Shown here in pieces: positions 1 through 64,000 of a stretch of 64,000 bases of DNA (its first letter is position 1; the number at the start of each line of letters is the position of its first letter). The notes under the pieces are model-generated. The model was not told the origin of the DNA, did not search any database, and worked only from the letters and a program-made list of their open reading frames with translations. This DNA comes from Bacteroidales bacterium (GTDB taxonomy: Bacteria; Bacteroidota; Bacteroidia; Bacteroidales; UBA932): contig JAFTMS010000008.1 of assembly GCA_017452265.1 (NCBI GenBank), positions 1 through 64,000 of the forward strand. The letters are read 5' to 3'. A program made the position numbers and the translations under genes.

Positions 1-150
1 CCCCGACCATGCTGGCACTGGTTAAAGAGGGGTGGTACATTTCATTCCGCTACAGGCGGTACATTTCAAACTGATACGGACGGTACAAATCATTCTGATA
101 TACCCGGTACATTTGAAAGTGATATGGGCGGTACATTTAATCCGCTGCAA
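1..150. mobile_element. Terminal end of an IS21-type insertion sequence (rest lies left of window)
   Basis: The first 150 bases contain no gene and are dominated by a run of evenly spaced repeats of the kind IS21-family elements carry at their ends as transposase binding sites. The transposase genes would lie to the left, outside the window. The repeats stop just before a reading frame homologous to DUF3990 begins without its normal N-terminus, which fits an insertion junction near 140-160. The exact element boundary cannot be fixed from one end. Confidence 0.5.
34..138. repeat. Five 9-bp direct repeats at exact 24-bp spacing
   Basis: GGTACATTT (third copy GGTACAAAT) starts at 34, 58, 82, 106 and 130, so the period is exactly 24 bases. 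The middle copies also share a TGATA core between boxes. The regular phasing of just over two helical turns suggests a protein bound repeatedly on the same DNA face, as at IS21-family ends. A CRISPR array is excluded because the conserved part is only 9 bp and the gaps are partly conserved too. Confidence 0.9.
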
Positions 151-227
151 TCAGCTCAGACCAAAGAATTGACAAACCACAATGGAATCTGGGTTATGAA
201 GGGCGTGATTTCGGGAAGTGCTTCTAT

Positions 228-602
228 ATGACTTATGACCGCAGGACTGCTAAGGATTGGGCAAAGAAGAACTTCAAGGAAAAATCAATTGTGAATCGAT
301 ATGCCATTGATTTGGAGCAATTGACAGATGGAAGTCTTAAGATAAAGCATTTTAAAGCTGATGCTCAATGGGCGGAATTTGTTTGGAGCAATCGGTATAA
401 TACCAACTTCAAGCGCCCAAAGTATGATGTAATTATTGGCCCGATGGCAGATAGGGGCCTGAAGGAGCAATTTATGAAAATGAGAACAGAGGGTAAGACA
501 TTTGAAGAGATAGCACCATTGATTCATTATGACAGGTTTCGTTCAATGCAAGTGTGTTTCTGTTCGGATTATGCCATCAGTATGTTGAATTATATAGATT
601 AG
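228..602 (+). CDS. DUF3990 family protein, 5'-truncated
   Basis: The 124-residue product matches the DUF3990 pattern as I know it: an Ala/Trp-Ala motif early (AKDWAKK), a YDVIIGPMADRGL segment near residue 66-78, and a QVCFCSDYAISML C-terminus. The frame is open back to 141 and upstream codons encode GYEGRDFGKCFY (RDFGKGFY is the usual N-terminal signature), so the true protein began further upstream. The start and first strand are missing, replaced by the IS21-like end at 1-150. The gene is therefore probably inactive or reads from an internal Met. DUF3990 proteins are often paired with small DUF3791 proteins; function is not established. Base composition is AT-richer than the later window. 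Confidence 0.7.
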   Translation: MTYDRRTAKDWAKKNFKEKSIVNRYAIDLEQLTDGSLKIKHFKADAQWAEFVWSNRYNTNFKRPKYDVIIGPMADRGLKEQFMKMRTEGKTFEEIAPLIHYDRFRSMQVCFCSDYAISMLNYID

Positions 603-606
603 TGTT

Positions 607-810
607 ATGGCCTTGAATTACGATGCATTGGATTATACCATAAAAGCATTGGTTGAAAAGCTTATGCTAAAATATAGAAGTAGTTATGATTCCTCTTTGG
701 AACTAGTGCTTAATAGTCGCTTGTATGCTCGTCTATTGGAGAATCCCTGTCTGTTGGAAGAGGGCGATATCTATCTGTTTAATTTGTTGGATCAAGAAGT
801 TGCAATATGA
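607..810 (+). CDS. Small hypothetical protein, possibly DUF3791-like partner
   Basis: This 67-residue acidic protein starts five bases after the DUF3990 stop codon and is surely cotranscribed with it. It is helical and leucine-rich with no signal peptide or cysteines. The pattern of an N-terminal helix, a Leu/Arg block (NSRLYARLLENP) and an acidic end resembles the DUF3791 family commonly encoded beside DUF3990, but I cannot confirm membership by eye. If real, the two would form the remains of a two-gene accessory module. The reading frame itself is intact. Confidence 0.55.
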   Translation: MALNYDALDYTIKALVEKLMLKYRSSYDSSLELVLNSRLYARLLENPCLLEEGDIYLFNLLDQEVAI

Positions 811-924
811 AGTTCTAAAAGACTCAAAGAAGGACTGTCACGAACTTTGGAGTTCGAGTTTGTCCATCCGAGAACTGACCAAATCGTCTTCAAATCTGAA
901 TAGCCACCGCTCTTCGAATTTACG

Positions 925-964
925 ACTCCGTCCCCAAGCCCAAGCCTGCGGGACGGAGTTTTGT
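925..964. terminator. Hairpin between convergent genes
   Basis: ACTCCGTCCC (925-934) pairs perfectly with GGGACGGAGT (950-959), with a 15-base loop and a short T run after it. It sits between the rightward DUF3990 pair and the leftward operon ending at 976, so it is likely the terminator for the rightward pair and perhaps for both. Confidence 0.7.
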
Positions 965-975
965 ATACATAGTTC

Positions 976-1362
976 CTAACGTGCCTCTTCGACATATAGA
1001 TTCATGCAGTCTTCCAAGTCGGCGAATTTCAATCTCACCTGATAGATGCCTGGTTGAGTGAAAAGCACCTGATTGAAAGTCAGATTGCAGTCGAAAAAGC
1101 AGTCTCGTCCGATTTCCGAGGGCTTCAACGTCAGAGGGGCATGAATTGGCTCAACTATGTTGTTCCCGTTCGAGTCCGTAATACTTACTGTCAATGAGTC
1201 GGACACTGGTTCTGTGAATAATATTCTGGCAACCAGAGCAAATCCTTGTTGATATGTAAAAGGAAAATTATTAGAAAAAATCCGATTGAATGCACCCACT
1301 AAAGTGATTTTGCCATTATTACTCTGCGCATAATCGCACAATGTAAATATTGATAATTTCAT
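976..1362 (-). CDS. DUF6941-like protein
   Basis: The 128-residue product begins MKLSIFTLCDYAQSNNGKI and continues VGAFN, matching the start of DUF6941 proteins (lead Met, LCD/LAD-A, an NGK-hydrophobic-G turn). The remainder alternates beta-strand-like segments (LTVSITDSNG, GIYQVRLKFADLE), suggesting a compact beta sandwich. There is no signal peptide or transmembrane segment. It is the last gene of a leftward three-gene operon, starting four bases after the stop of the preceding gene. Function unknown. Confidence 0.65.
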   Translation of the reverse strand: MKLSIFTLCDYAQSNNGKITLVGAFNRIFSNNFPFTYQQGFALVARILFTEPVSDSLTVSITDSNGNNIVEPIHAPLTLKPSEIGRDCFFDCNLTFNQVLFTQPGIYQVRLKFADLEDCMNLYVEEAR

Positions 1363-1366
1363 ATCC

Positions 1367-1792
1367 TTATTCTGCTGTTATCTTGTTTGCGGTATACCCT
1401 AATCTCTTTAAATGAACTGCAAGAGGTGTACATATTGTCGCTATCGTATGTTTCCTCGTTGTCGCAATATTGGCTCCATGCCGATGTGTTACTCCCTCTT
1501 TGACTTTAAATTTTACAGGAATTATGCCATTGACATAGACTATGATGCTGTCTGCTTCCAATGCATCTCCGGCATTCCTGTGAAATGTACTTGTCTTCTC
1601 CTTCATCTCATCGTTTTGAGGTTCATACATGGACTTTACCTCTGCATAGGAATTCCTGTCCATTTTAAAGCGTAGCATCTTCTCTTTGGTCAGAGGATGC
1701 TCGACAATTGTACCGGGTAGAACAGGTTTTCTCGTTATCAGTTCAACCGAGCCCCCTTCAATTGTCTCGTTAAAATCTGTATATATTGCCAT
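1367..1792 (-). CDS. Hypothetical protein, middle gene of accessory operon
   Basis: I do not recognise this 141-residue protein. It is soluble, with no signal peptide and no cysteine cluster, and has a basic C-terminal third with several His/Arg residues (THRHGAN, TTRKHT). Its start codon overlaps the stop of the upstream gene in a TAATG arrangement, so translation is probably coupled. The N-terminal part mentions no known motif. It belongs to a three-gene operon with its own promoter at 2318-2348. Confidence 0.7.
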   Translation of the reverse strand: MAIYTDFNETIEGGSVELITRKPVLPGTIVEHPLTKEKMLRFKMDRNSYAEVKSMYEPQNDEMKEKTSTFHRNAGDALEADSIIVYVNGIIPVKFKVKEGVTHRHGANIATTRKHTIATICTPLAVHLKRLGYTANKITAE

Positions 1793-2286
1793 TATTGTTT
1801 TGCTGTTGGTATCACCTTCTGGAACTCATAAGGGCTGAAGGAGAATAAAGAGCATAAATCATCCGTTGTCTCTACATCCATAATGTCTTTGGATGCGGAG
1901 AAAGCCACTTGAAGTTCTTCCATAGATGGTTTCTTGTCCATTTTTACCACAAACTCACCCTCATTGTCATTGATGGTACTTTCAAATTCATCTTCTGTGG
2001 TTTCCCCGCTATATAGTTTGGAAAGCAGACGGAAATAGTTACGTTCTTTGGTTCTGTTATTTATGGCCTGAACAAGAGTGTCTATTATCACCTGCGAGCT
2101 CTCCCCGGTCATTCGTCGGACAAATCCGTCACCTAAACACACTCCGGTGAAGATTTTCACATCGGTCTTAGGATGTCCTACGATACCGACTAGTGCGGCT
2201 TCTTCTCCTTTTGTATATACAAACGTCTGCTCAAGTCCTGTATCACAAGAGCCGGATCCAATCGTTATGTTATCATCAAGCATCAT
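1792..2286 (-). CDS. Hypothetical protein, first gene of accessory operon
   Basis: The 164-residue acidic protein is not recognised. It starts about 30 bases downstream of a good Bacteroidales promoter. It has no signal peptide or membrane span; residues 10-60 are glycine-rich and hydrophobic, while the C-terminal half is strongly acidic (GETTEDEFEST, DVETTDDL). It is translationally coupled to the next gene. The operon sits between mobile-element debris on both sides, suggesting that it was acquired. Confidence 0.7.
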   Translation of the reverse strand: MMLDDNITIGSGSCDTGLEQTFVYTKGEEAALVGIVGHPKTDVKIFTGVCLGDGFVRRMTGESSQVIIDTLVQAINNRTKERNYFRLLSKLYSGETTEDEFESTINDNEGEFVVKMDKKPSMEELQVAFSASKDIMDVETTDDLCSLFSFSPYEFQKVIPTAKQ

Positions 2287-2317
2287 ATACTACATACTCA
2301 TTATTGAGCCAACGTCG

Positions 2318-2348
2318 CAAATGTAATGAATAGGAATGATAATCGCAA
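2318..2348 (-). promoter_or_regulatory. Bacteroidales-type promoter of the unknown operon
   Basis: On the minus strand TTG (2346-2348) is followed after 20 bases by TACATTTG (2318-2325), matching the TTG / TAnnTTTG consensus of the primary Bacteroidetes sigma factor. Transcription would start near 2313, giving a leader of about 28 bases before the gene at 2286. Confidence 0.7.
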
Positions 2349-2364
2349 ACAGTACCAGACTTAA

Positions 2365-2532
2365 TACGTGAATCCGGCTATGCGGAATGCGGCGAGAAGC
2401 TTAGGAAAGGCGGTATGTTACGCCTTGGGGTACTCCGTGATCGAGAGCTGCCGGATGGCCGGGATACAGGTAGACCGGTATCAGCCCCTGCTGCTTCAAG
2501 GTCTGAAGAAGGCTCTGAAAATCAGAGACTAA
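2365..2532 (+). pseudogene. Possible transposase C-terminal remnant
   Basis: An open frame of 55 codons encodes RSLGKAVCYALGYSVIESC and then GIQVDRYQPLLLQGLKK. The GKAxxYAL motif followed by a short GI-x-(V/I)-D segment resembles part of IS66-type TnpC transposases, though the similarity is short and judged by eye. There is no upstream start in a sensible context. It is probably debris of a former insertion; the alternative is a chance frame. Confidence 0.3.
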
Positions 2533-2582
2533 GCGCTAGCTCGCAAAATTGTGGACGCGTACATTTGAAAAAGTAGGCAACG

Positions 2583-2807
2583 ATGGAAAACGAAACGACA
2601 GTCAATTACGCATTTGCTTTAAAGCATAGACAGCATGATAGGTATAGTCAGGAACGAATTGAAGATGAATCCTTACACATCGAAGAGCATATATGTTTTC
2701 AGCGTTTCCTATGGCAAAGCATCGCAAAACACAACCCACTGAGCATCAAGCTCTTGCAGAAAGTACGTGCCGCCAAAGGGGAGCACGCATCCAACGTAAG
2801 GAGCTGA
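2583..2807 (+). CDS. Hypothetical small protein near IS debris
   Basis: A 74-residue ORF rich in His, Glu and Arg begins just after a lone GTACATTTGAAA stretch at 2559-2570 that resembles the IS repeats at 34-138. I recognise no family. No signal peptide or membrane segment is visible. It ends 80 bases before the DUF2147 gene and precedes that gene's promoter. It could be a remnant gene carried or cut by the mobile elements, or a non-coding frame. Confidence 0.35.
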   Translation: MENETTVNYAFALKHRQHDRYSQERIEDESLHIEEHICFQRFLWQSIAKHNPLSIKLLQKVRAAKGEHASNVRS

Positions 2808-2833
2808 AAGACAAAGGATTGTATTTCACGTAG

Positions 2834-2861
2834 TTGATTTCAAAAAATTGTCTTACCTTTG
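2834..2861 (+). promoter_or_regulatory. Promoter of DUF2147 gene
   Basis: TTG (2834-2836) and TACCTTTG (2854-2861) are separated by 17 bases, slightly short but otherwise matching the Bacteroidetes consensus. The -7 box lies downstream of an alternative Met at 2848, so the downstream start at 2890 is the real one. Confidence 0.6.
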
Positions 2862-2889
2862 TCGGTGTACTTATAAAACCTATAAAGAG

Positions 2890-3318
2890 ATGAAAAAAGT
2901 TATTTTAAGTCTGATTTTCCTTATGATGCCGCTGGCGGCGGCGTTTGCGCAGGATGTGATCGGCAAATGGAAGCTTGACGACGGTTCGGCTGTCGTGGAG
3001 GTGTACAAGAGCGGAGACGCTTACAACGGAAAGATCGTATGGCTGGCAGAGCCTACAGAGGCAGACGGTTCGCCTGCTGTAGACAACAACAATCCGGACA
3101 AGGCATTGAGAAGCAGGCAGCTTATCGGTCTGAACATGCTCAGCGGCCTCAAAGCGACCGGAAAGAACGAATATTCAGGCGGCAAGATCTACGATCCGGG
3201 CAACGGAAAGACATACAACTGCTCGATGACAGTGCAGGGCGATGTGCTCAAGGTACGCGGCTCGCTCGACAAGAAAGGACTCATCGGCAGGACCATGGAC
3301 TGGTTCCGTCAGAAATAG
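2890..3318 (+). CDS. DUF2147 family exported protein
   Basis: The product from Met 2890 is 142 residues with a clear signal peptide (MKKVILSLIFLMMPLAAAFA-QD). The mature part carries the DUF2147 signature: DVIGKWKLDDG near the start, YNGKIVWL, and a GKTYNCSM segment before the LKVRGSL strand. The fold is lipocalin-like in known members; the ligand is unknown, and the protein acts in the periplasm. The upstream in-frame Met at 2848 is rejected because the promoter -7 box lies inside it. It is followed after 118 bases by an acyltransferase gene with its own promoter. Confidence 0.9.
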   Translation: MKKVILSLIFLMMPLAAAFAQDVIGKWKLDDGSAVVEVYKSGDAYNGKIVWLAEPTEADGSPAVDNNNPDKALRSRQLIGLNMLSGLKATGKNEYSGGKIYDPGNGKTYNCSMTVQGDVLKVRGSLDKKGLIGRTMDWFRQK

Positions 3319-3399
3319 GACGGAGCAGGAGCGACACTTCGGACGAATATAGGTCAACAATCGGTTACGATAAGACAACCGGAGTATCCGAACCTTCAA

Positions 3400-3407
3400 T
3401 ATCTTTG
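3400..3407 (+). promoter_or_regulatory. -7 box before acyltransferase gene
   Basis: TATCTTTG matches TAnnTTTG and lies 30 bases before the start at 3437. No convincing TTG is present at the expected distance, so this is a partial match. Confidence 0.5.
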
Positions 3408-3436
3408 CACACCACAAAGATAAACCTGTTAACGAT

Positions 3437-4597
3437 ATGACTGACAAAAACGTGTATCTGGCCTCGAAACCTAGGTATGAAATTCTGGACGGACTGCGGG
3501 GAGTGGCTTCCGTCCTTGTCGTGCTGTTCCACCTGCTGGAGACATATTCAGGAGGACAGGCGACACAGATCATCAATCACGGCTACCTTGCCGTAGACTT
3601 CTTCTTCGTGCTTTCCGGCTTCGTGATAGGATATGCCTATGACGACAGATGGAACAAGATGACCGTATGGGGTTTCTTCAAGAGGCGTCTCGTGCGTCTG
3701 CAGCCAATGGTCATCATGGGAACCGTGATAGGCGCATGCTTCTATTTCTTCGGCCAGGGTTCGGGATTCGGTCTCATCGGCAATGTTCCGGGCTGGAAAG
3801 TCCTGCTTGCATTTGTGATGGGCTGCCTCATGATTCCTTGCGGAATGAAGATGGACATCCGCGGATGGGGGGAGATGAACTCATTCAACGGCCCGAACTG
3901 GTCGCTTACATGGGAATACGTCGCCAACATCCTTTACGCTCTTGTGTTCCGTTTCCTTCCTAAAGCGGTCCTCGGAGTGCTCACAGCGGCGGCGGCATTC
4001 TGTACGCTTGACATCTGCCTGAACTGGAACGTGTTCGGCCTTCTCGGAGAAGACCGCATTGCAAATGCATACACCGTCATCGGAGGATGGAGCCTTACAG
4101 CAGAACAGGTGTACATCGGCCTCACACGCCTCTTCTACCCGTTCCTCAGCGGTCTGCTCATCTCGCGTATCGGTAAGTTCATCAAAGTGAAAGGCGGTTT
4201 CTGGTGGTGCTCGCTCATCCTCGTGGTGCTGTTCAGCATCCCTTGCGTAGGCGGCGCCGGAAACATCCTGAACGGTGTCTACAACGCAATCTGCATTCTT
4301 CTTCTCTTCCCTATCGTCGTGATGATGGGAGCAGGAAGCCAGCTCAAGGGAGAAAAGAGCACGAAGATATGCACCTTCCTCGGAGAACTTTCGTATCCGC
4401 TCTACATCACCCACTACCCTATCATGTATATGCAGATGAACTGGGCGTGGACAAATCCTGACGCTCCGGCATATGCCCACGTCATGGTGAGCGTAAGCTG
4501 CTTCCTCCTGTCAATCGGCCTGGCATACGCCTGCCTGAAGCTCTACGACCTTCCGGTCCGCAAGTGGCTCACGGAAAAGTGGCTGAAGAGGAAATAA
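3437..4597 (+). CDS. Acyltransferase 3 family membrane protein (OafA/YrhL type)
   Basis: The 386-residue protein has about ten hydrophobic segments and the family hallmarks: YEILDGLRGVASVLVVLFHL at the N-terminus with the conserved His in the first span, DFFFVLSGFVIGYAY after it, and FFKRRLVRLQP with the conserved Arg. Such enzymes move acetyl or other acyl groups onto extracellular glycans or lipids. Nothing nearby fixes the substrate. It is monocistronic, followed by a strong hairpin terminator. Confidence 0.9.
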   Translation: MTDKNVYLASKPRYEILDGLRGVASVLVVLFHLLETYSGGQATQIINHGYLAVDFFFVLSGFVIGYAYDDRWNKMTVWGFFKRRLVRLQPMVIMGTVIGACFYFFGQGSGFGLIGNVPGWKVLLAFVMGCLMIPCGMKMDIRGWGEMNSFNGPNWSLTWEYVANILYALVFRFLPKAVLGVLTAAAAFCTLDICLNWNVFGLLGEDRIANAYTVIGGWSLTAEQVYIGLTRLFYPFLSGLLISRIGKFIKVKGGFWWCSLILVVLFSIPCVGGAGNILNGVYNAICILLLFPIVVMMGAGSQLKGEKSTKICTFLGELSYPLYITHYPIMYMQMNWAWTNPDAPAYAHVMVSVSCFLLSIGLAYACLKLYDLPVRKWLTEKWLKRK

Positions 4598-4616
4598 GAC
4601 ATTTTCAAAGAATCAC

Positions 4617-4655
4617 AAAAACGGTCTGCAAGCGGAAACTTGCAGACCGTTTTCA
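4617..4655. terminator. Bidirectional rho-independent terminator
   Basis: ACGGTCTGCAAG (4621-4632) and CTTGCAGACCGT (4639-4650) form a perfect 12-bp stem with a 6-base loop, with A's before and T's after. It lies between the convergent acyltransferase and phosphosugar mutase genes and can serve both. Confidence 0.9.
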
Positions 4656-4670
4656 TATATTGACAGTAAT

Positions 4671-6332
4671 CTATCGGTTGAACTGTGCGCGGAGCACTTC
4701 GTTCTTTGCATCGGCATCCGAGCCCTTGATTCCGAAATAGAACTTGATCTTAGGCTCCGTACCTGACGGACGGACAGTCACCACATCGCCGGCCTCGTTG
4801 TAGAACTGAAGCACGTTCGATGCAGGAAGACCTGTTTCCTCAGGCTTGTTGTAATCAACCACCTTCACAACCGGCGAACCGGCCATCTCCTTAGGAGGAT
4901 TGTTGCGGTACTCGACCATGATGGCGGCGATTTCCTCAAGACCAGCCTTTCCCTTGCGTGTGAGCGAGATGAGCGACTCCTTGTAGTATCCGAACTCTGC
5001 GTAGATGTCCTGGAGAAGCTGGTAGAGAGTCTTTCCCTGCTCTGCAGCCCAGGCAGCGCATTCAGCCACCATTGCGCATGAGATAGGAGCGTCCTTGTCA
5101 CGTACGAACTCGCCTACGTTGAAACCGTAGCTTTCCTCGCCGCCACAGATGAACTCAGTCTGTCCCTCGTTCTTCTTCACGATGTCCGCAATCCACTTGA
5201 AGCCTGTAAGTACGTTGTATACCTTCACGCCGTACTTTTCCGCTATCGCACGGATGAGCTCTGTCGTCACGATGGTCTTCACGACATACTGCTTTCCGTT
5301 GAGCTTTCCGAGCTCAGACCAGCGGCGGAGAATATAATATGTAAGGATTGACGCTGTCTGGTTTCCGTTGAGCAGAACCATCTTGCCATCATTGTCGCGC
5401 ACTGCGATTCCGAGGCGGTCGGCATCAGGGTCTGTCGCCATCACAAGATCTGCGCCCTCGCTGTCCGCCACTTCAACAGCCATGGCGAGAGCCGATGGTT
5501 CCTCAGGGTTCGGAGACATCACTGTCGGGAAGTTTCCGTCCACAACATCCTGTGCAGGAACATGATATATGTTCTCAAAACCGAGCTTCGCAAGGAACTC
5601 AGGAACGATTTCTACGCCTGAACCGTGGATAGGGGTATATACGATCTTTATGTCCTTGTGGTTTGCACGTGCTTCCGGCGAGAGCATAAGGCCCATCACG
5701 GAATTGAGGTACGCCTCGTCCATCTCATGGCTCATCACCTCGATCGGAGCTGCACCTTCGCCCGGCTCGAACTTCACCATAGAAGGGTCTGTGATCTTTG
5801 CGACTTCTGCCACGATGTCCTTGTCTACTGGCGAAGTCACCTGAGCACCGTCCGACCAGAACACCTTGTAGCCGTTGTACTCCTTAGGATTGTGAGAAGC
5901 CGTTATCATGATGCCGGCCGTAGCCTTCTTTGTCCTCACCGAGTAGCTCATGAGGGCGATAGGATGGAGCTTGTCAAAGATATACACATGTATTCCGTTG
6001 GCTGAAAGGACATTGGCGGCAATCTGAGCGAACTCCGGACTGTTGTTGCGGCTGTCGAACGAGATGCATACGTTGAGCGGGCCCTCGCAGTTTGCCTTCA
6101 TGTAGTTTGCGAGGCCCTGAGTCGCCATTCCCACCGTATACTTGTTCATACGGTTCGTACCGACACCCATGATGCCGCGAAGACCGCCTGTACCGAACTC
6201 GAGGTTCTTGTAGAACGCATCTTCAAGCTCCGTCAGGTCGTTCTCCTGAAGTGCACGGATCTGAGCCTTTGTAGCCTCGTCGAAATTGCCGTCCAGCCAG
6301 CTCTGGACCACTTGTCTGAAATCTTTTTCCAT
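4671..6332 (-). CDS. Phospho-sugar mutase (phosphoglucomutase/phosphomannomutase)
   Basis: The 553-residue cytosolic enzyme has all four signatures of the alpha-D-phosphohexomutase superfamily: the phosphoserine loop TASHNPKEYNGYK near residue 145, the metal loop DPDADRLG near 300, the sugar loop GGEESYGF near 395, and the phosphate loop RPSGTEPKIKFY near the C-terminus. It interconverts hexose 1- and 6-phosphates, feeding glycan and nucleotide-sugar synthesis. The length is that of the long PGM2-like bacterial group. It is transcribed alone from the region near 6400. Confidence 0.95.
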   Translation of the reverse strand: MEKDFRQVVQSWLDGNFDEATKAQIRALQENDLTELEDAFYKNLEFGTGGLRGIMGVGTNRMNKYTVGMATQGLANYMKANCEGPLNVCISFDSRNNSPEFAQIAANVLSANGIHVYIFDKLHPIALMSYSVRTKKATAGIMITASHNPKEYNGYKVFWSDGAQVTSPVDKDIVAEVAKITDPSMVKFEPGEGAAPIEVMSHEMDEAYLNSVMGLMLSPEARANHKDIKIVYTPIHGSGVEIVPEFLAKLGFENIYHVPAQDVVDGNFPTVMSPNPEEPSALAMAVEVADSEGADLVMATDPDADRLGIAVRDNDGKMVLLNGNQTASILTYYILRRWSELGKLNGKQYVVKTIVTTELIRAIAEKYGVKVYNVLTGFKWIADIVKKNEGQTEFICGGEESYGFNVGEFVRDKDAPISCAMVAECAAWAAEQGKTLYQLLQDIYAEFGYYKESLISLTRKGKAGLEEIAAIMVEYRNNPPKEMAGSPVVKVVDYNKPEETGLPASNVLQFYNEAGDVVTVRPSGTEPKIKFYFGIKGSDADAKNEVLRAQFNR

Positions 6333-6397
6333 ATCAGTTCAGTTGTTTAAGATTATCTTGCGAATGATTAAAAGTGATATCTTTTCAGATATCCAAG

Positions 6398-6405
6398 CAA
6401 ATATA
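6398..6405 (-). promoter_or_regulatory. -7 box for phospho-sugar mutase
   Basis: Minus-strand TATATTTG matches TAnnTTTG and lies about 65 bases before the mutase start. No TTG is present at the expected distance. It is divergent from the box at 6429. Confidence 0.5.
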
Positions 6406-6428
6406 AACAGAATTATCGGATAAAAGAT

Positions 6429-6436
6429 TATTTTTG
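6429..6436 (+). promoter_or_regulatory. -7 box for PG_1098-like methyltransferase gene
   Basis: TATTTTTG matches TAnnTTTG and lies 20 bases before the start at 6456, giving a short leader. The TTG element is not evident. Confidence 0.5.
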
Positions 6437-6455
6437 CGACAGATTTTCACCGGAC

Positions 6456-7772
6456 ATGGAAAAACTTGCAGAATTTGTTGCTCAGCACATAGGGGAAGAC
6501 ACTTCACGGCTGCTTCTCGGCAGGGCGAAATGGCCTGATATCGACATGGATATGGCCGTTTCGTGCATCGAAAGCCGACGGAAGCTGAAGGGAAAGGTGC
6601 AGGAGTGGTACGACGAGCCGAGGCTTGTCTTTCCTGTGAAACTGTCGGCAGAGCAGTGCAGCAGCAGCGCGACAGGACGGTACAAGGCGGAACTGGCCGG
6701 ACGCATCGCCGGGGCAGGCTGCCGGATTGCAGACCTCACAGGAGGACTCGGCGTGGACTCATGGTTCTTCTCGCAGAAGGCGGCAGCTGTCCTATACAAC
6801 GAGATGCAGAAACCGCTGTGCGATGCTGCAAGGCACAATTTCTCCGTTCTGAAAGCATCAAACATAACCATCAGCAATTGTGCAGTCAGACATGAAGGCG
6901 ACGCATCATCAGCCTCCCCGCGTGAGCTGCTGGCGGATTTCCGTCCGGACATCGTGTATATGGATCCCGCACGCAGAGGCGAAGGCGGACGCAAGGTCTT
7001 CCTTATCGAGGAATGCGCCCCGGATGTGCTCACGCTGAAGGACGAGATATCCGTATATTCCCGTCACATACTTCTGAAACTTTCTCCGATGGCCGACATC
7101 AGCATGGTATGCAGCCGTCTGGGGAAGACATGTCGTGAGGTGCACGTCGTGGCATCCGGAGGCGAATGCAAGGAGCTGCTCATCTGGATGGACAGGGAAT
7201 GGCAGGGGGAATACGGAATAACGGCTGTCGAGATGCACAACGACGGCACATGCGGTACATTCATCTTCAAGCCGTCAGAAGAAAAGGAGGCGGCAGGCAT
7301 TCCGTGCTGCAGGCCATACTATGTACCGGGCGGCAAGACGGCATTCCTGTTCGAACCAGGCAAGGCACTCATGAAGGCCGGAGCGTTCAATATCATATCC
7401 CAGCGTCTGGGTATCAGCAAATTAGGAAAGTCCACACATTATTACATTGTCCCAGCCGATCAGACATCGGAAATAATGTCTGAACTGAAAAGAACAGGAA
7501 AGGTCTACAGCATAATACGCTGCGAGCCGTTGGACAAGCGCACGATCAAGGCGGCCGGCGAAGAATTCCCGTATGCCGACGTGACGGCCCGGAATATCCC
7601 TATGGAGACCGACACGCTCCGCAAGAAATTAGGACAGAAAACGGCTCGGAAAGCCTCCCGGTCCTCTGAGCAGCCGGTCCACATCTTCGCTCTGAAATCC
7701 GACACTGAAGGCAACCTGCTCCTTATTACGCGCAGATGTGCTCAAGAAGAATCTTCAGGCCCATTACTATAA
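6456..7772 (+). CDS. Class I SAM-dependent methyltransferase with THUMP-like domain (PG_1098 family)
   Basis: The 438-residue protein shows a methyltransferase core with motif I IADLTGGLGVDSWFF near residue 90 and the motif YMDPARRGEGGRK near 167. The C-terminal third (about 300-438) is the THUMP-like RNA-binding region of the Bacteroidetes PG_1098 family. The substrate is unknown; an RNA is likely from the domain content. The first ~75 residues are a separate helical domain. Its last 47 bases overlap the 3' end of the opposing mntP gene. Confidence 0.85.
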   Translation: MEKLAEFVAQHIGEDTSRLLLGRAKWPDIDMDMAVSCIESRRKLKGKVQEWYDEPRLVFPVKLSAEQCSSSATGRYKAELAGRIAGAGCRIADLTGGLGVDSWFFSQKAAAVLYNEMQKPLCDAARHNFSVLKASNITISNCAVRHEGDASSASPRELLADFRPDIVYMDPARRGEGGRKVFLIEECAPDVLTLKDEISVYSRHILLKLSPMADISMVCSRLGKTCREVHVVASGGECKELLIWMDREWQGEYGITAVEMHNDGTCGTFIFKPSEEKEAAGIPCCRPYYVPGGKTAFLFEPGKALMKAGAFNIISQRLGISKLGKSTHYYIVPADQTSEIMSELKRTGKVYSIIRCEPLDKRTIKAAGEEFPYADVTARNIPMETDTLRKKLGQKTARKASRSSEQPVHIFALKSDTEGNLLLITRRCAQEESSGPLL

Positions 7773-8295
7773 GTATGAAGCCGCCGGCGAATTCGGCTTT
7801 GGATTTATAGCGGCTGCCGAACATATTGCCGATGCAGACTCCTGCTGCAGAAAAGACTGCCGTTGTCACGCCTATCATCAGAACCGCCTGCCAGATGTTC
7901 ACGTCCAGGAAGGCGAACGAAACGCCGATTGCAAGGGCATCGATGCTTGTAGCCACTGCCATCGCAAGCATCGTCCTGAACGAGAAGTCGGGTTCGGGCT
8001 TGCAGCATCCGCAGTCATCGTCCTTATGGAATGACTCCTTGATCATGTTGCCTCCGATGATGCCAAGAAGAATGAAGGCGATCCAATGGTCTACGCTCTC
8101 GACAAAGCCGGCGAAATGTATGCCGATGAAATAACCTATAAGCGGCATCAGGGCCTGGAAGCCGCCGAACCAGAGAGCGGCGGAAATGGCATGTTTCGGC
8201 CTGAGTGTCTGCACAGAGAGGCCCTTGCATATGGATACGGCAAAGGCGTCCATTGAGACGCCTACCGCTATGACAAGTAATTCAGCAAATTGCAT
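7726..8295 (-). CDS. mntP: Manganese efflux pump MntP
   Basis: The 189-residue inner-membrane protein has six hydrophobic segments and the MntP/YebN signatures: SMDAFAVSICKGL in the first helix and the matching ATSIDALAIGVSFAFL in the fourth, whose Asp residues are needed for Mn export. A Cys/His-rich cytosolic loop (CGCCK near 105) lies between repeats. Function is expulsion of excess Mn(II). The 3' end overlaps the convergent methyltransferase gene. Confidence 0.93.
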   Translation of the reverse strand: MQFAELLVIAVGVSMDAFAVSICKGLSVQTLRPKHAISAALWFGGFQALMPLIGYFIGIHFAGFVESVDHWIAFILLGIIGGNMIKESFHKDDDCGCCKPEPDFSFRTMLAMAVATSIDALAIGVSFAFLDVNIWQAVLMIGVTTAVFSAAGVCIGNMFGSRYKSKAEFAGGFILIVMGLKILLEHICA

Positions 8296-8338
8296 AAAAT
8301 GTTATGGATTTCTCGACTACGCTCGAAATGACGACAAA

Positions 8339-9148
8339 TTATTTGTCTACAGTGATGTGTCCGAGGTTCAGTCCCCATTTCCAGTTCTGAACCACGATGA
8401 CGTCCTTGCCGTCGAGATCCGTGACATGCTGCATCTTACGGAGCAGAGTGTGTGAATGCCCACCCACTATCAGGTCCACATTCCTTATCTGCGAGGCCAG
8501 CTCCTTATCCTCCACATATCCCAAATGGCTGAGGCAGAGCACAAGGTCACACCCCTTCTCATTGCGCAGATATTCAGCATATTCATTCACCAAAGGCGCC
8601 GGCTCCTGATACTTCAGTCCACCGATGAGATGCCTGTCCACAACCCTCGTGATGTCCGTCAGAAGGCCTATTATGCCGATCTTCATTCCCGCCTTCTTCA
8701 CAATTGCATACGGCTTCACAAGCCCTTCAAGCGGATTTCCCGTAAAGTCATAGTTGGCGCACACCACCTTGGTATTCTTCAGATTACGCAGACGTCTTGC
8801 CAGTTCCTGCGCGCCATTGTCGAACTCATGGTTTCCAAGCGTCGCCACATCGAATCCGAAGGCATTCATCACATCGATCTCGATGTCACCGCCAAGTTCC
8901 GTAAAATATGAAGTGCCCTGGCCGTAATCCCCTGCATGAAGCAGGAGCACATTCCTTTTTCCGTCCGCACAACGCACGCTGTCGATGTAGGCAGCCTGCT
9001 CGATCACTCCCCCACGTCCCTTGTAATCACCGCTGCGCTGCGGATCTATGTGGCTGTGAGTGTCATTCAAATGAAGTATGGTCAGGTGCTGGGCATCCAC
9101 AGCCACAGCAGCCAGCGCCATCGCAAAAGTCAGAAACAGTTTCTTCAT
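8339..9148 (-). CDS. Exported metallophosphatase, N-terminal half of a split 5'-nucleotidase
   Basis: The 269-residue protein has a signal peptide ending near VDAQ and the calcineurin-like dimetal motifs of UshA-type nucleotidases: LHLNDTHSHID (about 24-34), HAGDYGQGT, TLGNHEFDNG, and VGGHSHT. It lacks the C-terminal substrate-binding domain, which is encoded by the immediately upstream gene; the two overlap by four bases (ATGA). The pair probably works as one periplasmic or surface phosphatase releasing phosphate from nucleotides. The split form is common in Bacteroidetes. Confidence 0.9.
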   Translation of the reverse strand: MKKLFLTFAMALAAVAVDAQHLTILHLNDTHSHIDPQRSGDYKGRGGVIEQAAYIDSVRCADGKRNVLLLHAGDYGQGTSYFTELGGDIEIDVMNAFGFDVATLGNHEFDNGAQELARRLRNLKNTKVVCANYDFTGNPLEGLVKPYAIVKKAGMKIGIIGLLTDITRVVDRHLIGGLKYQEPAPLVNEYAEYLRNEKGCDLVLCLSHLGYVEDKELASQIRNVDLIVGGHSHTLLRKMQHVTDLDGKDVIVVQNWKWGLNLGHITVDK

Positions 9149-9993
9149 CGCTTCAAATCCTTTACAATTACACGTCCGTCCGCCTTGTACTCTATCGGCC
9201 TTCCAGCTGCCGTCTCCGCATAGACATATTCAAGGACGGCATCAATCACGTCCACATCATCGAAAGTGGTGATGGACACGGCATTATAATCAAGCGAAAG
9301 TCCGTCGCCTCCGCCAAGAAGGAACGATATCGTCGCAAGCCCGTATATGCGGTCGTCATCTATAGGTCCGCCTCCGATTTCAGCGGAAATCAGCTTGCCG
9401 TCTTCTGCGACTACCCGTACGCCTCCCAGCACCTGGAAGCGTCCTGCAGCCATTCCCTCAAGTATCGCCCTGATCTGTCTGCCCGTCTGCTCCACATACA
9501 CGAGCTGGTTCTTGAACGGGAACATCGAAAGCATATCGTCCAGGATGATGTCACCCTGAGGCATATCCACACGTATGCCTCCGAAATTCAGCACACCGAT
9601 ATCCACCTTTTTCCCTGCAAGACGTTCGGTCTTGTCCATCAGCAGATCCACTGCCCAATTTGAAAGAGCGCTTTCGGGATACGCAGTGGACATTGCCTCA
9701 GTGGAATATCCGATGACATCCTTGACGCGAGCCATCTTCGGCTGAGCATCAAGCACGACACGGGCAGTCCTTGCAGTCGCCGACCTTCCGCCGAACACTC
9801 GTCCGTTTGGAGCGACATATCTACGTCCATCGAACCGTCCCAGCGCTTCGTCTACATTGTCCTTGGCCGGAGCCTTGCATCCAGTCCTGCTTCCATCCAT
9901 CGGAACCGTCTTCCAGCCGTATTCCTGCCCCACAGCCGTAAAGGACATGAAGCACAATACAGCAAAACTTACTAAAATTCCAACTTTTTTCAT
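9145..9993 (-). CDS. Exported 5'-nucleotidase C-terminal domain protein
   Basis: The 282-residue protein has a signal peptide (cleavage near AVGQ) and, from about residue 95, the 5'-nucleotidase C-terminal domain: NWAVDLLMDKTE, VLNFGGIRVDMPQGD, and MLSMFPFKNQLVYVEQTG. These loops stack the nucleobase in UshA. About 55 residues after the signal peptide are unrelated linker. It precedes and overlaps the catalytic-half gene, so two polypeptides are made from one message. Confidence 0.88.
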   Translation of the reverse strand: MKKVGILVSFAVLCFMSFTAVGQEYGWKTVPMDGSRTGCKAPAKDNVDEALGRFDGRRYVAPNGRVFGGRSATARTARVVLDAQPKMARVKDVIGYSTEAMSTAYPESALSNWAVDLLMDKTERLAGKKVDIGVLNFGGIRVDMPQGDIILDDMLSMFPFKNQLVYVEQTGRQIRAILEGMAAGRFQVLGGVRVVAEDGKLISAEIGGGPIDDDRIYGLATISFLLGGGDGLSLDYNAVSITTFDDVDVIDAVLEYVYAETAAGRPIEYKADGRVIVKDLKR

Positions 9994-10008
9994 AAATGAA
10001 TATATATT

Positions 10009-10050
10009 CGTATTGACTGAAACATGGAATCGGCATTTTCAGTCAATACG
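10009..10050. terminator. Perfect 14-bp inverted repeat between ABC permease and nucleotidase genes
   Basis: CGTATTGACTGAAA (10009-10022) and TTTCAGTCAATACG (10037-10050) are exact inverted copies with a 14-base loop. It starts four bases after the ABC permease stop, so it may end that transcript, though no T tract follows on the minus strand. A regulatory or attenuator role for the nucleotidase pair is possible. Confidence 0.6.
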
Positions 10051-10053
10051 ACA

Positions 10054-11415
10054 CTATTTCTGTTTGAGCCATTTCCAAAGATCCTTGAAGGTCGTCTTCT
10101 TGCCGAACATCAGGATACCGATCTTATATATCTTCGCCGACAGCCACGCACATCCCGCAAACGTCGCCGCCAGAAGCACAACCGAAAGCGCCAGCTCCCA
10201 TCCCGGAACCCCGAACGGAATACGCGCAAGCATCACAATCGGAGACGTGAACGGAATCATAGAACACCACCATACAATCGGGCTGTCAGGCGCATTGAAC
10301 GCATAAAGCGCCACAAAGAACGCCAGCAGAAGCGGTATCGTCACAGGCATCTGAAGCTGGTTCGTGTCCGCCTCATTCTCCACAGCCGAACCGATCGCAG
10401 CAAAGAACGAAGCATAAAGCAGATATCCGAGTGCAAAATAGATGACGAAAGCCAGAATCATCTGCACCCAGTTGATGTCCTTGAGCGTACTGAGAACCGC
10501 ACCCATGCCCTCACTGTCCTGAGTCATCGCTGCCATTTCCTCGACAGAGACACCTCCCATCGAGCCTGTCATCTCCAGCATCTGCTCAGTCTGCGCAGAA
10601 TCCCCCATGAGCGAATCGAATCCTGCCACCGCAGAGAATCCGCCTACAAGCACAAGAGTCAGGAGAATCCACAGGAAGAACTGCGTCAGAGCCACACATG
10701 CCACACCGATGATCTTTCCGAACATCAGTTCCGTCGCCTTCACAGAAGACACCAGCACCTCGACAACCCTGCTCGCCTTCTCCTCTATCACGCTCTGCAT
10801 GACCATGCCGGAGAACATCGCGATGAACATATATATGATTATGGACAGAACCATCGATATGATCATATACACCTCGGAAGACGTGATCTTTTCCTCACCC
10901 GACTCATCAAGCGTATATGTCGTCATAGATACGTCGGATTTCACATCCGCCATTATCTGCTTGAGGTCTGAAACCTCGTAAAGCGCTATCCTGTAATCCT
11001 CTACGGCATCATCCACCTTAGACTGCACACCCTCCTTGAGTTCCATGCTCAAAGGCTTCACCGAATATGAGACAACCGAAACCGTACGCTGCGCAGTGTC
11101 TATCGGCGATATCACCACAAGGGCATCCAGCCCGAGGGACTCGAACCGCACCTTCATGCTGTCTACCGGTTCTGTCGAACAATCAGTATAGTCAACAGCC
11201 TCAGTATCTTCAAGATACGGCATCACAATGCCAGACTGGTCGATGACAGCCACCTGCTTTCCCTTGTCCTTCGCCATAAACATGATGACGCTTGGAAGAA
11301 TGCACATTGCCGCAAAAAGCACAGGCACAAGGAAGGTCGTGAGAAGGAACGACTTCTTCTTTACACGGGTAAGATACTCACGTGATATGATGATTCCTAT
11401 ATTTCTAAGTTTCAT
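10054..11415 (-). CDS. ABC-2 type transporter permease (NatB-like)
   Basis: The 453-residue membrane protein has the ABC-2 exporter layout: a cytosolic start (ISREYLTRVKKKSF), one transmembrane helix at about 22-45, a large external domain to about 170, then five or so helices with the conserved ASRVVEVLVSSVKATELMFGKI segment. It pairs with the ATPase encoded two bases upstream. NatAB systems export Na+ or other small compounds; the cargo here is not shown. Confidence 0.88.
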   Translation of the reverse strand: MKLRNIGIIISREYLTRVKKKSFLLTTFLVPVLFAAMCILPSVIMFMAKDKGKQVAVIDQSGIVMPYLEDTEAVDYTDCSTEPVDSMKVRFESLGLDALVVISPIDTAQRTVSVVSYSVKPLSMELKEGVQSKVDDAVEDYRIALYEVSDLKQIMADVKSDVSMTTYTLDESGEEKITSSEVYMIISMVLSIIIYMFIAMFSGMVMQSVIEEKASRVVEVLVSSVKATELMFGKIIGVACVALTQFFLWILLTLVLVGGFSAVAGFDSLMGDSAQTEQMLEMTGSMGGVSVEEMAAMTQDSEGMGAVLSTLKDINWVQMILAFVIYFALGYLLYASFFAAIGSAVENEADTNQLQMPVTIPLLLAFFVALYAFNAPDSPIVWWCSMIPFTSPIVMLARIPFGVPGWELALSVVLLAATFAGCAWLSAKIYKIGILMFGKKTTFKDLWKWLKQK

Positions 11416-11417
11416 GA

Positions 11418-12332
11418 CTATTCCTCCTCCGTTACAAGTTTGATGAATATGTCATTCATTCTCGGCACAAGCTCCTTGAACGAATTGACCGTAATATTCT
11501 GAGCCACAAGCTCCTTGAGAACCGCATTCGTATCCTTTTCCGCATCAAGAGAAAGCACGGCCGTATGTCTTCCGGCATCGTCCTGATCCGACAGGACGGT
11601 ATAAAGTCCCGGCACCGATTCTACAGGACGGTTCTCCGTATATATCAGTTCTACATTGTTGTTGCCGTATTTATGACGGATTTCGTCAACGCCTCCTGTG
11701 ATGACCACGTGGGACTTGTTGATGAGGGCGATGTTGTCGCAAAGCTCCTCCACAGACTCCATGTTGTGGGTTGAAAGGATTATCGTCGCGCCCTCAGCCT
11801 TCAGACGCAGGATTTCCTCACGGATGATCTGGGCGTTCACTGGATCGAAGCCTGAAAACGGCTCATCGAGGATAAGGAGCGAAGGCTTATGCACGACCGT
11901 CGTGATGAACTGCACCTTCTGGGCCATGCCCTTGGAAAGCTCCTCCACCTTCTTGTTCCACCAGCTTTCGATTCCAAAACGCACGAACCACTTCTTCAGT
12001 CCGGCAGCAGCCTCACGCGAGCTCATTCCCTTGAGCTGGGCGAAGTACATGGCCTGGTCTCCGACCTTCATCTTGCGGTACAGTCCCCTTTCCTCGGGAA
12101 GATAGCCGATCCTCTCCACATCGTCCTGAGTTATAGGCCTGCCGTCGAAAAGGACGGTTCCTGAATTCGGGATGGTAATACGGTTTATGATACGGATGAG
12201 GGTGGTCTTTCCTGCACCGTTAGGCCCGAGAAGGCCGAAGATCTTTCCTTTCGGGATGTCTACCGAAACCTTGTCAAGAGCCACCTTTTCACCGAAGCTC
12301 TTGCAGACATCTTTGCATTGAATCAATCCCAT
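11418..12332 (-). CDS. ABC transporter ATP-binding protein (NatA-like)
   Basis: The 304-residue ATPase has Walker A GPNGAGKTT near residue 36, signature ELSKGMAQKVQ, Walker B LLILDEPFSGFDPVN, and an H-loop STHNMES. After residue 215 follows a DUF4162-type C-terminal extension found in NatA/CcmA-like exporters. It acts with the adjacent permease gene. It begins 21 bases after holA and is likely in the same transcript. Confidence 0.92.
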   Translation of the reverse strand: MGLIQCKDVCKSFGEKVALDKVSVDIPKGKIFGLLGPNGAGKTTLIRIINRITIPNSGTVLFDGRPITQDDVERIGYLPEERGLYRKMKVGDQAMYFAQLKGMSSREAAAGLKKWFVRFGIESWWNKKVEELSKGMAQKVQFITTVVHKPSLLILDEPFSGFDPVNAQIIREEILRLKAEGATIILSTHNMESVEELCDNIALINKSHVVITGGVDEIRHKYGNNNVELIYTENRPVESVPGLYTVLSDQDDAGRHTAVLSLDAEKDTNAVLKELVAQNITVNSFKELVPRMNDIFIKLVTEEE

Positions 12333-12353
12333 CTTGTCTATATTGTTAAATCA

Positions 12354-13394
12354 TTACATATTCAATATCTTGGCGGTCAGTTCCACCATGAGTCCGGCCG
12401 GTGTGGCCTCGCCGGCATCACCGCCCTTGCCCTTGTAGTCGTATTCCTTCAGAAGGGCGATCACAGCCATGCACTTCTTCACAGGGTAGTTGCGCACCGC
12501 CGTATCATATTCAGAGAAGAAATACGGATTCACCCCCAGCACCTTGGCCTTCTGGTCGTTCATCGGACGAGGATTCTTCATCAGCAGCGCACCGTATTTC
12601 AGAATTCTGTAGAAATGCGTATACAGCGCGCTCACAGCCATCGGCATCGCAAACTTTGCCGACGAACCGATGTACGCAGCAATCCTCAGCGCCTTCGCGG
12701 CATTCTTCATCGACAGTTCCTTTGTAAGCTCGAAAATGCTGAACTGACGGCTTATGCCCACATTCCTCTCGATGTCCTTCGCACTCACCTCCACCGTGCC
12801 TTCCGGCAGATTCTTCAGCATCTTCTCCGTCTCTATCGCAATCTTGTTCAGGTCCGTTCCGGCATGTTCGGCAAGCAGGGCCGCAGCGTCGGGAGCGATG
12901 CGCATACCTTTGTTCTGATAGAACATCGATATCCATTTCGGCATCTCATAGTCTTTCAGAGCCATCGAGTCCACCACCACGCCCATCTTGGAAACGGTCT
13001 TGTAAAGCGACTTGCGCTTGTCGGCCGACGCCCCGTGCATCGCAATCACCAGCACAGTGGACTCCAACGGCTTCTGACAATATACAGCCAGTTCCTCCAG
13101 AGTCTTCATCATCTGCGCCTCCTTCACCACCACAAGCTGCCTTTCGGCAAACATCGGATAACGTCGTGCCGCCGTAATCACAGCATCCGCATCCACATCA
13201 GCTCCGTAGCAGACCGCCTGATTGAAATCGCGTTCGCTCTCGTCAAGACAATGCTCCATCACGGCATCACAGACCATATCCACATAATAAGGCTCGTCCC
13301 CCATCAGCAGATACACCGGCCTGAAGATGCCGCTGCGCACATCCCTGACAATTTCCCTGCAAAGGGAATCCGTTTCTGTAAATCCTTTCGCCAT
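12354..13394 (-). CDS. holA: DNA polymerase III delta subunit
   Basis: The 346-residue product from Met 13394 (MAKGFTETD) matches HolA: IFRPVYLLMGDEPYYVD at the start of the AAA-like domain, FAERQLVVVKEAQMMK, and the C-terminal collar region with SIFELTKELS. It opens and loads the beta clamp as part of the clamp loader. A Met at 13412 is six codons upstream, but the -7 box at 13401-13408 lies between the two, so 13394 is chosen. The message would be almost leaderless. Confidence 0.9.
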   Translation of the reverse strand: MAKGFTETDSLCREIVRDVRSGIFRPVYLLMGDEPYYVDMVCDAVMEHCLDESERDFNQAVCYGADVDADAVITAARRYPMFAERQLVVVKEAQMMKTLEELAVYCQKPLESTVLVIAMHGASADKRKSLYKTVSKMGVVVDSMALKDYEMPKWISMFYQNKGMRIAPDAAALLAEHAGTDLNKIAIETEKMLKNLPEGTVEVSAKDIERNVGISRQFSIFELTKELSMKNAAKALRIAAYIGSSAKFAMPMAVSALYTHFYRILKYGALLMKNPRPMNDQKAKVLGVNPYFFSEYDTAVRNYPVKKCMAVIALLKEYDYKGKGGDAGEATPAGLMVELTAKILNM

Positions 13395-13400
13395 AGCCTG

Positions 13401-13408
13401 CAAATATA
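13401..13408 (-). promoter_or_regulatory. -7 box of holA
   Basis: Minus-strand TATATTTG matches TAnnTTTG. Transcription would begin only a few bases before the ATG at 13394. No TTG lies at the proper distance. Confidence 0.5.
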
Positions 13409-13464
13409 GCAATTATAGTTGATACGCCGACATTCATAAGACGCATATTTCCGCAAATCACTAC

Positions 13465-13496
13465 AAAAGAAAAAGGCAGCACCCTGAGATGCCGCC
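13465..13496 (-). terminator. Rho-independent terminator of the hpf operon
   Basis: Read on the minus strand GGCGGCA and TGCTGCC pair (one G-U) around an 8-base loop, followed by TTTTTCTTTT. It follows hpf by about 20 bases. Confidence 0.85.
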
Positions 13497-13514
13497 TGAA
13501 TGTCATTTGTTGCC

Positions 13515-13802
13515 TTATGCTCTTTTTTCCTTTTCCTTTACGAGTTTTTCCTTGAGGATGTCCGCGCAGTCCACGACAGCGTCTTCGAAGGTCTTGGCAT
13601 TCTTCTCGACAACTATTGTGCTGCCCGGGATACCTACCTGAATCTTCACATTCTTGTTCTCATGGTCCGGGAGCAGTGAAAGCGCCACATCTACTCCAGT
13701 TACCGCATCGTAGAACTTCTCCAGTCTTGAGAGTTTCTTCTCTACAAAGTCCAATAGTTTCTGATCTGCATTGAACTTGATGCTCTGAACTCTAATCTCC
13801 AT
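13515..13802 (-). CDS. hpf: Ribosome hibernation-promoting factor, HPF/YfiA family
   Basis: The 95-residue protein (MEIRVQSIKFNAD...) is the short single-domain form. Typical features are KLLDFVEKKLSRLEKFYD in the first helix, a basic face, and the helix KTFEDAVVDCADILKEKL. It binds the 30S decoding region in stationary phase. The start at 13802 has a GGAGGT ribosome binding site inside the end of the upstream recombinase gene, which it overlaps by 11 bases; an in-frame Met at 13841 lies inside that gene and lacks such a site. Confidence 0.92.
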   Translation of the reverse strand: MEIRVQSIKFNADQKLLDFVEKKLSRLEKFYDAVTGVDVALSLLPDHENKNVKIQVGIPGSTIVVEKNAKTFEDAVVDCADILKEKLVKEKEKRA

Positions 13803-14784
13803 GTTTACCTCCGTTTTTTGCCCTTGGATGGGCTTGTTCATAAATATCCTTGAGTCGGGCGATGCTGCTGTGGGTATAGATCTGAGTCGTAGCCAGAGAT
13901 GAATGGCCGAGCAGTTCCTTTATGGAATTCAGGTCCGCTCCTTCATTCAGAAGCTCTGTCGCAAGAGAATGCCGCAGGACATGCGGAGACCTGCGTCCCG
14001 TAATGCCTTCAGCGCTTCCAAGCTCGCTCTTCACCACCCTGTCCACGTACACGGGATACAGTCTTGCACCCTTGTATGTCACGAACAGCGGCTCTTTCAA
14101 AGACCTTTTCCCTCCGCACATCGTCTCAACTGCTTCCAAATATAGCAAAATTTCTTCACACAGCGAAACCACAAGCGGAATTTCTCGCATTTTATCGCCT
14201 TTTCCATGAACTTTTACAACTTTGCGGCCAAAATCGACGTCTGCAAGCGTAAGCCCAAGCAGTTCGGAGCGACGTATTCCCAGAGAATACATCGTGGATA
14301 TCAGCAGACGGGCAAGGCGCTTTTCGTAAAGTTCACGGCCATGCTTTGTGTCGTGACAAATGATGAAGCTGTCGAGAAGTTCACGTGAGGCATACACGTC
14401 CGTATTCCTGAAATATTCCTGCATGGCATCGTCCTTATAAAACGTCGGGATACGTTTTTCCACCTTGGGCTTCGGGACGAGAGACACGGGATTCGCATTT
14501 ATGAGGCCTTCCTTTACAAGATAGCGGCAGAAGCTGCTCAAGGCCGAAAGATGCAGATTCACGGTCTTGGGCTGGAGAGCACGACGGTCGAGAAGCGCCA
14601 CCTCGTGGCTCCTGATTTCAGACTTGTTCAGAGCCTCGACCATCTCGGCATCTGACACATCCTGACGGCCGTCAAAACGTTCGGCGACAAAACCCCTGAG
14701 GGCATCCTCATATATGGAAACAGTCCTCGGAGAATACCGGCGTACGTCACGGATATACCTTATATATTTATCGATGATTGTCAT
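13792..14784 (-). CDS. Tyrosine recombinase, XerC/XerD family
   Basis: The 330-residue protein has an N-terminal SAM-like domain (ARYSPRTVSIYE-type start, about 1-100) and a catalytic domain with the full set: Arg in LGIRRSELLGL, Lys in HGKGDKMREIP, HVLRHSLATELL, and the C-terminal His/Tyr in LGHSSLATTQIYTH. Its position between the CCA enzyme and hpf, with overlaps on both sides, is that of the chromosomal dimer-resolution Xer gene in Bacteroidetes rather than a phage integrase. Confidence 0.9.
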   Translation of the reverse strand: MTIIDKYIRYIRDVRRYSPRTVSIYEDALRGFVAERFDGRQDVSDAEMVEALNKSEIRSHEVALLDRRALQPKTVNLHLSALSSFCRYLVKEGLINANPVSLVPKPKVEKRIPTFYKDDAMQEYFRNTDVYASRELLDSFIICHDTKHGRELYEKRLARLLISTMYSLGIRRSELLGLTLADVDFGRKVVKVHGKGDKMREIPLVVSLCEEILLYLEAVETMCGGKRSLKEPLFVTYKGARLYPVYVDRVVKSELGSAEGITGRRSPHVLRHSLATELLNEGADLNSIKELLGHSSLATTQIYTHSSIARLKDIYEQAHPRAKNGGKHGD

Positions 14785-16289
14785 GAGACCGGGAACAGTC
14801 CGATTTCCGCCGCCTTTGCCCTCATATAGACATCCGCTGCCTCAAACGTATTCTCTATTTCTCCGTCAAGGATGGCATTCTTCACGGCCTCCTTCAGCTG
14901 ACCGATCGTGTTGCACGGCTCTATTCCGAAGAGCTGCATCACGTAATCGCCTGTAATAGGGTTCTTGAAGTTGCGGATTGCATCCTTCGCCTCCACTTCC
15001 ACCAGCTTTGCCTTCACAAGTTCGAAATTTGCTCTCAGACGGGCCACCTTGCGAGGGTTCTTGGACGTGATGTCCGCATTGCAGAGCAGCATCAGGTCGT
15101 CAATGTCGTTACCTGCATCAAAAAGCAGACGGCGAACAGCGGAATCCGTAACCTCTTCAGTGACAAGGGCTATCGGTCTGAGATGCAGGGCAACAAGCTT
15201 CTGTACGTATTTCATCTTCTCGTTCAGCGGCATCTTCAGACTCTTGAATATCTTAGGAATCCAGCGCGAGCCTACCACTTCATGCCCATGGAATGTCCAG
15301 CCGAGAGCAGGATCATATCTTTTCGTAGCCGGTTTGGCGATATCATGCAGAAGAGCTGCCCAGCGAAGCCATACGTTCGGTTCAGTGCGTATCTTCTCCA
15401 CCTCCACGCCGTCCTCAAAGACGAAATCCCTGAGAGTGCCTTCAGCGATGGCCTCCATCTCTGCAACAGCCACATTGTCAAGCACTTCGAGCGTATGGGA
15501 GAAATTCTCCTTATGGCCTTTTCCTTCGACGGTCTCAACACCTTTCAGCTTGGCCAGCTGAGGCAGGACATATTCCAGAAGACCTGTCTCATCAAGCAGT
15601 CTGAAACCTATTGACGGCTTCGAAGTCACCAGAATCTTGTTAAGCTCCTCCACTATACGTTCCTTAGACAGGATCTCCATCCTCTGCCTCATGCGCCGGA
15701 TCGATTCCAAAGACTCCGGCACAATCGTAAACTGTTGCTGCTCAGTGGAAAGCTTGGTAGCAAAACGGATTGCACGCACCATGCGGAGAGGGTCGTCGCT
15801 ATATGTCGTATCAGGATCCAGAGGCGTCCTTATGATGCCGGCCGCAAGGTCACGTATGCCTCCGAACGGATCCACGAGCGCTCCGAAATCCTCCTTCTGA
15901 AGGCTGAAGGCCATCGCATTGATGGTGAAGTCGCGCCTCAGCTGGTCGTCTTCGAGTGTGCCGTCCTCAACGACAGGCTTACGCGAATCCCTGCTGTAGG
16001 ACTCCTTACGTGCACCCACAAACTCCACCTCTATACCTTTATATCTGAGCATCGCCGTACCGAAATTCTTGAATACGGACACATTGCTGTGCACACGCTC
16101 CCCCACTGCCTCGGCAAGCTCTATTCCGCTGCCTTCCACCACTATGTCGATGTCCTTGCTCGGCCTTCCGAGAAAGCAGTCGCGTACATAGCCGCCGATG
16201 ACGAACGCACGCACGCCTTTTTCGGCTGCCACTTCCGACACGATTTCAAATATCCTATGATCCAGAAAACCTTGTGTTATTGTTGGCAT
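14781..16289 (-). CDS. tRNA nucleotidyltransferase / poly(A) polymerase family with HD domain
   Basis: The 502-residue protein carries the class II nucleotidyltransferase motif FVIGGYVRD (about 32-40) with catalytic DIDIVVEG, the RRDFTINAMAFS motif near 140, and an HD domain with ALLHDIAKPATK near 310. It most likely adds CCA to tRNA 3' ends; some relatives make poly(A). It overlaps xer by four bases and the upstream HsdR-N-like gene by 13. Confidence 0.92.
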   Translation of the reverse strand: MPTITQGFLDHRIFEIVSEVAAEKGVRAFVIGGYVRDCFLGRPSKDIDIVVEGSGIELAEAVGERVHSNVSVFKNFGTAMLRYKGIEVEFVGARKESYSRDSRKPVVEDGTLEDDQLRRDFTINAMAFSLQKEDFGALVDPFGGIRDLAAGIIRTPLDPDTTYSDDPLRMVRAIRFATKLSTEQQQFTIVPESLESIRRMRQRMEILSKERIVEELNKILVTSKPSIGFRLLDETGLLEYVLPQLAKLKGVETVEGKGHKENFSHTLEVLDNVAVAEMEAIAEGTLRDFVFEDGVEVEKIRTEPNVWLRWAALLHDIAKPATKRYDPALGWTFHGHEVVGSRWIPKIFKSLKMPLNEKMKYVQKLVALHLRPIALVTEEVTDSAVRRLLFDAGNDIDDLMLLCNADITSKNPRKVARLRANFELVKAKLVEVEAKDAIRNFKNPITGDYVMQLFGIEPCNTIGQLKEAVKNAILDGEIENTFEAADVYMRAKAAEIGLFPVS

Positions 16290-16699
16290 AGCATTTCATT
16301 ATAGGTAGGGACTTTATCCATGAACACATACTTTCTCTGGCCGTCTGTTTCCGTACGGCGGCAGATATATGTGCTTGTCCCGTTGGTTATTATCATATAT
16401 TTCACGTCCAGTACCATGTTGTAGCGTATCGCCTGATCCAGAACAACCTGATTCAAAACGACTTCAGGACGTTTACATTCCACAACTGCGAGCGGTCTGG
16501 CCTGACGGTCATAAACGAGAATGTCCGAGCGGAACTGCTTGCCTCCAAGCCTGAAACCCGCCTCGCTCATCATCATGTGCATAGGCACGCCCAACTGTCC
16601 GGAAAGCACACCGATGCACCACTGACGCACCTTCTCTTCGGGTGTCAGCGCCACCTCCTTCTTCCTGAGCGGATCCCATATCGTCTGCTTTGTGGTCAT
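16277..16699 (-). CDS. HsdR N-terminal-like (type I restriction enzyme R domain) protein
   Basis: The 140-residue protein is a stand-alone HSDR_N-like nuclease fold. The PD-(D/E)xK elements are visible: SDILVYDRQARPLAVVECK (D-x(n)-ExK). No helicase or methylase genes accompany it, so it is not a restriction system. This short protein is widely conserved in Bacteroidetes near DNA-metabolism genes. Its role is unknown; a structure-specific nuclease is possible. Confidence 0.8.
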   Translation of the reverse strand: MTTKQTIWDPLRKKEVALTPEEKVRQWCIGVLSGQLGVPMHMMMSEAGFRLGGKQFRSDILVYDRQARPLAVVECKRPEVVLNQVVLDQAIRYNMVLDVKYMIITNGTSTYICRRTETDGQRKYVFMDKVPTYNEMLCQQ

Positions 16700-16717
16700 A
16701 ACTGCTGTAAAATCCTA

Positions 16718-16725
16718 CAAAAATA
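16718..16725 (-). promoter_or_regulatory. -7 box of the HsdR-N / cca / xer / hpf operon
   Basis: Minus-strand TATTTTTG matches TAnnTTTG and lies 19 bases before the start at 16699. The TTG element is not evident. Confidence 0.45.
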
Positions 16726-16756
16726 CGAATTTTTCTGAATTTCTTTGTCTTTTGCG

Positions 16757-16764
16757 TACCTTTG
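16757..16764 (+). promoter_or_regulatory. -7 box of pseudouridine synthase gene
   Basis: TACCTTTG matches TAnnTTTG and lies 18 bases before the ATG at 16782. It excludes the longer frame that begins at 16692. Confidence 0.55.
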
Positions 16765-16781
16765 CCAAAGGTTTGCACAAA

Positions 16782-17528
16782 ATGGAAAAGAATCTCAAGA
16801 TAGTTTACGAAGACGACTGGCTCATCGTAGTGGACAAGCCATGCGGAATGCTTACAATGTCCACAGGAAAGGCCGGTGAGGTGACGGCGTATTCAATGCT
16901 GACGGACTATGCACGTGAAGGTGACGGCAGAAGGCAACGTTCCGGAAAGCAGCGGACTCAGAGCCGGGTATTCATCGTGCACCGTCTGGACAGGGACACG
17001 TCCGGTCTTCTTGTGTTTGCGAAGGACGAGGAAACGAAGCTTGCTCTTCAGGAGAACTGGAGCGAGGCTGTGCTTTCGAGGAAGTATGAAGCAATACTTG
17101 AAGGCAGGATAGAGGATGAAGAAGGCTGGATCGAGACATGGCTATACGAGAATCCGAAATCCATGCTGGTGCATTGCTACGAGATCGGAAGGAATGAGAA
17201 TCCGGAAAAGCCGCCGAGAAAAGGCTGGGCATATGCATCGAGCCATTGCCGCACGACAGGCCTGCTGACGATTGACAATCAGACATATACAAAGGTGGAA
17301 TTCGAACTTGAAACCGGCAGGAGGAACCAGATACGTGTGCATTCGCAGTGGATAGGACACCCGATAGCCGGCGACAGAAAATACGGAGCAAAGACCAACC
17401 CGTTCGGCCGCCTCGCCCTCCACGCCAAAACCCTCGAATTCATCCATCCCTGGACCGGCAAGACTCTCCGCTTCACCTCTCCCCTGCCTCGGAATCTGAA
17501 ACAGCATGATTCTTGCGGAAAGCATTGA
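16782..17528 (+). CDS. RluA family pseudouridine synthase
   Basis: The 248-residue enzyme starts MEKNLKIVYEDDWLIVVDKP and holds the catalytic motif HRLDRDTSGLLVFAK with the nucleophilic Asp. Further RluA-family segments are VEFELETGRRNQIRVH and GDRKYGAK. There is no S4 domain, which fits the short RluA/RluC-like group. It isomerises uridines in rRNA or tRNA; the site cannot be told from sequence. A frame extending 30 codons upstream crosses the promoter and is not used. Confidence 0.9.
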   Translation: MEKNLKIVYEDDWLIVVDKPCGMLTMSTGKAGEVTAYSMLTDYAREGDGRRQRSGKQRTQSRVFIVHRLDRDTSGLLVFAKDEETKLALQENWSEAVLSRKYEAILEGRIEDEEGWIETWLYENPKSMLVHCYEIGRNENPEKPPRKGWAYASSHCRTTGLLTIDNQTYTKVEFELETGRRNQIRVHSQWIGHPIAGDRKYGAKTNPFGRLALHAKTLEFIHPWTGKTLRFTSPLPRNLKQHDSCGKH

Positions 17529-17578
17529 CAAACTATTGCATATTCAGCAAATAATCATTTTTTGCAAAAATGACATTT

Positions 17579-17725
17579 ATGAAAAGTACTGACAAAAACA
17601 TAAGGAAAAACATCTTTCAGCAGATACTGGAAGACAAGCGTGCTATTCGTGAATGTATTCAGAATGGCGGAAATATAGAAAAAGTGGCGAAAGAGCGTGG
17701 AATCAAATTTGCAACTCCCTTATAA
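17579..17725 (+). CDS. Small hypothetical protein (48 aa), first gene of a foreign two-gene module
   Basis: The ORF MKSTDKNIRKNIFQQILED... ends with a VAKERGIKFATPL tail. It resembles small Bacteroidetes proteins that precede DUF6169-type genes, with a basic helix and a GG-(D/N)-hydrophobic helix like a minimal HTH. It is AT-rich compared with its neighbours and lies six bases before the broken gene at 17731, suggesting an antitoxin-like or accessory partner, which is inference only. Confidence 0.55.
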   Translation: MKSTDKNIRKNIFQQILEDKRAIRECIQNGGNIEKVAKERGIKFATPL

Positions 17726-17730
17726 TCTTC

Positions 17731-18045
17731 ATGCTGAAGACGAGTGGAATTACTTTTATCGACATTTCATCATATCACCCTCATTTTGACGAAGTCTATA
17801 CTTTCAACATCGAGCCTGAAAGTAATGAGCCACATCATATCGACAACAGGATAGCAGTTACCGTCATTGACATACTGACACGATTCTTTTCTGAAAAACA
17901 GCGCGCAATGCTTATTGGTATGTGACAATCTGGACGGGAAGGAGCAAATAATATTTCCATTTTCCTGAGAAAAGACCATCCTGACGGACAGGGAACAGTC
18001 AAGGCATTTTATGAACTGGTGACAAATGAAATGTATCCTATATGA
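17731..18045 (+). pseudogene. Frameshifted remnant of a DUF6169-like gene
   Basis: The first frame (17731-17925) encodes ISSYHPHFDEVYTFNIEP and DNRIAVTVIDILTRFFSE. Shifting frame continues homology as CDNLDGKEQIIFPF, and a third shift gives IFLRKDHPDGQGTVKAFYEL up to a stop at 18043-18045. Together the pieces look like one domain of the DUF6169 type with at least two frameshifts and a probable internal deletion of some 40 codons. Low GC also marks it as acquired. Sequencing error cannot be excluded, but the deletion argues for real decay. Confidence 0.6.
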
Positions 18046-18048
18046 TGC

Positions 18049-18954
18049 CTATAAAAAGGCACAAGGGGTGGTTCGGGATATCCGGCGGAAGCGGATCATG
18101 GACGGGTATGAGCGGATGAATCCGGGAATATGACGAAGCACATCTGACGAGCGGCGGAACATGCTGATTCCGAGCAGTTCGAAAGGCTGTATGAAGAGCC
18201 TCCACGGAAGGAAGTTCAACGGATTGCTGACCTTCACGACAGATGCAACGCATTTCAGGCGCATTGCAGAAGCCTTGGACATCGGACGCATTTCGCGGTC
18301 ATGCACCGCCGGCACTCCCGGAACAAATCCCACCATGAAGCCATGATATATGGCCCTGTGAAGCCAGTTGTCATCCTCGCCGTAATGAGTAAAAGCAGGT
18401 GAAAAGCCCCCGACAGCCTCCAAACAGGCCCGGCTTATCATCCAGTGTGCCGCCATCACAAAAGGCACATCCACGATTTCATCAGAACCTTTGCCGGAAT
18501 AAACTCCTGAAGATGTCCTGTAATACGCCTCCAGTTCAGGACAACGTGAAATGCATTTTGCTGCAAAACGAGGATCAGGCTTTTCAAGCGAAGCCGTCAT
18601 CTGCATCGGACTCAACACACCGTAATCAGTCCCCGACATAGCCTCAGACAATCGCGCAAACGTATCAGGAAAAACCCAGGCGTCCTGATTCAGGAGATAG
18701 ACATATTCATAGCCTTCATCCAGAGCATAGCGCATACCGATGTTGTTTGCCCTGCCGAACCCGAGGTTCTCCCCGGAACAGTGCAATATTGCGGAAGGAA
18801 AATGCTCACGGACATGTTCCACAGTCCCGTCCGTCGACCCATTGTCCACGACAAACGCATCTGCTGCCATTCCGGAAGCATAGACGCTCCCAAGACATCT
18901 GTCGATCCATTTCATGCCGTTGTAGGTCACGATGATTACAAGTACCTTATTCAT
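18049..18954 (-). CDS. Glycosyltransferase family 2 (rhamnosyltransferase-like)
   Basis: The 301-residue protein starts VLVIIVTYNGMKWIDRCLGS and has the GT-A nucleotide-sugar site FVVDNGSTDGT and the acceptor-side motif YLLNQDAWVFPDT (an N-x-D in place of DxD). The ENLGFGRANNIG motif is typical of the rhamnosyltransferase-like GT2 branch. No membrane span is seen apart from weak C-terminal amphipathic stretches. It is the last gene of the glycan operon; donor and acceptor are unknown. Confidence 0.9.
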   Translation of the reverse strand: MNKVLVIIVTYNGMKWIDRCLGSVYASGMAADAFVVDNGSTDGTVEHVREHFPSAILHCSGENLGFGRANNIGMRYALDEGYEYVYLLNQDAWVFPDTFARLSEAMSGTDYGVLSPMQMTASLEKPDPRFAAKCISRCPELEAYYRTSSGVYSGKGSDEIVDVPFVMAAHWMISRACLEAVGGFSPAFTHYGEDDNWLHRAIYHGFMVGFVPGVPAVHDREMRPMSKASAMRLKCVASVVKVSNPLNFLPWRLFIQPFELLGISMFRRSSDVLRHIPGFIRSYPSMIRFRRISRTTPCAFL

Positions 18955-18960
18955 AACTCC

Positions 18961-19989
18961 TTACCTCCCGAACAGTTCAGCAAAAAACGCACAACATCTG
19001 TAAAACGACACGGCAAGTCCATGCCTTCCGATCTTATACAGGACGACATTCGGAATCTGTCCCATACGGATGGAAAAGACTCCGAGACTTTTGTCGGCAT
19101 CCATATATCTGTAAAGTTCTGATATGTTTTCGCGAGAAAGCAGTTCAGATCTGCCGGAAGCAAACGCCGTCAAAATCCTGCACACATATCTTCCCACAAA
19201 GTCCCTATGATACAACTTCATGATTCTCCGGCTTCCGGAGTACTTCACTTCAAGCTGCTTCAGAAGAGGCGCATATGCCTTCAGAAGAACGAACACCTGA
19301 CGCAGATGCCTGTCGGAGGACATGTCACTGCTCAGCGAGCCTTCCTGAAGAATGTAGCTGTACACGGTCTGAGGCACAGTACGTACGCTGTCCGCATGGC
19401 TGAGGAAGGACATCACGAACATCTTGTCTTCGGCAAAAGACAGGTTTTCTATAAACCTCAACTGATGCTTCACTATAAGTGAACGACGGAACAGCTTGAA
19501 ACACGCAGAATTGAGCAGGTACGTATTACGACTGGCAAGATTCCTGTCAAAAAAAGTGCACATACGCTCGTTTCCCACATACATGGCTTCCGACGAAGGA
19601 CGGTATGAAGCCGTCACGGAAGAACCGTCAAGCTTTTCAAAGCCTCCGAGCACCATATCGCAGTCCTCGCCATACATAAGGGACAACGAACCGTCACGTA
19701 TTGCATCATCTGCATCCAGGAACATGACATACTCGCCGTGAGCCGCATAAAGACCTGCATTCCTTGCCGAGCTTACGCCTCCGTTCTCCTTATGCATCAC
19801 CCTGATGCACTCGTATTCGGACGCCAGTTCATCACATATCTTTCCCGACTCATCGGTGCTTCCGTCATCGACAAGTATGACCTCATATGAATCAAAATCC
19901 TGCATACATACGCTGCCGACAGCCCTTGCGACAAGCTCGCCGACATTATAGACAGGCACTATTACCGATATCTTCACTTCATTTACCAT
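18961..19989 (-). CDS. Glycosyltransferase family 2
   Basis: The 342-residue protein has the canonical start ISVIVPVYNVGELVARAVGS, the VILVDDGSTDESGKICDE donor site, ENGGVSSARNAGL, and a MFLDADD metal-binding motif. The C-terminal part holds no clear membrane span. It lies in a five-gene operon and overlaps the pyruvyl transferase gene by 11 bases. It adds one sugar to the repeat unit or lipid-linked glycan; identity unknown. Confidence 0.9.
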   Translation of the reverse strand: MVNEVKISVIVPVYNVGELVARAVGSVCMQDFDSYEVILVDDGSTDESGKICDELASEYECIRVMHKENGGVSSARNAGLYAAHGEYVMFLDADDAIRDGSLSLMYGEDCDMVLGGFEKLDGSSVTASYRPSSEAMYVGNERMCTFFDRNLASRNTYLLNSACFKLFRRSLIVKHQLRFIENLSFAEDKMFVMSFLSHADSVRTVPQTVYSYILQEGSLSSDMSSDRHLRQVFVLLKAYAPLLKQLEVKYSGSRRIMKLYHRDFVGRYVCRILTAFASGRSELLSRENISELYRYMDADKSLGVFSIRMGQIPNVVLYKIGRHGLAVSFYRCCAFFAELFGR

Positions 19990-21052
19990 ATCCTATGTTC
20001 ATGTCTATAAAGTCATACGAATACTTGCGGCGGTCCTGAAGACGTGCCCATACCGCATTGAAATCCATAGGCCCAGGCACAATTTCATCATCCGGTCCCA
20101 TGATGCGGTCTTCTGCGCCAAGCGACTGCAGAAGCTCCCTGTAGCGCAGGTCGTAGCCGTCCCAGAGAGGCAGGGCATGAAACGGAGTGCCGAAAAGGAT
20201 GGAGAATACGACTCCGTGGAAAGACGTCGTGACCACATGGGATGCATATCTGAAAAGCGACACGAAATCCTGCACGGAATAATTCATGCGGGACAGGTCT
20301 ATGACCTCGCATCCGCCGCCGATCCTTGCCGCTGCCTCTTCAGCCTTTCTCCGGAGCAGCCCCTTCGTGTCCTTGCGCCAGCGCACTTCATATATAAGCA
20401 CATATTTCCGTTTCTTCCATCTGTGGTCTACAACCGGCTCCCAGACCGACGCATCAGTCAGCAGCGTAGGGTCCAGACATACGTCACAATGCATTCCGGA
20501 CATCCTCTGCACTTCAAGGGCCACCTCCGCCTCCCTCATCGACAAAGCATCGAACCTCGGACAGCACGTCTTGAGGACATCAGCACCGATTGCCTTCACA
20601 GACTTCATGTCGGCACTTATCGCGTAGCCTATGACCTTCGCATCCTTTGGATGAGGAAAATCTCCCATATACACCTTATCCGCCTCACCGCCAAGGCAAT
20701 GCAGACTCCAAAGCTGGTCGCTTCCTATGACATAGCAGTCGAAGTCCTGAGGAATTGATGCGCTTGTACACGGCTCAGTCAGCTGCAGCCAGTCACGACG
20801 GAAAGCGGCAAAATTCCTGCGTCTGCATGGAGCAAGAAGAAACTTCTTGAGATTCTTCTTCAGATACGGAATGCCGTCGCGACGGAACATCCTCAAGCTG
20901 AACCAACGGTAAAATTCCTCAATCCACGGCTGCCTGTAATCTATCACACGCACTTCATGACCTTTGCGTCTGAGAGTCTCCTGTAACGCAAAGCTCTGAA
21001 GCACAGCACCGTAATTATCTGCACGATGAAATGTCAATATCCCTATCCTCAT
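19979..21052 (-). CDS. Polysaccharide pyruvyl transferase family protein
   Basis: The 357-residue protein starts RIGILTFHRADNYGAVLQSFAL, the usual beginning of the CsaB/WcaK-like pyruvyl transferase family. YVIGSDQLWSL, CLDPTLL and a VTTSFHGVVFSILFG segment near residue 275 (the conserved SxRxH/SFHG-type loop) support it. Family members transfer ketal pyruvate from PEP to a sugar, giving the glycan a negative charge. It overlaps genes on both sides. Confidence 0.9.
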   Translation of the reverse strand: MRIGILTFHRADNYGAVLQSFALQETLRRKGHEVRVIDYRQPWIEEFYRWFSLRMFRRDGIPYLKKNLKKFLLAPCRRRNFAAFRRDWLQLTEPCTSASIPQDFDCYVIGSDQLWSLHCLGGEADKVYMGDFPHPKDAKVIGYAISADMKSVKAIGADVLKTCCPRFDALSMREAEVALEVQRMSGMHCDVCLDPTLLTDASVWEPVVDHRWKKRKYVLIYEVRWRKDTKGLLRRKAEEAAARIGGGCEVIDLSRMNYSVQDFVSLFRYASHVVTTSFHGVVFSILFGTPFHALPLWDGYDLRYRELLQSLGAEDRIMGPDDEIVPGPMDFNAVWARLQDRRKYSYDFIDMNIGYGK

Positions 21053-22203
21053 ATCTTTCCGAAAATTTTACGCAGAAACACCTTCAGCTGCCAGGCCTTG
21101 TAGCGCCAGCCCATGTCTCCCCATCTCCTTGCGACATAACCGAACCCCCTTTCCTCATATGCCTTCGCAAAGTCTCCGCTTTCATGATACAGACGCGCAG
21201 GATGAAGCATATTAGGATTCTTTGTTGCCATGAACTCCTTCGTCAGGAGCACCGGTCGAGAATGAACATCATCCATCGCTGCCGTCCATATACTCTTACC
21301 TTTCGACGAATTGCATAGGAGCATAGACGTTCCTTCATCGGTATCCCACTCAGGGATCCTTTCACCTATTCCCCAAAAATCCGCCACAGTCACATCGGAC
21401 TCGCGATGATATATGTCGTAGGGGCATGAAGCGCAGCTCGGACGCAGCATTATATTCTTGTAGAACAGCACCTTGTATGTTTCCCTGCATTCCTTTTTTC
21501 CGCCTTCGAAGACGAATGATTCCTTATGTACCTTCCATCCGTTCACGGACTTGTCGCGGAAGTCTGCAACCGTCATCTTACGGCCTTTGGCTACATATTC
21601 TATATAATCACTCCACACAGCAGGCGAAGGGACTCCATGACAGACGAAATCCATCAGGACAAGCCCGTTCTGAAGAGAATCAGGGATATAGGATTTGAGG
21701 CCTGCACATTGGCACGGAGTCCCTGTGAACAGCACCTGAAGGCCAGCCTTCAGATCCTTCCTCACGTTCCGGAAGACATCACCCATATCACTCTGGACAT
21801 ATTTGCTGCCTCGGAAGGCATTTCTTTCCTCTGGAGTGCAGGCCCTTGCATGCGAAACGGTGAAATCTGTGTTGAAAGCCGCTCCATATATGACGCCACC
21901 ATTCTTCAAGACGACATCCGACAATGCTGTGAAGGCACCCCCGCTCTGACTTTTCGACAGACTTTCACTGTCCTTATGCCTGACCGCCCGGACAACCAAA
22001 GCCTCATCATGCTCTTCTGCCGGCTTTTCCACAATAAAGTCGCACACCTTTTCACATAGTCCGCATTCCGTGCAACGGGTCATGTCGGTTTCCGGATATC
22101 TGAAGCCAAGGCTATCTTCCTTCATGACTATTGCGTCATGAGGACAGACTGCATGGCAGGCCGTACAGCCGCAGCATCTTGACTTATCCTCAATTCTGAT
22201 CAT
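21049..22203 (-). CDS. Coenzyme F420 hydrogenase/dehydrogenase beta-subunit-like iron-sulfur protein
   Basis: The 384-residue protein opens with a two-cluster ferredoxin domain: CCGCTACHAVCP (near 10-20) and CTECGLCEKVC (near 41-51), followed by the FrhB-like N- and C-terminal domains. In Bacteroidetes this family lies in capsule loci next to pyruvyl transferases, as here, and no F420 enzyme is implied. It may reduce or modify a sugar or the pyruvyl group; the reaction is not known. Confidence 0.85.
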   Translation of the reverse strand: MIRIEDKSRCCGCTACHAVCPHDAIVMKEDSLGFRYPETDMTRCTECGLCEKVCDFIVEKPAEEHDEALVVRAVRHKDSESLSKSQSGGAFTALSDVVLKNGGVIYGAAFNTDFTVSHARACTPEERNAFRGSKYVQSDMGDVFRNVRKDLKAGLQVLFTGTPCQCAGLKSYIPDSLQNGLVLMDFVCHGVPSPAVWSDYIEYVAKGRKMTVADFRDKSVNGWKVHKESFVFEGGKKECRETYKVLFYKNIMLRPSCASCPYDIYHRESDVTVADFWGIGERIPEWDTDEGTSMLLCNSSKGKSIWTAAMDDVHSRPVLLTKEFMATKNPNMLHPARLYHESGDFAKAYEERGFGYVARRWGDMGWRYKAWQLKVFLRKIFGKI

Positions 22204-23717
22204 CTTCTGAAAGGTTTTAGAAGCATCGTGATCATATCCCTGCGCTCATCCCTGCTGCATCCTATGAACAGAACCGACAGGCTGGCGGAAACCACGCATA
22301 CAGCAAGACTGAGACAGAAGCCGCCGAAACCTTCCGGCATGAAACGACACATCAGAAACGGCAGGACAAGAGCGGCAGCTGTCACGCAGAGGACATTGCA
22401 ATATACCCTTGCAATGAATTGTCTTGGAGAGAGTCCCAAAAGACCACGCAAAATGGCCAGACGGGCAAAAAAGCATATCTGTGAAATACCTATGGCAACT
22501 GCAACCGTCACTTCGGGAGGAGCCCCGGCCTTCAGAAAGACATACGAAACTGGCAGATTCAGCATGATCAGGCCGCCGACGACAGACTGGTAACGCCGTA
22601 TGCTTCCAGTCGCAAGAGCCGACGTCATCAAAGGATTCGAGATCGATTCGCTCAGCGAAAGCACAAGGAAGAGCCTTGCAAACGAAACGGACTGTCCAGG
22701 AACATCCTTGAGCCATAAGTCCATGAGATACTCGGTGTTGAAGAGCACCGGCAGGACGATGATGAAAAGCAGATAATACGACATCCGCGAGGCCTTGCGA
22801 ACAAGCGAAAGCATGTATTCACGGTCACCTGCGGCATATGATTTCGTGATCTGAGGATTCACGGCGGTCATGAAGTTGGTGACAAATCCCTGAACCGCAT
22901 TGCTGAGCTGAAGCGCCATGCCACGCGCAGCATTCACCGCCGTACCGGCAAAAAGGTTCACGAGGATGTTACCTCCATGGTCACGGAGCACACCGGCTGT
23001 CACTCCGATGAAGTTCCAGCCCGCAAACGAAAACATCTCACGGATCAGCCTGCCGTCGAATACCGGACGATAGCGGCATTCCTCGAAATGACGACGGCAG
23101 TATATTCCGTACGCAAGACGCACGATCAGCACAGCGACAGCCATTAGCACCGAATACAATATGAGACGGTCGGTTGCGGAATACTTTATGAGAAGAGCCA
23201 CTCCAAAGCGGAGAAGGCCGTCAAGAATTCCGATTCCGGCATATGCAGACATATTTTCATGAGCTGTTATCGACGCCATCTGAGGAACGCTCATCAGGTT
23301 CACCACAAAAGCAAGCAAAGAGAACTGCAGAACCCATCTTGCCGCAGGGATTCTCGCAGGATCTATCGTCATCTTATTGTCTATGAACCAGATGCCGGCC
23401 GGCTCCGCAAGCAGTACTACAATCAGGGCAAGAATAAGCTGGATAGTCACTGCAGTGGAATATACCTTGTTCAGATGGGCCTCGCTGCCCTTTCCCATCT
23501 CAAATGTGATGAATCTGGAAACAGCAGCATTGAGAGCTCCGGAAATGATTGAAAACATGGAGACGACGCCTCCTATGACATTATATACGCCATAGTCGTT
23601 TTCACCGAGGGCATCAAGGACAATCCTGGAGGTGAACAGACCGAGAAACATCATGAAGAGCATCCTGAAGTAGAGCATCAGGGTGTTCTTGGCTATGCGT
23701 TTATCGTTCTGCTGCAT
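22200..23717 (-). CDS. Polysaccharide flippase (Wzx/MATE-like)
   Basis: The 505-residue protein from Met 23717 (MQQNDKRIAKNTLMLYFRML) has about 12-14 transmembrane segments and the family signature FTSRIVLDALGENDYGVYN. It would flip a lipid-linked glycan across the inner membrane. A frame extends upstream to a Met at 23774, but the strong promoter at 23740-23769 lies inside that extension, so the later start is taken. First gene of the operon; no Wzy polymerase is present in it. Confidence 0.88.
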   Translation of the reverse strand: MQQNDKRIAKNTLMLYFRMLFMMFLGLFTSRIVLDALGENDYGVYNVIGGVVSMFSIISGALNAAVSRFITFEMGKGSEAHLNKVYSTAVTIQLILALIVVLLAEPAGIWFIDNKMTIDPARIPAARWVLQFSLLAFVVNLMSVPQMASITAHENMSAYAGIGILDGLLRFGVALLIKYSATDRLILYSVLMAVAVLIVRLAYGIYCRRHFEECRYRPVFDGRLIREMFSFAGWNFIGVTAGVLRDHGGNILVNLFAGTAVNAARGMALQLSNAVQGFVTNFMTAVNPQITKSYAAGDREYMLSLVRKASRMSYYLLFIIVLPVLFNTEYLMDLWLKDVPGQSVSFARLFLVLSLSESISNPLMTSALATGSIRRYQSVVGGLIMLNLPVSYVFLKAGAPPEVTVAVAIGISQICFFARLAILRGLLGLSPRQFIARVYCNVLCVTAAALVLPFLMCRFMPEGFGGFCLSLAVCVVSASLSVLFIGCSRDERRDMITMLLKPFRR

Positions 23718-23739
23718 TAATTGTACGTTTACAGAACAA

Positions 23740-23769
23740 CAAATATAAGCAAAATCCTGCATACTGCAA
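23740..23769 (-). promoter_or_regulatory. Strong promoter of the glycan operon
   Basis: On the minus strand TTG (23767-23769), exactly 19 bases, then TATATTTG (23740-23747): a full match to the Bacteroidetes consensus. The leader before Met 23717 would be about 18 bases. Confidence 0.85.
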
Positions 23770-23777
23770 TACAAGCC

Positions 23778-23810
23778 TTGCCTAAGGGCATAAATGTTCG
23801 ATTATATTTG
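23778..23810 (+). promoter_or_regulatory. Promoter of Dabb gene
   Basis: TTG (23778-23780), 22 bases, then TATATTTG (23803-23810). It is divergent from the glycan-operon promoter. Confidence 0.6.
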
Positions 23811-23880
23811 GTAGTGTCACAAATAATATCTAAATTAGTCGTCGATAATTTTTTACTAAAAACGCTAAACACTAACAGAT

Positions 23881-24180
23881 ATGGTAAGGTACTGTGTAAT
23901 GTGGAAGTTCAAGCCATCAGATGGCAAGACTCCGAAGGAACTCGCGGAAGATGTCAAGGAGAAATATGAGTCCCTCATGGGACTCGTTCCGGGACTCACA
24001 AACATCGAAATCGGCATCAACCGCAATGATGGAAAGACATCTTATGATGCAGTCATGATTGCAGATTTCGAAAGCTGGGAATCCCTTGCCGCCTACAAGG
24101 CAGACACCATGAGGGACAACGTCATAGAGTACGTGAAGACAATCGCCGAAGTTCGTGCGAAAGTCGAGTACGAAAGGTAA
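23881..24180 (+). CDS. Dabb (stress-responsive A/B barrel) domain protein
   Basis: The 99-residue cytosolic protein is a single Dabb domain: VRYCVMWKFKP at the start, LVPGLTNIEIGIN in the middle and YDAVMIADFESWESLAAYK before the last helix. Such ferredoxin-like dimers can bind small hydrophobic compounds or act in aromatic metabolism; no catalytic role can be assigned. It is monocistronic, followed by a hairpin. Confidence 0.88.
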   Translation: MVRYCVMWKFKPSDGKTPKELAEDVKEKYESLMGLVPGLTNIEIGINRNDGKTSYDAVMIADFESWESLAAYKADTMRDNVIEYVKTIAEVRAKVEYER

Positions 24181-24203
24181 GAAGTGTATTTATTAAGGAA
24201 TTA

Positions 24204-24244
24204 TTCCGCCGGAATCCGGTTCAAGAGACTGGTTTCCGGCGGAA
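24204..24244. terminator. Inverted repeat after Dabb gene
   Basis: TTCCGCCGGAA (24204-24214) and TTCCGGCGGAA (24234-24244) form an 11-bp stem with a 19-base loop. No T run follows on the plus strand, so termination is likely but weakly supported. It lies between convergent genes. Confidence 0.6.
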
Positions 24245-24316
24245 CTGCAAAATAAAGGTGATATATGGAGAGCCTCAGCGTTTGGTTGGCCTGACCACAA
24301 CCGAGGACGGAGATTG

Positions 24317-25399
24317 CTACCGTATCTTCACCATTTCCACAGGCTGCTGCTGGACGGCATCAAGCGGCGTCGACTGGAATCCGACCTTTTCGAAATCGAT
24401 GTCCTTAAGGTCGATGCAGCGGATATTGCTGTTCCAGGCCGTCCTGTAATAGAACTTCATGTCGGTCTGATCTGTCACGGCAGTGAACTGGGTCGCACTC
24501 GGAAGGCCCTTTGGAATGTCTGCCTTTGCATGCTGGCTGCCGACAGGAATGTCGAAGTTGTTCAGGATATGGAAAGCCTGCACCACGGTCTCGAATCCTG
24601 TATCCCATGTCGGAGCTGTAGTCTGGAAGAAGGTCGCACGGACGAATCTTGAAGGAGAGGTGAAGTCACCAGGAAGTCCGAGCATGCCGCTGCCGTGTCC
24701 GAGAGGCTGGAGTACGATTCCGGGAGCTATCGTATTGTCAGCTGCAGAACCGGGCTCAAGGTTCACATAATTGTTAAGGTTCGTCATATGCCATGGAAAT
24801 CCCGGAGCATTGGTCAGCACGCCAAGAGTGTTCTCATAGAAGTTCGGCACACCCTTCACCACCTCAAGAACCACCATCCTTCCGTTCGGTTCCGCAATCC
24901 TCCAGTGCACCGCACCGATCTTATGGTTCAGAGTCACAAGATCTATCTTTGCGAGTGCCTCCTTCACCTCATCGATTGTGGAGAACTGCGAAAGCACCCA
25001 CGAAACGAACTGCATGTCACAGAGCGTCCTGTCGTTGTTCTTCTCGTCATACGGCCCGTATTCCCCGTATTGCGGGAAGAAGAAGAGTCCGGCTGACAGT
25101 CCCGATTCGTTCACGCCCTCCACAACGAAAGGCTCATATTCCGTATATATACCTACGTATCCGTATCTTCCGCTGTATTTCAGGCCGTTGTCGCCTGTCG
25201 GAGTGTAGGACTGATGCTGATGTCCGCGAGGGGCCACCACATATCCGCACTGCATCGGAGTCGCCGCCCATTCCACTGTTCTTGCAACCACCCTGCTGCC
25301 GTCAGCTGCAGAAAGAGATATGCCTGTACAGGCATCGGAAGGAACTGCAAACAAGGCCGCGAGAACCGTTGCAGACAATAATGCTATTAATCGTTTCAT
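24317..25399 (-). CDS. Exported linear amide C-N hydrolase (choloylglycine hydrolase family)
   Basis: From Met 25399 the product is 360 residues with a signal peptide ending just before Cys in PSDACTGISL. In this Ntn-hydrolase family the first mature residue is the catalytic Cys, so export would also expose the nucleophile. Other family segments are VVARTVEWAATPM and the VNESGLSAGLFFF loop. Activity could be bile-salt or penicillin-V-type amide hydrolysis; which one cannot be read from sequence. A Met 17 codons upstream would add residues before the signal peptide and is not used. Confidence 0.88.
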   Translation of the reverse strand: MKRLIALLSATVLAALFAVPSDACTGISLSAADGSRVVARTVEWAATPMQCGYVVAPRGHQHQSYTPTGDNGLKYSGRYGYVGIYTEYEPFVVEGVNESGLSAGLFFFPQYGEYGPYDEKNNDRTLCDMQFVSWVLSQFSTIDEVKEALAKIDLVTLNHKIGAVHWRIAEPNGRMVVLEVVKGVPNFYENTLGVLTNAPGFPWHMTNLNNYVNLEPGSAADNTIAPGIVLQPLGHGSGMLGLPGDFTSPSRFVRATFFQTTAPTWDTGFETVVQAFHILNNFDIPVGSQHAKADIPKGLPSATQFTAVTDQTDMKFYYRTAWNSNIRCIDLKDIDFEKVGFQSTPLDAVQQQPVEMVKIR

Positions 25400-25495
25400 A
25401 CTACTAGATTTTAAAAATTCCAGATTGCATATTAGCAAGGCTCGGGCCAATTCCCTTTGACGGCATTCTTAAAATCCGGAGTATGTGATCTGACC

Positions 25496-26767
25496 TCAGT
25501 CCGCCAGTCCTTCAAGATAGCTGCGGAGGACAGGCCAGCTGTAGTATGGGCCTGTGAGGGTCTGGAGGGCAGGAATGACGGTTTCCTGTTCGTTATAGAG
25601 AAGCTTGACCAGGATTTCGCCGGCCTTGTTGCGGTAGAACACCATCTGGAGATTGGAGGCCATCGGTATCATGAACGAAGAATTCCAATGTTCATGGGCC
25701 TCGTAGGCGCTGTATTCCTTGTCCATGCCTTTGATGCCCATAGTGGTGACGAGCGGAAGAAGACCAGTGTCATGACCGAAGCGGAAGTCCGCCACGATGT
25801 CGCTTCCCGGTTCAAGAGCCTCATCCGCCTTTGCAACGATGTCCTCAAGAATCGGCACGGCGATTTCCGCCACCTGCTCCGCCATCTCGGCCGAATTGGC
25901 ATATCCTGCATAGAAATAGTCGTTGCGCATGATCCACTGGCCGAGCTGCTCCTCGAACGGGAAATACTTCATCATGTCAGGACGCACATCCGTATTCGGG
26001 CTGATGGCCGCCAGCATGTAGATGCTGCGGATGAACCTGTGCGGATTGCCGATCATCTTCTCCGCCTGTTCAGGATCCTTGAAGATACGTTCGAACATGA
26101 CATCAGGATTTACATGAACCGCCATCGAATCCTCGACAGCATTGTCGAACTTGTCAGCCGGCACATAGCCGTCGATATGCCGGCAGAGCAGGTCATAATA
26201 CTTTTCACCTGTCACATAAGAAAAATCCATCTTCGGGGCATGTTCAGCGAGTGCCGTATTGAAATACATCATGCTTATCATGCTGCGCTGGACCGTCGTG
26301 GAGGCATTGCGCACCTTCGTCCTGCCGTCCTTTGCGGAAAAGACCTCAGGGAAACGCTCATACAGTCTCGTGCCTATGGCCTCCTGCTCCTGTCCTCCTC
26401 TTGTCGTAAGCATGCCGTACATACCTTCATGCTCAGCATAAACCGCGAGGGCATCCGCATAAAGGGCCTTGCCCATCTCCGAAAGGAGTCCGAGGCTGTC
26501 GCAAAGGGCAAGTTCCGGCATACAGCGTCTGAAGAACCTGTCATTGGTATGGTAGCGTGAGCCGTGGCGGGAATAATGGCTTATATAAAAAGGCCTGAAG
26601 CCTTTCGGAGCCGGTGTCATATCGCTTTCCACAAACTCATAATAATGGTAATTGGAAGCCGCTCTGTCGGGATTCTCCCTGATCTGGTCAGCAAATTTCT
26701 GAAGCTGGGCCGTTGCCGGGCTCATGGCTGCAGCGGCAAGGCAAAGTGTAAGGAAAAACTTTTTCAT
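25496..26767 (-). CDS. Exported histidine-type phosphatase (MINPP/phytase-like)
   Basis: The 423-residue protein has a signal peptide (cleaved near ATAQ) and the histidine acid phosphatase motif YISHYSRHGSRYHTND near residue 65, with the catalytic His and Arg. The proton-donor motif appears as FGHDTGLLPL near 305. Several relatives are gut phytases that degrade inositol hexakisphosphate, so release of phosphate from inositol phosphates is plausible. It follows recQ by 14 bases, and the choloylglycine-hydrolase gene lies 96 bases downstream. Confidence 0.87.
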   Translation of the reverse strand: MKKFFLTLCLAAAAMSPATAQLQKFADQIRENPDRAASNYHYYEFVESDMTPAPKGFRPFYISHYSRHGSRYHTNDRFFRRCMPELALCDSLGLLSEMGKALYADALAVYAEHEGMYGMLTTRGGQEQEAIGTRLYERFPEVFSAKDGRTKVRNASTTVQRSMISMMYFNTALAEHAPKMDFSYVTGEKYYDLLCRHIDGYVPADKFDNAVEDSMAVHVNPDVMFERIFKDPEQAEKMIGNPHRFIRSIYMLAAISPNTDVRPDMMKYFPFEEQLGQWIMRNDYFYAGYANSAEMAEQVAEIAVPILEDIVAKADEALEPGSDIVADFRFGHDTGLLPLVTTMGIKGMDKEYSAYEAHEHWNSSFMIPMASNLQMVFYRNKAGEILVKLLYNEQETVIPALQTLTGPYYSWPVLRSYLEGLAD

Positions 26768-26781
26768 CCTGATATATATGT

Positions 26782-28701
26782 TTAATTATAATCCGATGGC
26801 GGAGGTACGATGCTGCGGTCTACAAGCCGTCGCAGGACTTCGATATAGTCACGCGAGCAGGCCTCTTCAGGGCCTCCGAAGCGTGCCGCAAGATCCGTAA
26901 TGCAGTAACTTCCAGCTTTTTCCACGTTTATGAACTGACGGATTTCCGTTTCAAGGCCTCCGGCCGCTGAGGAATCGGAGCGTCTGGCAGCGGAACGGCA
27001 TATGTCACAGGTTCCGCATGGAGAGCTTTCTGGCTGCCCGAAATACTCCAGCAGATATGAGCTGCGGCATGTGTCGTCTTCATTCACATAATCTATCATC
27101 TTCTGCATACGCTCTGTGTACGAACTCTTCAACAGGTCGTATCGTGCAGGATCGAGATTCACATTCTTCGGCCTCAGACGGTCATGGTGCAGGAAAATCA
27201 CTGTCGCGTGATCGCAAGGTATGTATCTTATCACATGTTCAAGCGAAAGCTTATACAGCAGCTGACGGAAATACGGGACGGTCACTCCAAGCCTTCCGGC
27301 GATGTATTCCTCATCCACCGGCACCGGATACGAGAAAAGTCCGGTATATTTCCTCATGAGCAGTTCCAGAAGTGCACCCATCTGAGGATCAGGCAGTTCA
27401 ATGTCGTAAAGTTCATTCCTGTCCATCCTTATCTGCACCTTCGTCGATATGTCCACGTCCTCGGCCAACGTCCAGTGGCCCGTCCTTTCAATGTATACGA
27501 CGGCATAATACGCAGCCTGCCGCTGAAGCTTGAAATGCGCACAGAATTCCTCAAGATTGAACTTCAGCTGCCGTCCCACGCCCGTATCGTACGGTATCTC
27601 ATAATATATATGTACCTTATGATATATATCCTCTATATATTCGAGAGACGGAAACGAGACGTTCGCAATCTGCTTCAGCCGCCTCACATCCGAACCGTTC
27701 CACAGAAGCACCGCATAGCTCCGTTTCCCGTCGCGCCCTCCCCTGCCGGCCTCCTGAAAGTAGGCCTCCGGACTGTCCGGCACATCGAAATGCACCACAA
27801 AACGAACGTCCGGTTTGTCGATTCCCATTCCGAAAGCATTGGTACACACCATTATGCGTATCTCACCGCTCTTCCACCTCGCCTGCCTGTCCGAACGGGA
27901 ATCCGTTCCGAGCCCTGCATGATAGAACGAAGACGAGATTCCGTTGGCCGCCAGGAAAGCAGACAGTTCCTCCGTCTTCTTCCTGCTGCGCACGTAGACG
28001 ATTCCAGTGCCTGCGACACTGCTGCATATGTTCAGAAGCTGGCCAAGCTTGTCCTCGCACTGACGCACTATATACGAAAGGTTAGGCCTCTCGAATCCGC
28101 TCTTTATCAAGCACTTCTCTTCAAAGCCGAGCCTTTCCATGATGTCATCCGCCACTTGCGGAGTCGCTGTCGCCGTAAGAGCTATCACCGGAGCATTCAC
28201 CAGCTCCCGCAGCTTTCCGATTTCAAGATAGTCCGGTCTGAAGTCATATCCCCATTGCGATATGCAATGTGCCTCATCCACAACGATATAGCTGACGTTC
28301 ATCTCCTGCACCCAGCCCTTGAAGAGCGGTGTCCCGAGACGTTCCGGAGAGACATAAAGAAACTTGAAGTCCCCGTATGCGGCGTTGTTCAGAGCCAGCT
28401 CCACTTCCCTTCTGCCCATTCCTGCATTCACGCACAGGGCCTTGATTCCCCTGTCGTTCAGATTCTGCACCTGATCCTTCATCAGCGCTATCAAAGGAGT
28501 GACAACGAGCGCAACCCCCTCCCTCATCAGCGCAGGCACCTGGAAGCACACAGACTTTCCGCCTCCTGTCGGCAGTATGGCCAGAACGTCGCGGCCATCA
28601 AGAGCCGTGCGCACTATATCCTCCTGCATCGGACGGAAACTGTCGTATCCCCAGTGCTCCCTGAGGACATCCAATGGTGTATTCTGTCGCATTCCGCTCA
28701 T
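26782..28701 (-). CDS. recQ: ATP-dependent DNA helicase RecQ-like
   Basis: From Met 28701 (MSGMRQNTPLDVLREHWGY) the protein is 639 residues. Motif 0 YDSFRPMQ, Walker A LPTGGGKSVCFQ, VVDEAHCISQWG (DEAH) and the RQC zinc-binding segment with CGTCDICRS near the C-terminus define RecQ. An HRDC domain is not evident. It unwinds DNA in recombination and replication restart. The start is chosen for AAGGAG eight bases upstream; a Met at 28749 lacks one. Confidence 0.92.
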   Translation of the reverse strand: MSGMRQNTPLDVLREHWGYDSFRPMQEDIVRTALDGRDVLAILPTGGGKSVCFQVPALMREGVALVVTPLIALMKDQVQNLNDRGIKALCVNAGMGRREVELALNNAAYGDFKFLYVSPERLGTPLFKGWVQEMNVSYIVVDEAHCISQWGYDFRPDYLEIGKLRELVNAPVIALTATATPQVADDIMERLGFEEKCLIKSGFERPNLSYIVRQCEDKLGQLLNICSSVAGTGIVYVRSRKKTEELSAFLAANGISSSFYHAGLGTDSRSDRQARWKSGEIRIMVCTNAFGMGIDKPDVRFVVHFDVPDSPEAYFQEAGRGGRDGKRSYAVLLWNGSDVRRLKQIANVSFPSLEYIEDIYHKVHIYYEIPYDTGVGRQLKFNLEEFCAHFKLQRQAAYYAVVYIERTGHWTLAEDVDISTKVQIRMDRNELYDIELPDPQMGALLELLMRKYTGLFSYPVPVDEEYIAGRLGVTVPYFRQLLYKLSLEHVIRYIPCDHATVIFLHHDRLRPKNVNLDPARYDLLKSSYTERMQKMIDYVNEDDTCRSSYLLEYFGQPESSPCGTCDICRSAARRSDSSAAGGLETEIRQFINVEKAGSYCITDLAARFGGPEEACSRDYIEVLRRLVDRSIVPPPSDYN

Positions 28702-28786
28702 ATTTTCTCCTTTTTTACGCTCATTTTCCGGCAGTTCGGGATATGGCACGTATTATGTCGTCACCGCGCCCCTGTGCATTCCACTA

Positions 28787-28803
28787 CAAAAGTAGCAAAA
28801 ATA
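28787..28803 (-). promoter_or_regulatory. Tandem -7 boxes upstream of recQ
   Basis: Minus-strand TACTTTTG (28787-28794) and TATTTTTG (28796-28803) both match TAnnTTTG, nine bases apart, in the recQ/pckA intergenic region. No TTG is at the usual distance. Confidence 0.45.
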
Positions 28804-28816
28804 TTTGCCCGGACGA

Positions 28817-28846
28817 TTGCCGAATCATAAAAAAATCTTAATTTTG
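28817..28846 (+). promoter_or_regulatory. Promoter of PEP carboxykinase gene
   Basis: TTG (28817-28819), 19 bases, TAATTTTG (28839-28846): full consensus match. The leader to 28919 is about 70 bases and AT-rich. Confidence 0.85.
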
Positions 28847-28918
28847 CACGGATATAAAGGTACGGAATTAAGACGGAATTAAACATAGTTAAACCTTAAA
28901 TATTTTTATTTAAAAATT

Positions 28919-30526
28919 ATGAGCACAATTGATTTGACCAAGTACGGTATTACCGACGTGAAGGAAGTCCTTCACAACCCATCTTACGAGGTTCTCTTCG
29001 AGGAAGAGACTAAGCCAGGCCTCGAGGGATACGAGAAAGGCCAGCTTACAGAGCTTGACACTGTGAACGTGATGACAGGTATCTACACAGGACGCTCTCC
29101 TAAGGACAAGTTCTTCGTGATGAACGAGGCAAGCAAGGACACTGTATGGTGGACTTCAGAGGAATATAAGAACGACAACAAGCCATGCTCTGAGGAAGCT
29201 TGGGCAGACCTCAAGGCAAAGGCTGTGAAGGAGCTCTCAGGAAAGAAGCTTTATGTAATGGATACATTCTGCGGTGCAAACCCTGCAACACGCCTCAAGG
29301 TGCGTTTCATCATGGAGGTTGCATGGCAGGCACACTTCGTGAAGAACATGTTCATCCGTCCGACAGAGGAAGAGCTTGCAGCTTACGGTGAGCCTGACTT
29401 CGTATGCTACAACGCATCAAAGGCAAAGGTGGACAACTACAAGGAGCTCGGACTCAACTCAGAGACTGCAACCGTATTCAACCTCAAGACAAACGAGCAG
29501 GTGATTCTCAACACATGGTACGGCGGTGAGATGAAGAAGGGTATGTTCTCGATTATGAACTACCTGAACCCGCTCAAGGGCATCGCTTCAATGCACTGCT
29601 CTGCAAACACAAACATGGAGGGCACAAGCTCAGCTATCTTCTTCGGCCTTTCAGGTACAGGAAAGACCACCCTTTCAACAGACCCTAAGCGTCTTCTCAT
29701 CGGTGACGACGAGCACGGCTGGGATGACGAAGGCGTATTCAACTACGAGGGCGGCTGCTATGCAAAGGTAATCAACCTCGATCCGGTTTCCGAGCCGGAC
29801 ATCTACAAGGCAATCCGCCGCGACGCTCTCCTCGAGAACGTTACAGTAGACGCAAACGGCAAGATCGACTTCGCAGACAAGAGCGTGACAGAGAACACAC
29901 GTGTATCTTACCCTATCTACCACATCGACAACATCGTAAAGCCGGTTTCAAAGGGTCCTCACGCACAGCAGGTCATCTTCCTTTCAGCTGACGCATTCGG
30001 AGTTCTTCCTCCGGTTTCAATCCTTACTCCTGAGCAGACTCAGTACTACTTCCTCTCAGGCTTCACTGCAAAGCTCGCAGGTACAGAGCGCGGTATCACT
30101 GAGCCGACTCCAACTTTCTCAGCCTGCTTCGGTGCAGCATTCCTTTCACTCCACCCGACAAAGTACGGTGAGGAGCTCGTGAAGAGAATGGAGAAGGTAG
30201 GTGCAAAGGCATACCTCGTGAACACAGGATGGAACGGAACAGGCAAGCGTATCTCTATCAAGGATACAAGAGGAATCATCGACGCAATCCTCGACGGTTC
30301 TATCGACAAGGCTCCTACAAAGCAGATTCCTTACTTCAACTTCACAGTTCCTACAGAGCTCCCTGGTGTTGACCCTGCAATCCTCGACCCACGCGACACT
30401 TACGAGTGCGCATGCCAGTGGGAGGAGAAGGCAAAGGATCTCGCAGCACGCTTCATCAAGAACTTCAACAAGTTCACAGGCAACGACCTCGGCAAGTCTC
30501 TCGTAGCAGCAGGTCCGCAGCTCTAA
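28919..30526 (+). CDS. pckA: Phosphoenolpyruvate carboxykinase (ATP)
   Basis: The 535-residue cytosolic enzyme shows the ATP-type PEPCK signatures: the P-loop [14 protein letters not shown] near residue 240, the metal-binding [18 protein letters not shown] after it, and [10 protein letters not shown] near residue 60. It interconverts oxaloacetate and PEP; in anaerobic Bacteroidales it often runs in the CO2-fixing direction toward succinate. Codon use is strongly biased to AAG, CTC and TTC, consistent with high expression. It is monocistronic with hairpins downstream. Confidence 0.97.
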
Positions 30527-30541
30527 TCTGAATAATAAGAG

Positions 30542-30570
30542 GCTGACCTCACATGGTCAGCTTCTATTTT
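30542..30570 (+). terminator. Terminator of pckA
   Basis: GCTGACC (30542-30548) and GGTCAGC (30555-30561) form a stem with a 6-base loop, flanked by AAGAG/CTTCT and followed by ATTTT. A second imperfect palindrome (30571-30592) follows. Confidence 0.7.
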
Positions 30571-30650
30571 GCCTGTCAGAATCCTGGCAGGCTTATTTAT
30601 TGCCCAAAACCACATCACGCAACACATTAGCGCTCAGCAGCTTAAGCAGA

Positions 30651-30680
30651 ATCGCCTGCGTCGAATGACGCAGGCGATTT
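30651..30680. terminator. Strong hairpin between pckA and the PUL
   Basis: ATCGCCTGCGTC (30651-30662) and GACGCAGGCGAT (30667-30678) are perfect 12-bp arms around GAAT, with TTT after the plus-strand arm. It lies just beyond the end of the leftward PUL operon and probably terminates transcription from one or both sides. Confidence 0.75.
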
Positions 30681-30718
30681 CGCTTAAAGTGCTATTAATC
30701 AGATAGTTGACGATTCTA

Positions 30719-33607
30719 TTAAAGTGCAGAAACCTTTACGGTCTGCTGAAGTTTTGTGTCTTCTGAGGCGGCTGAGGCAGCGACGCTGATGCGGAATTCG
30801 CCCGGGTTGATGCGCCAGTCGTGGATATCGACATCGTAGAAGGCGAAGGCGGATGACGGGAGATGGATTGTCACCTTCTCGGACTTGCCTTTCTTTACGA
30901 ACACCTTCTCGAAGCCTTTGAGTTCCTTTGCAGGACGCAGGACGCAAGGATTCACTTCACCGACATATACCTGAGCCACTTCCGAAGCGTCGTACTTGCC
31001 GGTATTTGTAAGCGTAAACGTCACGTCAAAGCCGTCGGCAGCAGGGACTACTGCAAGATCCGAATATTCGAAAGAAGAGTATGTGAGGCCGTATCCGAAC
31101 GGATATGCAGGCTGCACACCGTCCTTTTCATAACCGCGATAGCCCATGAAGATGCCTTCCGAATAGGTCACATGCCTGTTTGTATGGCCGCGTTTTGTGA
31201 GCGGCTCGCCGCTGTAGTAGCTGTTCCATGTAGGATTGTCCTCCTGCTTTGCCTCAATCGACATAGGCAGACGGCCTGAAGGAGAGAATTCTCCGGCAAG
31301 CATACGCGCAATCGCCAGTCCGCCTTCCTGTCCCGGATACCAGCCCATCACAATGGCCGACACCTTGTCCTGCCATCTGCTCAGGTCGATTCCGCCGCCG
31401 GAATACACGACGACGATTACATTGTCATTGTGCGCCACAGCATATTCTATCATCTCGTCCTGCCCTTCCGGAAGCGAGAATGTCCTGTCGTGGTTCTCCC
31501 TCTCGGTCTTCTTGTCAAATCCTACAGAAACGACCACGGCAGAAGCGCCTTCAATCACCTTTCTGTTGGCGGCAGAATCATAATCTCCCTTGACAAGAGT
31601 CACCGGGAACTTGGATCCGAGCTGCTGCATGCCCTCATAAAGCGAAATCGAATAGAGGGGATCCACAGCACCGCTTCCGCCTCCGCAAGGGATAACCTCA
31701 GCGCGCGGTCCCATAAGGGCAATGGTGTTCTTCTTTCCAGGCTTGAGAGGAAGTGCCCCGTCGTTCTTGAGAAGGACGACAGATTCGCATGAAAGCCTGT
31801 AGGCAACCTCACGGGAATATGGATTGTCCTCAGGTATCGAGCTGTCCAGCTGAGGACGGTCAAGGAAGCCATAAGCGATCAGGGATGCGAGGATGGTCTC
31901 CACCTTTGCATCGATGTCCTTCTCGCTGATGACACCGCTGTCGAGAAGCGGCTTGAGAAGTTCGTAATTCATGCAGAAAGCCTTAGGCATTTCGATGTCA
32001 AGACCGCTTCTGACGCATCCGAGTGGCGAATATGTCGATGTCCAGTCCGACATCACAAAGCCCTCGAAGCCCCATTCGTCCTTGAGAGTCTCCTTGATGA
32101 GGTACTCGCTTTCCGCAGCATGGACATTGTTCACAAGGTTGTAGCTGGTCATCACCGAAGCCACGCCTGCATCCACCGCATTGCGGAAGGCCGGGAAATA
32201 TATCTCATTCATCGTACGTTCGTCAGCATCCGAGCTCACATGATGGCGGTCCCACTCCTGATTGTTGAGTGCAAAATGCTTGATCGTCGCCATCACACCC
32301 TGAGACTGTACGCCACGGATATACTGCTCCGAGGTCATGGAAGAAAGGAACGGATCCTCACCCATATACTCGAAGTTACGGCCGCACAGAGGGCTTCTGT
32401 AAATGTTCACACCAGGGCCGAGAAGGATGTGCACTCCCCTTGCGCGTGAATCCTGTCCGAGGGCGACACCCATTTCATAGACAGCATCCTTGTTCCATGA
32501 AGCCGCAGCAGCGACACCGCTTGCGAAGAGCGTGCTTCTTGTGTTGTTACGCACACCCTGAGGGCCGTCCGCCATCCTGATGAGAGGAATGCCAAGACGT
32601 TCTACCGGACGGATATAGAAGCCGTCCTCATTGGCCTCCACCTTCTTCGAGAGAGTCTTTCCGTCACTGCCGGCACCACCGATATAGGCAATCTTTTCCT
32701 CAAGAGTCATCCGGCTCACGAGTTCGGCAGCCCTCGCCCTATGCGCCCGTGTAACGTTTGCAAAATCAAGAACAGCACAGATAGGATAGTGGTCAGAAAC
32801 AAATTCCACTCCTTCATAGCTATCCTTTATGGTTTTGAATTCCAGCACCTTGAAGTCCGAGCAGAAGATATGGTCTATCATGAGGTCAGACTTGCCCCAG
32901 CCGTTATAAGTGCCGAGATTGTCGGTCACCGGAGCCACGACGCGTGCATCATCCATGATTTCCTTGATAGGATCGAAAATGGCTTCCGACGTCTCTGAAT
33001 TGAAGTCTGCCGTAAGTATCACCGGATATCCGTTCAGATTCATCTGAGCGATACGGTCACGGATCATGAGAAGCGAATTCTTCCTTGCCTCCTGACCCTT
33101 GTGGTCGAGATGTGTATTGAGATATATGAAATGCTTTCCTGTCGCGTCAACGGTGAACTCGGCCCAGGTCACAATCCTTCTATAAGATGCATCCCAGCCC
33201 TTCGAAGGGGTATCAGGAGTTTCCGAAAGCCAGAAAGTGCCTGACTGTACAGGAGTTACGACACCTTTCTTATAGTATATGTTCATAGCCTCGCCGCCTT
33301 CAGCTCCGTCACGTCCCACGCCGAGCACACCATAACCCGGAAGTGCATCAGAAATATATGAAATCTGATAGTCGAGAGCCTCCTGCACACCCATGACCGT
33401 AGGGTTTTCCGCTTCAAGAAGCGGCCGGATGGCCTTCTTTCTCAAATCCCAGGCATTAGGAGTGTCCTTGTCGGCCTTGCCCACCCTTACGTTGAATGAG
33501 ACGACCTTGATCTTGCCGTCAGCTTCCTCGGCAGGGCCGAAGCCCTTACCGAATCCGCTGAAAGCAAGGAGAGTCGAAACAACACACAAAAATATACGTT
33601 TCTTCAT
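30719..33607 (-). CDS. EEP-domain / GH3 beta-glucosidase fusion enzyme
   Basis: The 962-residue protein joins two enzymes. Residues about 30-285 are an endonuclease/exonuclease/phosphatase (EEP) domain with VQEALDY, LNTHLDHKG, ILTADFNSE and SDHYPI, the metal and catalytic motifs. From about 297 follows a GH3 hydrolase: RNFEYMGEDP-like motif, ATIKHFALNN, the catalytic Asp in GFVMSDWTS, then the beta-sandwich and a C-terminal FnIII-like domain. A signal peptide is present (MKKRIFLCVVSTLLAFSGFG) with no lipobox. The linker reads straight through. It ends the PUL operon and probably acts in the periplasm, cutting a glucoside and perhaps a phosphodiester in the same substrate; the latter is inference. 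Confidence 0.9.
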   Translation of the reverse strand: MKKRIFLCVVSTLLAFSGFGKGFGPAEEADGKIKVVSFNVRVGKADKDTPNAWDLRKKAIRPLLEAENPTVMGVQEALDYQISYISDALPGYGVLGVGRDGAEGGEAMNIYYKKGVVTPVQSGTFWLSETPDTPSKGWDASYRRIVTWAEFTVDATGKHFIYLNTHLDHKGQEARKNSLLMIRDRIAQMNLNGYPVILTADFNSETSEAIFDPIKEIMDDARVVAPVTDNLGTYNGWGKSDLMIDHIFCSDFKVLEFKTIKDSYEGVEFVSDHYPICAVLDFANVTRAHRARAAELVSRMTLEEKIAYIGGAGSDGKTLSKKVEANEDGFYIRPVERLGIPLIRMADGPQGVRNNTRSTLFASGVAAAASWNKDAVYEMGVALGQDSRARGVHILLGPGVNIYRSPLCGRNFEYMGEDPFLSSMTSEQYIRGVQSQGVMATIKHFALNNQEWDRHHVSSDADERTMNEIYFPAFRNAVDAGVASVMTSYNLVNNVHAAESEYLIKETLKDEWGFEGFVMSDWTSTYSPLGCVRSGLDIEMPKAFCMNYELLKPLLDSGVISEKDIDAKVETILASLIAYGFLDRPQLDSSIPEDNPYSREVAYRLSCESVVLLKNDGALPLKPGKKNTIALMGPRAEVIPCGGGSGAVDPLYSISLYEGMQQLGSKFPVTLVKGDYDSAANRKVIEGASAVVVSVGFDKKTERENHDRTFSLPEGQDEMIEYAVAHNDNVIVVVYSGGGIDLSRWQDKVSAIVMGWYPGQEGGLAIARMLAGEFSPSGRLPMSIEAKQEDNPTWNSYYSGEPLTKRGHTNRHVTYSEGIFMGYRGYEKDGVQPAYPFGYGLTYSSFEYSDLAVVPAADGFDVTFTLTNTGKYDASEVAQVYVGEVNPCVLRPAKELKGFEKVFVKKGKSEKVTIHLPSSAFAFYDVDIHDWRINPGEFRISVAASAASEDTKLQQTVKVSAL

Positions 33608-33618
33608 CCTTTTTAATG

Positions 33619-35742
33619 TTATTTGGTTACTGTAATGTCATCGATGAACCAGCGTGAGAACACAGCGTCAGCCGGGCTTGTGAACTCTATGCGGGTATCC
33701 GCTGCAGCTCCCTCGATCGTAAGACTGAAGTCCTTGAATTCCTCATGCGACAGGCCCTCTACGATCACGGAAGTCTGGCCGTTTATGGTTCCGCCGCCGA
33801 TAACATTCACGACACACTTGTCCACGTCAGGATCATTGGCATCAAGAAGAGTGGCACGCGCACCTTCCCTCCATGCAGCGGCAGTGAGGTAGTTCATGGC
33901 ACGGAAACTGAGCTTCAGAGTGCCGGAAGCACCGAGAGCCGGAGTCGTGAGAGAGCCTGGATTGTTCTTGAATCCTGCAATCTTCTGATATGAATTCACC
34001 CAGCCGATCTGAGCGTAGCCGTGGCGTGCCTTCACGTCTGTTGCCGTCATTCCGGCATAATCCGATGGAAGAACATCGCCTGCATAATTGAGCATAGAGC
34101 ATATCCTGTCACCCCAGAGATAGTCCGCGCCTCCGAGAAGGTCGTCGAAAGCCTGATGATACACAGCGTCAGCCGGCTTTGAAGTGCTGTATACAGGAGT
34201 TTCCCAGATTACGACTCCGCCATGGAGCTGTACATCCGAGCCCCAGCCTGTTGTAGTGGCCGAATCCGGACTCTGAGCCTTGCGGTTGCCGGTCGGCACA
34301 AACTTGATGTAAAGGACATGTTCTGCCGAAAGGTCTACGTTCTTAGGCTCAGCCGTCACGGTATAGTGATAGTACTGGGCAGGAGAAAGGACAACTTCTC
34401 CGACAGTCTCCCAGTTCTCGTCATCCGACGAAAGCATCACCTTCCAGTCCGCAATGCCTCCGTTGGTCGTGTAAAGGCCGAATGTGAGGTTGAAAGCTGC
34501 CGGAAGCGAGAAATCGTGAGGAACGGAAAGCTTGTAGAAGCACTCGCCGTAATAGTTCTCTCCAGCAGATTCCTCTGATACAAAGGACTTTGCAGGAATA
34601 TTGTCATTTCCGTCGGCATTAGACCAGAATGCCGTTGCACGTGTGTCACTGCTTGTTCTTCCGCAGAAATGAGCATGAAGCGAAACTCCGTTGTCGGCCA
34701 TTTCATAATAGTAGTTGTCGATGAAATGTGTCGCCTCGTCATATTTTCCCTGAACGGCTGTAAGATATTTGAGCGTATTGCCGGATCCGGCCGTCGCATT
34801 CAGCGAGAATATATACGGCAGTTCATCGATTCCCTTGAACCTCTGCTTCAATGTGCCGAAATCGTGGATAGTGTTGGAAGCAAAGTCATATGAAGACGTC
34901 GATGTAAGCGTACAGTCCTCATCGGCAAGATAAGCAGTCGCCGTGAGTCCTGATGCCACAGTACCAGGGATCATGCATATGCTGTACTCTCCTGCCTCAA
35001 GCGGAGTGAGGCCGACGATAGAGCCGTCTTCACCATACACAGGATCTCCCAATGTAATCTCTGAATATGTCGCAGCGCCTTCGTATGCGGCGGCAACAGG
35101 AGCATCTCCCGAGCAGTCGATGGCGAATTCACCTGCTATTGCCTCGCCGCCGTTTGCCTTGAGGACAATCTTCTGCACCTTTCCGTTGAGCGCAGAAGGC
35201 ACGGTGACCTTCACGACCGAAAAGATGTTTCTGAACACATATTCCGCCGTAAGGTCTGAGCCCTTGGCGACAGCAATCGTATTGGAATGGTCATATCCGC
35301 CCTTCACGGCAGCCTGCATGTTGCTCAGGACAGCCTTCACGGAAGAAGCCGCATAATCACATTCCGAAGCCGCCGAATACGGATGAACCATTATATAGCT
35401 GACAGCCGCTGTGTCTATTCCGGCAGTCTTGAAACGTACCTCAGCGCCCTCACCGTCGGCAATTGCCACATGAGTGCCCTTTCCGTCGAACACGGCGATA
35501 TAGTCACCTGTGCTCCACATCACACCCTCTGAAGTCATCACAGACTTCACCTTGAGGTTCTGGGTGGTCTCCGGCTCAGTTTCCGGAGCACCGACCGGCT
35601 CCCACCGTGCAGAGAAAGTCGTGCTGACGACAAGCGGTTCGCTAACGTCCTCATAGACCTTCTCCACCTGAGGGACTTCCTTTGTACACGACATGACCGC
35701 AACCGCAGCCAGTGCCGTAAAAGCATATAATCTGTTTTTCAT
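33619..35742 (-). CDS. Surface lipoprotein: fimbrillin-like N-terminus plus PUL-specific C-terminal domains
   Basis: The 707-residue protein has a lipobox (VAVMSC). Residues about 30-300 resemble a fimbrillin/Mfa-like domain (GVMWSTGDYIAVFDGKG, then FKTAGIDTAAVSYIMVHPYS). From about residue 306 (ELPYIFSL) to the end it matches the C-terminal half of the lipoprotein encoded at 36680, including AKSFVSEE, YAQIGWV and FTSPADAVFSRWFIDD. The last part looks like a jelly-roll anchor or glycan-binding domain. It likely binds the target polymer at the cell surface. The start overlaps the preceding stop codon (TAATG). Confidence 0.75.
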   Translation of the reverse strand: MKNRLYAFTALAAVAVMSCTKEVPQVEKVYEDVSEPLVVSTTFSARWEPVGAPETEPETTQNLKVKSVMTSEGVMWSTGDYIAVFDGKGTHVAIADGEGAEVRFKTAGIDTAAVSYIMVHPYSAASECDYAASSVKAVLSNMQAAVKGGYDHSNTIAVAKGSDLTAEYVFRNIFSVVKVTVPSALNGKVQKIVLKANGGEAIAGEFAIDCSGDAPVAAAYEGAATYSEITLGDPVYGEDGSIVGLTPLEAGEYSICMIPGTVASGLTATAYLADEDCTLTSTSSYDFASNTIHDFGTLKQRFKGIDELPYIFSLNATAGSGNTLKYLTAVQGKYDEATHFIDNYYYEMADNGVSLHAHFCGRTSSDTRATAFWSNADGNDNIPAKSFVSEESAGENYYGECFYKLSVPHDFSLPAAFNLTFGLYTTNGGIADWKVMLSSDDENWETVGEVVLSPAQYYHYTVTAEPKNVDLSAEHVLYIKFVPTGNRKAQSPDSATTTGWGSDVQLHGGVVIWETPVYSTSKPADAVYHQAFDDLLGGADYLWGDRICSMLNYAGDVLPSDYAGMTATDVKARHGYAQIGWVNSYQKIAGFKNNPGSLTTPALGASGTLKLSFRAMNYLTAAAWREGARATLLDANDPDVDKCVVNVIGGGTINGQTSVIVEGLSHEEFKDFSLTIEGAAADTRIEFTSPADAVFSRWFIDDITVTK

Positions 35743-36665
35743 TAATCTTTGAATTCAAGAAGTGCATAGATAGGATAGTGGTCGGAAACGTACCTCACGC
35801 CCTCGTACGAGTCGACAATGGTCTTGTAACGGAGGATGTTGAAGTTGCGTACATACACATGGTCGATAACCGAACCTGTGCCTCCCCAGGCATTGTATGT
35901 CTTCTGGGTGTCGGTCGTGGCAGCCTCTTCGCGGGCATTGTAAAGCTTCGCCTTCGTGAATACGTCAAACATCGAATGTGATGAATCGGCGTTGAAGTCC
36001 GCAGTCACAATCACAGGATATCCTTCCGGATTCAGTTCGTTTATCTTTTCCACGATAAGGGCCATGGACTGCTGCTTGGCAACAGCACCCTTGTGGTCAA
36101 TGTGCGTATTCAGATAGAAGAACTTCTGGCCGCCGGCATTCATAGTGAACACCGCCCATGTCGCGGTCCTTCTGTAACCGGCGTCCCAGCCGATTGAAGG
36201 GGTATCGGGAGTCTCTGAAAGCCAGAATGTTCCGTGCTCACCCATGGTCACGACATCCTTCTTCCAGAATATGCTCATATGCTCGCCGCCGTTCGCACCA
36301 TCGTCACGTCCCACTCCATAGCATTCATATTCAGGAAGCGCGTCCTTGATGAACTTCACCTGTTCCTCACGTGCTTCCTGCACACCGAACACAGTCGGAT
36401 TCTCCTTTGTCAGGAGCGGCTTCACGGCTGCACTGCGCACCGTCCAGTTGCGTGTCGCATGGTTTGCATCACCTGTAGACGTGCGTACATTGAAGGAAAT
36501 CACCTTTATCTGGTTCTCCCCCACTTCATCAGGGACGATCTCCACACTCGTCGAACCGCTTCCCGATTCTTCGCCCGGTCCGGGCACGAAATGCGAGTTG
36601 TCCAAAGTCTTGCCGCATGAGATTGCGGCAAGAGCTACAGTCAGTATTGAAAGTGTACGTTTCAT
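35742..36665 (-). CDS. Endonuclease/exonuclease/phosphatase (EEP) family lipoprotein
   Basis: The 307-residue protein has a lipobox (LAAISCGK) and a complete EEP domain: IKVISFNVRTS, FGVQEAREEQ with the catalytic Glu, LNTHIDHKG, VIVTADFNAD and SDHYPIYALLEF. It is clearly a paralog of the EEP half of the GH3 fusion two genes downstream (both share GTFWLSETPDTPS-GWDA). EEP lipoproteins of this kind are phosphodiesterases or phosphatases rather than DNases when secreted, though this is not proven. It sits in the middle of the PUL operon. Confidence 0.88.
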   Translation of the reverse strand: MKRTLSILTVALAAISCGKTLDNSHFVPGPGEESGSGSTSVEIVPDEVGENQIKVISFNVRTSTGDANHATRNWTVRSAAVKPLLTKENPTVFGVQEAREEQVKFIKDALPEYECYGVGRDDGANGGEHMSIFWKKDVVTMGEHGTFWLSETPDTPSIGWDAGYRRTATWAVFTMNAGGQKFFYLNTHIDHKGAVAKQQSMALIVEKINELNPEGYPVIVTADFNADSSHSMFDVFTKAKLYNAREEAATTDTQKTYNAWGGTGSVIDHVYVRNFNILRYKTIVDSYEGVRYVSDHYPIYALLEFKD

Positions 36666-36679
36666 ACTATATACATTGT

Positions 36680-38935
36680 CTATTTCACTAAAATGTTATC
36701 GATGAACCAGCGTGTGTACACTGCGTCGGCCGGGCTTGTGAACTTGATCCGGGTGTCTGCAGTCGCATTCTCCACCTTGAAGTCGAACTCCTTCCATGAG
36801 CTTGCGGAAAGTCCGGTGAATACGGCTGAAGCCGCTCCGGATATGGTTCCTCCGCCGATCACCTCCACGACAAAGCTTGTCACGTCAGGATTCTGGACAT
36901 CGAGGATGACCTGTCCGTTTGCATTCACTATGGTATTGTTGTTCTTCCTGTCAGCATTGGTCCTGTATCCCATTGCACTGAAGCTGACTTCGAGGCTGCC
37001 CTCACGGCCGAGCTTCGGAGATACAAGCGAACCGATGTTGTTTTCCATCTTGTAGTTGCCCCATGCAGCACGCTGGAACACGTCCACCCAGCCTATCTGG
37101 GCATATCCCGGTCTCTGAGCCACATTCTCGCCCGACATGCCGTTCTTCTGCTCCTCTGTCCATGAGTCGATGAGCGAGCCGTTGAGATTGTCCATCATTC
37201 CGAGCTTTGTGCCGAGGGTATAGTCGGTTCCTTCTGTCAGACCGTCGAACGGCTCGAACCAGAGGGCGCCTGCCGGAGCGGCAGTCTCCTGGGGCATGGC
37301 AGACGAGACATAGATACCGGACACAAGACGGGCATCCTTGTTCCAAGGGCCGCCGGAGCCCACCTGCTCAAGTCCGAAAGGAGAGACCTTGATGTAAAGG
37401 GTTTCCTCAGACCTGAACTCGATTACAGAATCGAATGTCACCGTACCATAGTGGAAGAGGTCCTTTTCAGGGACGGATATATACGTAGACTCGTCAGCGG
37501 CATCGAAGCCGTACCAGTTCTGCATATCCTTTGAATACTCCACCTTCCAGTTCTTGAAGGTATCCTGAAGGTAAAGTCCCACAGTGACGCTGAATCTCTG
37601 CGGCAGATCCATGGCAAGAGGGCATGAGAGCATGTAATATGTCTCGCCTTCCATTCCTGCGGCAGCAAGATATTCCTTCGAGACGAAAGACTTTGAAGGA
37701 GCATTGTCGTAGCCGTACTTGTTTGCCCAGACAAGCGTTCCACGTGTCTGGCCTGAAGTCTGGCCTGCAGAATGGGAATTAAGCATGATAGAAGGCTTTG
37801 CCACATCGTAATACCAGATGTCACGGGTGAATGTCGCAGCATCATATCCCTGGTCCTTTCCTGCAATGTAAGCGTAAGAGTTGTTGTCTCCGCCGTCTTC
37901 GCAGTAAAGCGAGAACATGTACGGAAGTTCTGAGAGGGCGTTGATTTCCAGACGGATGTCGCCGAAAGCGATATCATCCACAGTTGTAGGCATGATGGCA
38001 GCATCCGGAGTTGCGATACCGCTGAGAACACCGCCTCCGTTCGGGCAGGCCTGCTCTGCGAAAGTCGCCGTTTCGAACACCTGCATGTTGAAGAAGAGGA
38101 ATTCCGTCGTCACAAGACTCGGAGAAGAGCCGTATGTGCTGCCGAGAAGGGCTTCTGAAATCTGCACCTCAGGCACAGACACATACATCGCCTCATAATC
38201 ACCGCTTTCAAGGGCAGCAACATCGATCATGAGAGGTTCGATGGCTACAGGAGTGATGCCTGAAGACACAGCCGGTTCTGAAGCGTATATGGCAAGATAA
38301 CCGTTCTCATTGCGCTTCACTGTGACTCCGTTGAGAGCCACCACGGCCTCTTCTCCCTGTACAAACGATACCGGAGACGGAGACTCGACAAGAATCGCAG
38401 AATGAGGGTTCACGAAGTCGTCCTGGATTATGAAGGCATTCTCATAAAAGTTTCCTTCAGCAGCATTCGTGGTCACGATTCCCTTCACCTTGAAGTCCGC
38501 TTCAGGGAACATATACTCACCGTCTGCCGCAAGAGCACGTACGGTGCTGATGCTCAGGCATCCGTCGTCACCGGCTCCGAGCTGGCGGATTTCAATCTCA
38601 TGAAGGAACTGTCCGTCAGCGCTTTCGATGATGAGGGTACAGCTTCTGTTGCCGCCTGTATTCTCGGCAAAGTTCACCTTGAGGGAAGTGGCTCCGACAA
38701 ACTCCTTCACGGAAGAGCTCACCCATTCGTTGCTGGTGAAGACCGCATTCCATGAAGTGTTGCTGTCCACCTCTATGCTGTAGGCGGATGCAGAGGCCGG
38801 CGAGACCAGCACCTCCGTATCGACCGTCAGATAGGAGACAGGCACATAACCGGCCTCCTCACGGCAGCCGGACAGACAAAGGATGCCTGCGACCGCTGCC
38901 ATTACATATGATATAAGTCTTTTCATGAATTCCAT
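36680..38935 (-). CDS. PUL surface lipoprotein with BACON and DUF5689-like domains
   Basis: The 751-residue protein has a lipobox (LCLSGCREE). Residues about 35-120 form a BACON-type Ig domain (SNTSWNAVFTSNEWVSSS, GGNRSCTLIIES); about 130-330 resemble a DUF5689 OB-fold region (FKVKGIVTTNAAEGNFYENAF, the NPHSAILVES turn). From about 335 (ELPYMFSL) it parallels the protein at 33619. Role: likely glycan capture at the surface beside SusC/SusD. Met 38935 or 38926 could be the start; the second is the first residue of the signal peptide proper. Confidence 0.78.
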   Translation of the reverse strand: MEFMKRLISYVMAAVAGILCLSGCREEAGYVPVSYLTVDTEVLVSPASASAYSIEVDSNTSWNAVFTSNEWVSSSVKEFVGATSLKVNFAENTGGNRSCTLIIESADGQFLHEIEIRQLGAGDDGCLSISTVRALAADGEYMFPEADFKVKGIVTTNAAEGNFYENAFIIQDDFVNPHSAILVESPSPVSFVQGEEAVVALNGVTVKRNENGYLAIYASEPAVSSGITPVAIEPLMIDVAALESGDYEAMYVSVPEVQISEALLGSTYGSSPSLVTTEFLFFNMQVFETATFAEQACPNGGGVLSGIATPDAAIMPTTVDDIAFGDIRLEINALSELPYMFSLYCEDGGDNNSYAYIAGKDQGYDAATFTRDIWYYDVAKPSIMLNSHSAGQTSGQTRGTLVWANKYGYDNAPSKSFVSKEYLAAAGMEGETYYMLSCPLAMDLPQRFSVTVGLYLQDTFKNWKVEYSKDMQNWYGFDAADESTYISVPEKDLFHYGTVTFDSVIEFRSEETLYIKVSPFGLEQVGSGGPWNKDARLVSGIYVSSAMPQETAAPAGALWFEPFDGLTEGTDYTLGTKLGMMDNLNGSLIDSWTEEQKNGMSGENVAQRPGYAQIGWVDVFQRAAWGNYKMENNIGSLVSPKLGREGSLEVSFSAMGYRTNADRKNNNTIVNANGQVILDVQNPDVTSFVVEVIGGGTISGAASAVFTGLSASSWKEFDFKVENATADTRIKFTSPADAVYTRWFIDNILVK

Positions 38936-38938
38936 GTA

Positions 38939-40675
38939 TTAAAAGTCTGTTCCGTCCTTCCATTCAGGATTCTGCTTCACGACTCCGCCGGTAAGCACGA
39001 TGTCGTCAGTCGGGATAGGATAGAGATAGTCCCTTCCCTCCTGCCATGTCCTTTCGATGGTTCCGTGGCAGACGATGTTTCCGTGAGTGCCTTCGGTAAG
39101 TGCAAGGTCCTTCATGCTTGAATATACGACACCCGACACAGCTTCCGGAGCATCTCCGTTATAGATGCAGAAGTCCACCTTTCCGTCGGCATCGAGGTCA
39201 TAATCTCCGGCACCCTCGAAGTACATGCCGATGAAGCGGCGTTCGAAGCGCTTTCCCTCCTTCCAGCGCATGATGTCCCAGTATCTGTGACCTTCGCTCA
39301 TAAGCTCAACCGTCCTCTCGCGGCGAATCTCGAGAATCACGCCCTGGTTGCTGCCCTGTACGTTGGCATAACCTGTCTCGGCAGAAGTGAGGTACGGATC
39401 CGGATCGGCGTTTGCCGCAGCCATGTTAAGGGAAGCGACGCCGGCGCGGCTGCGGAGAAGATTCACGGTCTTGTCAAGGTCGGACTGGGTGAGAGTGCCA
39501 AGCTCAGCCTTTGCCTCGGCATATGCAAGATAGACCTCTGCCGTACGGAATACCGGAAGGTCGGTCTCTGATGAACCGTAAGCATCGTACTTGCTCTCAC
39601 CGACATACTTGATGATCTGGTATCCGGTCATGGTTGCAGCCATGTCAGGTGCAGTCGTCGCTGTCTCGCCCACACGGACATAACCCGGAGTGCAGATGGT
39701 CTGTGAAAGACGGCCGTCACGGTTCTTCGCTTCCTCGACGAATGAAAGCTCATTGTATCCTTCCCTGTCGGTGAAGCGGCTTCCGTCCTTCATAAGGTAC
39801 ATGTTCACGACATCCTTCAGCATTCCGGACTTACCCATTGATGTGGCAGTGAAATAGTTGTTTACGTCGTGAGTGAGGCCAAGACCTGCATTGTACGCAC
39901 GTGCAAGTATGATTTCCTGCGAATTTGCATTCACGGAACTGAAGAGGTCGCGATACGGAGTCTTTCCTGCCGTATAAAGGCTGTACGGAGCATTGGCGAT
40001 GAATTCCTCAGCCGCCTTCACAGCTTCATTGAGGCATTCCTCCCAGTCGCCGAGGCCATGATACTTGCGGAAAGTTCCTTCAAAAAGGAAGATGCGGGCC
40101 TTCAGAGCGAGGGCTGTCCATCTGTTCACGCGGTATACGCTCTTGTCTGACGGAAGATACTTGATGGCGAAGTCGATGTCCTCAAGCATATGGGCCATCA
40201 CCACCTTGCGGTCGTCGCGTCCCTTGTAGAGTTCTTCGGAATCGGCAGCAATCGTATGGTCCACCCACGGAACGTCACCGTATCTCTTCACCTTCTCAAA
40301 GTAGAAGTATGCTCTGAAGAACTTCGCGAGGCCGTCGTATTCGTTGCGCACGTTGATGTTCTCGCACTGCTCCGAGTGCTCGAGGAAGAAGTTGATGTCG
40401 CGGAGCTTGTCCCAGTTCCAGCTGCCTGAAGTGGAAGGAACGGTACGCAGTCCGGAAACCTCATCTGACAAAGTGTTCTTCACGATTACGTCAGCGGTCT
40501 CGTTATAGATGCTTGTTGCAGGCAGAAGCGTGTAGAAATCGTTCGTATAAAGTTCGCATTCGGTCTCCGACTTGAAGAACGACTCAGGCGTCAGCCTGTC
40601 CTGAGGATCCCTTACAAGAAGATCCTCACAGCCGCAGAGAAGCAGAAGCGGCAATATGTATAATATCTTTTTCAT
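38939..40675 (-). CDS. SusD/RagB family nutrient-binding outer-membrane lipoprotein
   Basis: The 578-residue protein has a signal peptide with lipobox LLLLCGCED, then RDPQDRLTPESFFKSETE, the conserved SusD N-terminal motif. TPR-like helices (about 80-300) and the C-terminal SusD domain with LRSRAGVASL, RRERTVELMSEGHRYWDIMRW follow. It caps the SusC channel and binds the glycan. Gene spacing of 15 bases after susC shows an operon. Confidence 0.95.
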   Translation of the reverse strand: MKKILYILPLLLLCGCEDLLVRDPQDRLTPESFFKSETECELYTNDFYTLLPATSIYNETADVIVKNTLSDEVSGLRTVPSTSGSWNWDKLRDINFFLEHSEQCENINVRNEYDGLAKFFRAYFYFEKVKRYGDVPWVDHTIAADSEELYKGRDDRKVVMAHMLEDIDFAIKYLPSDKSVYRVNRWTALALKARIFLFEGTFRKYHGLGDWEECLNEAVKAAEEFIANAPYSLYTAGKTPYRDLFSSVNANSQEIILARAYNAGLGLTHDVNNYFTATSMGKSGMLKDVVNMYLMKDGSRFTDREGYNELSFVEEAKNRDGRLSQTICTPGYVRVGETATTAPDMAATMTGYQIIKYVGESKYDAYGSSETDLPVFRTAEVYLAYAEAKAELGTLTQSDLDKTVNLLRSRAGVASLNMAAANADPDPYLTSAETGYANVQGSNQGVILEIRRERTVELMSEGHRYWDIMRWKEGKRFERRFIGMYFEGAGDYDLDADGKVDFCIYNGDAPEAVSGVVYSSMKDLALTEGTHGNIVCHGTIERTWQEGRDYLYPIPTDDIVLTGGVVKQNPEWKDGTDF

Positions 40676-40690
40676 AATTCAGTCCCTCCG

Positions 40691-43600
40691 TTAGAAATCA
40701 AGTGTCACACCGAATGAGAATGTCTTGTACCAAGGATATACGTTACCCTTCTTGTCGGAGCTTGCCGAAATCTGCTCAGGGTCGATGTACTTGCTGTGTA
40801 CGGCGCTCCATGTCCAGAGGTTCTCACCGCTGAAGTATACGCGCACATTGGAGATGCCGGCCTTCATGAGGACCTTCTGAGGAAGCGTATAACCCACAGT
40901 GAGGTTCTTCAGACGCAGATATGCAAGGTTCTGGAGATAGCGGTCGTTGGTATAGTAAAGCGAACCGGCATTGAGGGCCGAGTAGCCGCGTGCCCTCGGG
41001 AAATATGCATCCGTATTTGTCTCAGTCCATACGTCAGACATGAAGTCTCTTGCCACGAATGTCGCATAAGGACGTGAATACGGTCCCCAGAAGCGGAGGT
41101 TGTCATTTCCCGGATACCAGTCCATATGGCCGATTCCCTGGAAGAACGCGGCGAAGTCGAAGCCGAAGAAGTTGAAGCCTGCATTGAAGCCGTAGCTGAA
41201 ACGAGGCTGTGAGTTACCGATGATCTCACGGTCACCGTGATTTTCAAGTGTGCTTTCACCGAATGAGAGCACGCCGTCGCCGTCAAGGTCGAGGTACTTC
41301 ATGTCACCTCCCCTTACACCGCGGCCGTATTCACCGATCTGAGTGTAGTACTCCTTGCAGACATTCGACATGTCCACCTTTGCTGCGTATGCAGCCGCCT
41401 CTTCATCGTTTGCGAAAAGGCCGTCCACACGGAAGCCCCAGATTTCGCCGAGACGCTTGCCTTCATACGGCTCGTTGATGAGGCCTGAAGGGTTGTCGCA
41501 CTTGGTGTAGAAAGCCACGTAGTCGGCAAGAGTAGCACCTACGTTATAGTCGAACCTGTGCTCGCCGATGTTGAAGGAGTCCCTCCACTGGAGCGAAAGT
41601 TCGAAACCGCGTGTACGCATGTCGTTTGCGTTCACCTGAGGTTCGGATGCTCCGTAGATTGAAGGGAGCTTCTTGCCCTCTGTGAGGATACCCTTGGTGT
41701 CGCGGATGTAGAAGTCGCTTTCAAGAGTAAGCCTGTCGCTGAGGAAGCCCATGTCGAGACCGACGTTGTATGAAGTCACGGTCTCCCATGTTCCTGTCGA
41801 TACAGGATCGTCCACTGTCGCATGTCCTGCAAGTGCAGAGCCATCGAAGGTATAGCTCATGTTGCCCTTCGTGTTCACGTTCTGATAATAGTCGTAGTAA
41901 CCGATGTTCTGGTTTCCGAGCGAACCGTATGAAAGTCTGAGCTTGAAGTTGCTGAAAGCTGTCGAAATCGGCTCCCAGAACGGTTCTGAGCTCACTCTCC
42001 ACGCAGCAGAAACTGAAGGGAAGAATCCCCACTTGTTATGCACAGGGAAACGTGACGAACCGTCGTAACGGCCGTTGAACTCGATCATGTAGCGTGACTT
42101 GTAGTCGTATGTCACCCTTCCGAAGATACCCATTATGGCATATTCTGAAATACCGCCGTTGAGCGTAGACACCTCGCCTGTAGCAAGGTTGAAGTCTGAA
42201 AGTTCCTCCGAAAGGAGGTCGTTGCGCGTCACGGTGAGGTCCTTGTAGTGACGGGCCTGATAGTTGAAGCCGGCTGTCGCCGTGAAATGGTGGGCGTCGT
42301 TCCAGGTGTTGTCATATGAGAGGAACGCATTGGCAGTGTAGTTGTTCTGCTCGTAGACCACGTCCGAGAAGCTGTCAGGGAATGAGCTTGTAGACTCCTG
42401 AAGCATTCCTCCAGGATACTGCGAATACTCGACGAATGTGCTTCTGTACTGGTTTCTGAGGTATCCGAACTTATATGAGAAGTCGGCGTTGAACGTAAGT
42501 CCCTTGCAGATCTGGGCCTTGAGGTCGAAGGTAGTCGTCACCTCTGTTGTAGACTTGAATCCGCCGCTCTTTCCCTTCTGCATCATGGCGTTGTATCCGT
42601 CCATGATATAATGTCCTGAGCTGTAAGTCATTGATGTATGCGAAACAGCTGTTCCGTCAGGATTCACAGGGACGAATGAAGCAAGGGCATGGAGAGTAGG
42701 CTTACGGAAGTTGTTGTACTCGGAATCGTATCCGGTGAATGAATATTTCGACTTGAAGAACTTCGTGTTGTTGCCGAGAGTCAGCCAAGGGCGGAGCTTG
42801 ATGGACACCTTCGAGCGTACGTTGTATGAATCGAAATAGTCCGGATGGATTCTGTTGATACCCTTCTGACCGTAATAACGGGCACTCACGAGATATGTCA
42901 CGTTCTTCGAGCCACCAGTCACGCTCACGTTGTAGTCCTGCGTCGGACGTGTCTCGTCATAAAGATAATTGTACCAGTCGAAGTTGCCGAGATATACATA
43001 CGAAAGCTTTCCGTCACGCATTTCCGTGAGTACCCACGGGCGCTCAGGATTCTCCGTCACATCGTTGCGGCGCTCCCAGAGCCTCTGGTAATCGTAATCG
43101 GTGTAGCTTGTATAAGGCACGTTGTTGGCCGTCATGTTGAACATGTCCGCAATCTTTGCGGAATAGTATCCTCTTGTCTCGTAATCGGTTGACACTGAAT
43201 TAGAAGAGAAAGAGTATCTTGCATCCACAGACACCTTCGGAGCCTGATCGTTCTTACCGCTCTTGGTGGTCACGAGGATCACACCGTATGCGGCCTGCGA
43301 ACCATAGATTGCTGACGAAGATGCGTCCTTGAGCACAGAGATGCTCGCGATGTCGTTTGAGTTGATACGGTCGAGATACGTCTCCACACCGTCCACGAGG
43401 ATGAGCGGAGAACCGCCGTTCGGAGATGTGTTACCACGGATATTGTAGCTTGAACCTGCACCAGGCTGGCCGGAGCTCTGCGTGATGTTAAGGTTCGGAA
43501 TCACACCCTGAAGAGCCTGTCCCACACTTGCCACCGGCCTGTCCTTGAGCTGTTCCTCGGAAACGGCAGCGACAGCACCGGACATGTTCACCTTCTTCTG

Positions 43601-44236
43601 CACACCGTAACCCACTACAATTGACTCGGAAAGAAGTTCGGTGTCGTTCTTGAGCGTCACCTCGAAGTTTGAGCGTGTTCCCACAGGGAATGACTCGTCG
43701 ACGCAGCCAATGAACGAGAACGTGATCACATCCGACGTCTCCGGTGCACCGGGAAGAAGGATGCTGAAGTTTCCGTCGAGGTCGGCAGTCGCTCCGTAAA
43801 GCTTTCCGCCATAGCGGATGGATGCAGCAGCACCGATGAGAGGCTCGCCGTTCGAATCACGGATGATACCTTTCAGCTCCACAGGCCCCTTTGCCGGAGC
43901 GGTAGCCTGCTCAGCCTGCGGCTCATCCACATAAAGGAAGATCTTCCTGTTTTCAAATCTGCATCTGAAACCGGGAAGTATCTGCGAGATGACCTGCTCG
44001 ATGGGCAGATTATCCGCAGAGACAGAGACGATTTTCTTCGTGTCCAGATCGGCATTGTTGTAGAAGAACGCATAATCAGTGCTCTTCTCAATGCTCTTCA
44101 GGACATTCAGGACAGTCACGTCCTTGAGGTCGAGGGTGACCTTTGCCCCCCCCGACTGCGCCATAAGGACATGACTTCCCGACAGCATGCACAGCATAAG
44201 CGCAATGCCTGTCAAGAACAGTTTTGTCTTTTGCAT
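40691..44236 (-). CDS. SusC/RagA family TonB-dependent outer-membrane transporter with STN domain
   Basis: The 1181-residue protein has a signal peptide (cleaved near VLMAQ), a Secretin/TonB N-terminal (STN) domain at about 30-105 (KVTLDLKDVTVLNVLKSIEK), a carboxypeptidase-regulatory-like domain at about 122-205, and a plug from about 210 (SESIVVGYGVQKK) to 330. The rest is a 22-strand barrel ending in FGVTLDF. The STN domain is the part that talks to FecR anti-sigma proteins, which fits the fecR gene directly upstream. It imports an oligosaccharide with SusD. Confidence 0.95.
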   Translation of the reverse strand: MQKTKLFLTGIALMLCMLSGSHVLMAQSGGAKVTLDLKDVTVLNVLKSIEKSTDYAFFYNNADLDTKKIVSVSADNLPIEQVISQILPGFRCRFENRKIFLYVDEPQAEQATAPAKGPVELKGIIRDSNGEPLIGAAASIRYGGKLYGATADLDGNFSILLPGAPETSDVITFSFIGCVDESFPVGTRSNFEVTLKNDTELLSESIVVGYGVQKKVNMSGAVAAVSEEQLKDRPVASVGQALQGVIPNLNITQSSGQPGAGSSYNIRGNTSPNGGSPLILVDGVETYLDRINSNDIASISVLKDASSSAIYGSQAAYGVILVTTKSGKNDQAPKVSVDARYSFSSNSVSTDYETRGYYSAKIADMFNMTANNVPYTSYTDYDYQRLWERRNDVTENPERPWVLTEMRDGKLSYVYLGNFDWYNYLYDETRPTQDYNVSVTGGSKNVTYLVSARYYGQKGINRIHPDYFDSYNVRSKVSIKLRPWLTLGNNTKFFKSKYSFTGYDSEYNNFRKPTLHALASFVPVNPDGTAVSHTSMTYSSGHYIMDGYNAMMQKGKSGGFKSTTEVTTTFDLKAQICKGLTFNADFSYKFGYLRNQYRSTFVEYSQYPGGMLQESTSSFPDSFSDVVYEQNNYTANAFLSYDNTWNDAHHFTATAGFNYQARHYKDLTVTRNDLLSEELSDFNLATGEVSTLNGGISEYAIMGIFGRVTYDYKSRYMIEFNGRYDGSSRFPVHNKWGFFPSVSAAWRVSSEPFWEPISTAFSNFKLRLSYGSLGNQNIGYYDYYQNVNTKGNMSYTFDGSALAGHATVDDPVSTGTWETVTSYNVGLDMGFLSDRLTLESDFYIRDTKGILTEGKKLPSIYGASEPQVNANDMRTRGFELSLQWRDSFNIGEHRFDYNVGATLADYVAFYTKCDNPSGLINEPYEGKRLGEIWGFRVDGLFANDEEAAAYAAKVDMSNVCKEYYTQIGEYGRGVRGGDMKYLDLDGDGVLSFGESTLENHGDREIIGNSQPRFSYGFNAGFNFFGFDFAAFFQGIGHMDWYPGNDNLRFWGPYSRPYATFVARDFMSDVWTETNTDAYFPRARGYSALNAGSLYYTNDRYLQNLAYLRLKNLTVGYTLPQKVLMKAGISNVRVYFSGENLWTWSAVHSKYIDPEQISASSDKKGNVYPWYKTFSFGVTLDF

Positions 44237-44313
44237 AAAATTTAGATAATGGTTGTGTTTTAATTACGTTTTAATGTTGTTATTGGCCTCGGATAATTTC
44301 CGTCAATATGGGT

Positions 44314-44342
44314 ATAAGACGGACAGATGGCCGCTTACACAC
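44314..44342 (-). promoter_or_regulatory. ECF-type promoter before susC
   Basis: On the minus strand GTGTGT, 14 bases, then CCGTCTTAT. The same layout with the same spacing occurs at 45394-45422 before fecR. CGTC near -10 is usual for ECF sigma promoters. A 10-bp inverted repeat (CAGATGGCCG, 44324-44333 with 44342-44351) overlaps the spacer. Predicted start near 44305, leader about 70 bases. Confidence 0.65.
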
Positions 44343-44387
44343 GGCCATCTGCTGAAAAAAAAATCACATTTTTATGGAATTTCCGTA

Positions 44388-45362
44388 TTAAAGTGAAATC
44401 CTCACGTCGCCTTCTTCATCAAAAGTGTAGGAAACAGAGGCTAAAAGTTCCAATGCTTCGAGGATTTCTGTCAGAGGTTCCTGACGGACGGTCATGGACA
44501 GATGCATGGTTTTCGCAGCCTCCGGATCTTCGCAAGTTATGTCCACACAGTACCAGTGCTCAAGGCTCTGGAGGATGTCGTAGAGGGATCTGTCTGTGAA
44601 TTCAAGCTTGCCGCCTATCCATGCCACATGGTCGGAAGCCACGACATCGTATCTGTTCAAGGCACGGTTCGCCGGATTGTACGTGAGAGCCTGATCCGGC
44701 TTCAGAAGCACATCGTCACAGCCCTCAATACAGGCACGTACACTGCCCTGGGCAAGATATACGGTCACCGGCTCATCCTCGTATGCCGACAGGGTGAAAC
44801 GCGTTCCAAGCACTTCTATGTCCATATCCTGACTTTCCACTATGAAAGGTCTGTTCTTGTCCTTCGCAACGTCGAAATATCCTTCACCCTCAAGACGCAC
44901 CTTCCTTTTCCTTCCGTCGAAACCTTTTGCATAATAAAGGCGGCTGTCCTTGTTGAGCCAGACCTTCGAGCCGTCCGGCAGACGGAATTCGCCTTTGGAT
45001 GCGGATGAAGATGCAAGGCAGACCTCAGCCTGCGGAGCCGTGAAGAACTGGATGGCAGCGATTATGGTCATACAGGCAGCCACCGTGGATGTAAACCACA
45101 GGAGGGCGTTTCTGCGGCGTGGAGTTGTGCCGACGACTGCCCTGGACTTTCTTTCCGCTTCGGCTATCACATCCATCGGCTCTTTCAGGACATCAAGTCC
45201 TTCACTTCCGTCAATCGTCTCCCAGATTTCCTTCAGGGCTGCATCCTTTTCCTCGAACGCATCCGTATCAACGAGCCATCTCTCGAAAGTGTCCTTCACC
45301 TCTGTAGGAACATCCTTTTTCCTATATGAATCAATTATTTCCCTTATAGTATTTTTTGTCAT
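44388..45362 (-). CDS. FecR-type anti-sigma factor
   Basis: From Met 45362 (MTKNTIREIIDSYR) the protein is 324 residues. It has an N-terminal sigma-binding region, one transmembrane helix at about 82-102 (LLWFTSTVAACMTIIAAIQF), the periplasmic FecR domain (KGEFRLPDGSKVWLNKDS, GEGYFDVAKDKNRPF), and a C-terminal DUF4974 that contacts the STN domain of SusC. The start has AGGAAAAG upstream; earlier in-frame Mets (45422, 45395) lie within or ahead of the promoter and are rejected. Confidence 0.9.
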   Translation of the reverse strand: MTKNTIREIIDSYRKKDVPTEVKDTFERWLVDTDAFEEKDAALKEIWETIDGSEGLDVLKEPMDVIAEAERKSRAVVGTTPRRRNALLWFTSTVAACMTIIAAIQFFTAPQAEVCLASSSASKGEFRLPDGSKVWLNKDSRLYYAKGFDGRKRKVRLEGEGYFDVAKDKNRPFIVESQDMDIEVLGTRFTLSAYEDEPVTVYLAQGSVRACIEGCDDVLLKPDQALTYNPANRALNRYDVVASDHVAWIGGKLEFTDRSLYDILQSLEHWYCVDITCEDPEAAKTMHLSMTVRQEPLTEILEALELLASVSYTFDEEGDVRISL

Positions 45363-45393
45363 CTTTTCCTGTATGTCGTATAAAATTGCAGTC

Positions 45394-45422
45394 ATAAGAC
45401 GGACAAACCGCCCTTGACACAC
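45394..45422 (-). promoter_or_regulatory. ECF-type promoter before fecR
   Basis: GTGTGT, 14 bases, CCGTCTTAT on the minus strand, followed about 30 bases later by the fecR start. It shares 21 of 29 bases with the element before susC, so both are probably read by the sigma factor encoded just upstream. Confidence 0.65.
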
Positions 45423-45436
45423 AAAAAAACTTCAAT

Positions 45437-45985
45437 TTATTTATAGCTTTCCGCCAGCATCGTCCGTATGTCGGCCAAAGCAAGGGTTATATGGTTCTCG
45501 ACCGTCCTTATGTTTATACCGACGGATTCGGCTATTTCAGCATTCGTAAGCCCTTTGTAACGGCTCAGGGTGAATATCCTCTTACGTTGTTCCGGCATAC
45601 GGCTGACGGCTTTGAATATGAGCATCTGAAGCTCGTCAGCGGCGACCTTCTCGTCGATATAGGACTCGAATTCGTCCTGACACAGAAGCTGACGGGAAGC
45701 ATAGCGGCTCCTTATCGTATCGCTCGTGAACTTGTCCATGACAGCATTGCGCGCCATCCTGTAAAGATACGACGAAAACGAATCCACCTTCGAGATGATT
45801 TCACGCCGCAGCCATACCTTCATGAAGATGTCGTGCGTTATGTCCTTGGCTGTCTGACTGTCCTTCACAAGGGACTCGACAAAGGAATAGCATCTGCCGG
45901 CAAACTCATTGTAAAGCGCGGCAAACGCATCCCTGCTGCCTCGTCCGAGGGCTTCCAGAAGGCTTATTTCCTGCTCGCGTGTCAT
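45437..45985 (-). CDS. ECF RNA polymerase sigma factor (sigma-70 family)
   Basis: The 182-residue protein has region 2 (FAALYNEFAGRCYSFVESLV, DITHDIFMKVWLRRE) and region 4 (MPEQRKRIFTLSRYKGLTNAEIAESVGINIRTVENHITLAL) with a helix-turn-helix, and no regions 1 or 3. It is the PUL regulator released when SusC signals to FecR. Its ATG overlaps the stop of the upstream peptidase gene (ATGA), so the two are co-translated. Confidence 0.95.
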   Translation of the reverse strand: MTREQEISLLEALGRGSRDAFAALYNEFAGRCYSFVESLVKDSQTAKDITHDIFMKVWLRREIISKVDSFSSYLYRMARNAVMDKFTSDTIRSRYASRQLLCQDEFESYIDEKVAADELQMLIFKAVSRMPEQRKRIFTLSRYKGLTNAEIAESVGINIRTVENHITLALADIRTMLAESYK

Positions 45986-48144
45986 TGTCCTTTGAGATGT
46001 TTCAGCCAGAATTCGTGGTTCGCTTCCTCGAAATGGCGGCCCTGATATCCGCGGTAGCCGTGCATTCCGTCAGGATATATCATCAGTTCGAACTTGCGGC
46101 AGGCCTTGTGGAGGGCATCAACGAGAAGGAGGGTGTTCTGATGATGGACATTGTCGTCGCCGGTGCCGTGGGTCAGTTTGAGCATTACGGAATCTGGAAC
46201 GGAGTATTCAGCCGGGTAACCTTCCACGTAGTTCAGAACCTTCGATACCTCATAGCCTTCAGGATTGTTCTGAGGTGTGTCCATATAACGCTCGGTATAA
46301 TGCGAATCATACAACGCCCAGTCATAGACCCCGCCACCGGCGATGCCATAGCTGTAGCAGTCGGAAGCCTGCATCAGCAGCATTGCAGTCATGGTGCCGC
46401 CGAATGAGAATCCTTCTACACCGATCTTGTCACCGTCTACATACGGAAGCGCCTTGAGCCACTGGGCCCACGCACGGAAGTCCTTGATTTCCCACACGGT
46501 AAGCTGCCTGTATATCATGTCAAGGCCTTTGCGGCCATTGTGTCCTCCTGCGCGAGGATCCACGGTGATCTGGATAATGCCGTTCTCAGCATACCACTGG
46601 TTCGAAGGATACGGATGTGTCCAGCGGTCGCGAACCATAGGGGTGTCCGGGCCTCCGTAGATGTCCACATGCACAGGATACTTCTTCGCCGGATCGAAAT
46701 CCTTAGGATATACGATCATTCCGGGAAGAACGAATCCGTCTTCAGTAGTCATATGCACAAGACTGCCGAGGGCATACTCAGACGCATCATAATCCGGTCC
46801 CTTCATGTCTGCAACGACCATACCCTGTACTCCATAATGTCCCGGTCTGAGCTTCTGCATCACAGGGCCGCGGAGATTTCCCTCGGAAATGTCGTCCGTA
46901 CGTGGCTTGGACGGGATACCGCCGGATGTTTCGAATATAGCGACGCGAGTCGGCGTGCTCACGTTTGAATACGAAGCCACAAAATGCTTTACGTCAGGCG
47001 AGAACACCGCTCCGACTGCATTGTAGGCTGGATCCGTAAGAGCCGTGACTCTTCCCTTGGCATCGACCTTATACACAGCCTGACGAACGGAAGCATCACG
47101 TTTTGCGGTGAAATATATGTCTCCTTTCTTCTCATCGACACGAAGGATGGATATGCCCCAGTTAGGGCCGTCCGTCAGTCTGTGGAACTCCTTGCCGTCA
47201 TATGAGAGGAAATATATCTGCTCCCAGCCGGTCTCGAAGTCACGTGCCATATAAAGGCCACGGTCGGTGAATACGACGCCGTCGAACCAGTTGAGCCAGG
47301 TCTTGTATGTCTCATTATATACATGCCGCTTCGAACCGTCTTCAGCTTTCACGGCATACAGGTCTATGGTATTCTGCAGACGAGGCATACGGGCTATGAA
47401 GAACTCGCGGCTGTCCGGGCCCCAGAAAGGAATGCCGAAATACTGGTCAAGAGCGGGATCGAAATCCGCCCAGCAGATCCCATCTGTGGCAATTTCCACG
47501 ATGCCGATACGCACCTGCGGATTCGTCTGTCCGGCCTTGGGATAACGCGTCTCGCTCAACGAACCGCCGAGTGCAAGGTCGGTCACACGCGGACTCTGCG
47601 ACTGCGAAGCCGCCGCCTCAGGATCCGCAAATGCAGAATATATAGGGAACATCGGCACCTGCGAATTGTCAAAACGGTAGAAGCCGATCTTCCTGCTGTC
47701 AGGAGACCACCAGAAAGCCCTGTACTTCGAAGGGCGACCGAAGATCTCTTCATAATACACCCACGAAGCATAGCCGTTCAGGATTACGTCAGAGCCGTCG
47801 AAAGTCAGACGTTTCTCCTGACCGGAAGCCACATCCACCACATAAAGGTCATTGTCACGGGTGAAGGCAAGCATGGTAGAATCCGGAGAATACGTCAGAT
47901 TCACTGCTCCTGCAGGCTTAACAGGAAAGTCTGCAAAGCGCTCCGGAGCCGATGCTCCATCCGTCCTGCGGCCGGTCTTCGCATTCACGGAAAATGCCAG
48001 ACTGTCCGCAAAAGTTCCGTCATATGAGAATATGACTTCCTGATTCCCGATCCACTTCCATGCGCGAGGCACAGCCTCAAACTCCTGTCCGGCAGCCGCA
48101 TAGGCCACCCACAGCATCATCGCTGACAATAATATCTTCTTCAT
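45982..48144 (-). CDS. Exported S9B dipeptidyl-peptidase IV-like serine peptidase
   Basis: The 720-residue protein has a signal peptide (cleaved near YAAAGQ), an N-terminal eight-bladed propeller (DPPIV_N: YSPDSTMLAFTRDNDLYVVD and repeats) and a C-terminal alpha/beta hydrolase. The catalytic Ser lies in VEGFSFGGTMTAML near 605, the Asp in HGTGDDNVHHQNT and the His in DGMHGYRG. It removes N-terminal dipeptides, usually X-Pro, from peptides in the periplasm. Its stop overlaps the sigma factor start, an unusual companion for a PUL regulator. Confidence 0.9.
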   Translation of the reverse strand: MKKILLSAMMLWVAYAAAGQEFEAVPRAWKWIGNQEVIFSYDGTFADSLAFSVNAKTGRRTDGASAPERFADFPVKPAGAVNLTYSPDSTMLAFTRDNDLYVVDVASGQEKRLTFDGSDVILNGYASWVYYEEIFGRPSKYRAFWWSPDSRKIGFYRFDNSQVPMFPIYSAFADPEAAASQSQSPRVTDLALGGSLSETRYPKAGQTNPQVRIGIVEIATDGICWADFDPALDQYFGIPFWGPDSREFFIARMPRLQNTIDLYAVKAEDGSKRHVYNETYKTWLNWFDGVVFTDRGLYMARDFETGWEQIYFLSYDGKEFHRLTDGPNWGISILRVDEKKGDIYFTAKRDASVRQAVYKVDAKGRVTALTDPAYNAVGAVFSPDVKHFVASYSNVSTPTRVAIFETSGGIPSKPRTDDISEGNLRGPVMQKLRPGHYGVQGMVVADMKGPDYDASEYALGSLVHMTTEDGFVLPGMIVYPKDFDPAKKYPVHVDIYGGPDTPMVRDRWTHPYPSNQWYAENGIIQITVDPRAGGHNGRKGLDMIYRQLTVWEIKDFRAWAQWLKALPYVDGDKIGVEGFSFGGTMTAMLLMQASDCYSYGIAGGGVYDWALYDSHYTERYMDTPQNNPEGYEVSKVLNYVEGYPAEYSVPDSVMLKLTHGTGDDNVHHQNTLLLVDALHKACRKFELMIYPDGMHGYRGYQGRHFEEANHEFWLKHLKGQ

Positions 48145-48149
48145 AACTC

Positions 48150-48268
48150 AAGTTTCGCAAGTGTAAGTTATTATTTATCTGAAAGTTGGTGAAGCTTGCG
48201 AAACTTTTACCCACCGCACTTTCTCTATCTACGTTACCCCTATCCTAAATCTTTCGCAAATGCGAAAG
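48150..48268. repeat. TTTCGCAA palindromes upstream of peptidase gene
   Basis: AAGTTTCGCAAG (48150-48161) is inverted exactly as CTTGCGAAACTT at 48195-48206, and CTTTCGCA (48251-48258) as TGCGAAAG at 48261-48268. All four half-sites share a TTTCGCA core. They lie between the RecD-like helicase stop and the peptidase start; the first overlaps the expected -7 region. The inner pair could be the helicase terminator, but a regulator binding site is also likely. Confidence 0.55.
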
Positions 48269-48279
48269 TCAAGTTCATA

Positions 48280-49725
48280 TCAATCTGCAAATAATTCATC
48301 CTTAAAATTGACAAGATATACTTTTTCTGTGGCTCTTGTCATAGCGGTGTACAGCCATTTCAGGTCATCTACGGTGAGTTCCTCCTGCCAGAACGCATTG
48401 TCTATGAACACACAACGCCATTGTCCGCCTTGAGACTTATGACACGTCACAGCATTGGCATACTTCAGCTGCAGGGCATTGTAATACTTGTCCTCCCTCA
48501 CAGCATCATACTTCTTCTTCTTCGAAGTGATATGCCCGTAATCCTCGCTCACACCCTGATACAGCATGTTCGACTGCTCATACGTAAGCGACGCACTCTC
48601 CGACTCCAGCGTATCCAGAATAACCTTCGCCACAATCTCCTGATCGTCATAATCCGGAAAAGACAGCCTCGCCTCAGCGAAATGCAGCCCGTATCTGTCC
48701 TCATATTTCGAAATCTTCACCAGTTTGGCGATGTCCCCGTTGGCAATATAATCCAGTTCCTTGATCCCCTCGAGAAACTGATAACAGTTCTTCACTATCA
48801 TCAGCTTGTCATCCCTCACAAGCCTTTCCTCCTTGAACTGCACCGTCGAGCGCACCCCGATATTGTATTTTATGGCCCTGCGGTTCGAACGGCATAGTAT
48901 CACCGTATCATCCTCACCATAAGCAGCATACGCTTCCGAAATCTTCTCAATCAGTTCTCCCCCCGTAATCCTCTCCACATCATCGAAAGACACCGTTTCA
49001 AGCCCCAGATCGCACAGATCCATCACTCCCGGCCCATATTCCAGCTCAGCCTGCAACTGCCTCAGCATCGTCGCATTGTACAATATCCCCGACTCCTTCT
49101 GCTGTCTCACGACTGCCGTCAGCTCCGCAAAGACCACCCCTCCCATCATCTTCATATAATCCTGCGAAAGAGCAGGCGAAGCATCAAGTCCGACCGGAGG
49201 CAGCTGTGCCGAATCCCCTATCAGAATCACCTTGCAGTCCGTACCGGAACGTACAAACGAAATCAGGTCCTCAAGCAGATTCCCCGAACCGAAAGCCGTC
49301 GTGCTCTGCTGCTGGCCTGCATCAATGCCGATGGGCGAAACCTCGTCCACCACAAAAAGCGTCTCCTTGTCCTTGTTGACATACAGGCTGAACTGACCGA
49401 AGCCGTCACCGCCCACAGACTTCTGACGATAGATATGCTTATGTATCGTATAAGCCGGCTGACCTGCATAAGACGAAAGCACCTTTGCGGCACGACCTGT
49501 CGGAGCCAGCAGCACACATTTAGTCTTGAATTCCTTCAATGTGGCTATCACAGAAGCGATTGCAGTGGTCTTTCCCGTGCCGGCATAACCGTTCACCACC
49601 ATGATGTCGTTCCCGTCCGAACTCACAAAATCAGCCACCTTCCTCAGAAGAGTGTCCTGGCACGCAGTCGGCTCATGACGCAGGTGCGAGACAAAGCCTG
49701 AATAAAGGAAGTCGCTTCTGCCCAT
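48280..49725 (-). CDS. RecD-like superfamily 1 DNA helicase (AAA_30 / UvrD C-terminal)
   Basis: The 481-residue protein has Walker A GYAGTGKTTAI near 45, LLAPTGRAAKVLSSY, FVVDEVSPIG in place of the usual DE-A-S motif II, ILIGDSAQLPPV, and the late motif CHKSQGGQWRCVFID of RecD2/TraI-type helicases. No RecB or RecC partners are nearby. It probably unwinds DNA 5' to 3' in repair. The start is two bases away from the trkH stop, so one operon with it. Confidence 0.88.
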   Translation of the reverse strand: MGRSDFLYSGFVSHLRHEPTACQDTLLRKVADFVSSDGNDIMVVNGYAGTGKTTAIASVIATLKEFKTKCVLLAPTGRAAKVLSSYAGQPAYTIHKHIYRQKSVGGDGFGQFSLYVNKDKETLFVVDEVSPIGIDAGQQQSTTAFGSGNLLEDLISFVRSGTDCKVILIGDSAQLPPVGLDASPALSQDYMKMMGGVVFAELTAVVRQQKESGILYNATMLRQLQAELEYGPGVMDLCDLGLETVSFDDVERITGGELIEKISEAYAAYGEDDTVILCRSNRRAIKYNIGVRSTVQFKEERLVRDDKLMIVKNCYQFLEGIKELDYIANGDIAKLVKISKYEDRYGLHFAEARLSFPDYDDQEIVAKVILDTLESESASLTYEQSNMLYQGVSEDYGHITSKKKKYDAVREDKYYNALQLKYANAVTCHKSQGGQWRCVFIDNAFWQEELTVDDLKWLYTAMTRATEKVYLVNFKDELFAD

Positions 49726-49726
49726 G

Positions 49727-51178
49727 TCACTTCCTCCTGTTGAAGATCATGGAAACGACAATCAGGACAGGATATATCTCCACACGGCCGAGGAACATGT
49801 CAAGCGAGAATATGAATTTCGCCATCGCAGGCTGCGCGGAATAGTTGTCCAGACATCCGAGCTCACCGAGGCCGGGGCCCACGCTGCCTACAGAAGAAAT
49901 GACTCCCGAAACAGCCGAAGTCGCATCAGTTCCTGTCAGCATGACCGCAAGAACAGACACGAAAATGACCATTATATATACCACGATATACATCATGACC
50001 GAATTCACGGCACTGTCCGGCAGATGCTGGCCGCTGAGCCTCGTCTGTATGACGGATGTAGGATACAGCCTGCGTCTCACTTCATTGCCGATAGCCTTGC
50101 ATGAAATAAGGATACGGTCCACCTTCACACCTCCCGTCGTCGAACCCGAACATCCGCACTGGAAGGCTGCAAAGAGCAGGACGACACCGGCAAGCAGAGG
50201 CCACATGGAATTGTCGCATATCGCAAATCCGCAGGTCGACATATAGCTGACCACCGTAAAGGACGAATCCATCAGAGCCCTGCCCCAATGCTCATACCCG
50301 CCCTGAAACTTGAGCGAAAGCATGACTGCCAGCGACATCACCGCAATGGAGCCGAAATAGTATTTCACCACGGCATTGTTCATCGGCTTGAGCGACCTCG
50401 TTGCAAAGACAGCGAAGATAAGGCCGAAATGCAGGGCGCAGACGGCCATATAGAAGAGCACGATGACATTTATCAGATCTGAATTGTAATAGCCTATCGA
50501 GAGGTTCCTTGTGCTGAATCCTCCGGTCGCCGCGATGCTGAAGGCATGGTTTATGGCATCGAAAGGCGTCATCCCTGCCGCCCATAGCGAGAAGAATATC
50601 GCAAGCGTAAGGCCGACATAGACGAGCGTAATGATCCAGATGACCTTGCTCGACTTGTATCTGTAGCCCTCCTTGGAAAGCGATGAAAGCTCCATATTTG
50701 TGAGCTTCAGGCGGTACGGGCTGGCCTCCGGCATGACCAGAAGCAGGAAGACGACAACTCCGAGTCCTCCGATGTAATGCGTCGACGAGCGCCAGAAAAG
50801 AAGTCCTTTCGGCAGGGCCTCGATGTCGTTGAGAATTGTGGAACCTGTCGTCGTATATCCGGAAACGCTTTCAAACCAGGCGTTTACAAGAGTAAACTCC
50901 CCTCCCCACAGGACATATGGCATCATGCCGAACACAAATGAAAGCACCCACGCCAGGACTATGGTCAGGAAGCCGTCACGCATGGTCAGGGCCGGAGCCT
51001 TCCGCACAAAGACAAACGGGAACGCTCCCACCAGAAGCGTGATTATGAAACTGATGAGAAGAGGCACGAAAGCGGAATCACGACCGTCCGCAAGGGATAC
51101 GATCATGGACAGCAGCATGAACAGGGCACTGACCAGCAGCGCCTTGCCGACGTTTGTCGATATGGCCTTTACGTTCAT
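49727..51178 (-). CDS. trkH: TrkH family potassium uptake membrane protein
   Basis: The 483-residue transporter has four pore repeats and all four selectivity-filter loops with their glycine: GYTTTGSTIL, AATGGFSTRN, MSTCGFAICD and SSVGSVGPG. It takes up K+ and normally needs a cytosolic TrkA gating subunit, which is not encoded in this window. The gene overlaps by four bases with an upstream membrane sensor gene, and is followed closely by the helicase. Confidence 0.93.
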   Translation of the reverse strand: MNVKAISTNVGKALLVSALFMLLSMIVSLADGRDSAFVPLLISFIITLLVGAFPFVFVRKAPALTMRDGFLTIVLAWVLSFVFGMMPYVLWGGEFTLVNAWFESVSGYTTTGSTILNDIEALPKGLLFWRSSTHYIGGLGVVVFLLLVMPEASPYRLKLTNMELSSLSKEGYRYKSSKVIWIITLVYVGLTLAIFFSLWAAGMTPFDAINHAFSIAATGGFSTRNLSIGYYNSDLINVIVLFYMAVCALHFGLIFAVFATRSLKPMNNAVVKYYFGSIAVMSLAVMLSLKFQGGYEHWGRALMDSSFTVVSYMSTCGFAICDNSMWPLLAGVVLLFAAFQCGCSGSTTGGVKVDRILISCKAIGNEVRRRLYPTSVIQTRLSGQHLPDSAVNSVMMYIVVYIMVIFVSVLAVMLTGTDATSAVSGVISSVGSVGPGLGELGCLDNYSAQPAMAKFIFSLDMFLGRVEIYPVLIVVSMIFNRRK

Positions 51179-52038
51179 CTAACTTTCCTTTCCGATATGG
51201 TCTGAAGCATCTTTTCCCTGTCTTCACGGAGGTTCTTCACGCGTCTTTTCAACTCGATGTTTTCCTCTATGAGTTCCGTCACTCCGGAGTTTATGTTTGC
51301 AAGCTGGTCGTCACCGTCGAAGGTGTATCCGTGCCTGCGGCCGAGCGCGCGGTAGTTGTCGATGCCCTCCGATACCTTATATATAGGTCTCACATAATCC
51401 ACCATAAGGAAATAGAGCAGAAGGATCACGAGCAGAAGGCCGGCGCATATGGAGACGAATCCCGGCATGATGCTTCGGTAGAAACCGGCGTCGAAATCCT
51501 CCGAATTCTCCTTCAGGTCCTCGTGAATCTGCTCGTTGAGCGATGCGATGTCCGCACGCAAAGTGTTGTAACACGGCTGGAGGGTGCCGAAGAACCATTC
51601 TCCCGTGTCCACGCTGTCCGCAAGGAAGACGGCATCGAACATAAGGGACGTATTCATGAAGGCGTCGAACGAAGCATCGAGGGAATCCACCAGCGGAAGG
51701 GAGGCCTGGGAATTAAGCAGGCGCCTGAGGGAGTCCGACTGGAAGCGGAACATCTTCTGGTTGAACTCCGGCATCAGCGAAATGTCGTTCTGGACAACCA
51801 CCGACACCATCTGATGGTTGTACTCCTGCGTCAGGTCCGCCAGACTCTGCGACAGGTTGATGCTCTTTATGTTGGATGCAATCAGTTCGGACACATAGCT
51901 GCTCATCCTGCGGTATTCCATGATGGAAATCACGCTCGAAAGGAGCAGAATTGCGGCAATCGCCCCCAAGGCCAGGAAGATCTTCCTCCTGAGCGACGGC
52001 CTCTTCTCACGTCTTCTTCTTAGAAACTTCGGTAACAT
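51175..52038 (-). CDS. Membrane sensor with four-helix-bundle ectodomain and HAMP-like C-terminus, no output domain
   Basis: The 287-residue protein has a basic N-terminus (RRRREKRPSLRRK), TM1 at about 22-42, a helical ectodomain of some 150 residues, TM2 at about 195-215 and a HAMP-like region (VRPIYKVSEGIDNY) ending in a coiled coil (EENIELKRRVKNLREDREKML). The layout matches sensor kinases and chemoreceptors, but no kinase, cyclase or signalling domain follows. It overlaps trkH by four bases, so it may sense conditions for K+ uptake by direct contact. Confidence 0.7.
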   Translation of the reverse strand: MLPKFLRRRREKRPSLRRKIFLALGAIAAILLLSSVISIMEYRRMSSYVSELIASNIKSINLSQSLADLTQEYNHQMVSVVVQNDISLMPEFNQKMFRFQSDSLRRLLNSQASLPLVDSLDASFDAFMNTSLMFDAVFLADSVDTGEWFFGTLQPCYNTLRADIASLNEQIHEDLKENSEDFDAGFYRSIMPGFVSICAGLLLVILLLYFLMVDYVRPIYKVSEGIDNYRALGRRHGYTFDGDDQLANINSGVTELIEENIELKRRVKNLREDREKMLQTISERKVR

Positions 52039-52061
52039 CTCCGTAAATTTTCAACAGCCGA

Positions 52062-52069
52062 CAAATATA
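52062..52069 (-). promoter_or_regulatory. -7 box for the sensor-trkH-helicase operon
   Basis: Minus-strand TATATTTG lies 24 bases before the start at 52038. No clear TTG at the usual distance. It is divergent from the promoter at 52105. Confidence 0.5.
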
Positions 52070-52104
52070 GCAAGAAAAATCGAAAGACAGAATAACATTT
52101 TTTC

Positions 52105-52135
52105 TTGCAGAAAAAAGGGAGAAAAGTTACCTTTG
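52105..52135 (+). promoter_or_regulatory. Promoter of the DUF1846 operon
   Basis: TTG (52105-52107), 20 bases, TACCTTTG (52128-52135). The ATG at 52145 follows after only nine bases. Confidence 0.75.
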
Positions 52136-52144
52136 CATTCCGTT

Positions 52145-53611
52145 ATGAAATACGGATTTGACAACGAAAAGTATCTTAAGATACAGTCCGAACAGATCAA
52201 GAAGCGCATCGCGCAGTTCGGAGACAAGCTTTACCTCGAATTCGGAGGCAAGCTTTTTGACGACAACCATGCAAGCCGCGTGCTGCCAGGATTCAAGCCT
52301 GACAGCAAGCTCCAGATGCTCATGCAGCTCCGCGACGAAGCGGAAATCCTGCTTGTCATCAGCGCCCTCGACATCGAAAAGAACAAGGTGCGCGGAGACC
52401 TCGGCATAACCTATGACGAAGACGTCCTCAGACTGAAGGGAGAGTTCGAGAATGTGGGTCTGTACGTAAGCGGAGTGGTCATAACCCACTACAACGGCCA
52501 GTCCAGTGCAGATGCCTACAGAGCCCGCCTTGAGCGTCAGGGAATCAAGGTCTGTTATCATTACACCATCGACGGTTACCCGAACAACGTGGCCCTCATC
52601 GATTCCGACGAAGGATTCGGAAAGAACGACTATGTGGAGACGACACGTCCTCTCGTCGTGGTTACGGCTCCGGGCCCGGGGAGCGGAAAGATGGCCGTAT
52701 GCCTGAGCCAGCTCTACCATGAGAACAAGAGGGGCGTGAAGGCCGGATATGCGAAATTCGAGACCTTCCCCGTGTGGAACCTGCCGCTCAAGCACCCTGT
52801 GAACATAGCCTACGAAGCTGCGACGGCGGATCTCAACGACGTGAACATGATCGACCCGTTCCATCTTGAGGCCTACGGGACCATAGCCACGAGCTACAAC
52901 CGTGACAGCGAGGTCTTCCCCGTGCTGAACGCACTTTTCGAAGGGATCTACGGTGAAAGCCCGTACAAGTCCCCTACCGACATGGGCGTGAACATGATCG
53001 GATTCTGCCTGAGCGACGAGGACGTATGCTGCAACGCCGCAAGGGAGGAAATCATAAGAAGGTATTACTCAGCCCTCTGCAATCTCGCGGAAAACGGTAA
53101 CAACGAGCAGGAAGTCAACAAGATAGCCCTCATCCTGAAGCAGGCGAAGCTGACTACGGAATACCGCAGGACAACGGTGGCGGCACATGCGAGGAAGGAG
53201 ATAGCCGGAGTGGCGACAGCTGCAATAGAACTGCAGGACGGAACCATCATCACCTCACGTTCAAGCTCGCTTCTCGGCTCGAGCGCGGCCCTGCTTGTGA
53301 ACGCGATGAAGCATCTCGCCGGCATTCCGCACAGCGTCAAGCTGATTCCTGAAGCGATGATCGAGCCGATCCAGAAGACGAAGGTGACATACCTTCACGG
53401 TCACAACCCACGTCTGCATACGGACGAAGTGCTCGTCGCCATATCGCTTCTCAGCAACAACGACGACAACTGCCGCAAGGCTCTCGACCAGCTTCCTAAG
53501 CTTGAAGGCTGCCAGGTGCACTCGACCGTGATGCTCAGCGAAGTGGACCGCAAGATATTCAAGAAACTCGGCGTAGGACTCACCTGCGATCCCGTAAAAA
53601 AAGTCGAATAA
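52145..53611 (+). CDS. DUF1846 domain-containing protein
   Basis: The 488-residue cytosolic protein (MKYGFDNEKYLKIQSEQIKK) matches the DUF1846/UPF0371 family over its full length, with the P-loop-like VVTAPGPGSGKMAVCLSQLY near residue 180 and RSSSLLGSSAALLVNA in the C-terminal half. A crystal-structure family exists, but no confirmed reaction is known to me; nucleotide binding is suggested by the GPGSGK motif. A longer frame back to 51920 crosses the promoter and is not used. It is the first gene of a likely purine-related operon. Confidence 0.9.
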   Translation: MKYGFDNEKYLKIQSEQIKKRIAQFGDKLYLEFGGKLFDDNHASRVLPGFKPDSKLQMLMQLRDEAEILLVISALDIEKNKVRGDLGITYDEDVLRLKGEFENVGLYVSGVVITHYNGQSSADAYRARLERQGIKVCYHYTIDGYPNNVALIDSDEGFGKNDYVETTRPLVVVTAPGPGSGKMAVCLSQLYHENKRGVKAGYAKFETFPVWNLPLKHPVNIAYEAATADLNDVNMIDPFHLEAYGTIATSYNRDSEVFPVLNALFEGIYGESPYKSPTDMGVNMIGFCLSDEDVCCNAAREEIIRRYYSALCNLAENGNNEQEVNKIALILKQAKLTTEYRRTTVAAHARKEIAGVATAAIELQDGTIITSRSSSLLGSSAALLVNAMKHLAGIPHSVKLIPEAMIEPIQKTKVTYLHGHNPRLHTDEVLVAISLLSNNDDNCRKALDQLPKLEGCQVHSTVMLSEVDRKIFKKLGVGLTCDPVKKVE

Positions 53612-53612
53612 T

Positions 53613-54323
53613 ATGAAAAAACTTTTCAGAACATTGTTCACCTGCCTGGCAATCGCTGCCGCAACGGCCTTCAGCTCAAAGGCACAGAACCTGCAGCTGC
53701 ATTATGACTTCAACCGCAACTGCCTCACTTCCACCGTCGAAATGTTCCGTCCTGACTCTTTCGGAAGCACATATTTCTTCGTCGACATGGATTACACACC
53801 CAAGGTGACGGGCGCATATTGGGAAATCGCACGCGAACTCTGCTTCTGGCAGGACACCGAAGCCTCATGGCTCTCGATCCATCTCGAATACGACGGAGGG
53901 CTGAGCACGGCCGCTGGAGCATTCAACAACTCGTGGCTCGGAGGCCTCACCTGTTCGGGACATTCGGATGACTTCAGCCGCACATGGTCGCTCTCAGCGA
54001 TGTACAAGGCAATTCCAGGCACACGTGACGCTGCTGGAAAATGTCAGATGCACAACTTCCAGATCACAGGTGTCTGGGGAATACTGTTTGCCGGCGGATG
54101 GTGCTCGTTCGACGGCTTCTTCGACTTCTGGAGGGAAGTGCGCGCATGGCAGGGCACTGAATTCATTTTCGTCGCCGAGCCTCAGTTCTGGGTACATCTC
54201 AACAGGATCAAAGGCTGGGAGAAGATAAATCTGAGCCTCGGAGGCGAAGTGGAACTGTCAGCAAACTTCGTGGAGAAGGGCTTCCGTGCCATGCCGACTC
54301 TCGGTGCGAAATGGACATTCTGA
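53613..54323 (+). CDS. DUF5020 family outer-membrane protein (Tsx-like channel)
   Basis: The 236-residue protein has a signal peptide (cleaved near SSKAQ) and alternating beta-strands with aromatic residues (TYFFVDMDY, WLSIHLEYDGG) ending in a Phe (LGAKWTF), as outer-membrane barrels do. The family is related to nucleoside-specific Tsx channels. It starts two bases after DUF1846 and precedes an NCS2 permease, so it likely passes nucleosides or bases through the outer membrane. Confidence 0.83.
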   Translation: MKKLFRTLFTCLAIAAATAFSSKAQNLQLHYDFNRNCLTSTVEMFRPDSFGSTYFFVDMDYTPKVTGAYWEIARELCFWQDTEASWLSIHLEYDGGLSTAAGAFNNSWLGGLTCSGHSDDFSRTWSLSAMYKAIPGTRDAAGKCQMHNFQITGVWGILFAGGWCSFDGFFDFWREVRAWQGTEFIFVAEPQFWVHLNRIKGWEKINLSLGGEVELSANFVEKGFRAMPTLGAKWTF

Positions 54324-54346
54324 AACCATAAACCTATAAAATAATC

Positions 54347-55639
54347 ATGTTAAAGAAACTCTTCGGATTCGACCCGACAAAGACCACAGTCCGCACGGAA
54401 ATCATTGCAGGCATCACGACATTCCTCACGATGTCCTATATCCTTGCAATCAACCCGGCAATGTTCAGCCAGCTTGAGGGAATGCCTGGCGGAGCGGTAT
54501 TCACATCTACAGCACTTGCTGCCATAGTCGGGACCCTCGTCATGGCAATCTGGGCAAAGCTTCCGTTCGGCCTCGCGCCTGGAATCGGCCTGAATGCCTT
54601 CTTCGTCTACACGGTATGCCTCGGAATGGGCTATTCATGGCAGTTCGCCCTCACGGCCGTACTCATAGAAGGAATAATATTCATCATCCTGACGGTAACG
54701 AACATACGTGAGGCCATAGTGAATGCCATCCCGCTGAGCCTTCGCAACGCCATCGGGGCCGGAATCGGACTTTTCATCGCATTCATAGGCCTGCAGAATG
54801 CCGGTGTAATCGTGAATGATGAAGCGACACTCGTCGTGCTCGGAGACATCACTTCAGACTCCGCCCTTCTCGCCATGACCGGCCTTCTCATCACAGGATT
54901 CCTCTATGCGAAGAACGTGCGCGGAGCCATGCTCATCGGCATCCTCGTGACAACCCTCATCGGCATCCCTATGGGCGTGACCGAGTTCAAGGGAGTGCTT
55001 TCGCAACCTCAGTCCATAGAGCCGATATTCTGCAAGTTCGAATGGGAGAACATATTTACTCTTGACATGCTCGTCGTTGTGTTCACATTCCTCTTCATAG
55101 ACATGTTCGACACGGTGGGAACACTTGTGGGTGTGTGCACGAAGGCCGGACTCGTGGAAAAGGACGGCAGCGTGCACCGCATGAAGGAGGCTTTCATGGC
55201 AGATGCCATAGCAACCACTGCCGGAGCAATCTTCGGTACATCCACCACTACTACATATGTGGAAAGTGCCTCTGGAGTTGCTCAGGGAGGACGTACAGGA
55301 CTTACGGCATTCACAATCGCATGCTGCTTCGGCATCTCGCTCTTCTTCTCCCCTCTCTTCCTCTCAATTCCAGCAGCGGCAATAGCTCCTGTGCTGGTCA
55401 TCGTCGGCCTGCTCATGCTTGAGCCTGTCAGGAACATTCCTTTCGAGGACTACACGGAGTCTATTCCGGCATTCATATGCATGATCATGATGCCGCTCAC
55501 ATATTCGATTTCAAACGGAATCCTTCTCGGAATGATCAGCTACGTGCTTCTCAACGCCGTATGCGGCAAGTTCAGGAAGCTTACGCCTGCAATGTACATT
55601 CTGGCGATTCTGTTCATCCTCAAATATATATTCATTTAG
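54347..55639 (+). CDS. NCS2 family purine permease
   Basis: The 430-residue inner-membrane protein with about 13 hydrophobic segments has the AzgA-type start FDPTKTTVRTEIIAGITTFLTMSYILAINPAMFS and the motif FGTSTTTTYVESASGVAQGGRTG near residue 300. The AzgA branch takes up adenine, guanine and hypoxanthine with protons. Its placement after the DUF5020 channel gives a full two-membrane uptake route. Its last codons overlap the FNT gene on the other strand. Confidence 0.92.
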   Translation: MLKKLFGFDPTKTTVRTEIIAGITTFLTMSYILAINPAMFSQLEGMPGGAVFTSTALAAIVGTLVMAIWAKLPFGLAPGIGLNAFFVYTVCLGMGYSWQFALTAVLIEGIIFIILTVTNIREAIVNAIPLSLRNAIGAGIGLFIAFIGLQNAGVIVNDEATLVVLGDITSDSALLAMTGLLITGFLYAKNVRGAMLIGILVTTLIGIPMGVTEFKGVLSQPQSIEPIFCKFEWENIFTLDMLVVVFTFLFIDMFDTVGTLVGVCTKAGLVEKDGSVHRMKEAFMADAIATTAGAIFGTSTTTTYVESASGVAQGGRTGLTAFTIACCFGISLFFSPLFLSIPAAAIAPVLVIVGLLMLEPVRNIPFEDYTESIPAFICMIMMPLTYSISNGILLGMISYVLLNAVCGKFRKLTPAMYILAILFILKYIFI

Positions 55640-56238
55640 GACTTCTCAGGGAAGAATATCCTATACAGATTGCAGCCTATGAAGTTGCCGGCGACGATGC
55701 AGACGTACACGCAGAGCACATCAAGCCAGCTGGCCTTCAGGAAGGCGAAAGGGACGGTGAGATAATAGAACGCATCAGCGACGCAGTGGGTGAAGCCGCA
55801 GAAGATGAAGAGCGGCACACCGAAAAGCAGAGGAAGATAGTTCTTCTCACGGGCGAACTGAACCGCCGTCGTCATGATGAAGCCGCATCCTATTCCTAAA
55901 AGACCGCATTTTACGGGGCCTGTCGAAAGACGGGCCTCAAGTATTTTCTGAGCTGTTTCAGGCAGTCCGAGCGGCGACACACGGGCGAGAAGCCCCACGA
56001 GCAGGCAGCCGACGATGTTGCCGAGAAGAATGAGGAACAGCTGCCCCAGCTCTCCCCTTCCGAAGAAGCCGGCCGTTCCTGTATACAGCTTGAGTCTGTA
56101 CCCTACGACGGTCAGGAGTCCGAAACAGAAAAGGACCGCTCCCGTAACACCTCCTACAGCAAGGTTTCCGAAGCCTGCAATGCCTATCGCTATGCCTGCA
56201 AGCACAGCCGAACGTATCAATTCACTCATGGATTTCAA
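55636..56238 (-). CDS. Formate/nitrite transporter (FNT) family channel
   Basis: The 200-residue inner-membrane protein has six hydrophobic segments. Family points are GVTGAVLFCFGLLTVVGYRLKLYTG (loop with the conserved Lys/Thr), LLGNIVGCLLVG and FIFCGFTHCVADAFYY with the central pore His. It is shorter than typical FocA (about 280 residues), with reduced termini. It probably exports formate or another small monovalent anion during fermentation. It has its own promoter. Confidence 0.85.
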   Translation of the reverse strand: MKSMSELIRSAVLAGIAIGIAGFGNLAVGGVTGAVLFCFGLLTVVGYRLKLYTGTAGFFGRGELGQLFLILLGNIVGCLLVGLLARVSPLGLPETAQKILEARLSTGPVKCGLLGIGCGFIMTTAVQFAREKNYLPLLFGVPLFIFCGFTHCVADAFYYLTVPFAFLKASWLDVLCVYVCIVAGNFIGCNLYRIFFPEKS

Positions 56239-56252
56239 AGTTTATGTCGCGG

Positions 56253-56282
56253 CAAAGTTACACTATTTCCTCAAAGGGGCAA
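56253..56282 (-). promoter_or_regulatory. Promoter of FNT gene
   Basis: Minus strand TTG (56280-56282), 19 bases, TAACTTTG (56253-56260): full match to the Bacteroidetes consensus. Confidence 0.8.
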
Positions 56283-56349
56283 AATCATCGGAATTTTCCA
56301 CCAAAATACAATTTCGTACTCTAAATGGAGAATATTCAAGCATAATTGC

Positions 56350-56357
56350 TAAATTTG
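56350..56357 (+). promoter_or_regulatory. -7 box for the glycine-lipid gene pair
   Basis: TAAATTTG matches TAnnTTTG and lies 21 bases before the start at 56379. The TTG element is degenerate. Confidence 0.5.
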
Positions 56358-56378
56358 CATGATTAAACCGATGCCATT

Positions 56379-57194
56379 ATGAGTGAAAGACAGCCTCAAA
56401 TACTTGACCTTGAAAAAGTTATAGAATCCAAGGCAGGAGAGAAGGCGAAAAGGATACCGAAGTTCGTGATAAACTGGTTCAGGAACTTCATGCATCTGGA
56501 CTACATCAACGGCTACCTCAAGGAGGGGTATGTCGGCGTGGAGTTCTGCGAGAACTGCCTCAAGTATCTCGGAGTTGAGATCGAGGTGAAGGGACTCGAG
56601 AACCTGCCGAAGGACGGCCGTACATATACATTCGTATCGAACCATCCCCTCGGAGCCATAGACGGAGTGACTCTCGGAGCCGTCATCGGAAAGGAGTACG
56701 ACGGAAAGATAAAGTATCTGATGAACGACCTTCTGATGAACCTCAAGGGCATGGCGCCGCTCGGAATCCCCGTGAACAAGCTCGGAGGACAGGCACGCAA
56801 CCTTTCGAAGCTGGTCAATGAAGTGTACGGGTCGGAGAACCAGATGCTCATATTCCCGGCAGGACTCTGCTCAAGAAAGATCGACGGACGCATCCAGGAT
56901 CTTCCCTGGGGCAAATCCTTCGTCAAGAAGAGCCGCGAGACAGGCCGCGACATAGTGCCGATACATTTCGAAGGCGAGAACTCAAAGCGGTTCTACCGTG
57001 TGGCCACATGGTGCAAACGCCTGAGGCTCAAATTCAACTTCGCCATGATGCTCCTTCCCGACGAAATGTACAGAAGCGCAGGAAGAAAATATACGATTAC
57101 ATTCGGAAAGCCGATTCCGGTAAGCTCTCTCGACAGGTCGAAGTCCGACCACGAATGGGCGCAGGTGATTCGAAGCAAGGCATACGAACTATAA
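56379..57194 (+). CDS. glsA: PlsC-type acyltransferase, candidate glycine-lipid O-acyltransferase GlsA
   Basis: The 271-residue enzyme has the acyltransferase motif I as FVSNHPLGAIDG (H-x4-D) near residue 87 and motif III as LIFPAGLCSR. In Bacteroides thetaiotaomicron the adjacent glsA/glsB pair makes glycine lipids: GlsB N-acylates glycine, GlsA then adds an ester-linked acyl chain. The next gene here is the matching PF13444 GNAT protein, 10 bases away, which supports this assignment over a generic lysophosphatidate acyltransferase. Acts at the inner membrane face. Confidence 0.75.
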   Translation: MSERQPQILDLEKVIESKAGEKAKRIPKFVINWFRNFMHLDYINGYLKEGYVGVEFCENCLKYLGVEIEVKGLENLPKDGRTYTFVSNHPLGAIDGVTLGAVIGKEYDGKIKYLMNDLLMNLKGMAPLGIPVNKLGGQARNLSKLVNEVYGSENQMLIFPAGLCSRKIDGRIQDLPWGKSFVKKSRETGRDIVPIHFEGENSKRFYRVATWCKRLRLKFNFAMMLLPDEMYRSAGRKYTITFGKPIPVSSLDRSKSDHEWAQVIRSKAYEL

Positions 57195-57204
57195 ACCCAG
57201 ACCT

Positions 57205-58272
57205 ATGGAACCTATAATCGCTCCAGTCAGCGTTGACATCATCAAGGCTGAACTCACCCCGGCAAAGAAGCTCAGGGACACGAACAAGAGCCACAACGAA
57301 ATCTATGTCATCAACCATTTCGACTCTCCGAACGTAATGAGGGAGATCGGCCGTCTCCGCGAAGAGGCGTTCCGTGATTCCGGCGGTGGAAGCGGCCTGT
57401 CGATGGACATAGACGAGTTCGACACGATGGAGAACCCGTACCAGCAGCTCATCGTCTGGGATCCGGACGCCGAAAAGATCCTCGGCGGATACAGATATAT
57501 CCTCGGACCGGACATAAAGATAGACGAAAACGGACAGCCGCTGCTTGCCACTGCGCACATGTTCCATTTCTCCGACAAGTTCATAAAGGAATATCTTCCA
57601 TATACGATCGAGCTGGGACGCAGCTTCGTTGCCCCGGAATATCAGAGCTCGAAGGCAGGCACAAAGGCCCTCTTCGCCCTCGACAACCTCTGGGACGGCC
57701 TCGGAGCCCTCTGCATCCAGCGCCCGGACATGAAGTACTTCTTCGGAAAGATGACGATGTATCCTGAATACAACCGTCAGGCACGCGACCTCATCCAGCA
57801 TTTCCTCTTCAAGCATTTCGAGGACAAGGAGAAGCTCGTCACTCCAGTGGAGCCGCTCAAGATTGAGACGGACGTGAAGTATCTCGACAGCATCCTCACT
57901 GAAAAGGAGTTCAAGGACGACTACAAGCTCCTGAACGCAGAGGTGCGCAGACTCGGAGTGAACATACCTCCGCTCGTGAATTCATACATGAGCCTCTCCC
58001 CTACCATGAAGATGTTCGGAGGCGGAATCAACCACGAGTTCAGCGAAGCAGAAGAGACATGCATCCTCATCACCTTCGACGAAATCTACGAGGCAAAGAA
58101 GGACAGGCACATAAACTCCTTCATCCAGGAGAAGATCGACATCATAAAGGCACGCTTCCCTCAGTTCGTCGAGAACATGGGTGACAACCTGCAGGAGATG
58201 ATAGCCAAGCGCAGGGAAAGGGCTGCGGCAAGAAAATGCGCCAGAAAGGCTAAAAGAGCTGCGAAAAAGTAG
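57205..58272 (+). CDS. glsB: GNAT-family N-acyltransferase (PF13444), candidate glycine N-acyltransferase GlsB
   Basis: The 355-residue protein has the OlsB-like acyltransferase core: IGRLREEAFRDSGGGSGLSMD, YQQLIVWDPDAEKILGGYRY and ELGRSFVAPEYQSSKAG. This group transfers a 3-hydroxy acyl chain to an amino acid. Beside a GlsA-like gene it is likely the first enzyme of glycine lipid synthesis. The last 30 residues are highly basic (AAARKCARKAKRAAKK), perhaps for membrane attachment; length exceeds a bare domain by a C-terminal helical part. Confidence 0.78.
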   Translation: MEPIIAPVSVDIIKAELTPAKKLRDTNKSHNEIYVINHFDSPNVMREIGRLREEAFRDSGGGSGLSMDIDEFDTMENPYQQLIVWDPDAEKILGGYRYILGPDIKIDENGQPLLATAHMFHFSDKFIKEYLPYTIELGRSFVAPEYQSSKAGTKALFALDNLWDGLGALCIQRPDMKYFFGKMTMYPEYNRQARDLIQHFLFKHFEDKEKLVTPVEPLKIETDVKYLDSILTEKEFKDDYKLLNAEVRRLGVNIPPLVNSYMSLSPTMKMFGGGINHEFSEAEETCILITFDEIYEAKKDRHINSFIQEKIDIIKARFPQFVENMGDNLQEMIAKRRERAAARKCARKAKRAAKK

Positions 58273-58298
58273 ACTGACGGGCCTCCTGAAGTAACTTG

Positions 58299-58338
58299 AC
58301 CGGATTTTTTCATCATCAAATGAGGGAATCCGGTTCTT
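58299..58338 (+). terminator. Weak hairpin after glsB-like gene
   Basis: ACCGGATT (58299-58306) and AATCCGGT (58327-58334) form an 8-bp stem with a 20-base loop, followed by TCTTTATT. It separates the glycine-lipid pair from glpA. Confidence 0.55.
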
Positions 58339-58355
58339 TATTGATATATATTTAG

Positions 58356-58363
58356 TATATTTG
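58356..58363 (+). promoter_or_regulatory. -7 box for glpABC
   Basis: TATATTTG matches TAnnTTTG, with a leader of about 60 bases to glpA. The nearest TTG is only 12 bases upstream. Confidence 0.5.
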
Positions 58364-58427
58364 TGAGGATATACCGGAGCCGACCGGTATCTGAATTGAA
58401 TAACCACATTTAACATTCGCAACAATT

Positions 58428-60065
58428 ATGGGATACGCTGCAAGAGACAATGAGTTTGACGTCATCATTGTCGGAGGTGGCATCACTGGAGCAGGTACGG
58501 CCAGAGACTGCGCCATCAGAGGACTGAAGGTGCTGCTCGTGGAAAGGCACGACATCGCGACAGGTGCGACCGGACGAAACCACGGACTGCTCCATAGCGG
58601 AGCGCGTTATGCCGTGACCGACAGGGAATCAGCAGAGGAATGCATAAAGGAGAACATGATCCTGCGCAAGATTGCGCGTCACTGCGTCGAAGAGACGGAA
58701 GGACTGTTCCTCACGCTTCCTGAGGACGATCTGGAATATCAGAAGAAGTTTGTGGAATCCTGTCAGGCCGCAGGCATAAATGCAAAGGTGATAGACCCTA
58801 AGGAGGCTATGCGCATGGAACCTTCCGCAAATCCGGACATCATCGGAGCCGTACAGGTGCCTGACGGAGCTGTGGATCCGTTCCGCCTCACTTCGGCCAA
58901 CGTCATCGATGCGAAGCTTCACGGAGCCAAAGTACTGGTATACAGCGAAGTGACAAGGATAATCAAGGACGGAGACACCGTCAAGGGTGTGGAAGTATAC
59001 AATACGATCACAAAGCAGAAGGCGGAATATTACGCCCCTATAACCGTCAATGCTGGAGGTATATGGGGACAGCGCATAGCAGAACTTGCCGGCACGAAGA
59101 TCAACATGTTCCCGGCAAAAGGTGCACTGCTCATCTTCGGCCACAGGGTGAACAACGTCGTGCTGAACCGCTGCCGCAAGCCGGCCAATGCGGACATCCT
59201 TGTTCCGGGAGACACCATCTGCCTTATCGGAACGACGTCGAGCCGCGTGCCTTTCGAGGAAGTGGACAACATGTATGTGACCGCCGATGAAGTGGACGTC
59301 CTTCTCAAGGAGGGCGAGAAGCTTGCTCCGAGCCTTGCATCGACACGAATTCTCAGGGCATATGCAGGCGTACGTCCTCTCGTTGCGACTGACGACGATC
59401 CTTCAGGAAGAAACATCAGCCGAGGCATCGTGCTTCTCGACCATGAGACACGCGACGGCATCAAGGGATTCGTCACCATCACGGGCGGAAAGCTCATGAC
59501 CTACCGTCTCATGGCGGAATGGGCTACGGATTTGGTGTGCAAGAAGTTAGGTGTAGACAAGAAGTGCGTGACAATGAACACTCCGCTTCCGGGTTCGGAG
59601 CACGAGGAAATCGACGAGATATCAAAGAAGACGTGGGCGAAGCCGGGAACGCCGCATAAGGCGACCGTCGGAAGGCATGGCGGAAGGGCCGTGCAGATCG
59701 GTCTTGAGAACGAATATGAGGCCAGCCTCGTGTGCGAATGCGAAGAGGTTTCAGTCGGTGAGGTGAAATACGCCATCAACGAACTTGACGTACATAATCT
59801 CGTGGACCTTCGCCGCAGGACGAGGGTGGGCATGGGAACATGCCAGGGCGAGCTTTGCGCGTGCAGGGCTTCAGGACTGCTTGCCGATGCGCACAAGTGC
59901 ACGGAAAGGGCAAAGGCAGACCTGAAGAACTTCGTGAACGAGCGCTGGAAGGGTATGTATCCGGTATGCTGGGGAGACACCCTCCGCGAAAGCGAGTATT
60001 CACAGTGGATATATTCGGGAGTATGCGGCCTTGAGGCTGAAGAAGAATCACCAAAAACGGAATAG
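58428..60065 (+). CDS. glpA: Anaerobic glycerol-3-phosphate dehydrogenase subunit A
   Basis: The 545-residue FAD enzyme has the dinucleotide fold DVIIVGGGITGAGTARDCA at the start and a BFD-like [2Fe-2S] domain from about 420 with CECEEVSVGEV and GTCQGELCACR. It oxidises sn-glycerol-3-phosphate to DHAP and passes electrons to GlpB/GlpC and the quinone pool. First gene of the glpABC operon. Confidence 0.95.
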   Translation: MGYAARDNEFDVIIVGGGITGAGTARDCAIRGLKVLLVERHDIATGATGRNHGLLHSGARYAVTDRESAEECIKENMILRKIARHCVEETEGLFLTLPEDDLEYQKKFVESCQAAGINAKVIDPKEAMRMEPSANPDIIGAVQVPDGAVDPFRLTSANVIDAKLHGAKVLVYSEVTRIIKDGDTVKGVEVYNTITKQKAEYYAPITVNAGGIWGQRIAELAGTKINMFPAKGALLIFGHRVNNVVLNRCRKPANADILVPGDTICLIGTTSSRVPFEEVDNMYVTADEVDVLLKEGEKLAPSLASTRILRAYAGVRPLVATDDDPSGRNISRGIVLLDHETRDGIKGFVTITGGKLMTYRLMAEWATDLVCKKLGVDKKCVTMNTPLPGSEHEEIDEISKKTWAKPGTPHKATVGRHGGRAVQIGLENEYEASLVCECEEVSVGEVKYAINELDVHNLVDLRRRTRVGMGTCQGELCACRASGLLADAHKCTERAKADLKNFVNERWKGMYPVCWGDTLRESEYSQWIYSGVCGLEAEEESPKTE

Positions 60066-60068
60066 GAC

Positions 60069-61319
60069 ATGAAATTCGACACTATAATCATAGGCGGAGG
60101 CCTTTCCGGACTTGTGTGCGGAATCAGGCTTCAGAAGGCAGGAAGGAAATGTGCAATCGTTTCTGCCGGACAGAGCGCAATGCACTTCTCATCGGGAACG
60201 TTCGACCTGCTCGGCAGGCTTCCGGACGGCACACCGGTTGACGATCCTATCGAGGCTATATCAAAGCTGGACGGCGGACATCCATATTCTATTCTCGGAG
60301 CGGATTCTGTGGAAAAATATGCAGCTGAGGCTGAAGACTTCTTCGCAGGATGCGGAATCAAGGTAAGCGGCAATGCGCATAAGAATACATGGCGCGTTAC
60401 TCCAACTGGAGAACGCAAGCCTTCATGGCTTACAATAAGCGACTTCACGCCGCTTGAAGCAAAGGATTCGGCTATCGGCTCAAAAGCTTTGATTGTAAAT
60501 ATATTGGGATATCTGGACTTCAATACAAGATTCCTTGCAGACTCTTTCGAGAGGCAGGGCACATCATGCAGAATCGAATCCATAAAGCTCGATGAGATGG
60601 AGCGTCTACGCAAGAATCCGAGCGAGATGAGGGCGACGAACATCGCCCGTGTGATGGACCGCGACGGAGTATGGGAGAAGGCTGCGGCGAAGGTGAAGGA
60701 GAAGCTCCAGGGCGAGGATGTGCTCGTGCTTCCCGCAGTGTTCGGATTGAAGGATGCATCGGTCGTGGAAAAGATGCGCGAGGCAATCGGCGTCAGGACC
60801 ATGTTCATAGCAACCATGCCACCATCAGTGCCGGGAATACGCAGTCAGCTTACCCTCAGGGCGGAATTCGAGAAGGCTGGTGGCAGATTCTTCCTCGGAG
60901 ATACGGTCGTAGACGCGGACTACAATGAGGACGGCACAGTGAAGAGCATAGGTACCGTAAATTTCGGCGACATAAGGCTGTATGCAGACGATTTCGTGCT
61001 CGCAAGCGGAAGCTTCTTCAGCAAGGGACTCATTGCGACTCCGGAAAAGGTCTGCGAGCCTGTATTCGGAGCAGACCTCACGATTGCGGAAGGACGTGAC
61101 AACTGGTTCGACAGGAACTTCTGGAAGAGGCAGAACTACATATCGTTCGGAGCGACGGTCAGCAGCAGTCTGAACGTATCTGTCGAAGGCAGGGAGATAG
61201 CAAATCTCTACGCCATCGGCTCACTTGTGGGCGGCTGCAATGCCCTTTATGAGGGCTGCGGAGGCGGCGTGGCCATAATCACGGCCATGAAGGCAGCAGA
61301 TGTCATACTTGAAAAATAA
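60069..61319 (+). CDS. glpB: Anaerobic glycerol-3-phosphate dehydrogenase subunit B
   Basis: The 416-residue flavoprotein begins KFDTIIIGGGLSGLVCGIRLQKAGRKCAIVSAG and ends with a second FAD-contact segment (YAIGSLVGGCNALYEGCGGG). It is the electron-transfer subunit between GlpA and the iron-sulfur GlpC. It starts three bases after glpA. Confidence 0.95.
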   Translation: MKFDTIIIGGGLSGLVCGIRLQKAGRKCAIVSAGQSAMHFSSGTFDLLGRLPDGTPVDDPIEAISKLDGGHPYSILGADSVEKYAAEAEDFFAGCGIKVSGNAHKNTWRVTPTGERKPSWLTISDFTPLEAKDSAIGSKALIVNILGYLDFNTRFLADSFERQGTSCRIESIKLDEMERLRKNPSEMRATNIARVMDRDGVWEKAAAKVKEKLQGEDVLVLPAVFGLKDASVVEKMREAIGVRTMFIATMPPSVPGIRSQLTLRAEFEKAGGRFFLGDTVVDADYNEDGTVKSIGTVNFGDIRLYADDFVLASGSFFSKGLIATPEKVCEPVFGADLTIAEGRDNWFDRNFWKRQNYISFGATVSSSLNVSVEGREIANLYAIGSLVGGCNALYEGCGGGVAIITAMKAADVILEK

Positions 61320-61330
61320 CGCGCGGAAAC

Positions 61331-62575
61331 ATGAACATGCAGGAAAAGAACATAAGCGAGAACAATTTCGAACAGTGCATCAAATGTACTGTATGTACGG
61401 TATATTGCCCGGTCGTTCCGGTGAATCCGCTCTATCCCGGTCCTAAGCAGGCCGGCCCTGACGGAGAAAGGCTCAGACTCAAGAAGGGCCTCTTCTTCGA
61501 TGACACACTGAAGTACTGCCTGAACTGCAAGCGCTGCGAAGTGGCATGTCCATCCGGAGTGCGTATCGGAGACATCATCCAGGCCGCAAGAATCAAGTAC
61601 GGAAGCGGTTCGCCTAAGCTGCGCGACATGATTCTCGCCAATACGGACTTCATGGGAAGCGTCGCTACGGTTGCAGCCCCTGTGGTGAACGCCACACTGG
61701 GACTCAAACCGGTCAAGGCCGTGATGGACGGAGTGCTCAAGGTGGACAAGAGAAGGACATTCCCTAAATACACTTCAAAGAAGTTCGAAAGCTGGTACAA
61801 AGGCATAGCCTCATCCCAGGATTCGTTCGGCAAGCACGTGAGCTATTTCCACGGATGCTACGTAAACTATAACTATCCTCAGCTCGGAAAGGATGTAATC
61901 ACCGTAATGAACGCTTTAGGTTACGGGGTGCATCTGCTTGAAAATGAGAAATGCTGCGGAACAGCCCTTATTTCAAACGGAATGATAGATCAGGCAAAAA
62001 GGAATGCAGAGCACAACATCGGAAGCCTGAGAAAGTCCGTGCAGGAAAAGAAGATGCCTGTCATCGGAGCTTCATCGTCGTGCATGTTCACCATCAGGGA
62101 CGAGTATCCGCATCTTCTCGGAGTGGACAACAAAGACGTCAGGGACAGCTTCGAACTGGCGACAAGATTCATCTACAGGCTCATTGAGGACGGAAAGGCG
62201 AAACTTGTGTTCAAGAAGGACTACAAGGCGAATGTCGCCTATCACACCCCATGCCATATGGAAAGGCTCGGCTGGAGCATATTCTCGACGGAACTCATCA
62301 GAATAATTCCAGGCGTGACGCTTACGGTACTGGACAGCAACTGCTGCGGAATAGCCGGAACATACGGCTTCAAGAAGGAGAACTACGAGGTCTCACAGGC
62401 CATAGGAAAGCCTCTCTTCGACCAGATAGGACGTATTGCACCTGATTACGTTGCCTGCGACTGCGAGACATGCAAATGGCAGATCGAGATGTCTACAGGC
62501 GTCACCGTAAAGAATCCGATATCGATTCTGGCGGAAGCTCTCGACCTCGAAGCGACAGCTGCCGCAAACCGCTGA
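61331..62575 (+). CDS. glpC: Anaerobic glycerol-3-phosphate dehydrogenase subunit C
   Basis: The 414-residue protein has two [4Fe-4S] ferredoxin motifs (CIKCTVCTVYCP near 16-27 and CLNCKRCEVACP near 65-76) and two CCG domains with CCGTALI and CCGIAGTYGF, as in the heterodisulfide-reductase-like quinone-linked subunit. It anchors GlpAB to the membrane. No glpK or glpF was seen in the window. Confidence 0.95.
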   Translation: MNMQEKNISENNFEQCIKCTVCTVYCPVVPVNPLYPGPKQAGPDGERLRLKKGLFFDDTLKYCLNCKRCEVACPSGVRIGDIIQAARIKYGSGSPKLRDMILANTDFMGSVATVAAPVVNATLGLKPVKAVMDGVLKVDKRRTFPKYTSKKFESWYKGIASSQDSFGKHVSYFHGCYVNYNYPQLGKDVITVMNALGYGVHLLENEKCCGTALISNGMIDQAKRNAEHNIGSLRKSVQEKKMPVIGASSSCMFTIRDEYPHLLGVDNKDVRDSFELATRFIYRLIEDGKAKLVFKKDYKANVAYHTPCHMERLGWSIFSTELIRIIPGVTLTVLDSNCCGIAGTYGFKKENYEVSQAIGKPLFDQIGRIAPDYVACDCETCKWQIEMSTGVTVKNPISILAEALDLEATAAANR

Positions 62576-62600
62576 CCTCACGCGGTGGTCTGAATATTAA

Positions 62601-62634
62601 AAAGCCTCTGAGTAGATGTGTCTCAGAGGCTTTT
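62601..62634. terminator. Bidirectional terminator after glpC
   Basis: AAAGCCTCTGAG (62601-62612) and CTCAGAGGCTTT (62622-62633) form a 12-bp perfect stem with a 9-base loop and T's on the plus side, A's on the other. It serves glpABC and the opposing DUF6340 gene. Confidence 0.9.
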
Positions 62635-62650
62635 ATCGTATTTGGAATTG

Positions 62651-63589
62651 TTATTTACGTGCATCTATACGCTTACGGAGAGCATCTGAAATCGGCAGTT
62701 TGCTGTCCGCATCCGAACGGTCTAGCCATGATGCGGCAAGCTTCATATCGCCAAGCATGTAGCAGGCCACTGAAATATTGTATTCAGCGCAGGCGCGTTT
62801 GAGCATGTCATTTGTGTCAAGAAGGGTAAACCAGATGTCCATAGCACCCTTCCAGTCGTACTGCTCCGCCTTGTCAAGAGCCTTATACCATATCTCCTTA
62901 TCGAAATATGTGATGGAATACTGTTCATGCCTCCACTGTGACTTGAAGGACGAACCGACCTCAGTTCCGGCTTCCCAAGCCTCTGAAGGAAGGGCCTGAT
63001 ATGCTTTTGCGATGAGAGCAGCACTTCCCTGCTTTCCGTCGGAATATACGGCAGGACGCACTGTGCTCGTACCGCCGAATGCATACACCTTCTCATTCTC
63101 GTCCATGGCGTCGAAGCCGTACATCTTTATCGTATACTGAAGCAGAGCCTCGCTCACATACGAAGAATCAACAGACTGAGGCACAGCCACATGGGAAGCC
63201 CCACCTATAGTCATGGTTCCGAGAGAGACCGTATCCAGAAGGAAAACGACATCCGTCCCTGTATCCATGATGAGGTTCACGAGAGTGTCCTTCGAGGCAT
63301 AATTTCCGCCCTGCAGACGTGGCATTCCGTATATGCCTACGCTTCCCTCTCCCGTACCGTAATCCTGCTCAAGAGTATAGGCGAATCCATCGGCCAAAGA
63401 CTTGCTGAAAAGCGTCTTGACGGAATCCTGATTTTCAAGACAGACAATGGCCACAGCCTTGCCGGCAAGATCCATCCCAGCCTTGGAAGGATGGCGCATC
63501 TCCACGTGTACGGCATGCTTAGATGGGCCGCACGAAAGAACAGCAGCCGAAGCCGCCACTATAGACAATATCTTGAAAATCTTTTTCAT
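62651..63589 (-). CDS. DUF6340 family lipoprotein
   Basis: The 312-residue protein has a lipobox (AAVLSCGPS) and matches the DUF6340 pattern: MRHPSKAGMDLAGKAVAIVCLEN at the start of the mature part, then a C-terminal helical repeat region with YNISVACYMLGDMKLAASWLDRS (TPR-like). Such lipoproteins occur widely in Bacteroidetes with no known function. It follows rimO by 11 bases. Confidence 0.82.
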   Translation of the reverse strand: MKKIFKILSIVAASAAVLSCGPSKHAVHVEMRHPSKAGMDLAGKAVAIVCLENQDSVKTLFSKSLADGFAYTLEQDYGTGEGSVGIYGMPRLQGGNYASKDTLVNLIMDTGTDVVFLLDTVSLGTMTIGGASHVAVPQSVDSSYVSEALLQYTIKMYGFDAMDENEKVYAFGGTSTVRPAVYSDGKQGSAALIAKAYQALPSEAWEAGTEVGSSFKSQWRHEQYSITYFDKEIWYKALDKAEQYDWKGAMDIWFTLLDTNDMLKRACAEYNISVACYMLGDMKLAASWLDRSDADSKLPISDALRKRIDARK

Positions 63590-63600
63590 ACGAATGTTAT

Positions 63601-64000
63601 TTATAGTATTTCTACAGGTTCTGCGATAAGGTCGTATTCATCAGCTCCCACCACTTTCACGTTCATGAATTCCCCGATAAGTGAATATGGATCCACATCT
63701 CCCATGACCGAAGCGTCGTACTTTACAAGAATCTCGCCATCCACTTCAGGGCTCTCGAATTCGCTTCTGCACACGAAGACGCCATCGTTGAAATCGTCAA
63801 CGATCACCTTCAGTTCAGAGCCTATGCGTGACTGGTTGTATGCCAGCGATATGCCGCTCTGCAGCGTCATAAGCTCATCATAACGTTCCTGCTTCACCTT
63901 GGCGGAAATGCTGTCACGGAAATTCTCCGCTCCAAACGTGCCTTCCTCCTCGGAATAACGGAATGCTCCGAGCCTCTCGAAGCGGGCTTCCTCCACAAAT
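63601..64000 (-). CDS. rimO: Ribosomal protein S12 methylthiotransferase RimO, C-terminal part (runs off window)
   Basis: The last 133 codons are present. The frame enters from beyond 64000 with FVEEARFERLGAFRYSEEEG, the RimO-specific segment, then a helix and a TRAM domain (IGSELKVIVDDFNDGVFVCRSEFESPEVDGEI). The radical-SAM core with its CxxxCxxC cluster lies outside the window. RimO beta-methylthiolates Asp88 of ribosomal protein S12. The GTG near 63996 is internal, not a start. Confidence 0.88.
   Translation of the reverse strand, partial: FVEEARFERLGAFRYSEEEGTFGAENFRDSISAKVKQERYDELMTLQSGISLAYNQSRIGSELKVIVDDFNDGVFVCRSEFESPEVDGEILVKYDASVMGDVDPYSLIGEFMNVKVVGADEYDLIAEPVEIL

Follow-up and report, generated by a model that had tools for sequence, protein, structure and literature searches.

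The window analysed here, 64,000 nucleotides of DNA from a Bacteroidales bacterium, contains a gene whose product, P0001, consists of an EEP domain (PF03372) followed, almost without linker, by a complete GH3 β-glucosidase-like enzyme. This EEP-GH3 fusion is real. As an earlier note on this DNA had claimed, both sets of motifs lie intact in a single 962-residue polypeptide: the frame stays open from its ATG to the stop codon in the ORF list and translation, every Pfam match in P0001 exceeds its curated cut-off (Table 1), and the EEP match covers positions 1–225 of the 225 in the PF03372 profile. At the level of the sequence, the one open frame also rejects a frameshifted or split gene, which that note had named as grounds for giving up its claim. 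The EEP motif residues N39, E76, H166, D168, D201, N203, D245, D272 and H273 were invariant in an alignment of seven EEP domains, and we take them to be the metal and catalytic positions. The GH3 motifs SDW (D521) and RENHDR (E704) aligned with the same motifs in the solved β-glucosidases 7ms2 and 8j9f; presumably, D521 is the GH3 nucleophile and E704 the acid/base. Read by eye, the N-terminus of P0001 resembles a signal peptide and lacks a lipobox.

Table 1. Features of P0001 and its surroundings, with the basis of each assignment.
Feature	Coordinates	Strand	Evidence
Terminator-like hairpin between PEPCK and the PUL end	30538..30565	+	Consensus match only; 11 found against 12.5 expected in shuffles
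EEP-GH3 fusion P0001, 962 aa, probably secreted	30719..33607	-	ORF and Pfam
Fn3-like (PF14310), residues 876-946	30770..30982	-	Pfam 79.7 bits, cut-off 25
Glyco_hydro_3_C (PF01915), residues 610-823, acid/base candidate E704	31139..31780	-	Pfam 173.6 bits, cut-off 31
Glyco_hydro_3 barrel (PF00933), residues 335-573, nucleophile candidate D521	31889..32605	-	Pfam 145.4 bits, cut-off 27
Domain junction between ...AVLDFA and NVTRAHRARAAELV..., linker practically absent	32740..32775	-	
EEP domain Exo_endo_phos (PF03372), residues 36-273	32789..33502	-	Pfam 40.0 bits, cut-off 24.5
707-aa protein, putative lipoprotein (N-terminus by eye)	33619..35742	-	No Pfam match
Stand-alone EEP protein P0002, 307 aa, putative lipoprotein (by eye)	35742..36665	-	Pfam
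DUF5689 protein, 751 aa, candidate surface binding protein	36680..38935	-	Pfam
SusD homologue	38939..40675	-	Pfam
SusC homologue	40691..44236	-	TIGR04056, 831.9 bits, cut-off 368.25
FecR-type anti-sigma factor; the listed GTG probably lies upstream of the true start	44388..45422	-	Pfam
ECF sigma factor, ends approximate	45440..45985	-	Similarity

An assembly artefact that merged two genes is extremely unlikely. It could be favoured by the fragmentary state of the genome (45 contigs, 84.49% complete) and by a second, similar GH3, stand-alone and encoded elsewhere, but the join is in frame at the point where the EEP domain ends and the mature GH3 begins, comparable fusions are present in other genomes (G185 and G636, see below), and the GH3 part of P0001 is only about 80% identical (81%) to the other copy. 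Most GH3-only matches started at about residue 284 of P0001. Its GH3 part carries a 14-residue insert after YIGG that is absent from all eight relatives compared. The two parts differ in G+C content (EEP 0.49, GH3 0.54, compared with 0.52–0.53 for two neighbouring genes), and these values are no evidence either way. The GH3 part reached no NCBIfam equivalog cut-off (best 460.1 bits against 1300 for NF041610), and hence its specificity is not fixed.

P0001 is the last gene of a polysaccharide utilization locus (PUL), with the order ECF sigma factor, FecR, SusC, SusD, DUF5689 protein, second EEP, lipoprotein and P0001. The assignment rests on neighbouring SusC and SusD homologues, on enzymes encoded in the same direction and on a sigma/anti-sigma regulator. 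The genes of 30719–44236 all lie on the minus strand with intergenic gaps of at most 15 bases. Three related PULs have an ORF in the corresponding position, with which the ECF-like ORF shares 56.5, 58.8 and 65.5% identity. P0002, encoded two genes upstream of P0001, is 55% identical to the fused EEP, and the 707-amino acid protein encoded between them is similar in its C-terminal part to that of DUF5689 proteins and has paralogues in related PULs. By Pfam, GDPD is absent from this PUL; five GDPD matches lie elsewhere in the genome, and GDPD is found in the PULs of G636 and G264. The earlier note made no mention of P0002, of the SusC/SusD PUL or of the 81%-identical stand-alone GH3.

Four solved sequences matched the fused EEP at E≤10 (3mpr, 4c1r, 3g6s and 3l1w), and the sole functional name among them is the title of 4c1r, MANNOSYL-6-PHOSPHATASE. 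Both EEP domains of the window had 3mpr and 4c1r as their top two solved matches, with alignments covering most of the domain (for 4c1r, E 6e-40 with the fused EEP and 1.5e-47 with P0002). We take both entries to be BT3783 of B. thetaiotaomicron, and 4c1r to be an EEP sugar phosphatase with a role in a yeast-mannan PUL. The earlier note had the EEP domain cutting a diester, which stays a conjecture: one of the nearest solved EEPs bears the name of a monoesterase. The 4c1r protein is a single domain of about 290 amino acids, whereas the EEP of P0001 is fused to GH3, has a second EEP in its PUL and is only putatively a phosphatase. Yeast mannan, a substrate prompted by 4c1r, was rejected, with no mannosidase family matched by Pfam among the proteins of the PUL. 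For the other half of P0001, the barrel, C-terminal and Fn3-like regions and the catalytic motifs of BglB-type GH3 β-glucosidases (7ms2 and 2x40) align over most of the enzyme, but these chains of 755 and 721 amino acids are too short to hold an EEP. Multicatalytic PUL enzymes exist, such as the CE15-GH8 protein described in PMC8417218, which like P0001 has a glycoside hydrolase and a further catalytic domain in a single PUL chain; in P0001, the partner of the glycoside hydrolase is instead a phosphatase-like EEP domain.

The same matches bear on whether the EEPs could be nucleases of a PUL for nucleic acid, with GH3 trimming sugar off modified nucleosides or riding as a passenger, which we regard as very unlikely. 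One paper deals with the DUF5689/choice-of-anchor-J protein RA0C_RS04920 as one of those essential to natural transformation in Riemerella and offers DNA binding as a speculative model (PMC8459023), and 576 susC/D loci without CAZymes are described as containing phosphodiesterases, with nucleic acids suggested as the target (PMC6499787). In addition, the C-terminal part of the 707-amino acid protein weakly matched a T9SS DNase model (42.9 bits, cut-off 260). However, the P0002 match to the nuclease model MnuA was also weak (25.1 bits, cut-off 185), no chain titled nuclease or sphingomyelinase was among the solved sequences matching EEP at E≤10, 4c1r is a sugar phosphatase by its title, and GH3 recurs beside EEP in related PULs.

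This recurrence was seen among PULs with an orthologous SusD, of which 29 were listed and 28 mapped. An EEP (of either of two query types) was present in 27 of the 28 and GH3 in 15. In G368, G075, G029 and G361 the two are separate genes of the same PUL type, and in G271 they lie on two contigs, each with part of such a PUL. When 10 GH3 genes, the number in this genome, are placed at random, the probability of finding GH3 in 12 of 26 PULs is 1.2e-6 for 25-kb stretches and 3e-5 for 35-kb stretches, values that count related PULs as independent even though they are not. No GH3 was seen in 13 of the 28, six of which are interrupted by a contig end; at G310, G053, G247, G072 and both G032 places it was missing within the roughly 26–35 kb fetched. 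All ORFs of at least 100 amino acids from GH3 to EEP were accounted for in G368 and G075 (GH3, sigma, FecR, SusC, SusD, DUF5689 and EEP), and no endoglycanase lies within that span, in keeping with a short substrate. This type of EEP protein is frequent: of 400 genomes of the genus, 333 gave matches. The true EEP genes in G053 and on the genome's own contig C15 are masked by a longer antisense ORF and were called there from search matches and tblastn. Searching a genome-contig collection with the EEP query returned 11 loci (L069–L079).

Fusions are also found in relatives. G185 encodes a GH3-EEP fusion, in the reverse order, in the same PUL type, and G636, in another family, a distant EEP-GH3 fusion whose neighbour gene is a GDPD-GH16 fusion. 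In AU tests, grouping the window EEP in one clade with either of the other fused EEPs was rejected (p 4e-8 and 0.0023), whereas a single origin of GH3 in the window and G185 fusions was not (p 0.168). EEP-GDPD fusions are recurrent in the genus, a GDPD gene adjoins GH3 in G264, and G226 has beside its GH3 an ORF with the same length and printed start as that GDPD gene. The separate joins in relatives suggest that both parts would act on one phosphate-bearing sugar. The shared PULs, together with fusions in both orders whose EEP parts do not form one clade, strengthened the earlier note's proposal that both activities serve the same substrate, for which a phosphate-bearing glucan stays the best guess.

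In this sample the fusion is as unusual as the earlier note had supposed: of the places listed for 390 genomes of the genus, none but the match of the window itself spans the EEP/GH3 junction. GH3 matches in G029, G361 and G359 that begin before the junction were taken as chance extensions; the printed N-termini of G361 and G029 have a signal-peptide-like stretch and lack the EEP motif. Longer-frame GH3 matches of the genus were mapped at 11 places, where by similarity no GH3 chain included an EEP. Five of these were scanned with Pfam and proved to be GH43-GH3, GH3-AXE1, BNR-GH3, GH3 with PA14 and GH3-PA14-GH2. Eight long-frame EEP matches of the order were fetched and seven scanned with Pfam, one being EEP-GH3; GH78-EEP and Glug-EEP fusions also occur in the genus. 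Because the genus joins GH3 and EEP to so many other partners, fusion need not mean one substrate. PUL neighbours may have been joined by deletion in a join-prone lineage, leaving uncoupled domains with separate targets, whether within one substrate or on several; the missing linker is what a simple deletion might produce, and the 13 PULs without a visible GH3 fit this account. We nonetheless consider it rather unlikely, since EEP and GH3 are joined in three fusions and two orders and also occur as separate genes in one PUL type.

Our preferred reading, to which we give about even chances, is that P0001 is a periplasmic PUL enzyme with two putative activities, in which EEP would dephosphorylate an imported phospho-β-glucoside and thereby let GH3 trim it. 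SusC/SusD would bring in a short phosphate-bearing β-glucosidic oligosaccharide. P0002, whose likely site is the surface, and after it the fused EEP would take off phosphate groups, by direct phosphatase action or following a separate phosphodiesterase, and the fused GH3 would release glucose from the exposed end. The GH3 cut is placed after phosphate removal because a phosphorylated terminal sugar would block an exo-glycosidase. We infer the cell location, activities, step order and substrate of P0001. The leading candidate for the substrate is a glycerophosphoryl-decorated β-glucan oligosaccharide, and the links to GDPD are a hint of such decoration. The osmoregulated periplasmic glucans (OPG) of E. 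coli are described as having a DP of 5–12 and possible phosphoglycerol, succinate and phosphoethanolamine groups (PMC10514313). By our own reasoning, their breakdown would call for phosphate removal, deacylation and a β-glucosidase. No β-1,2-glucanase family was among the Pfam matches of the scanned proteins, in a general scan rather than one by name.

Instead of a glucan, the substrate might be a piece of a Gram-positive envelope polymer, for example glycosylated (lipo)teichoic acid or its β-glucosyl glycolipid core. Related PULs contain varied combinations of EEP, GDPD, metallophosphoesterase, GDSL esterase and glycosidases, and the glycerophosphodiesterase GlpQ is described as distinguishing phosphoglycerol teichoic acids (PMC7086022). 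We judge this quite unlikely, given that the GH16 fused to GDPD in G636 suggests a β-glucan and that an amidase or peptidoglycan enzyme was absent among the Pfam matches of the part of the related PULs' ORFs that was scanned. Nothing found points in particular to a glucosyl-phosphate lipid, the other substrate suggested in the earlier note. A choloylglycine-hydrolase-family gene lies at 24317–25450. A ceramide or other lipid substrate, prompted by this gene, was dropped because genes for a histidine phosphatase, RecQ and PEPCK (the latter two named from their sequences) separate it from the PUL.

Carrying the phospho-β-glucoside reading further, we speculate, while thinking it rather unlikely, that some Bacteroidota PULs form a lineage specialised in glycerophosphoryl-decorated β-glucans, such as the OPG of other bacteria. 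Carbon and phosphate would be harvested together, and the repeated fusion of EEP, GDPD, GH3 and GH16 in varied orders would pass the stripped sugar end directly to the glycosidase. The fusion in P0001, the repeated joins and the shared PULs narrow the substrate search to phosphate-bearing β-glucosides, and P0001 offers one single protein as a test object. If the proposal is true, Bacteroidota feed on phosphorylated glycans and release phosphate, to our knowledge a little-studied part of PUL biology.

The earlier note had read P0001 as an intact EEP-GH3 fusion, and this was borne out: the frame holds no stop, Pfam scores clear the cut-off for an EEP domain (PF03372, residues 36-273) as well as for all three GH3 enzyme domains (within residues 335-946), and both motif sets are present. 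Nine EEP motif residues were invariant across seven aligned EEP domains, two from the window and one each from genomes G636, G271, G361, G347 and G037, and the GH3 motifs SDW (D521) and RENHDR (E704) align with motifs of solved β-glucosidases; the individual roles of the EEP residues, D521 and E704 are presumed. At the junction, the EEP end meets the mature GH3 start practically without a linker. In the GH3, 14 residues are inserted behind the YIGG motif; none of the eight compared relatives, the fusion of genome G185 included, has this insert.

The intergenic gaps from SusC to the fusion are at most 15 bases. Lipoprotein and signal-peptide calls for the PUL proteins are our reading of their N-termini. 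GDPD was not found in the window's own PUL, either by Pfam or by a similarity search of the PUL stretch. Near the PUL lies a histidine phosphatase that is 30% identical to a protein in the related PUL of G072 (L148), where it adjoins a Melibiase_2 gene. The choloylglycine hydrolase family protein of the window (204.2 bits) scores too low for the NCBIfam equivalogs of either penicillin V amidase or bile salt hydrolase.

Locations of the fusion, its PUL and related features (window positions unless a fetched locus, L, is named)
Feature	Location	Strand	Remark
P0001, EEP-GH3 fusion ORF	30719-33607	-	962 residues, stop-free
Insert after YIGG motif of P0001	about 32633-32674	-	residues about 312-325
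PUL gene order		-	ECF sigma, FecR, SusC, SusD, DUF5689, P0002 (EEP), 707-aa protein, fusion
ECF sigma factor	about 45440-45985	-	
Histidine phosphatase	25496-26767	-	PF00328
Choloylglycine hydrolase family protein	24317-25450	-	PF02275
NAGPA-type phosphodiester glycosidase	L080 12006-12959		contig C15
Split SusC, two ORFs	L083 6755-10282		G075
Split SusC, two ORFs	L084 8974-12508		G029
GH78-type rhamnosidase, C-terminal EEP	L092 6943-9453		G037, Pfam
GH78-type rhamnosidase, C-terminal EEP	L169 2451-4961		G005, 99% similarity
Metallophosphoesterase-EEP fusion	L161 4156-5940		G580
Metallophosphoesterase-EEP fusion	L162 5930-7681		G519
EEP-GDPD fusion loci	L093, L095, L165-L168, L170, L171		eight genus genomes

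When 400 genomes of the genus were searched with the whole of P0001 and with its EEP domain, some match was found in 397 and 333, respectively; among the matches listed, only the window's own spans both domains in EEP-GH3 order. A junction-spanning query matched in 357 of 390 genus genomes (the listed handles are all among those of the whole-protein search), and among these listed matches none but the window's crosses the junction. The nearest stand-alone EEPs (57-62% identity) belong to PULs of the same make in G271, G310, G053, G368, G075 and G029. GH3 is a gene of its own at the regulator end of the same-type PUL in G368, G075 and G029; in G361 it lies downstream of the EEP and is co-oriented with it; in G271 the PUL parts fall on two contigs, with the EEP on one and the GH3 on the other. 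The SusC of the same-type PUL is split over two ORFs in G075 and G029. No description of an EEP-GH3 fusion was found among the titles and abstract openings listed from open-licence papers. P0001 genuinely fuses two enzymes, in a PUL that is recognisable in other respects, and is rare within the sample searched.

Fusions of the two enzymes were also found elsewhere. In G185 the last frame of a PUL of the same type (SusD 68%) encodes 957 residues in reverse order, GH3 39-700 and EEP 703-957; its separate EEP protein is distant, sharing 36% over 47 residues with that of the window. An order-wide search matched in 112 of 295 genomes at E<=1e-30, and the eight long-frame matches fetched included one EEP-GH3 of 1031 residues in G636, from another family, with a GH3 28% identical to the window's; there, a GDPD-GH16 fusion comes next, ahead of SusD and SusC. 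In the EEP tree the window's fused EEP groups among PUL EEPs, and that of G185 stands beside two G135 EEPs. For tested clades picked by fusion state, in a tree with some long-branched rows (G636 included), AU tests rejected the window with G185 (p 4e-8) and with G636 (p 0.0023) as one clade and were borderline for the window with P0002 (p 0.052). These rejections indicate separate origins of the fused EEP sides; for GH3, one clade of the window and G185 was not rejected (p 0.168), and that side may have a single origin or several. Two GH78-type rhamnosidases carry a C-terminal EEP, one of them (L092) adjoining a metallophosphoesterase and a Melibiase_2 gene, and metallophosphoesterase-EEP fusions occur in other families of the order.

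Leaving out G366, at a contig end, from 29 places with SusD identity of at least 59% gave 28 PULs, window included. EEP was present in 27 of the 28 fetched stretches (the exception is G072), a count that includes PULs with a more distant EEP type only, such as G121. GH3 was present in 15: 12 of 26 places by tblastn (with the window represented by its 20-55 kb stretch) plus G264, G135 and G341 from later stretches. Six of the 13 PULs without GH3 end at a contig edge (G034, G121, G205, G295, G185:C33 and G010), G165 was covered over 19 kb only, and no GH3 was found in the about 26-35 kb fetched at G310, G053, G247, G072 and two G032 places. Under random placement of 10 GH3 genes per genome, 12 of 26 has a P of 1.2e-6 (25-kb stretches) or 3e-5 (35 kb), values that overstate the case because related PULs are not independent.

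The window's genome holds 10 GH3, 8 EEP and 5 GDPD matches. A separate GH3 on its contig C15, adjoined by a GDSL esterase gene, shares 81% identity with the fused one and also lies in a PUL, with two EEP matches about 11-13 kb off on the same contig; EEP and GH3 are therefore linked twice in this genome, once unfused. Facing this PUL, a NAGPA-type phosphodiester glycosidase gene stands beside its own SusD, SusC and FecR.

Since EEP and GH3 have been joined repeatedly, a phosphate-bearing substrate common to both domains is the best reading. To this extent the earlier proposal that both bonds are cut in one substrate stands, while the identity of that substrate remains a lead. The fusion may instead be tied to no single target, in a genus given to joining PUL enzymes: many are fused there, and related PULs carry other glycosidases (in G072 a Melibiase_2 protein with histidine phosphatase, in G341 a GH2 and a GtaA-type protein), so that these PULs may not all have one target.

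The fused EEP has four matches among solved sequences at E<=10 (3mpr, 4c1r, 3g6s and 3l1w), of which 4c1r is titled mannosyl-6-phosphatase. We take 3mpr and 4c1r to be BT3783 of B. thetaiotaomicron, presumably tied to yeast mannan. The nearest solved GH3s are β-glucosidases, and the P0001 GH3 falls under every NCBIfam equivalog cut-off. In the simplest mechanism, the EEP would remove phosphate from a sugar, which the GH3 would then cleave. Nucleic acid has been suggested as the target of phosphodiesterase loci (PMC6499787), and natural transformation in Riemerella has been linked to a DUF5689 protein (PMC8459023); however, none of the four solved EEP matches is titled nuclease.

A shared phosphate-bearing substrate could be specified further. 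EEP-GDPD fusions were found in eight genus genomes, by Pfam in G347, G384, G090 and G216 and by similarity in G207, G143, G276 and G398, and a GDPD gene adjoins GH3 in G264. Together with the GDPD-GH16 fusion and the NAGPA gene near the C15 GH3, these recurring phosphodiester links are consistent with a glycerophosphoryl-decorated β-glucan as the putative substrate. Teichoic acid would fit the phosphate side as well; no PUL that targets teichoic acids or phosphoglycerol glucans was described among the titles and abstract openings listed from open-licence papers. SusC/D sets are doubled in the PULs of G255 (L143 with L144) and G264 (L199 with L200), which also encode three EEP proteins, a GH3 and a GDSL esterase, and that of G255 adds TIG and DUF5689 proteins (Pfam); a protein of about 900 residues in these PULs has a C-terminal EEP behind an N-terminal part of about 600.

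The OPG of E. coli have a DP of 5-12 and may bear phosphoglycerol, succinate and phosphoethanolamine (PMC10514313). Such glucans would suit an EEP or GDPD, an esterase and a β-glucosidase. P0001 adds an EEP-GH3 variant to the multicatalytic enzymes of PULs.
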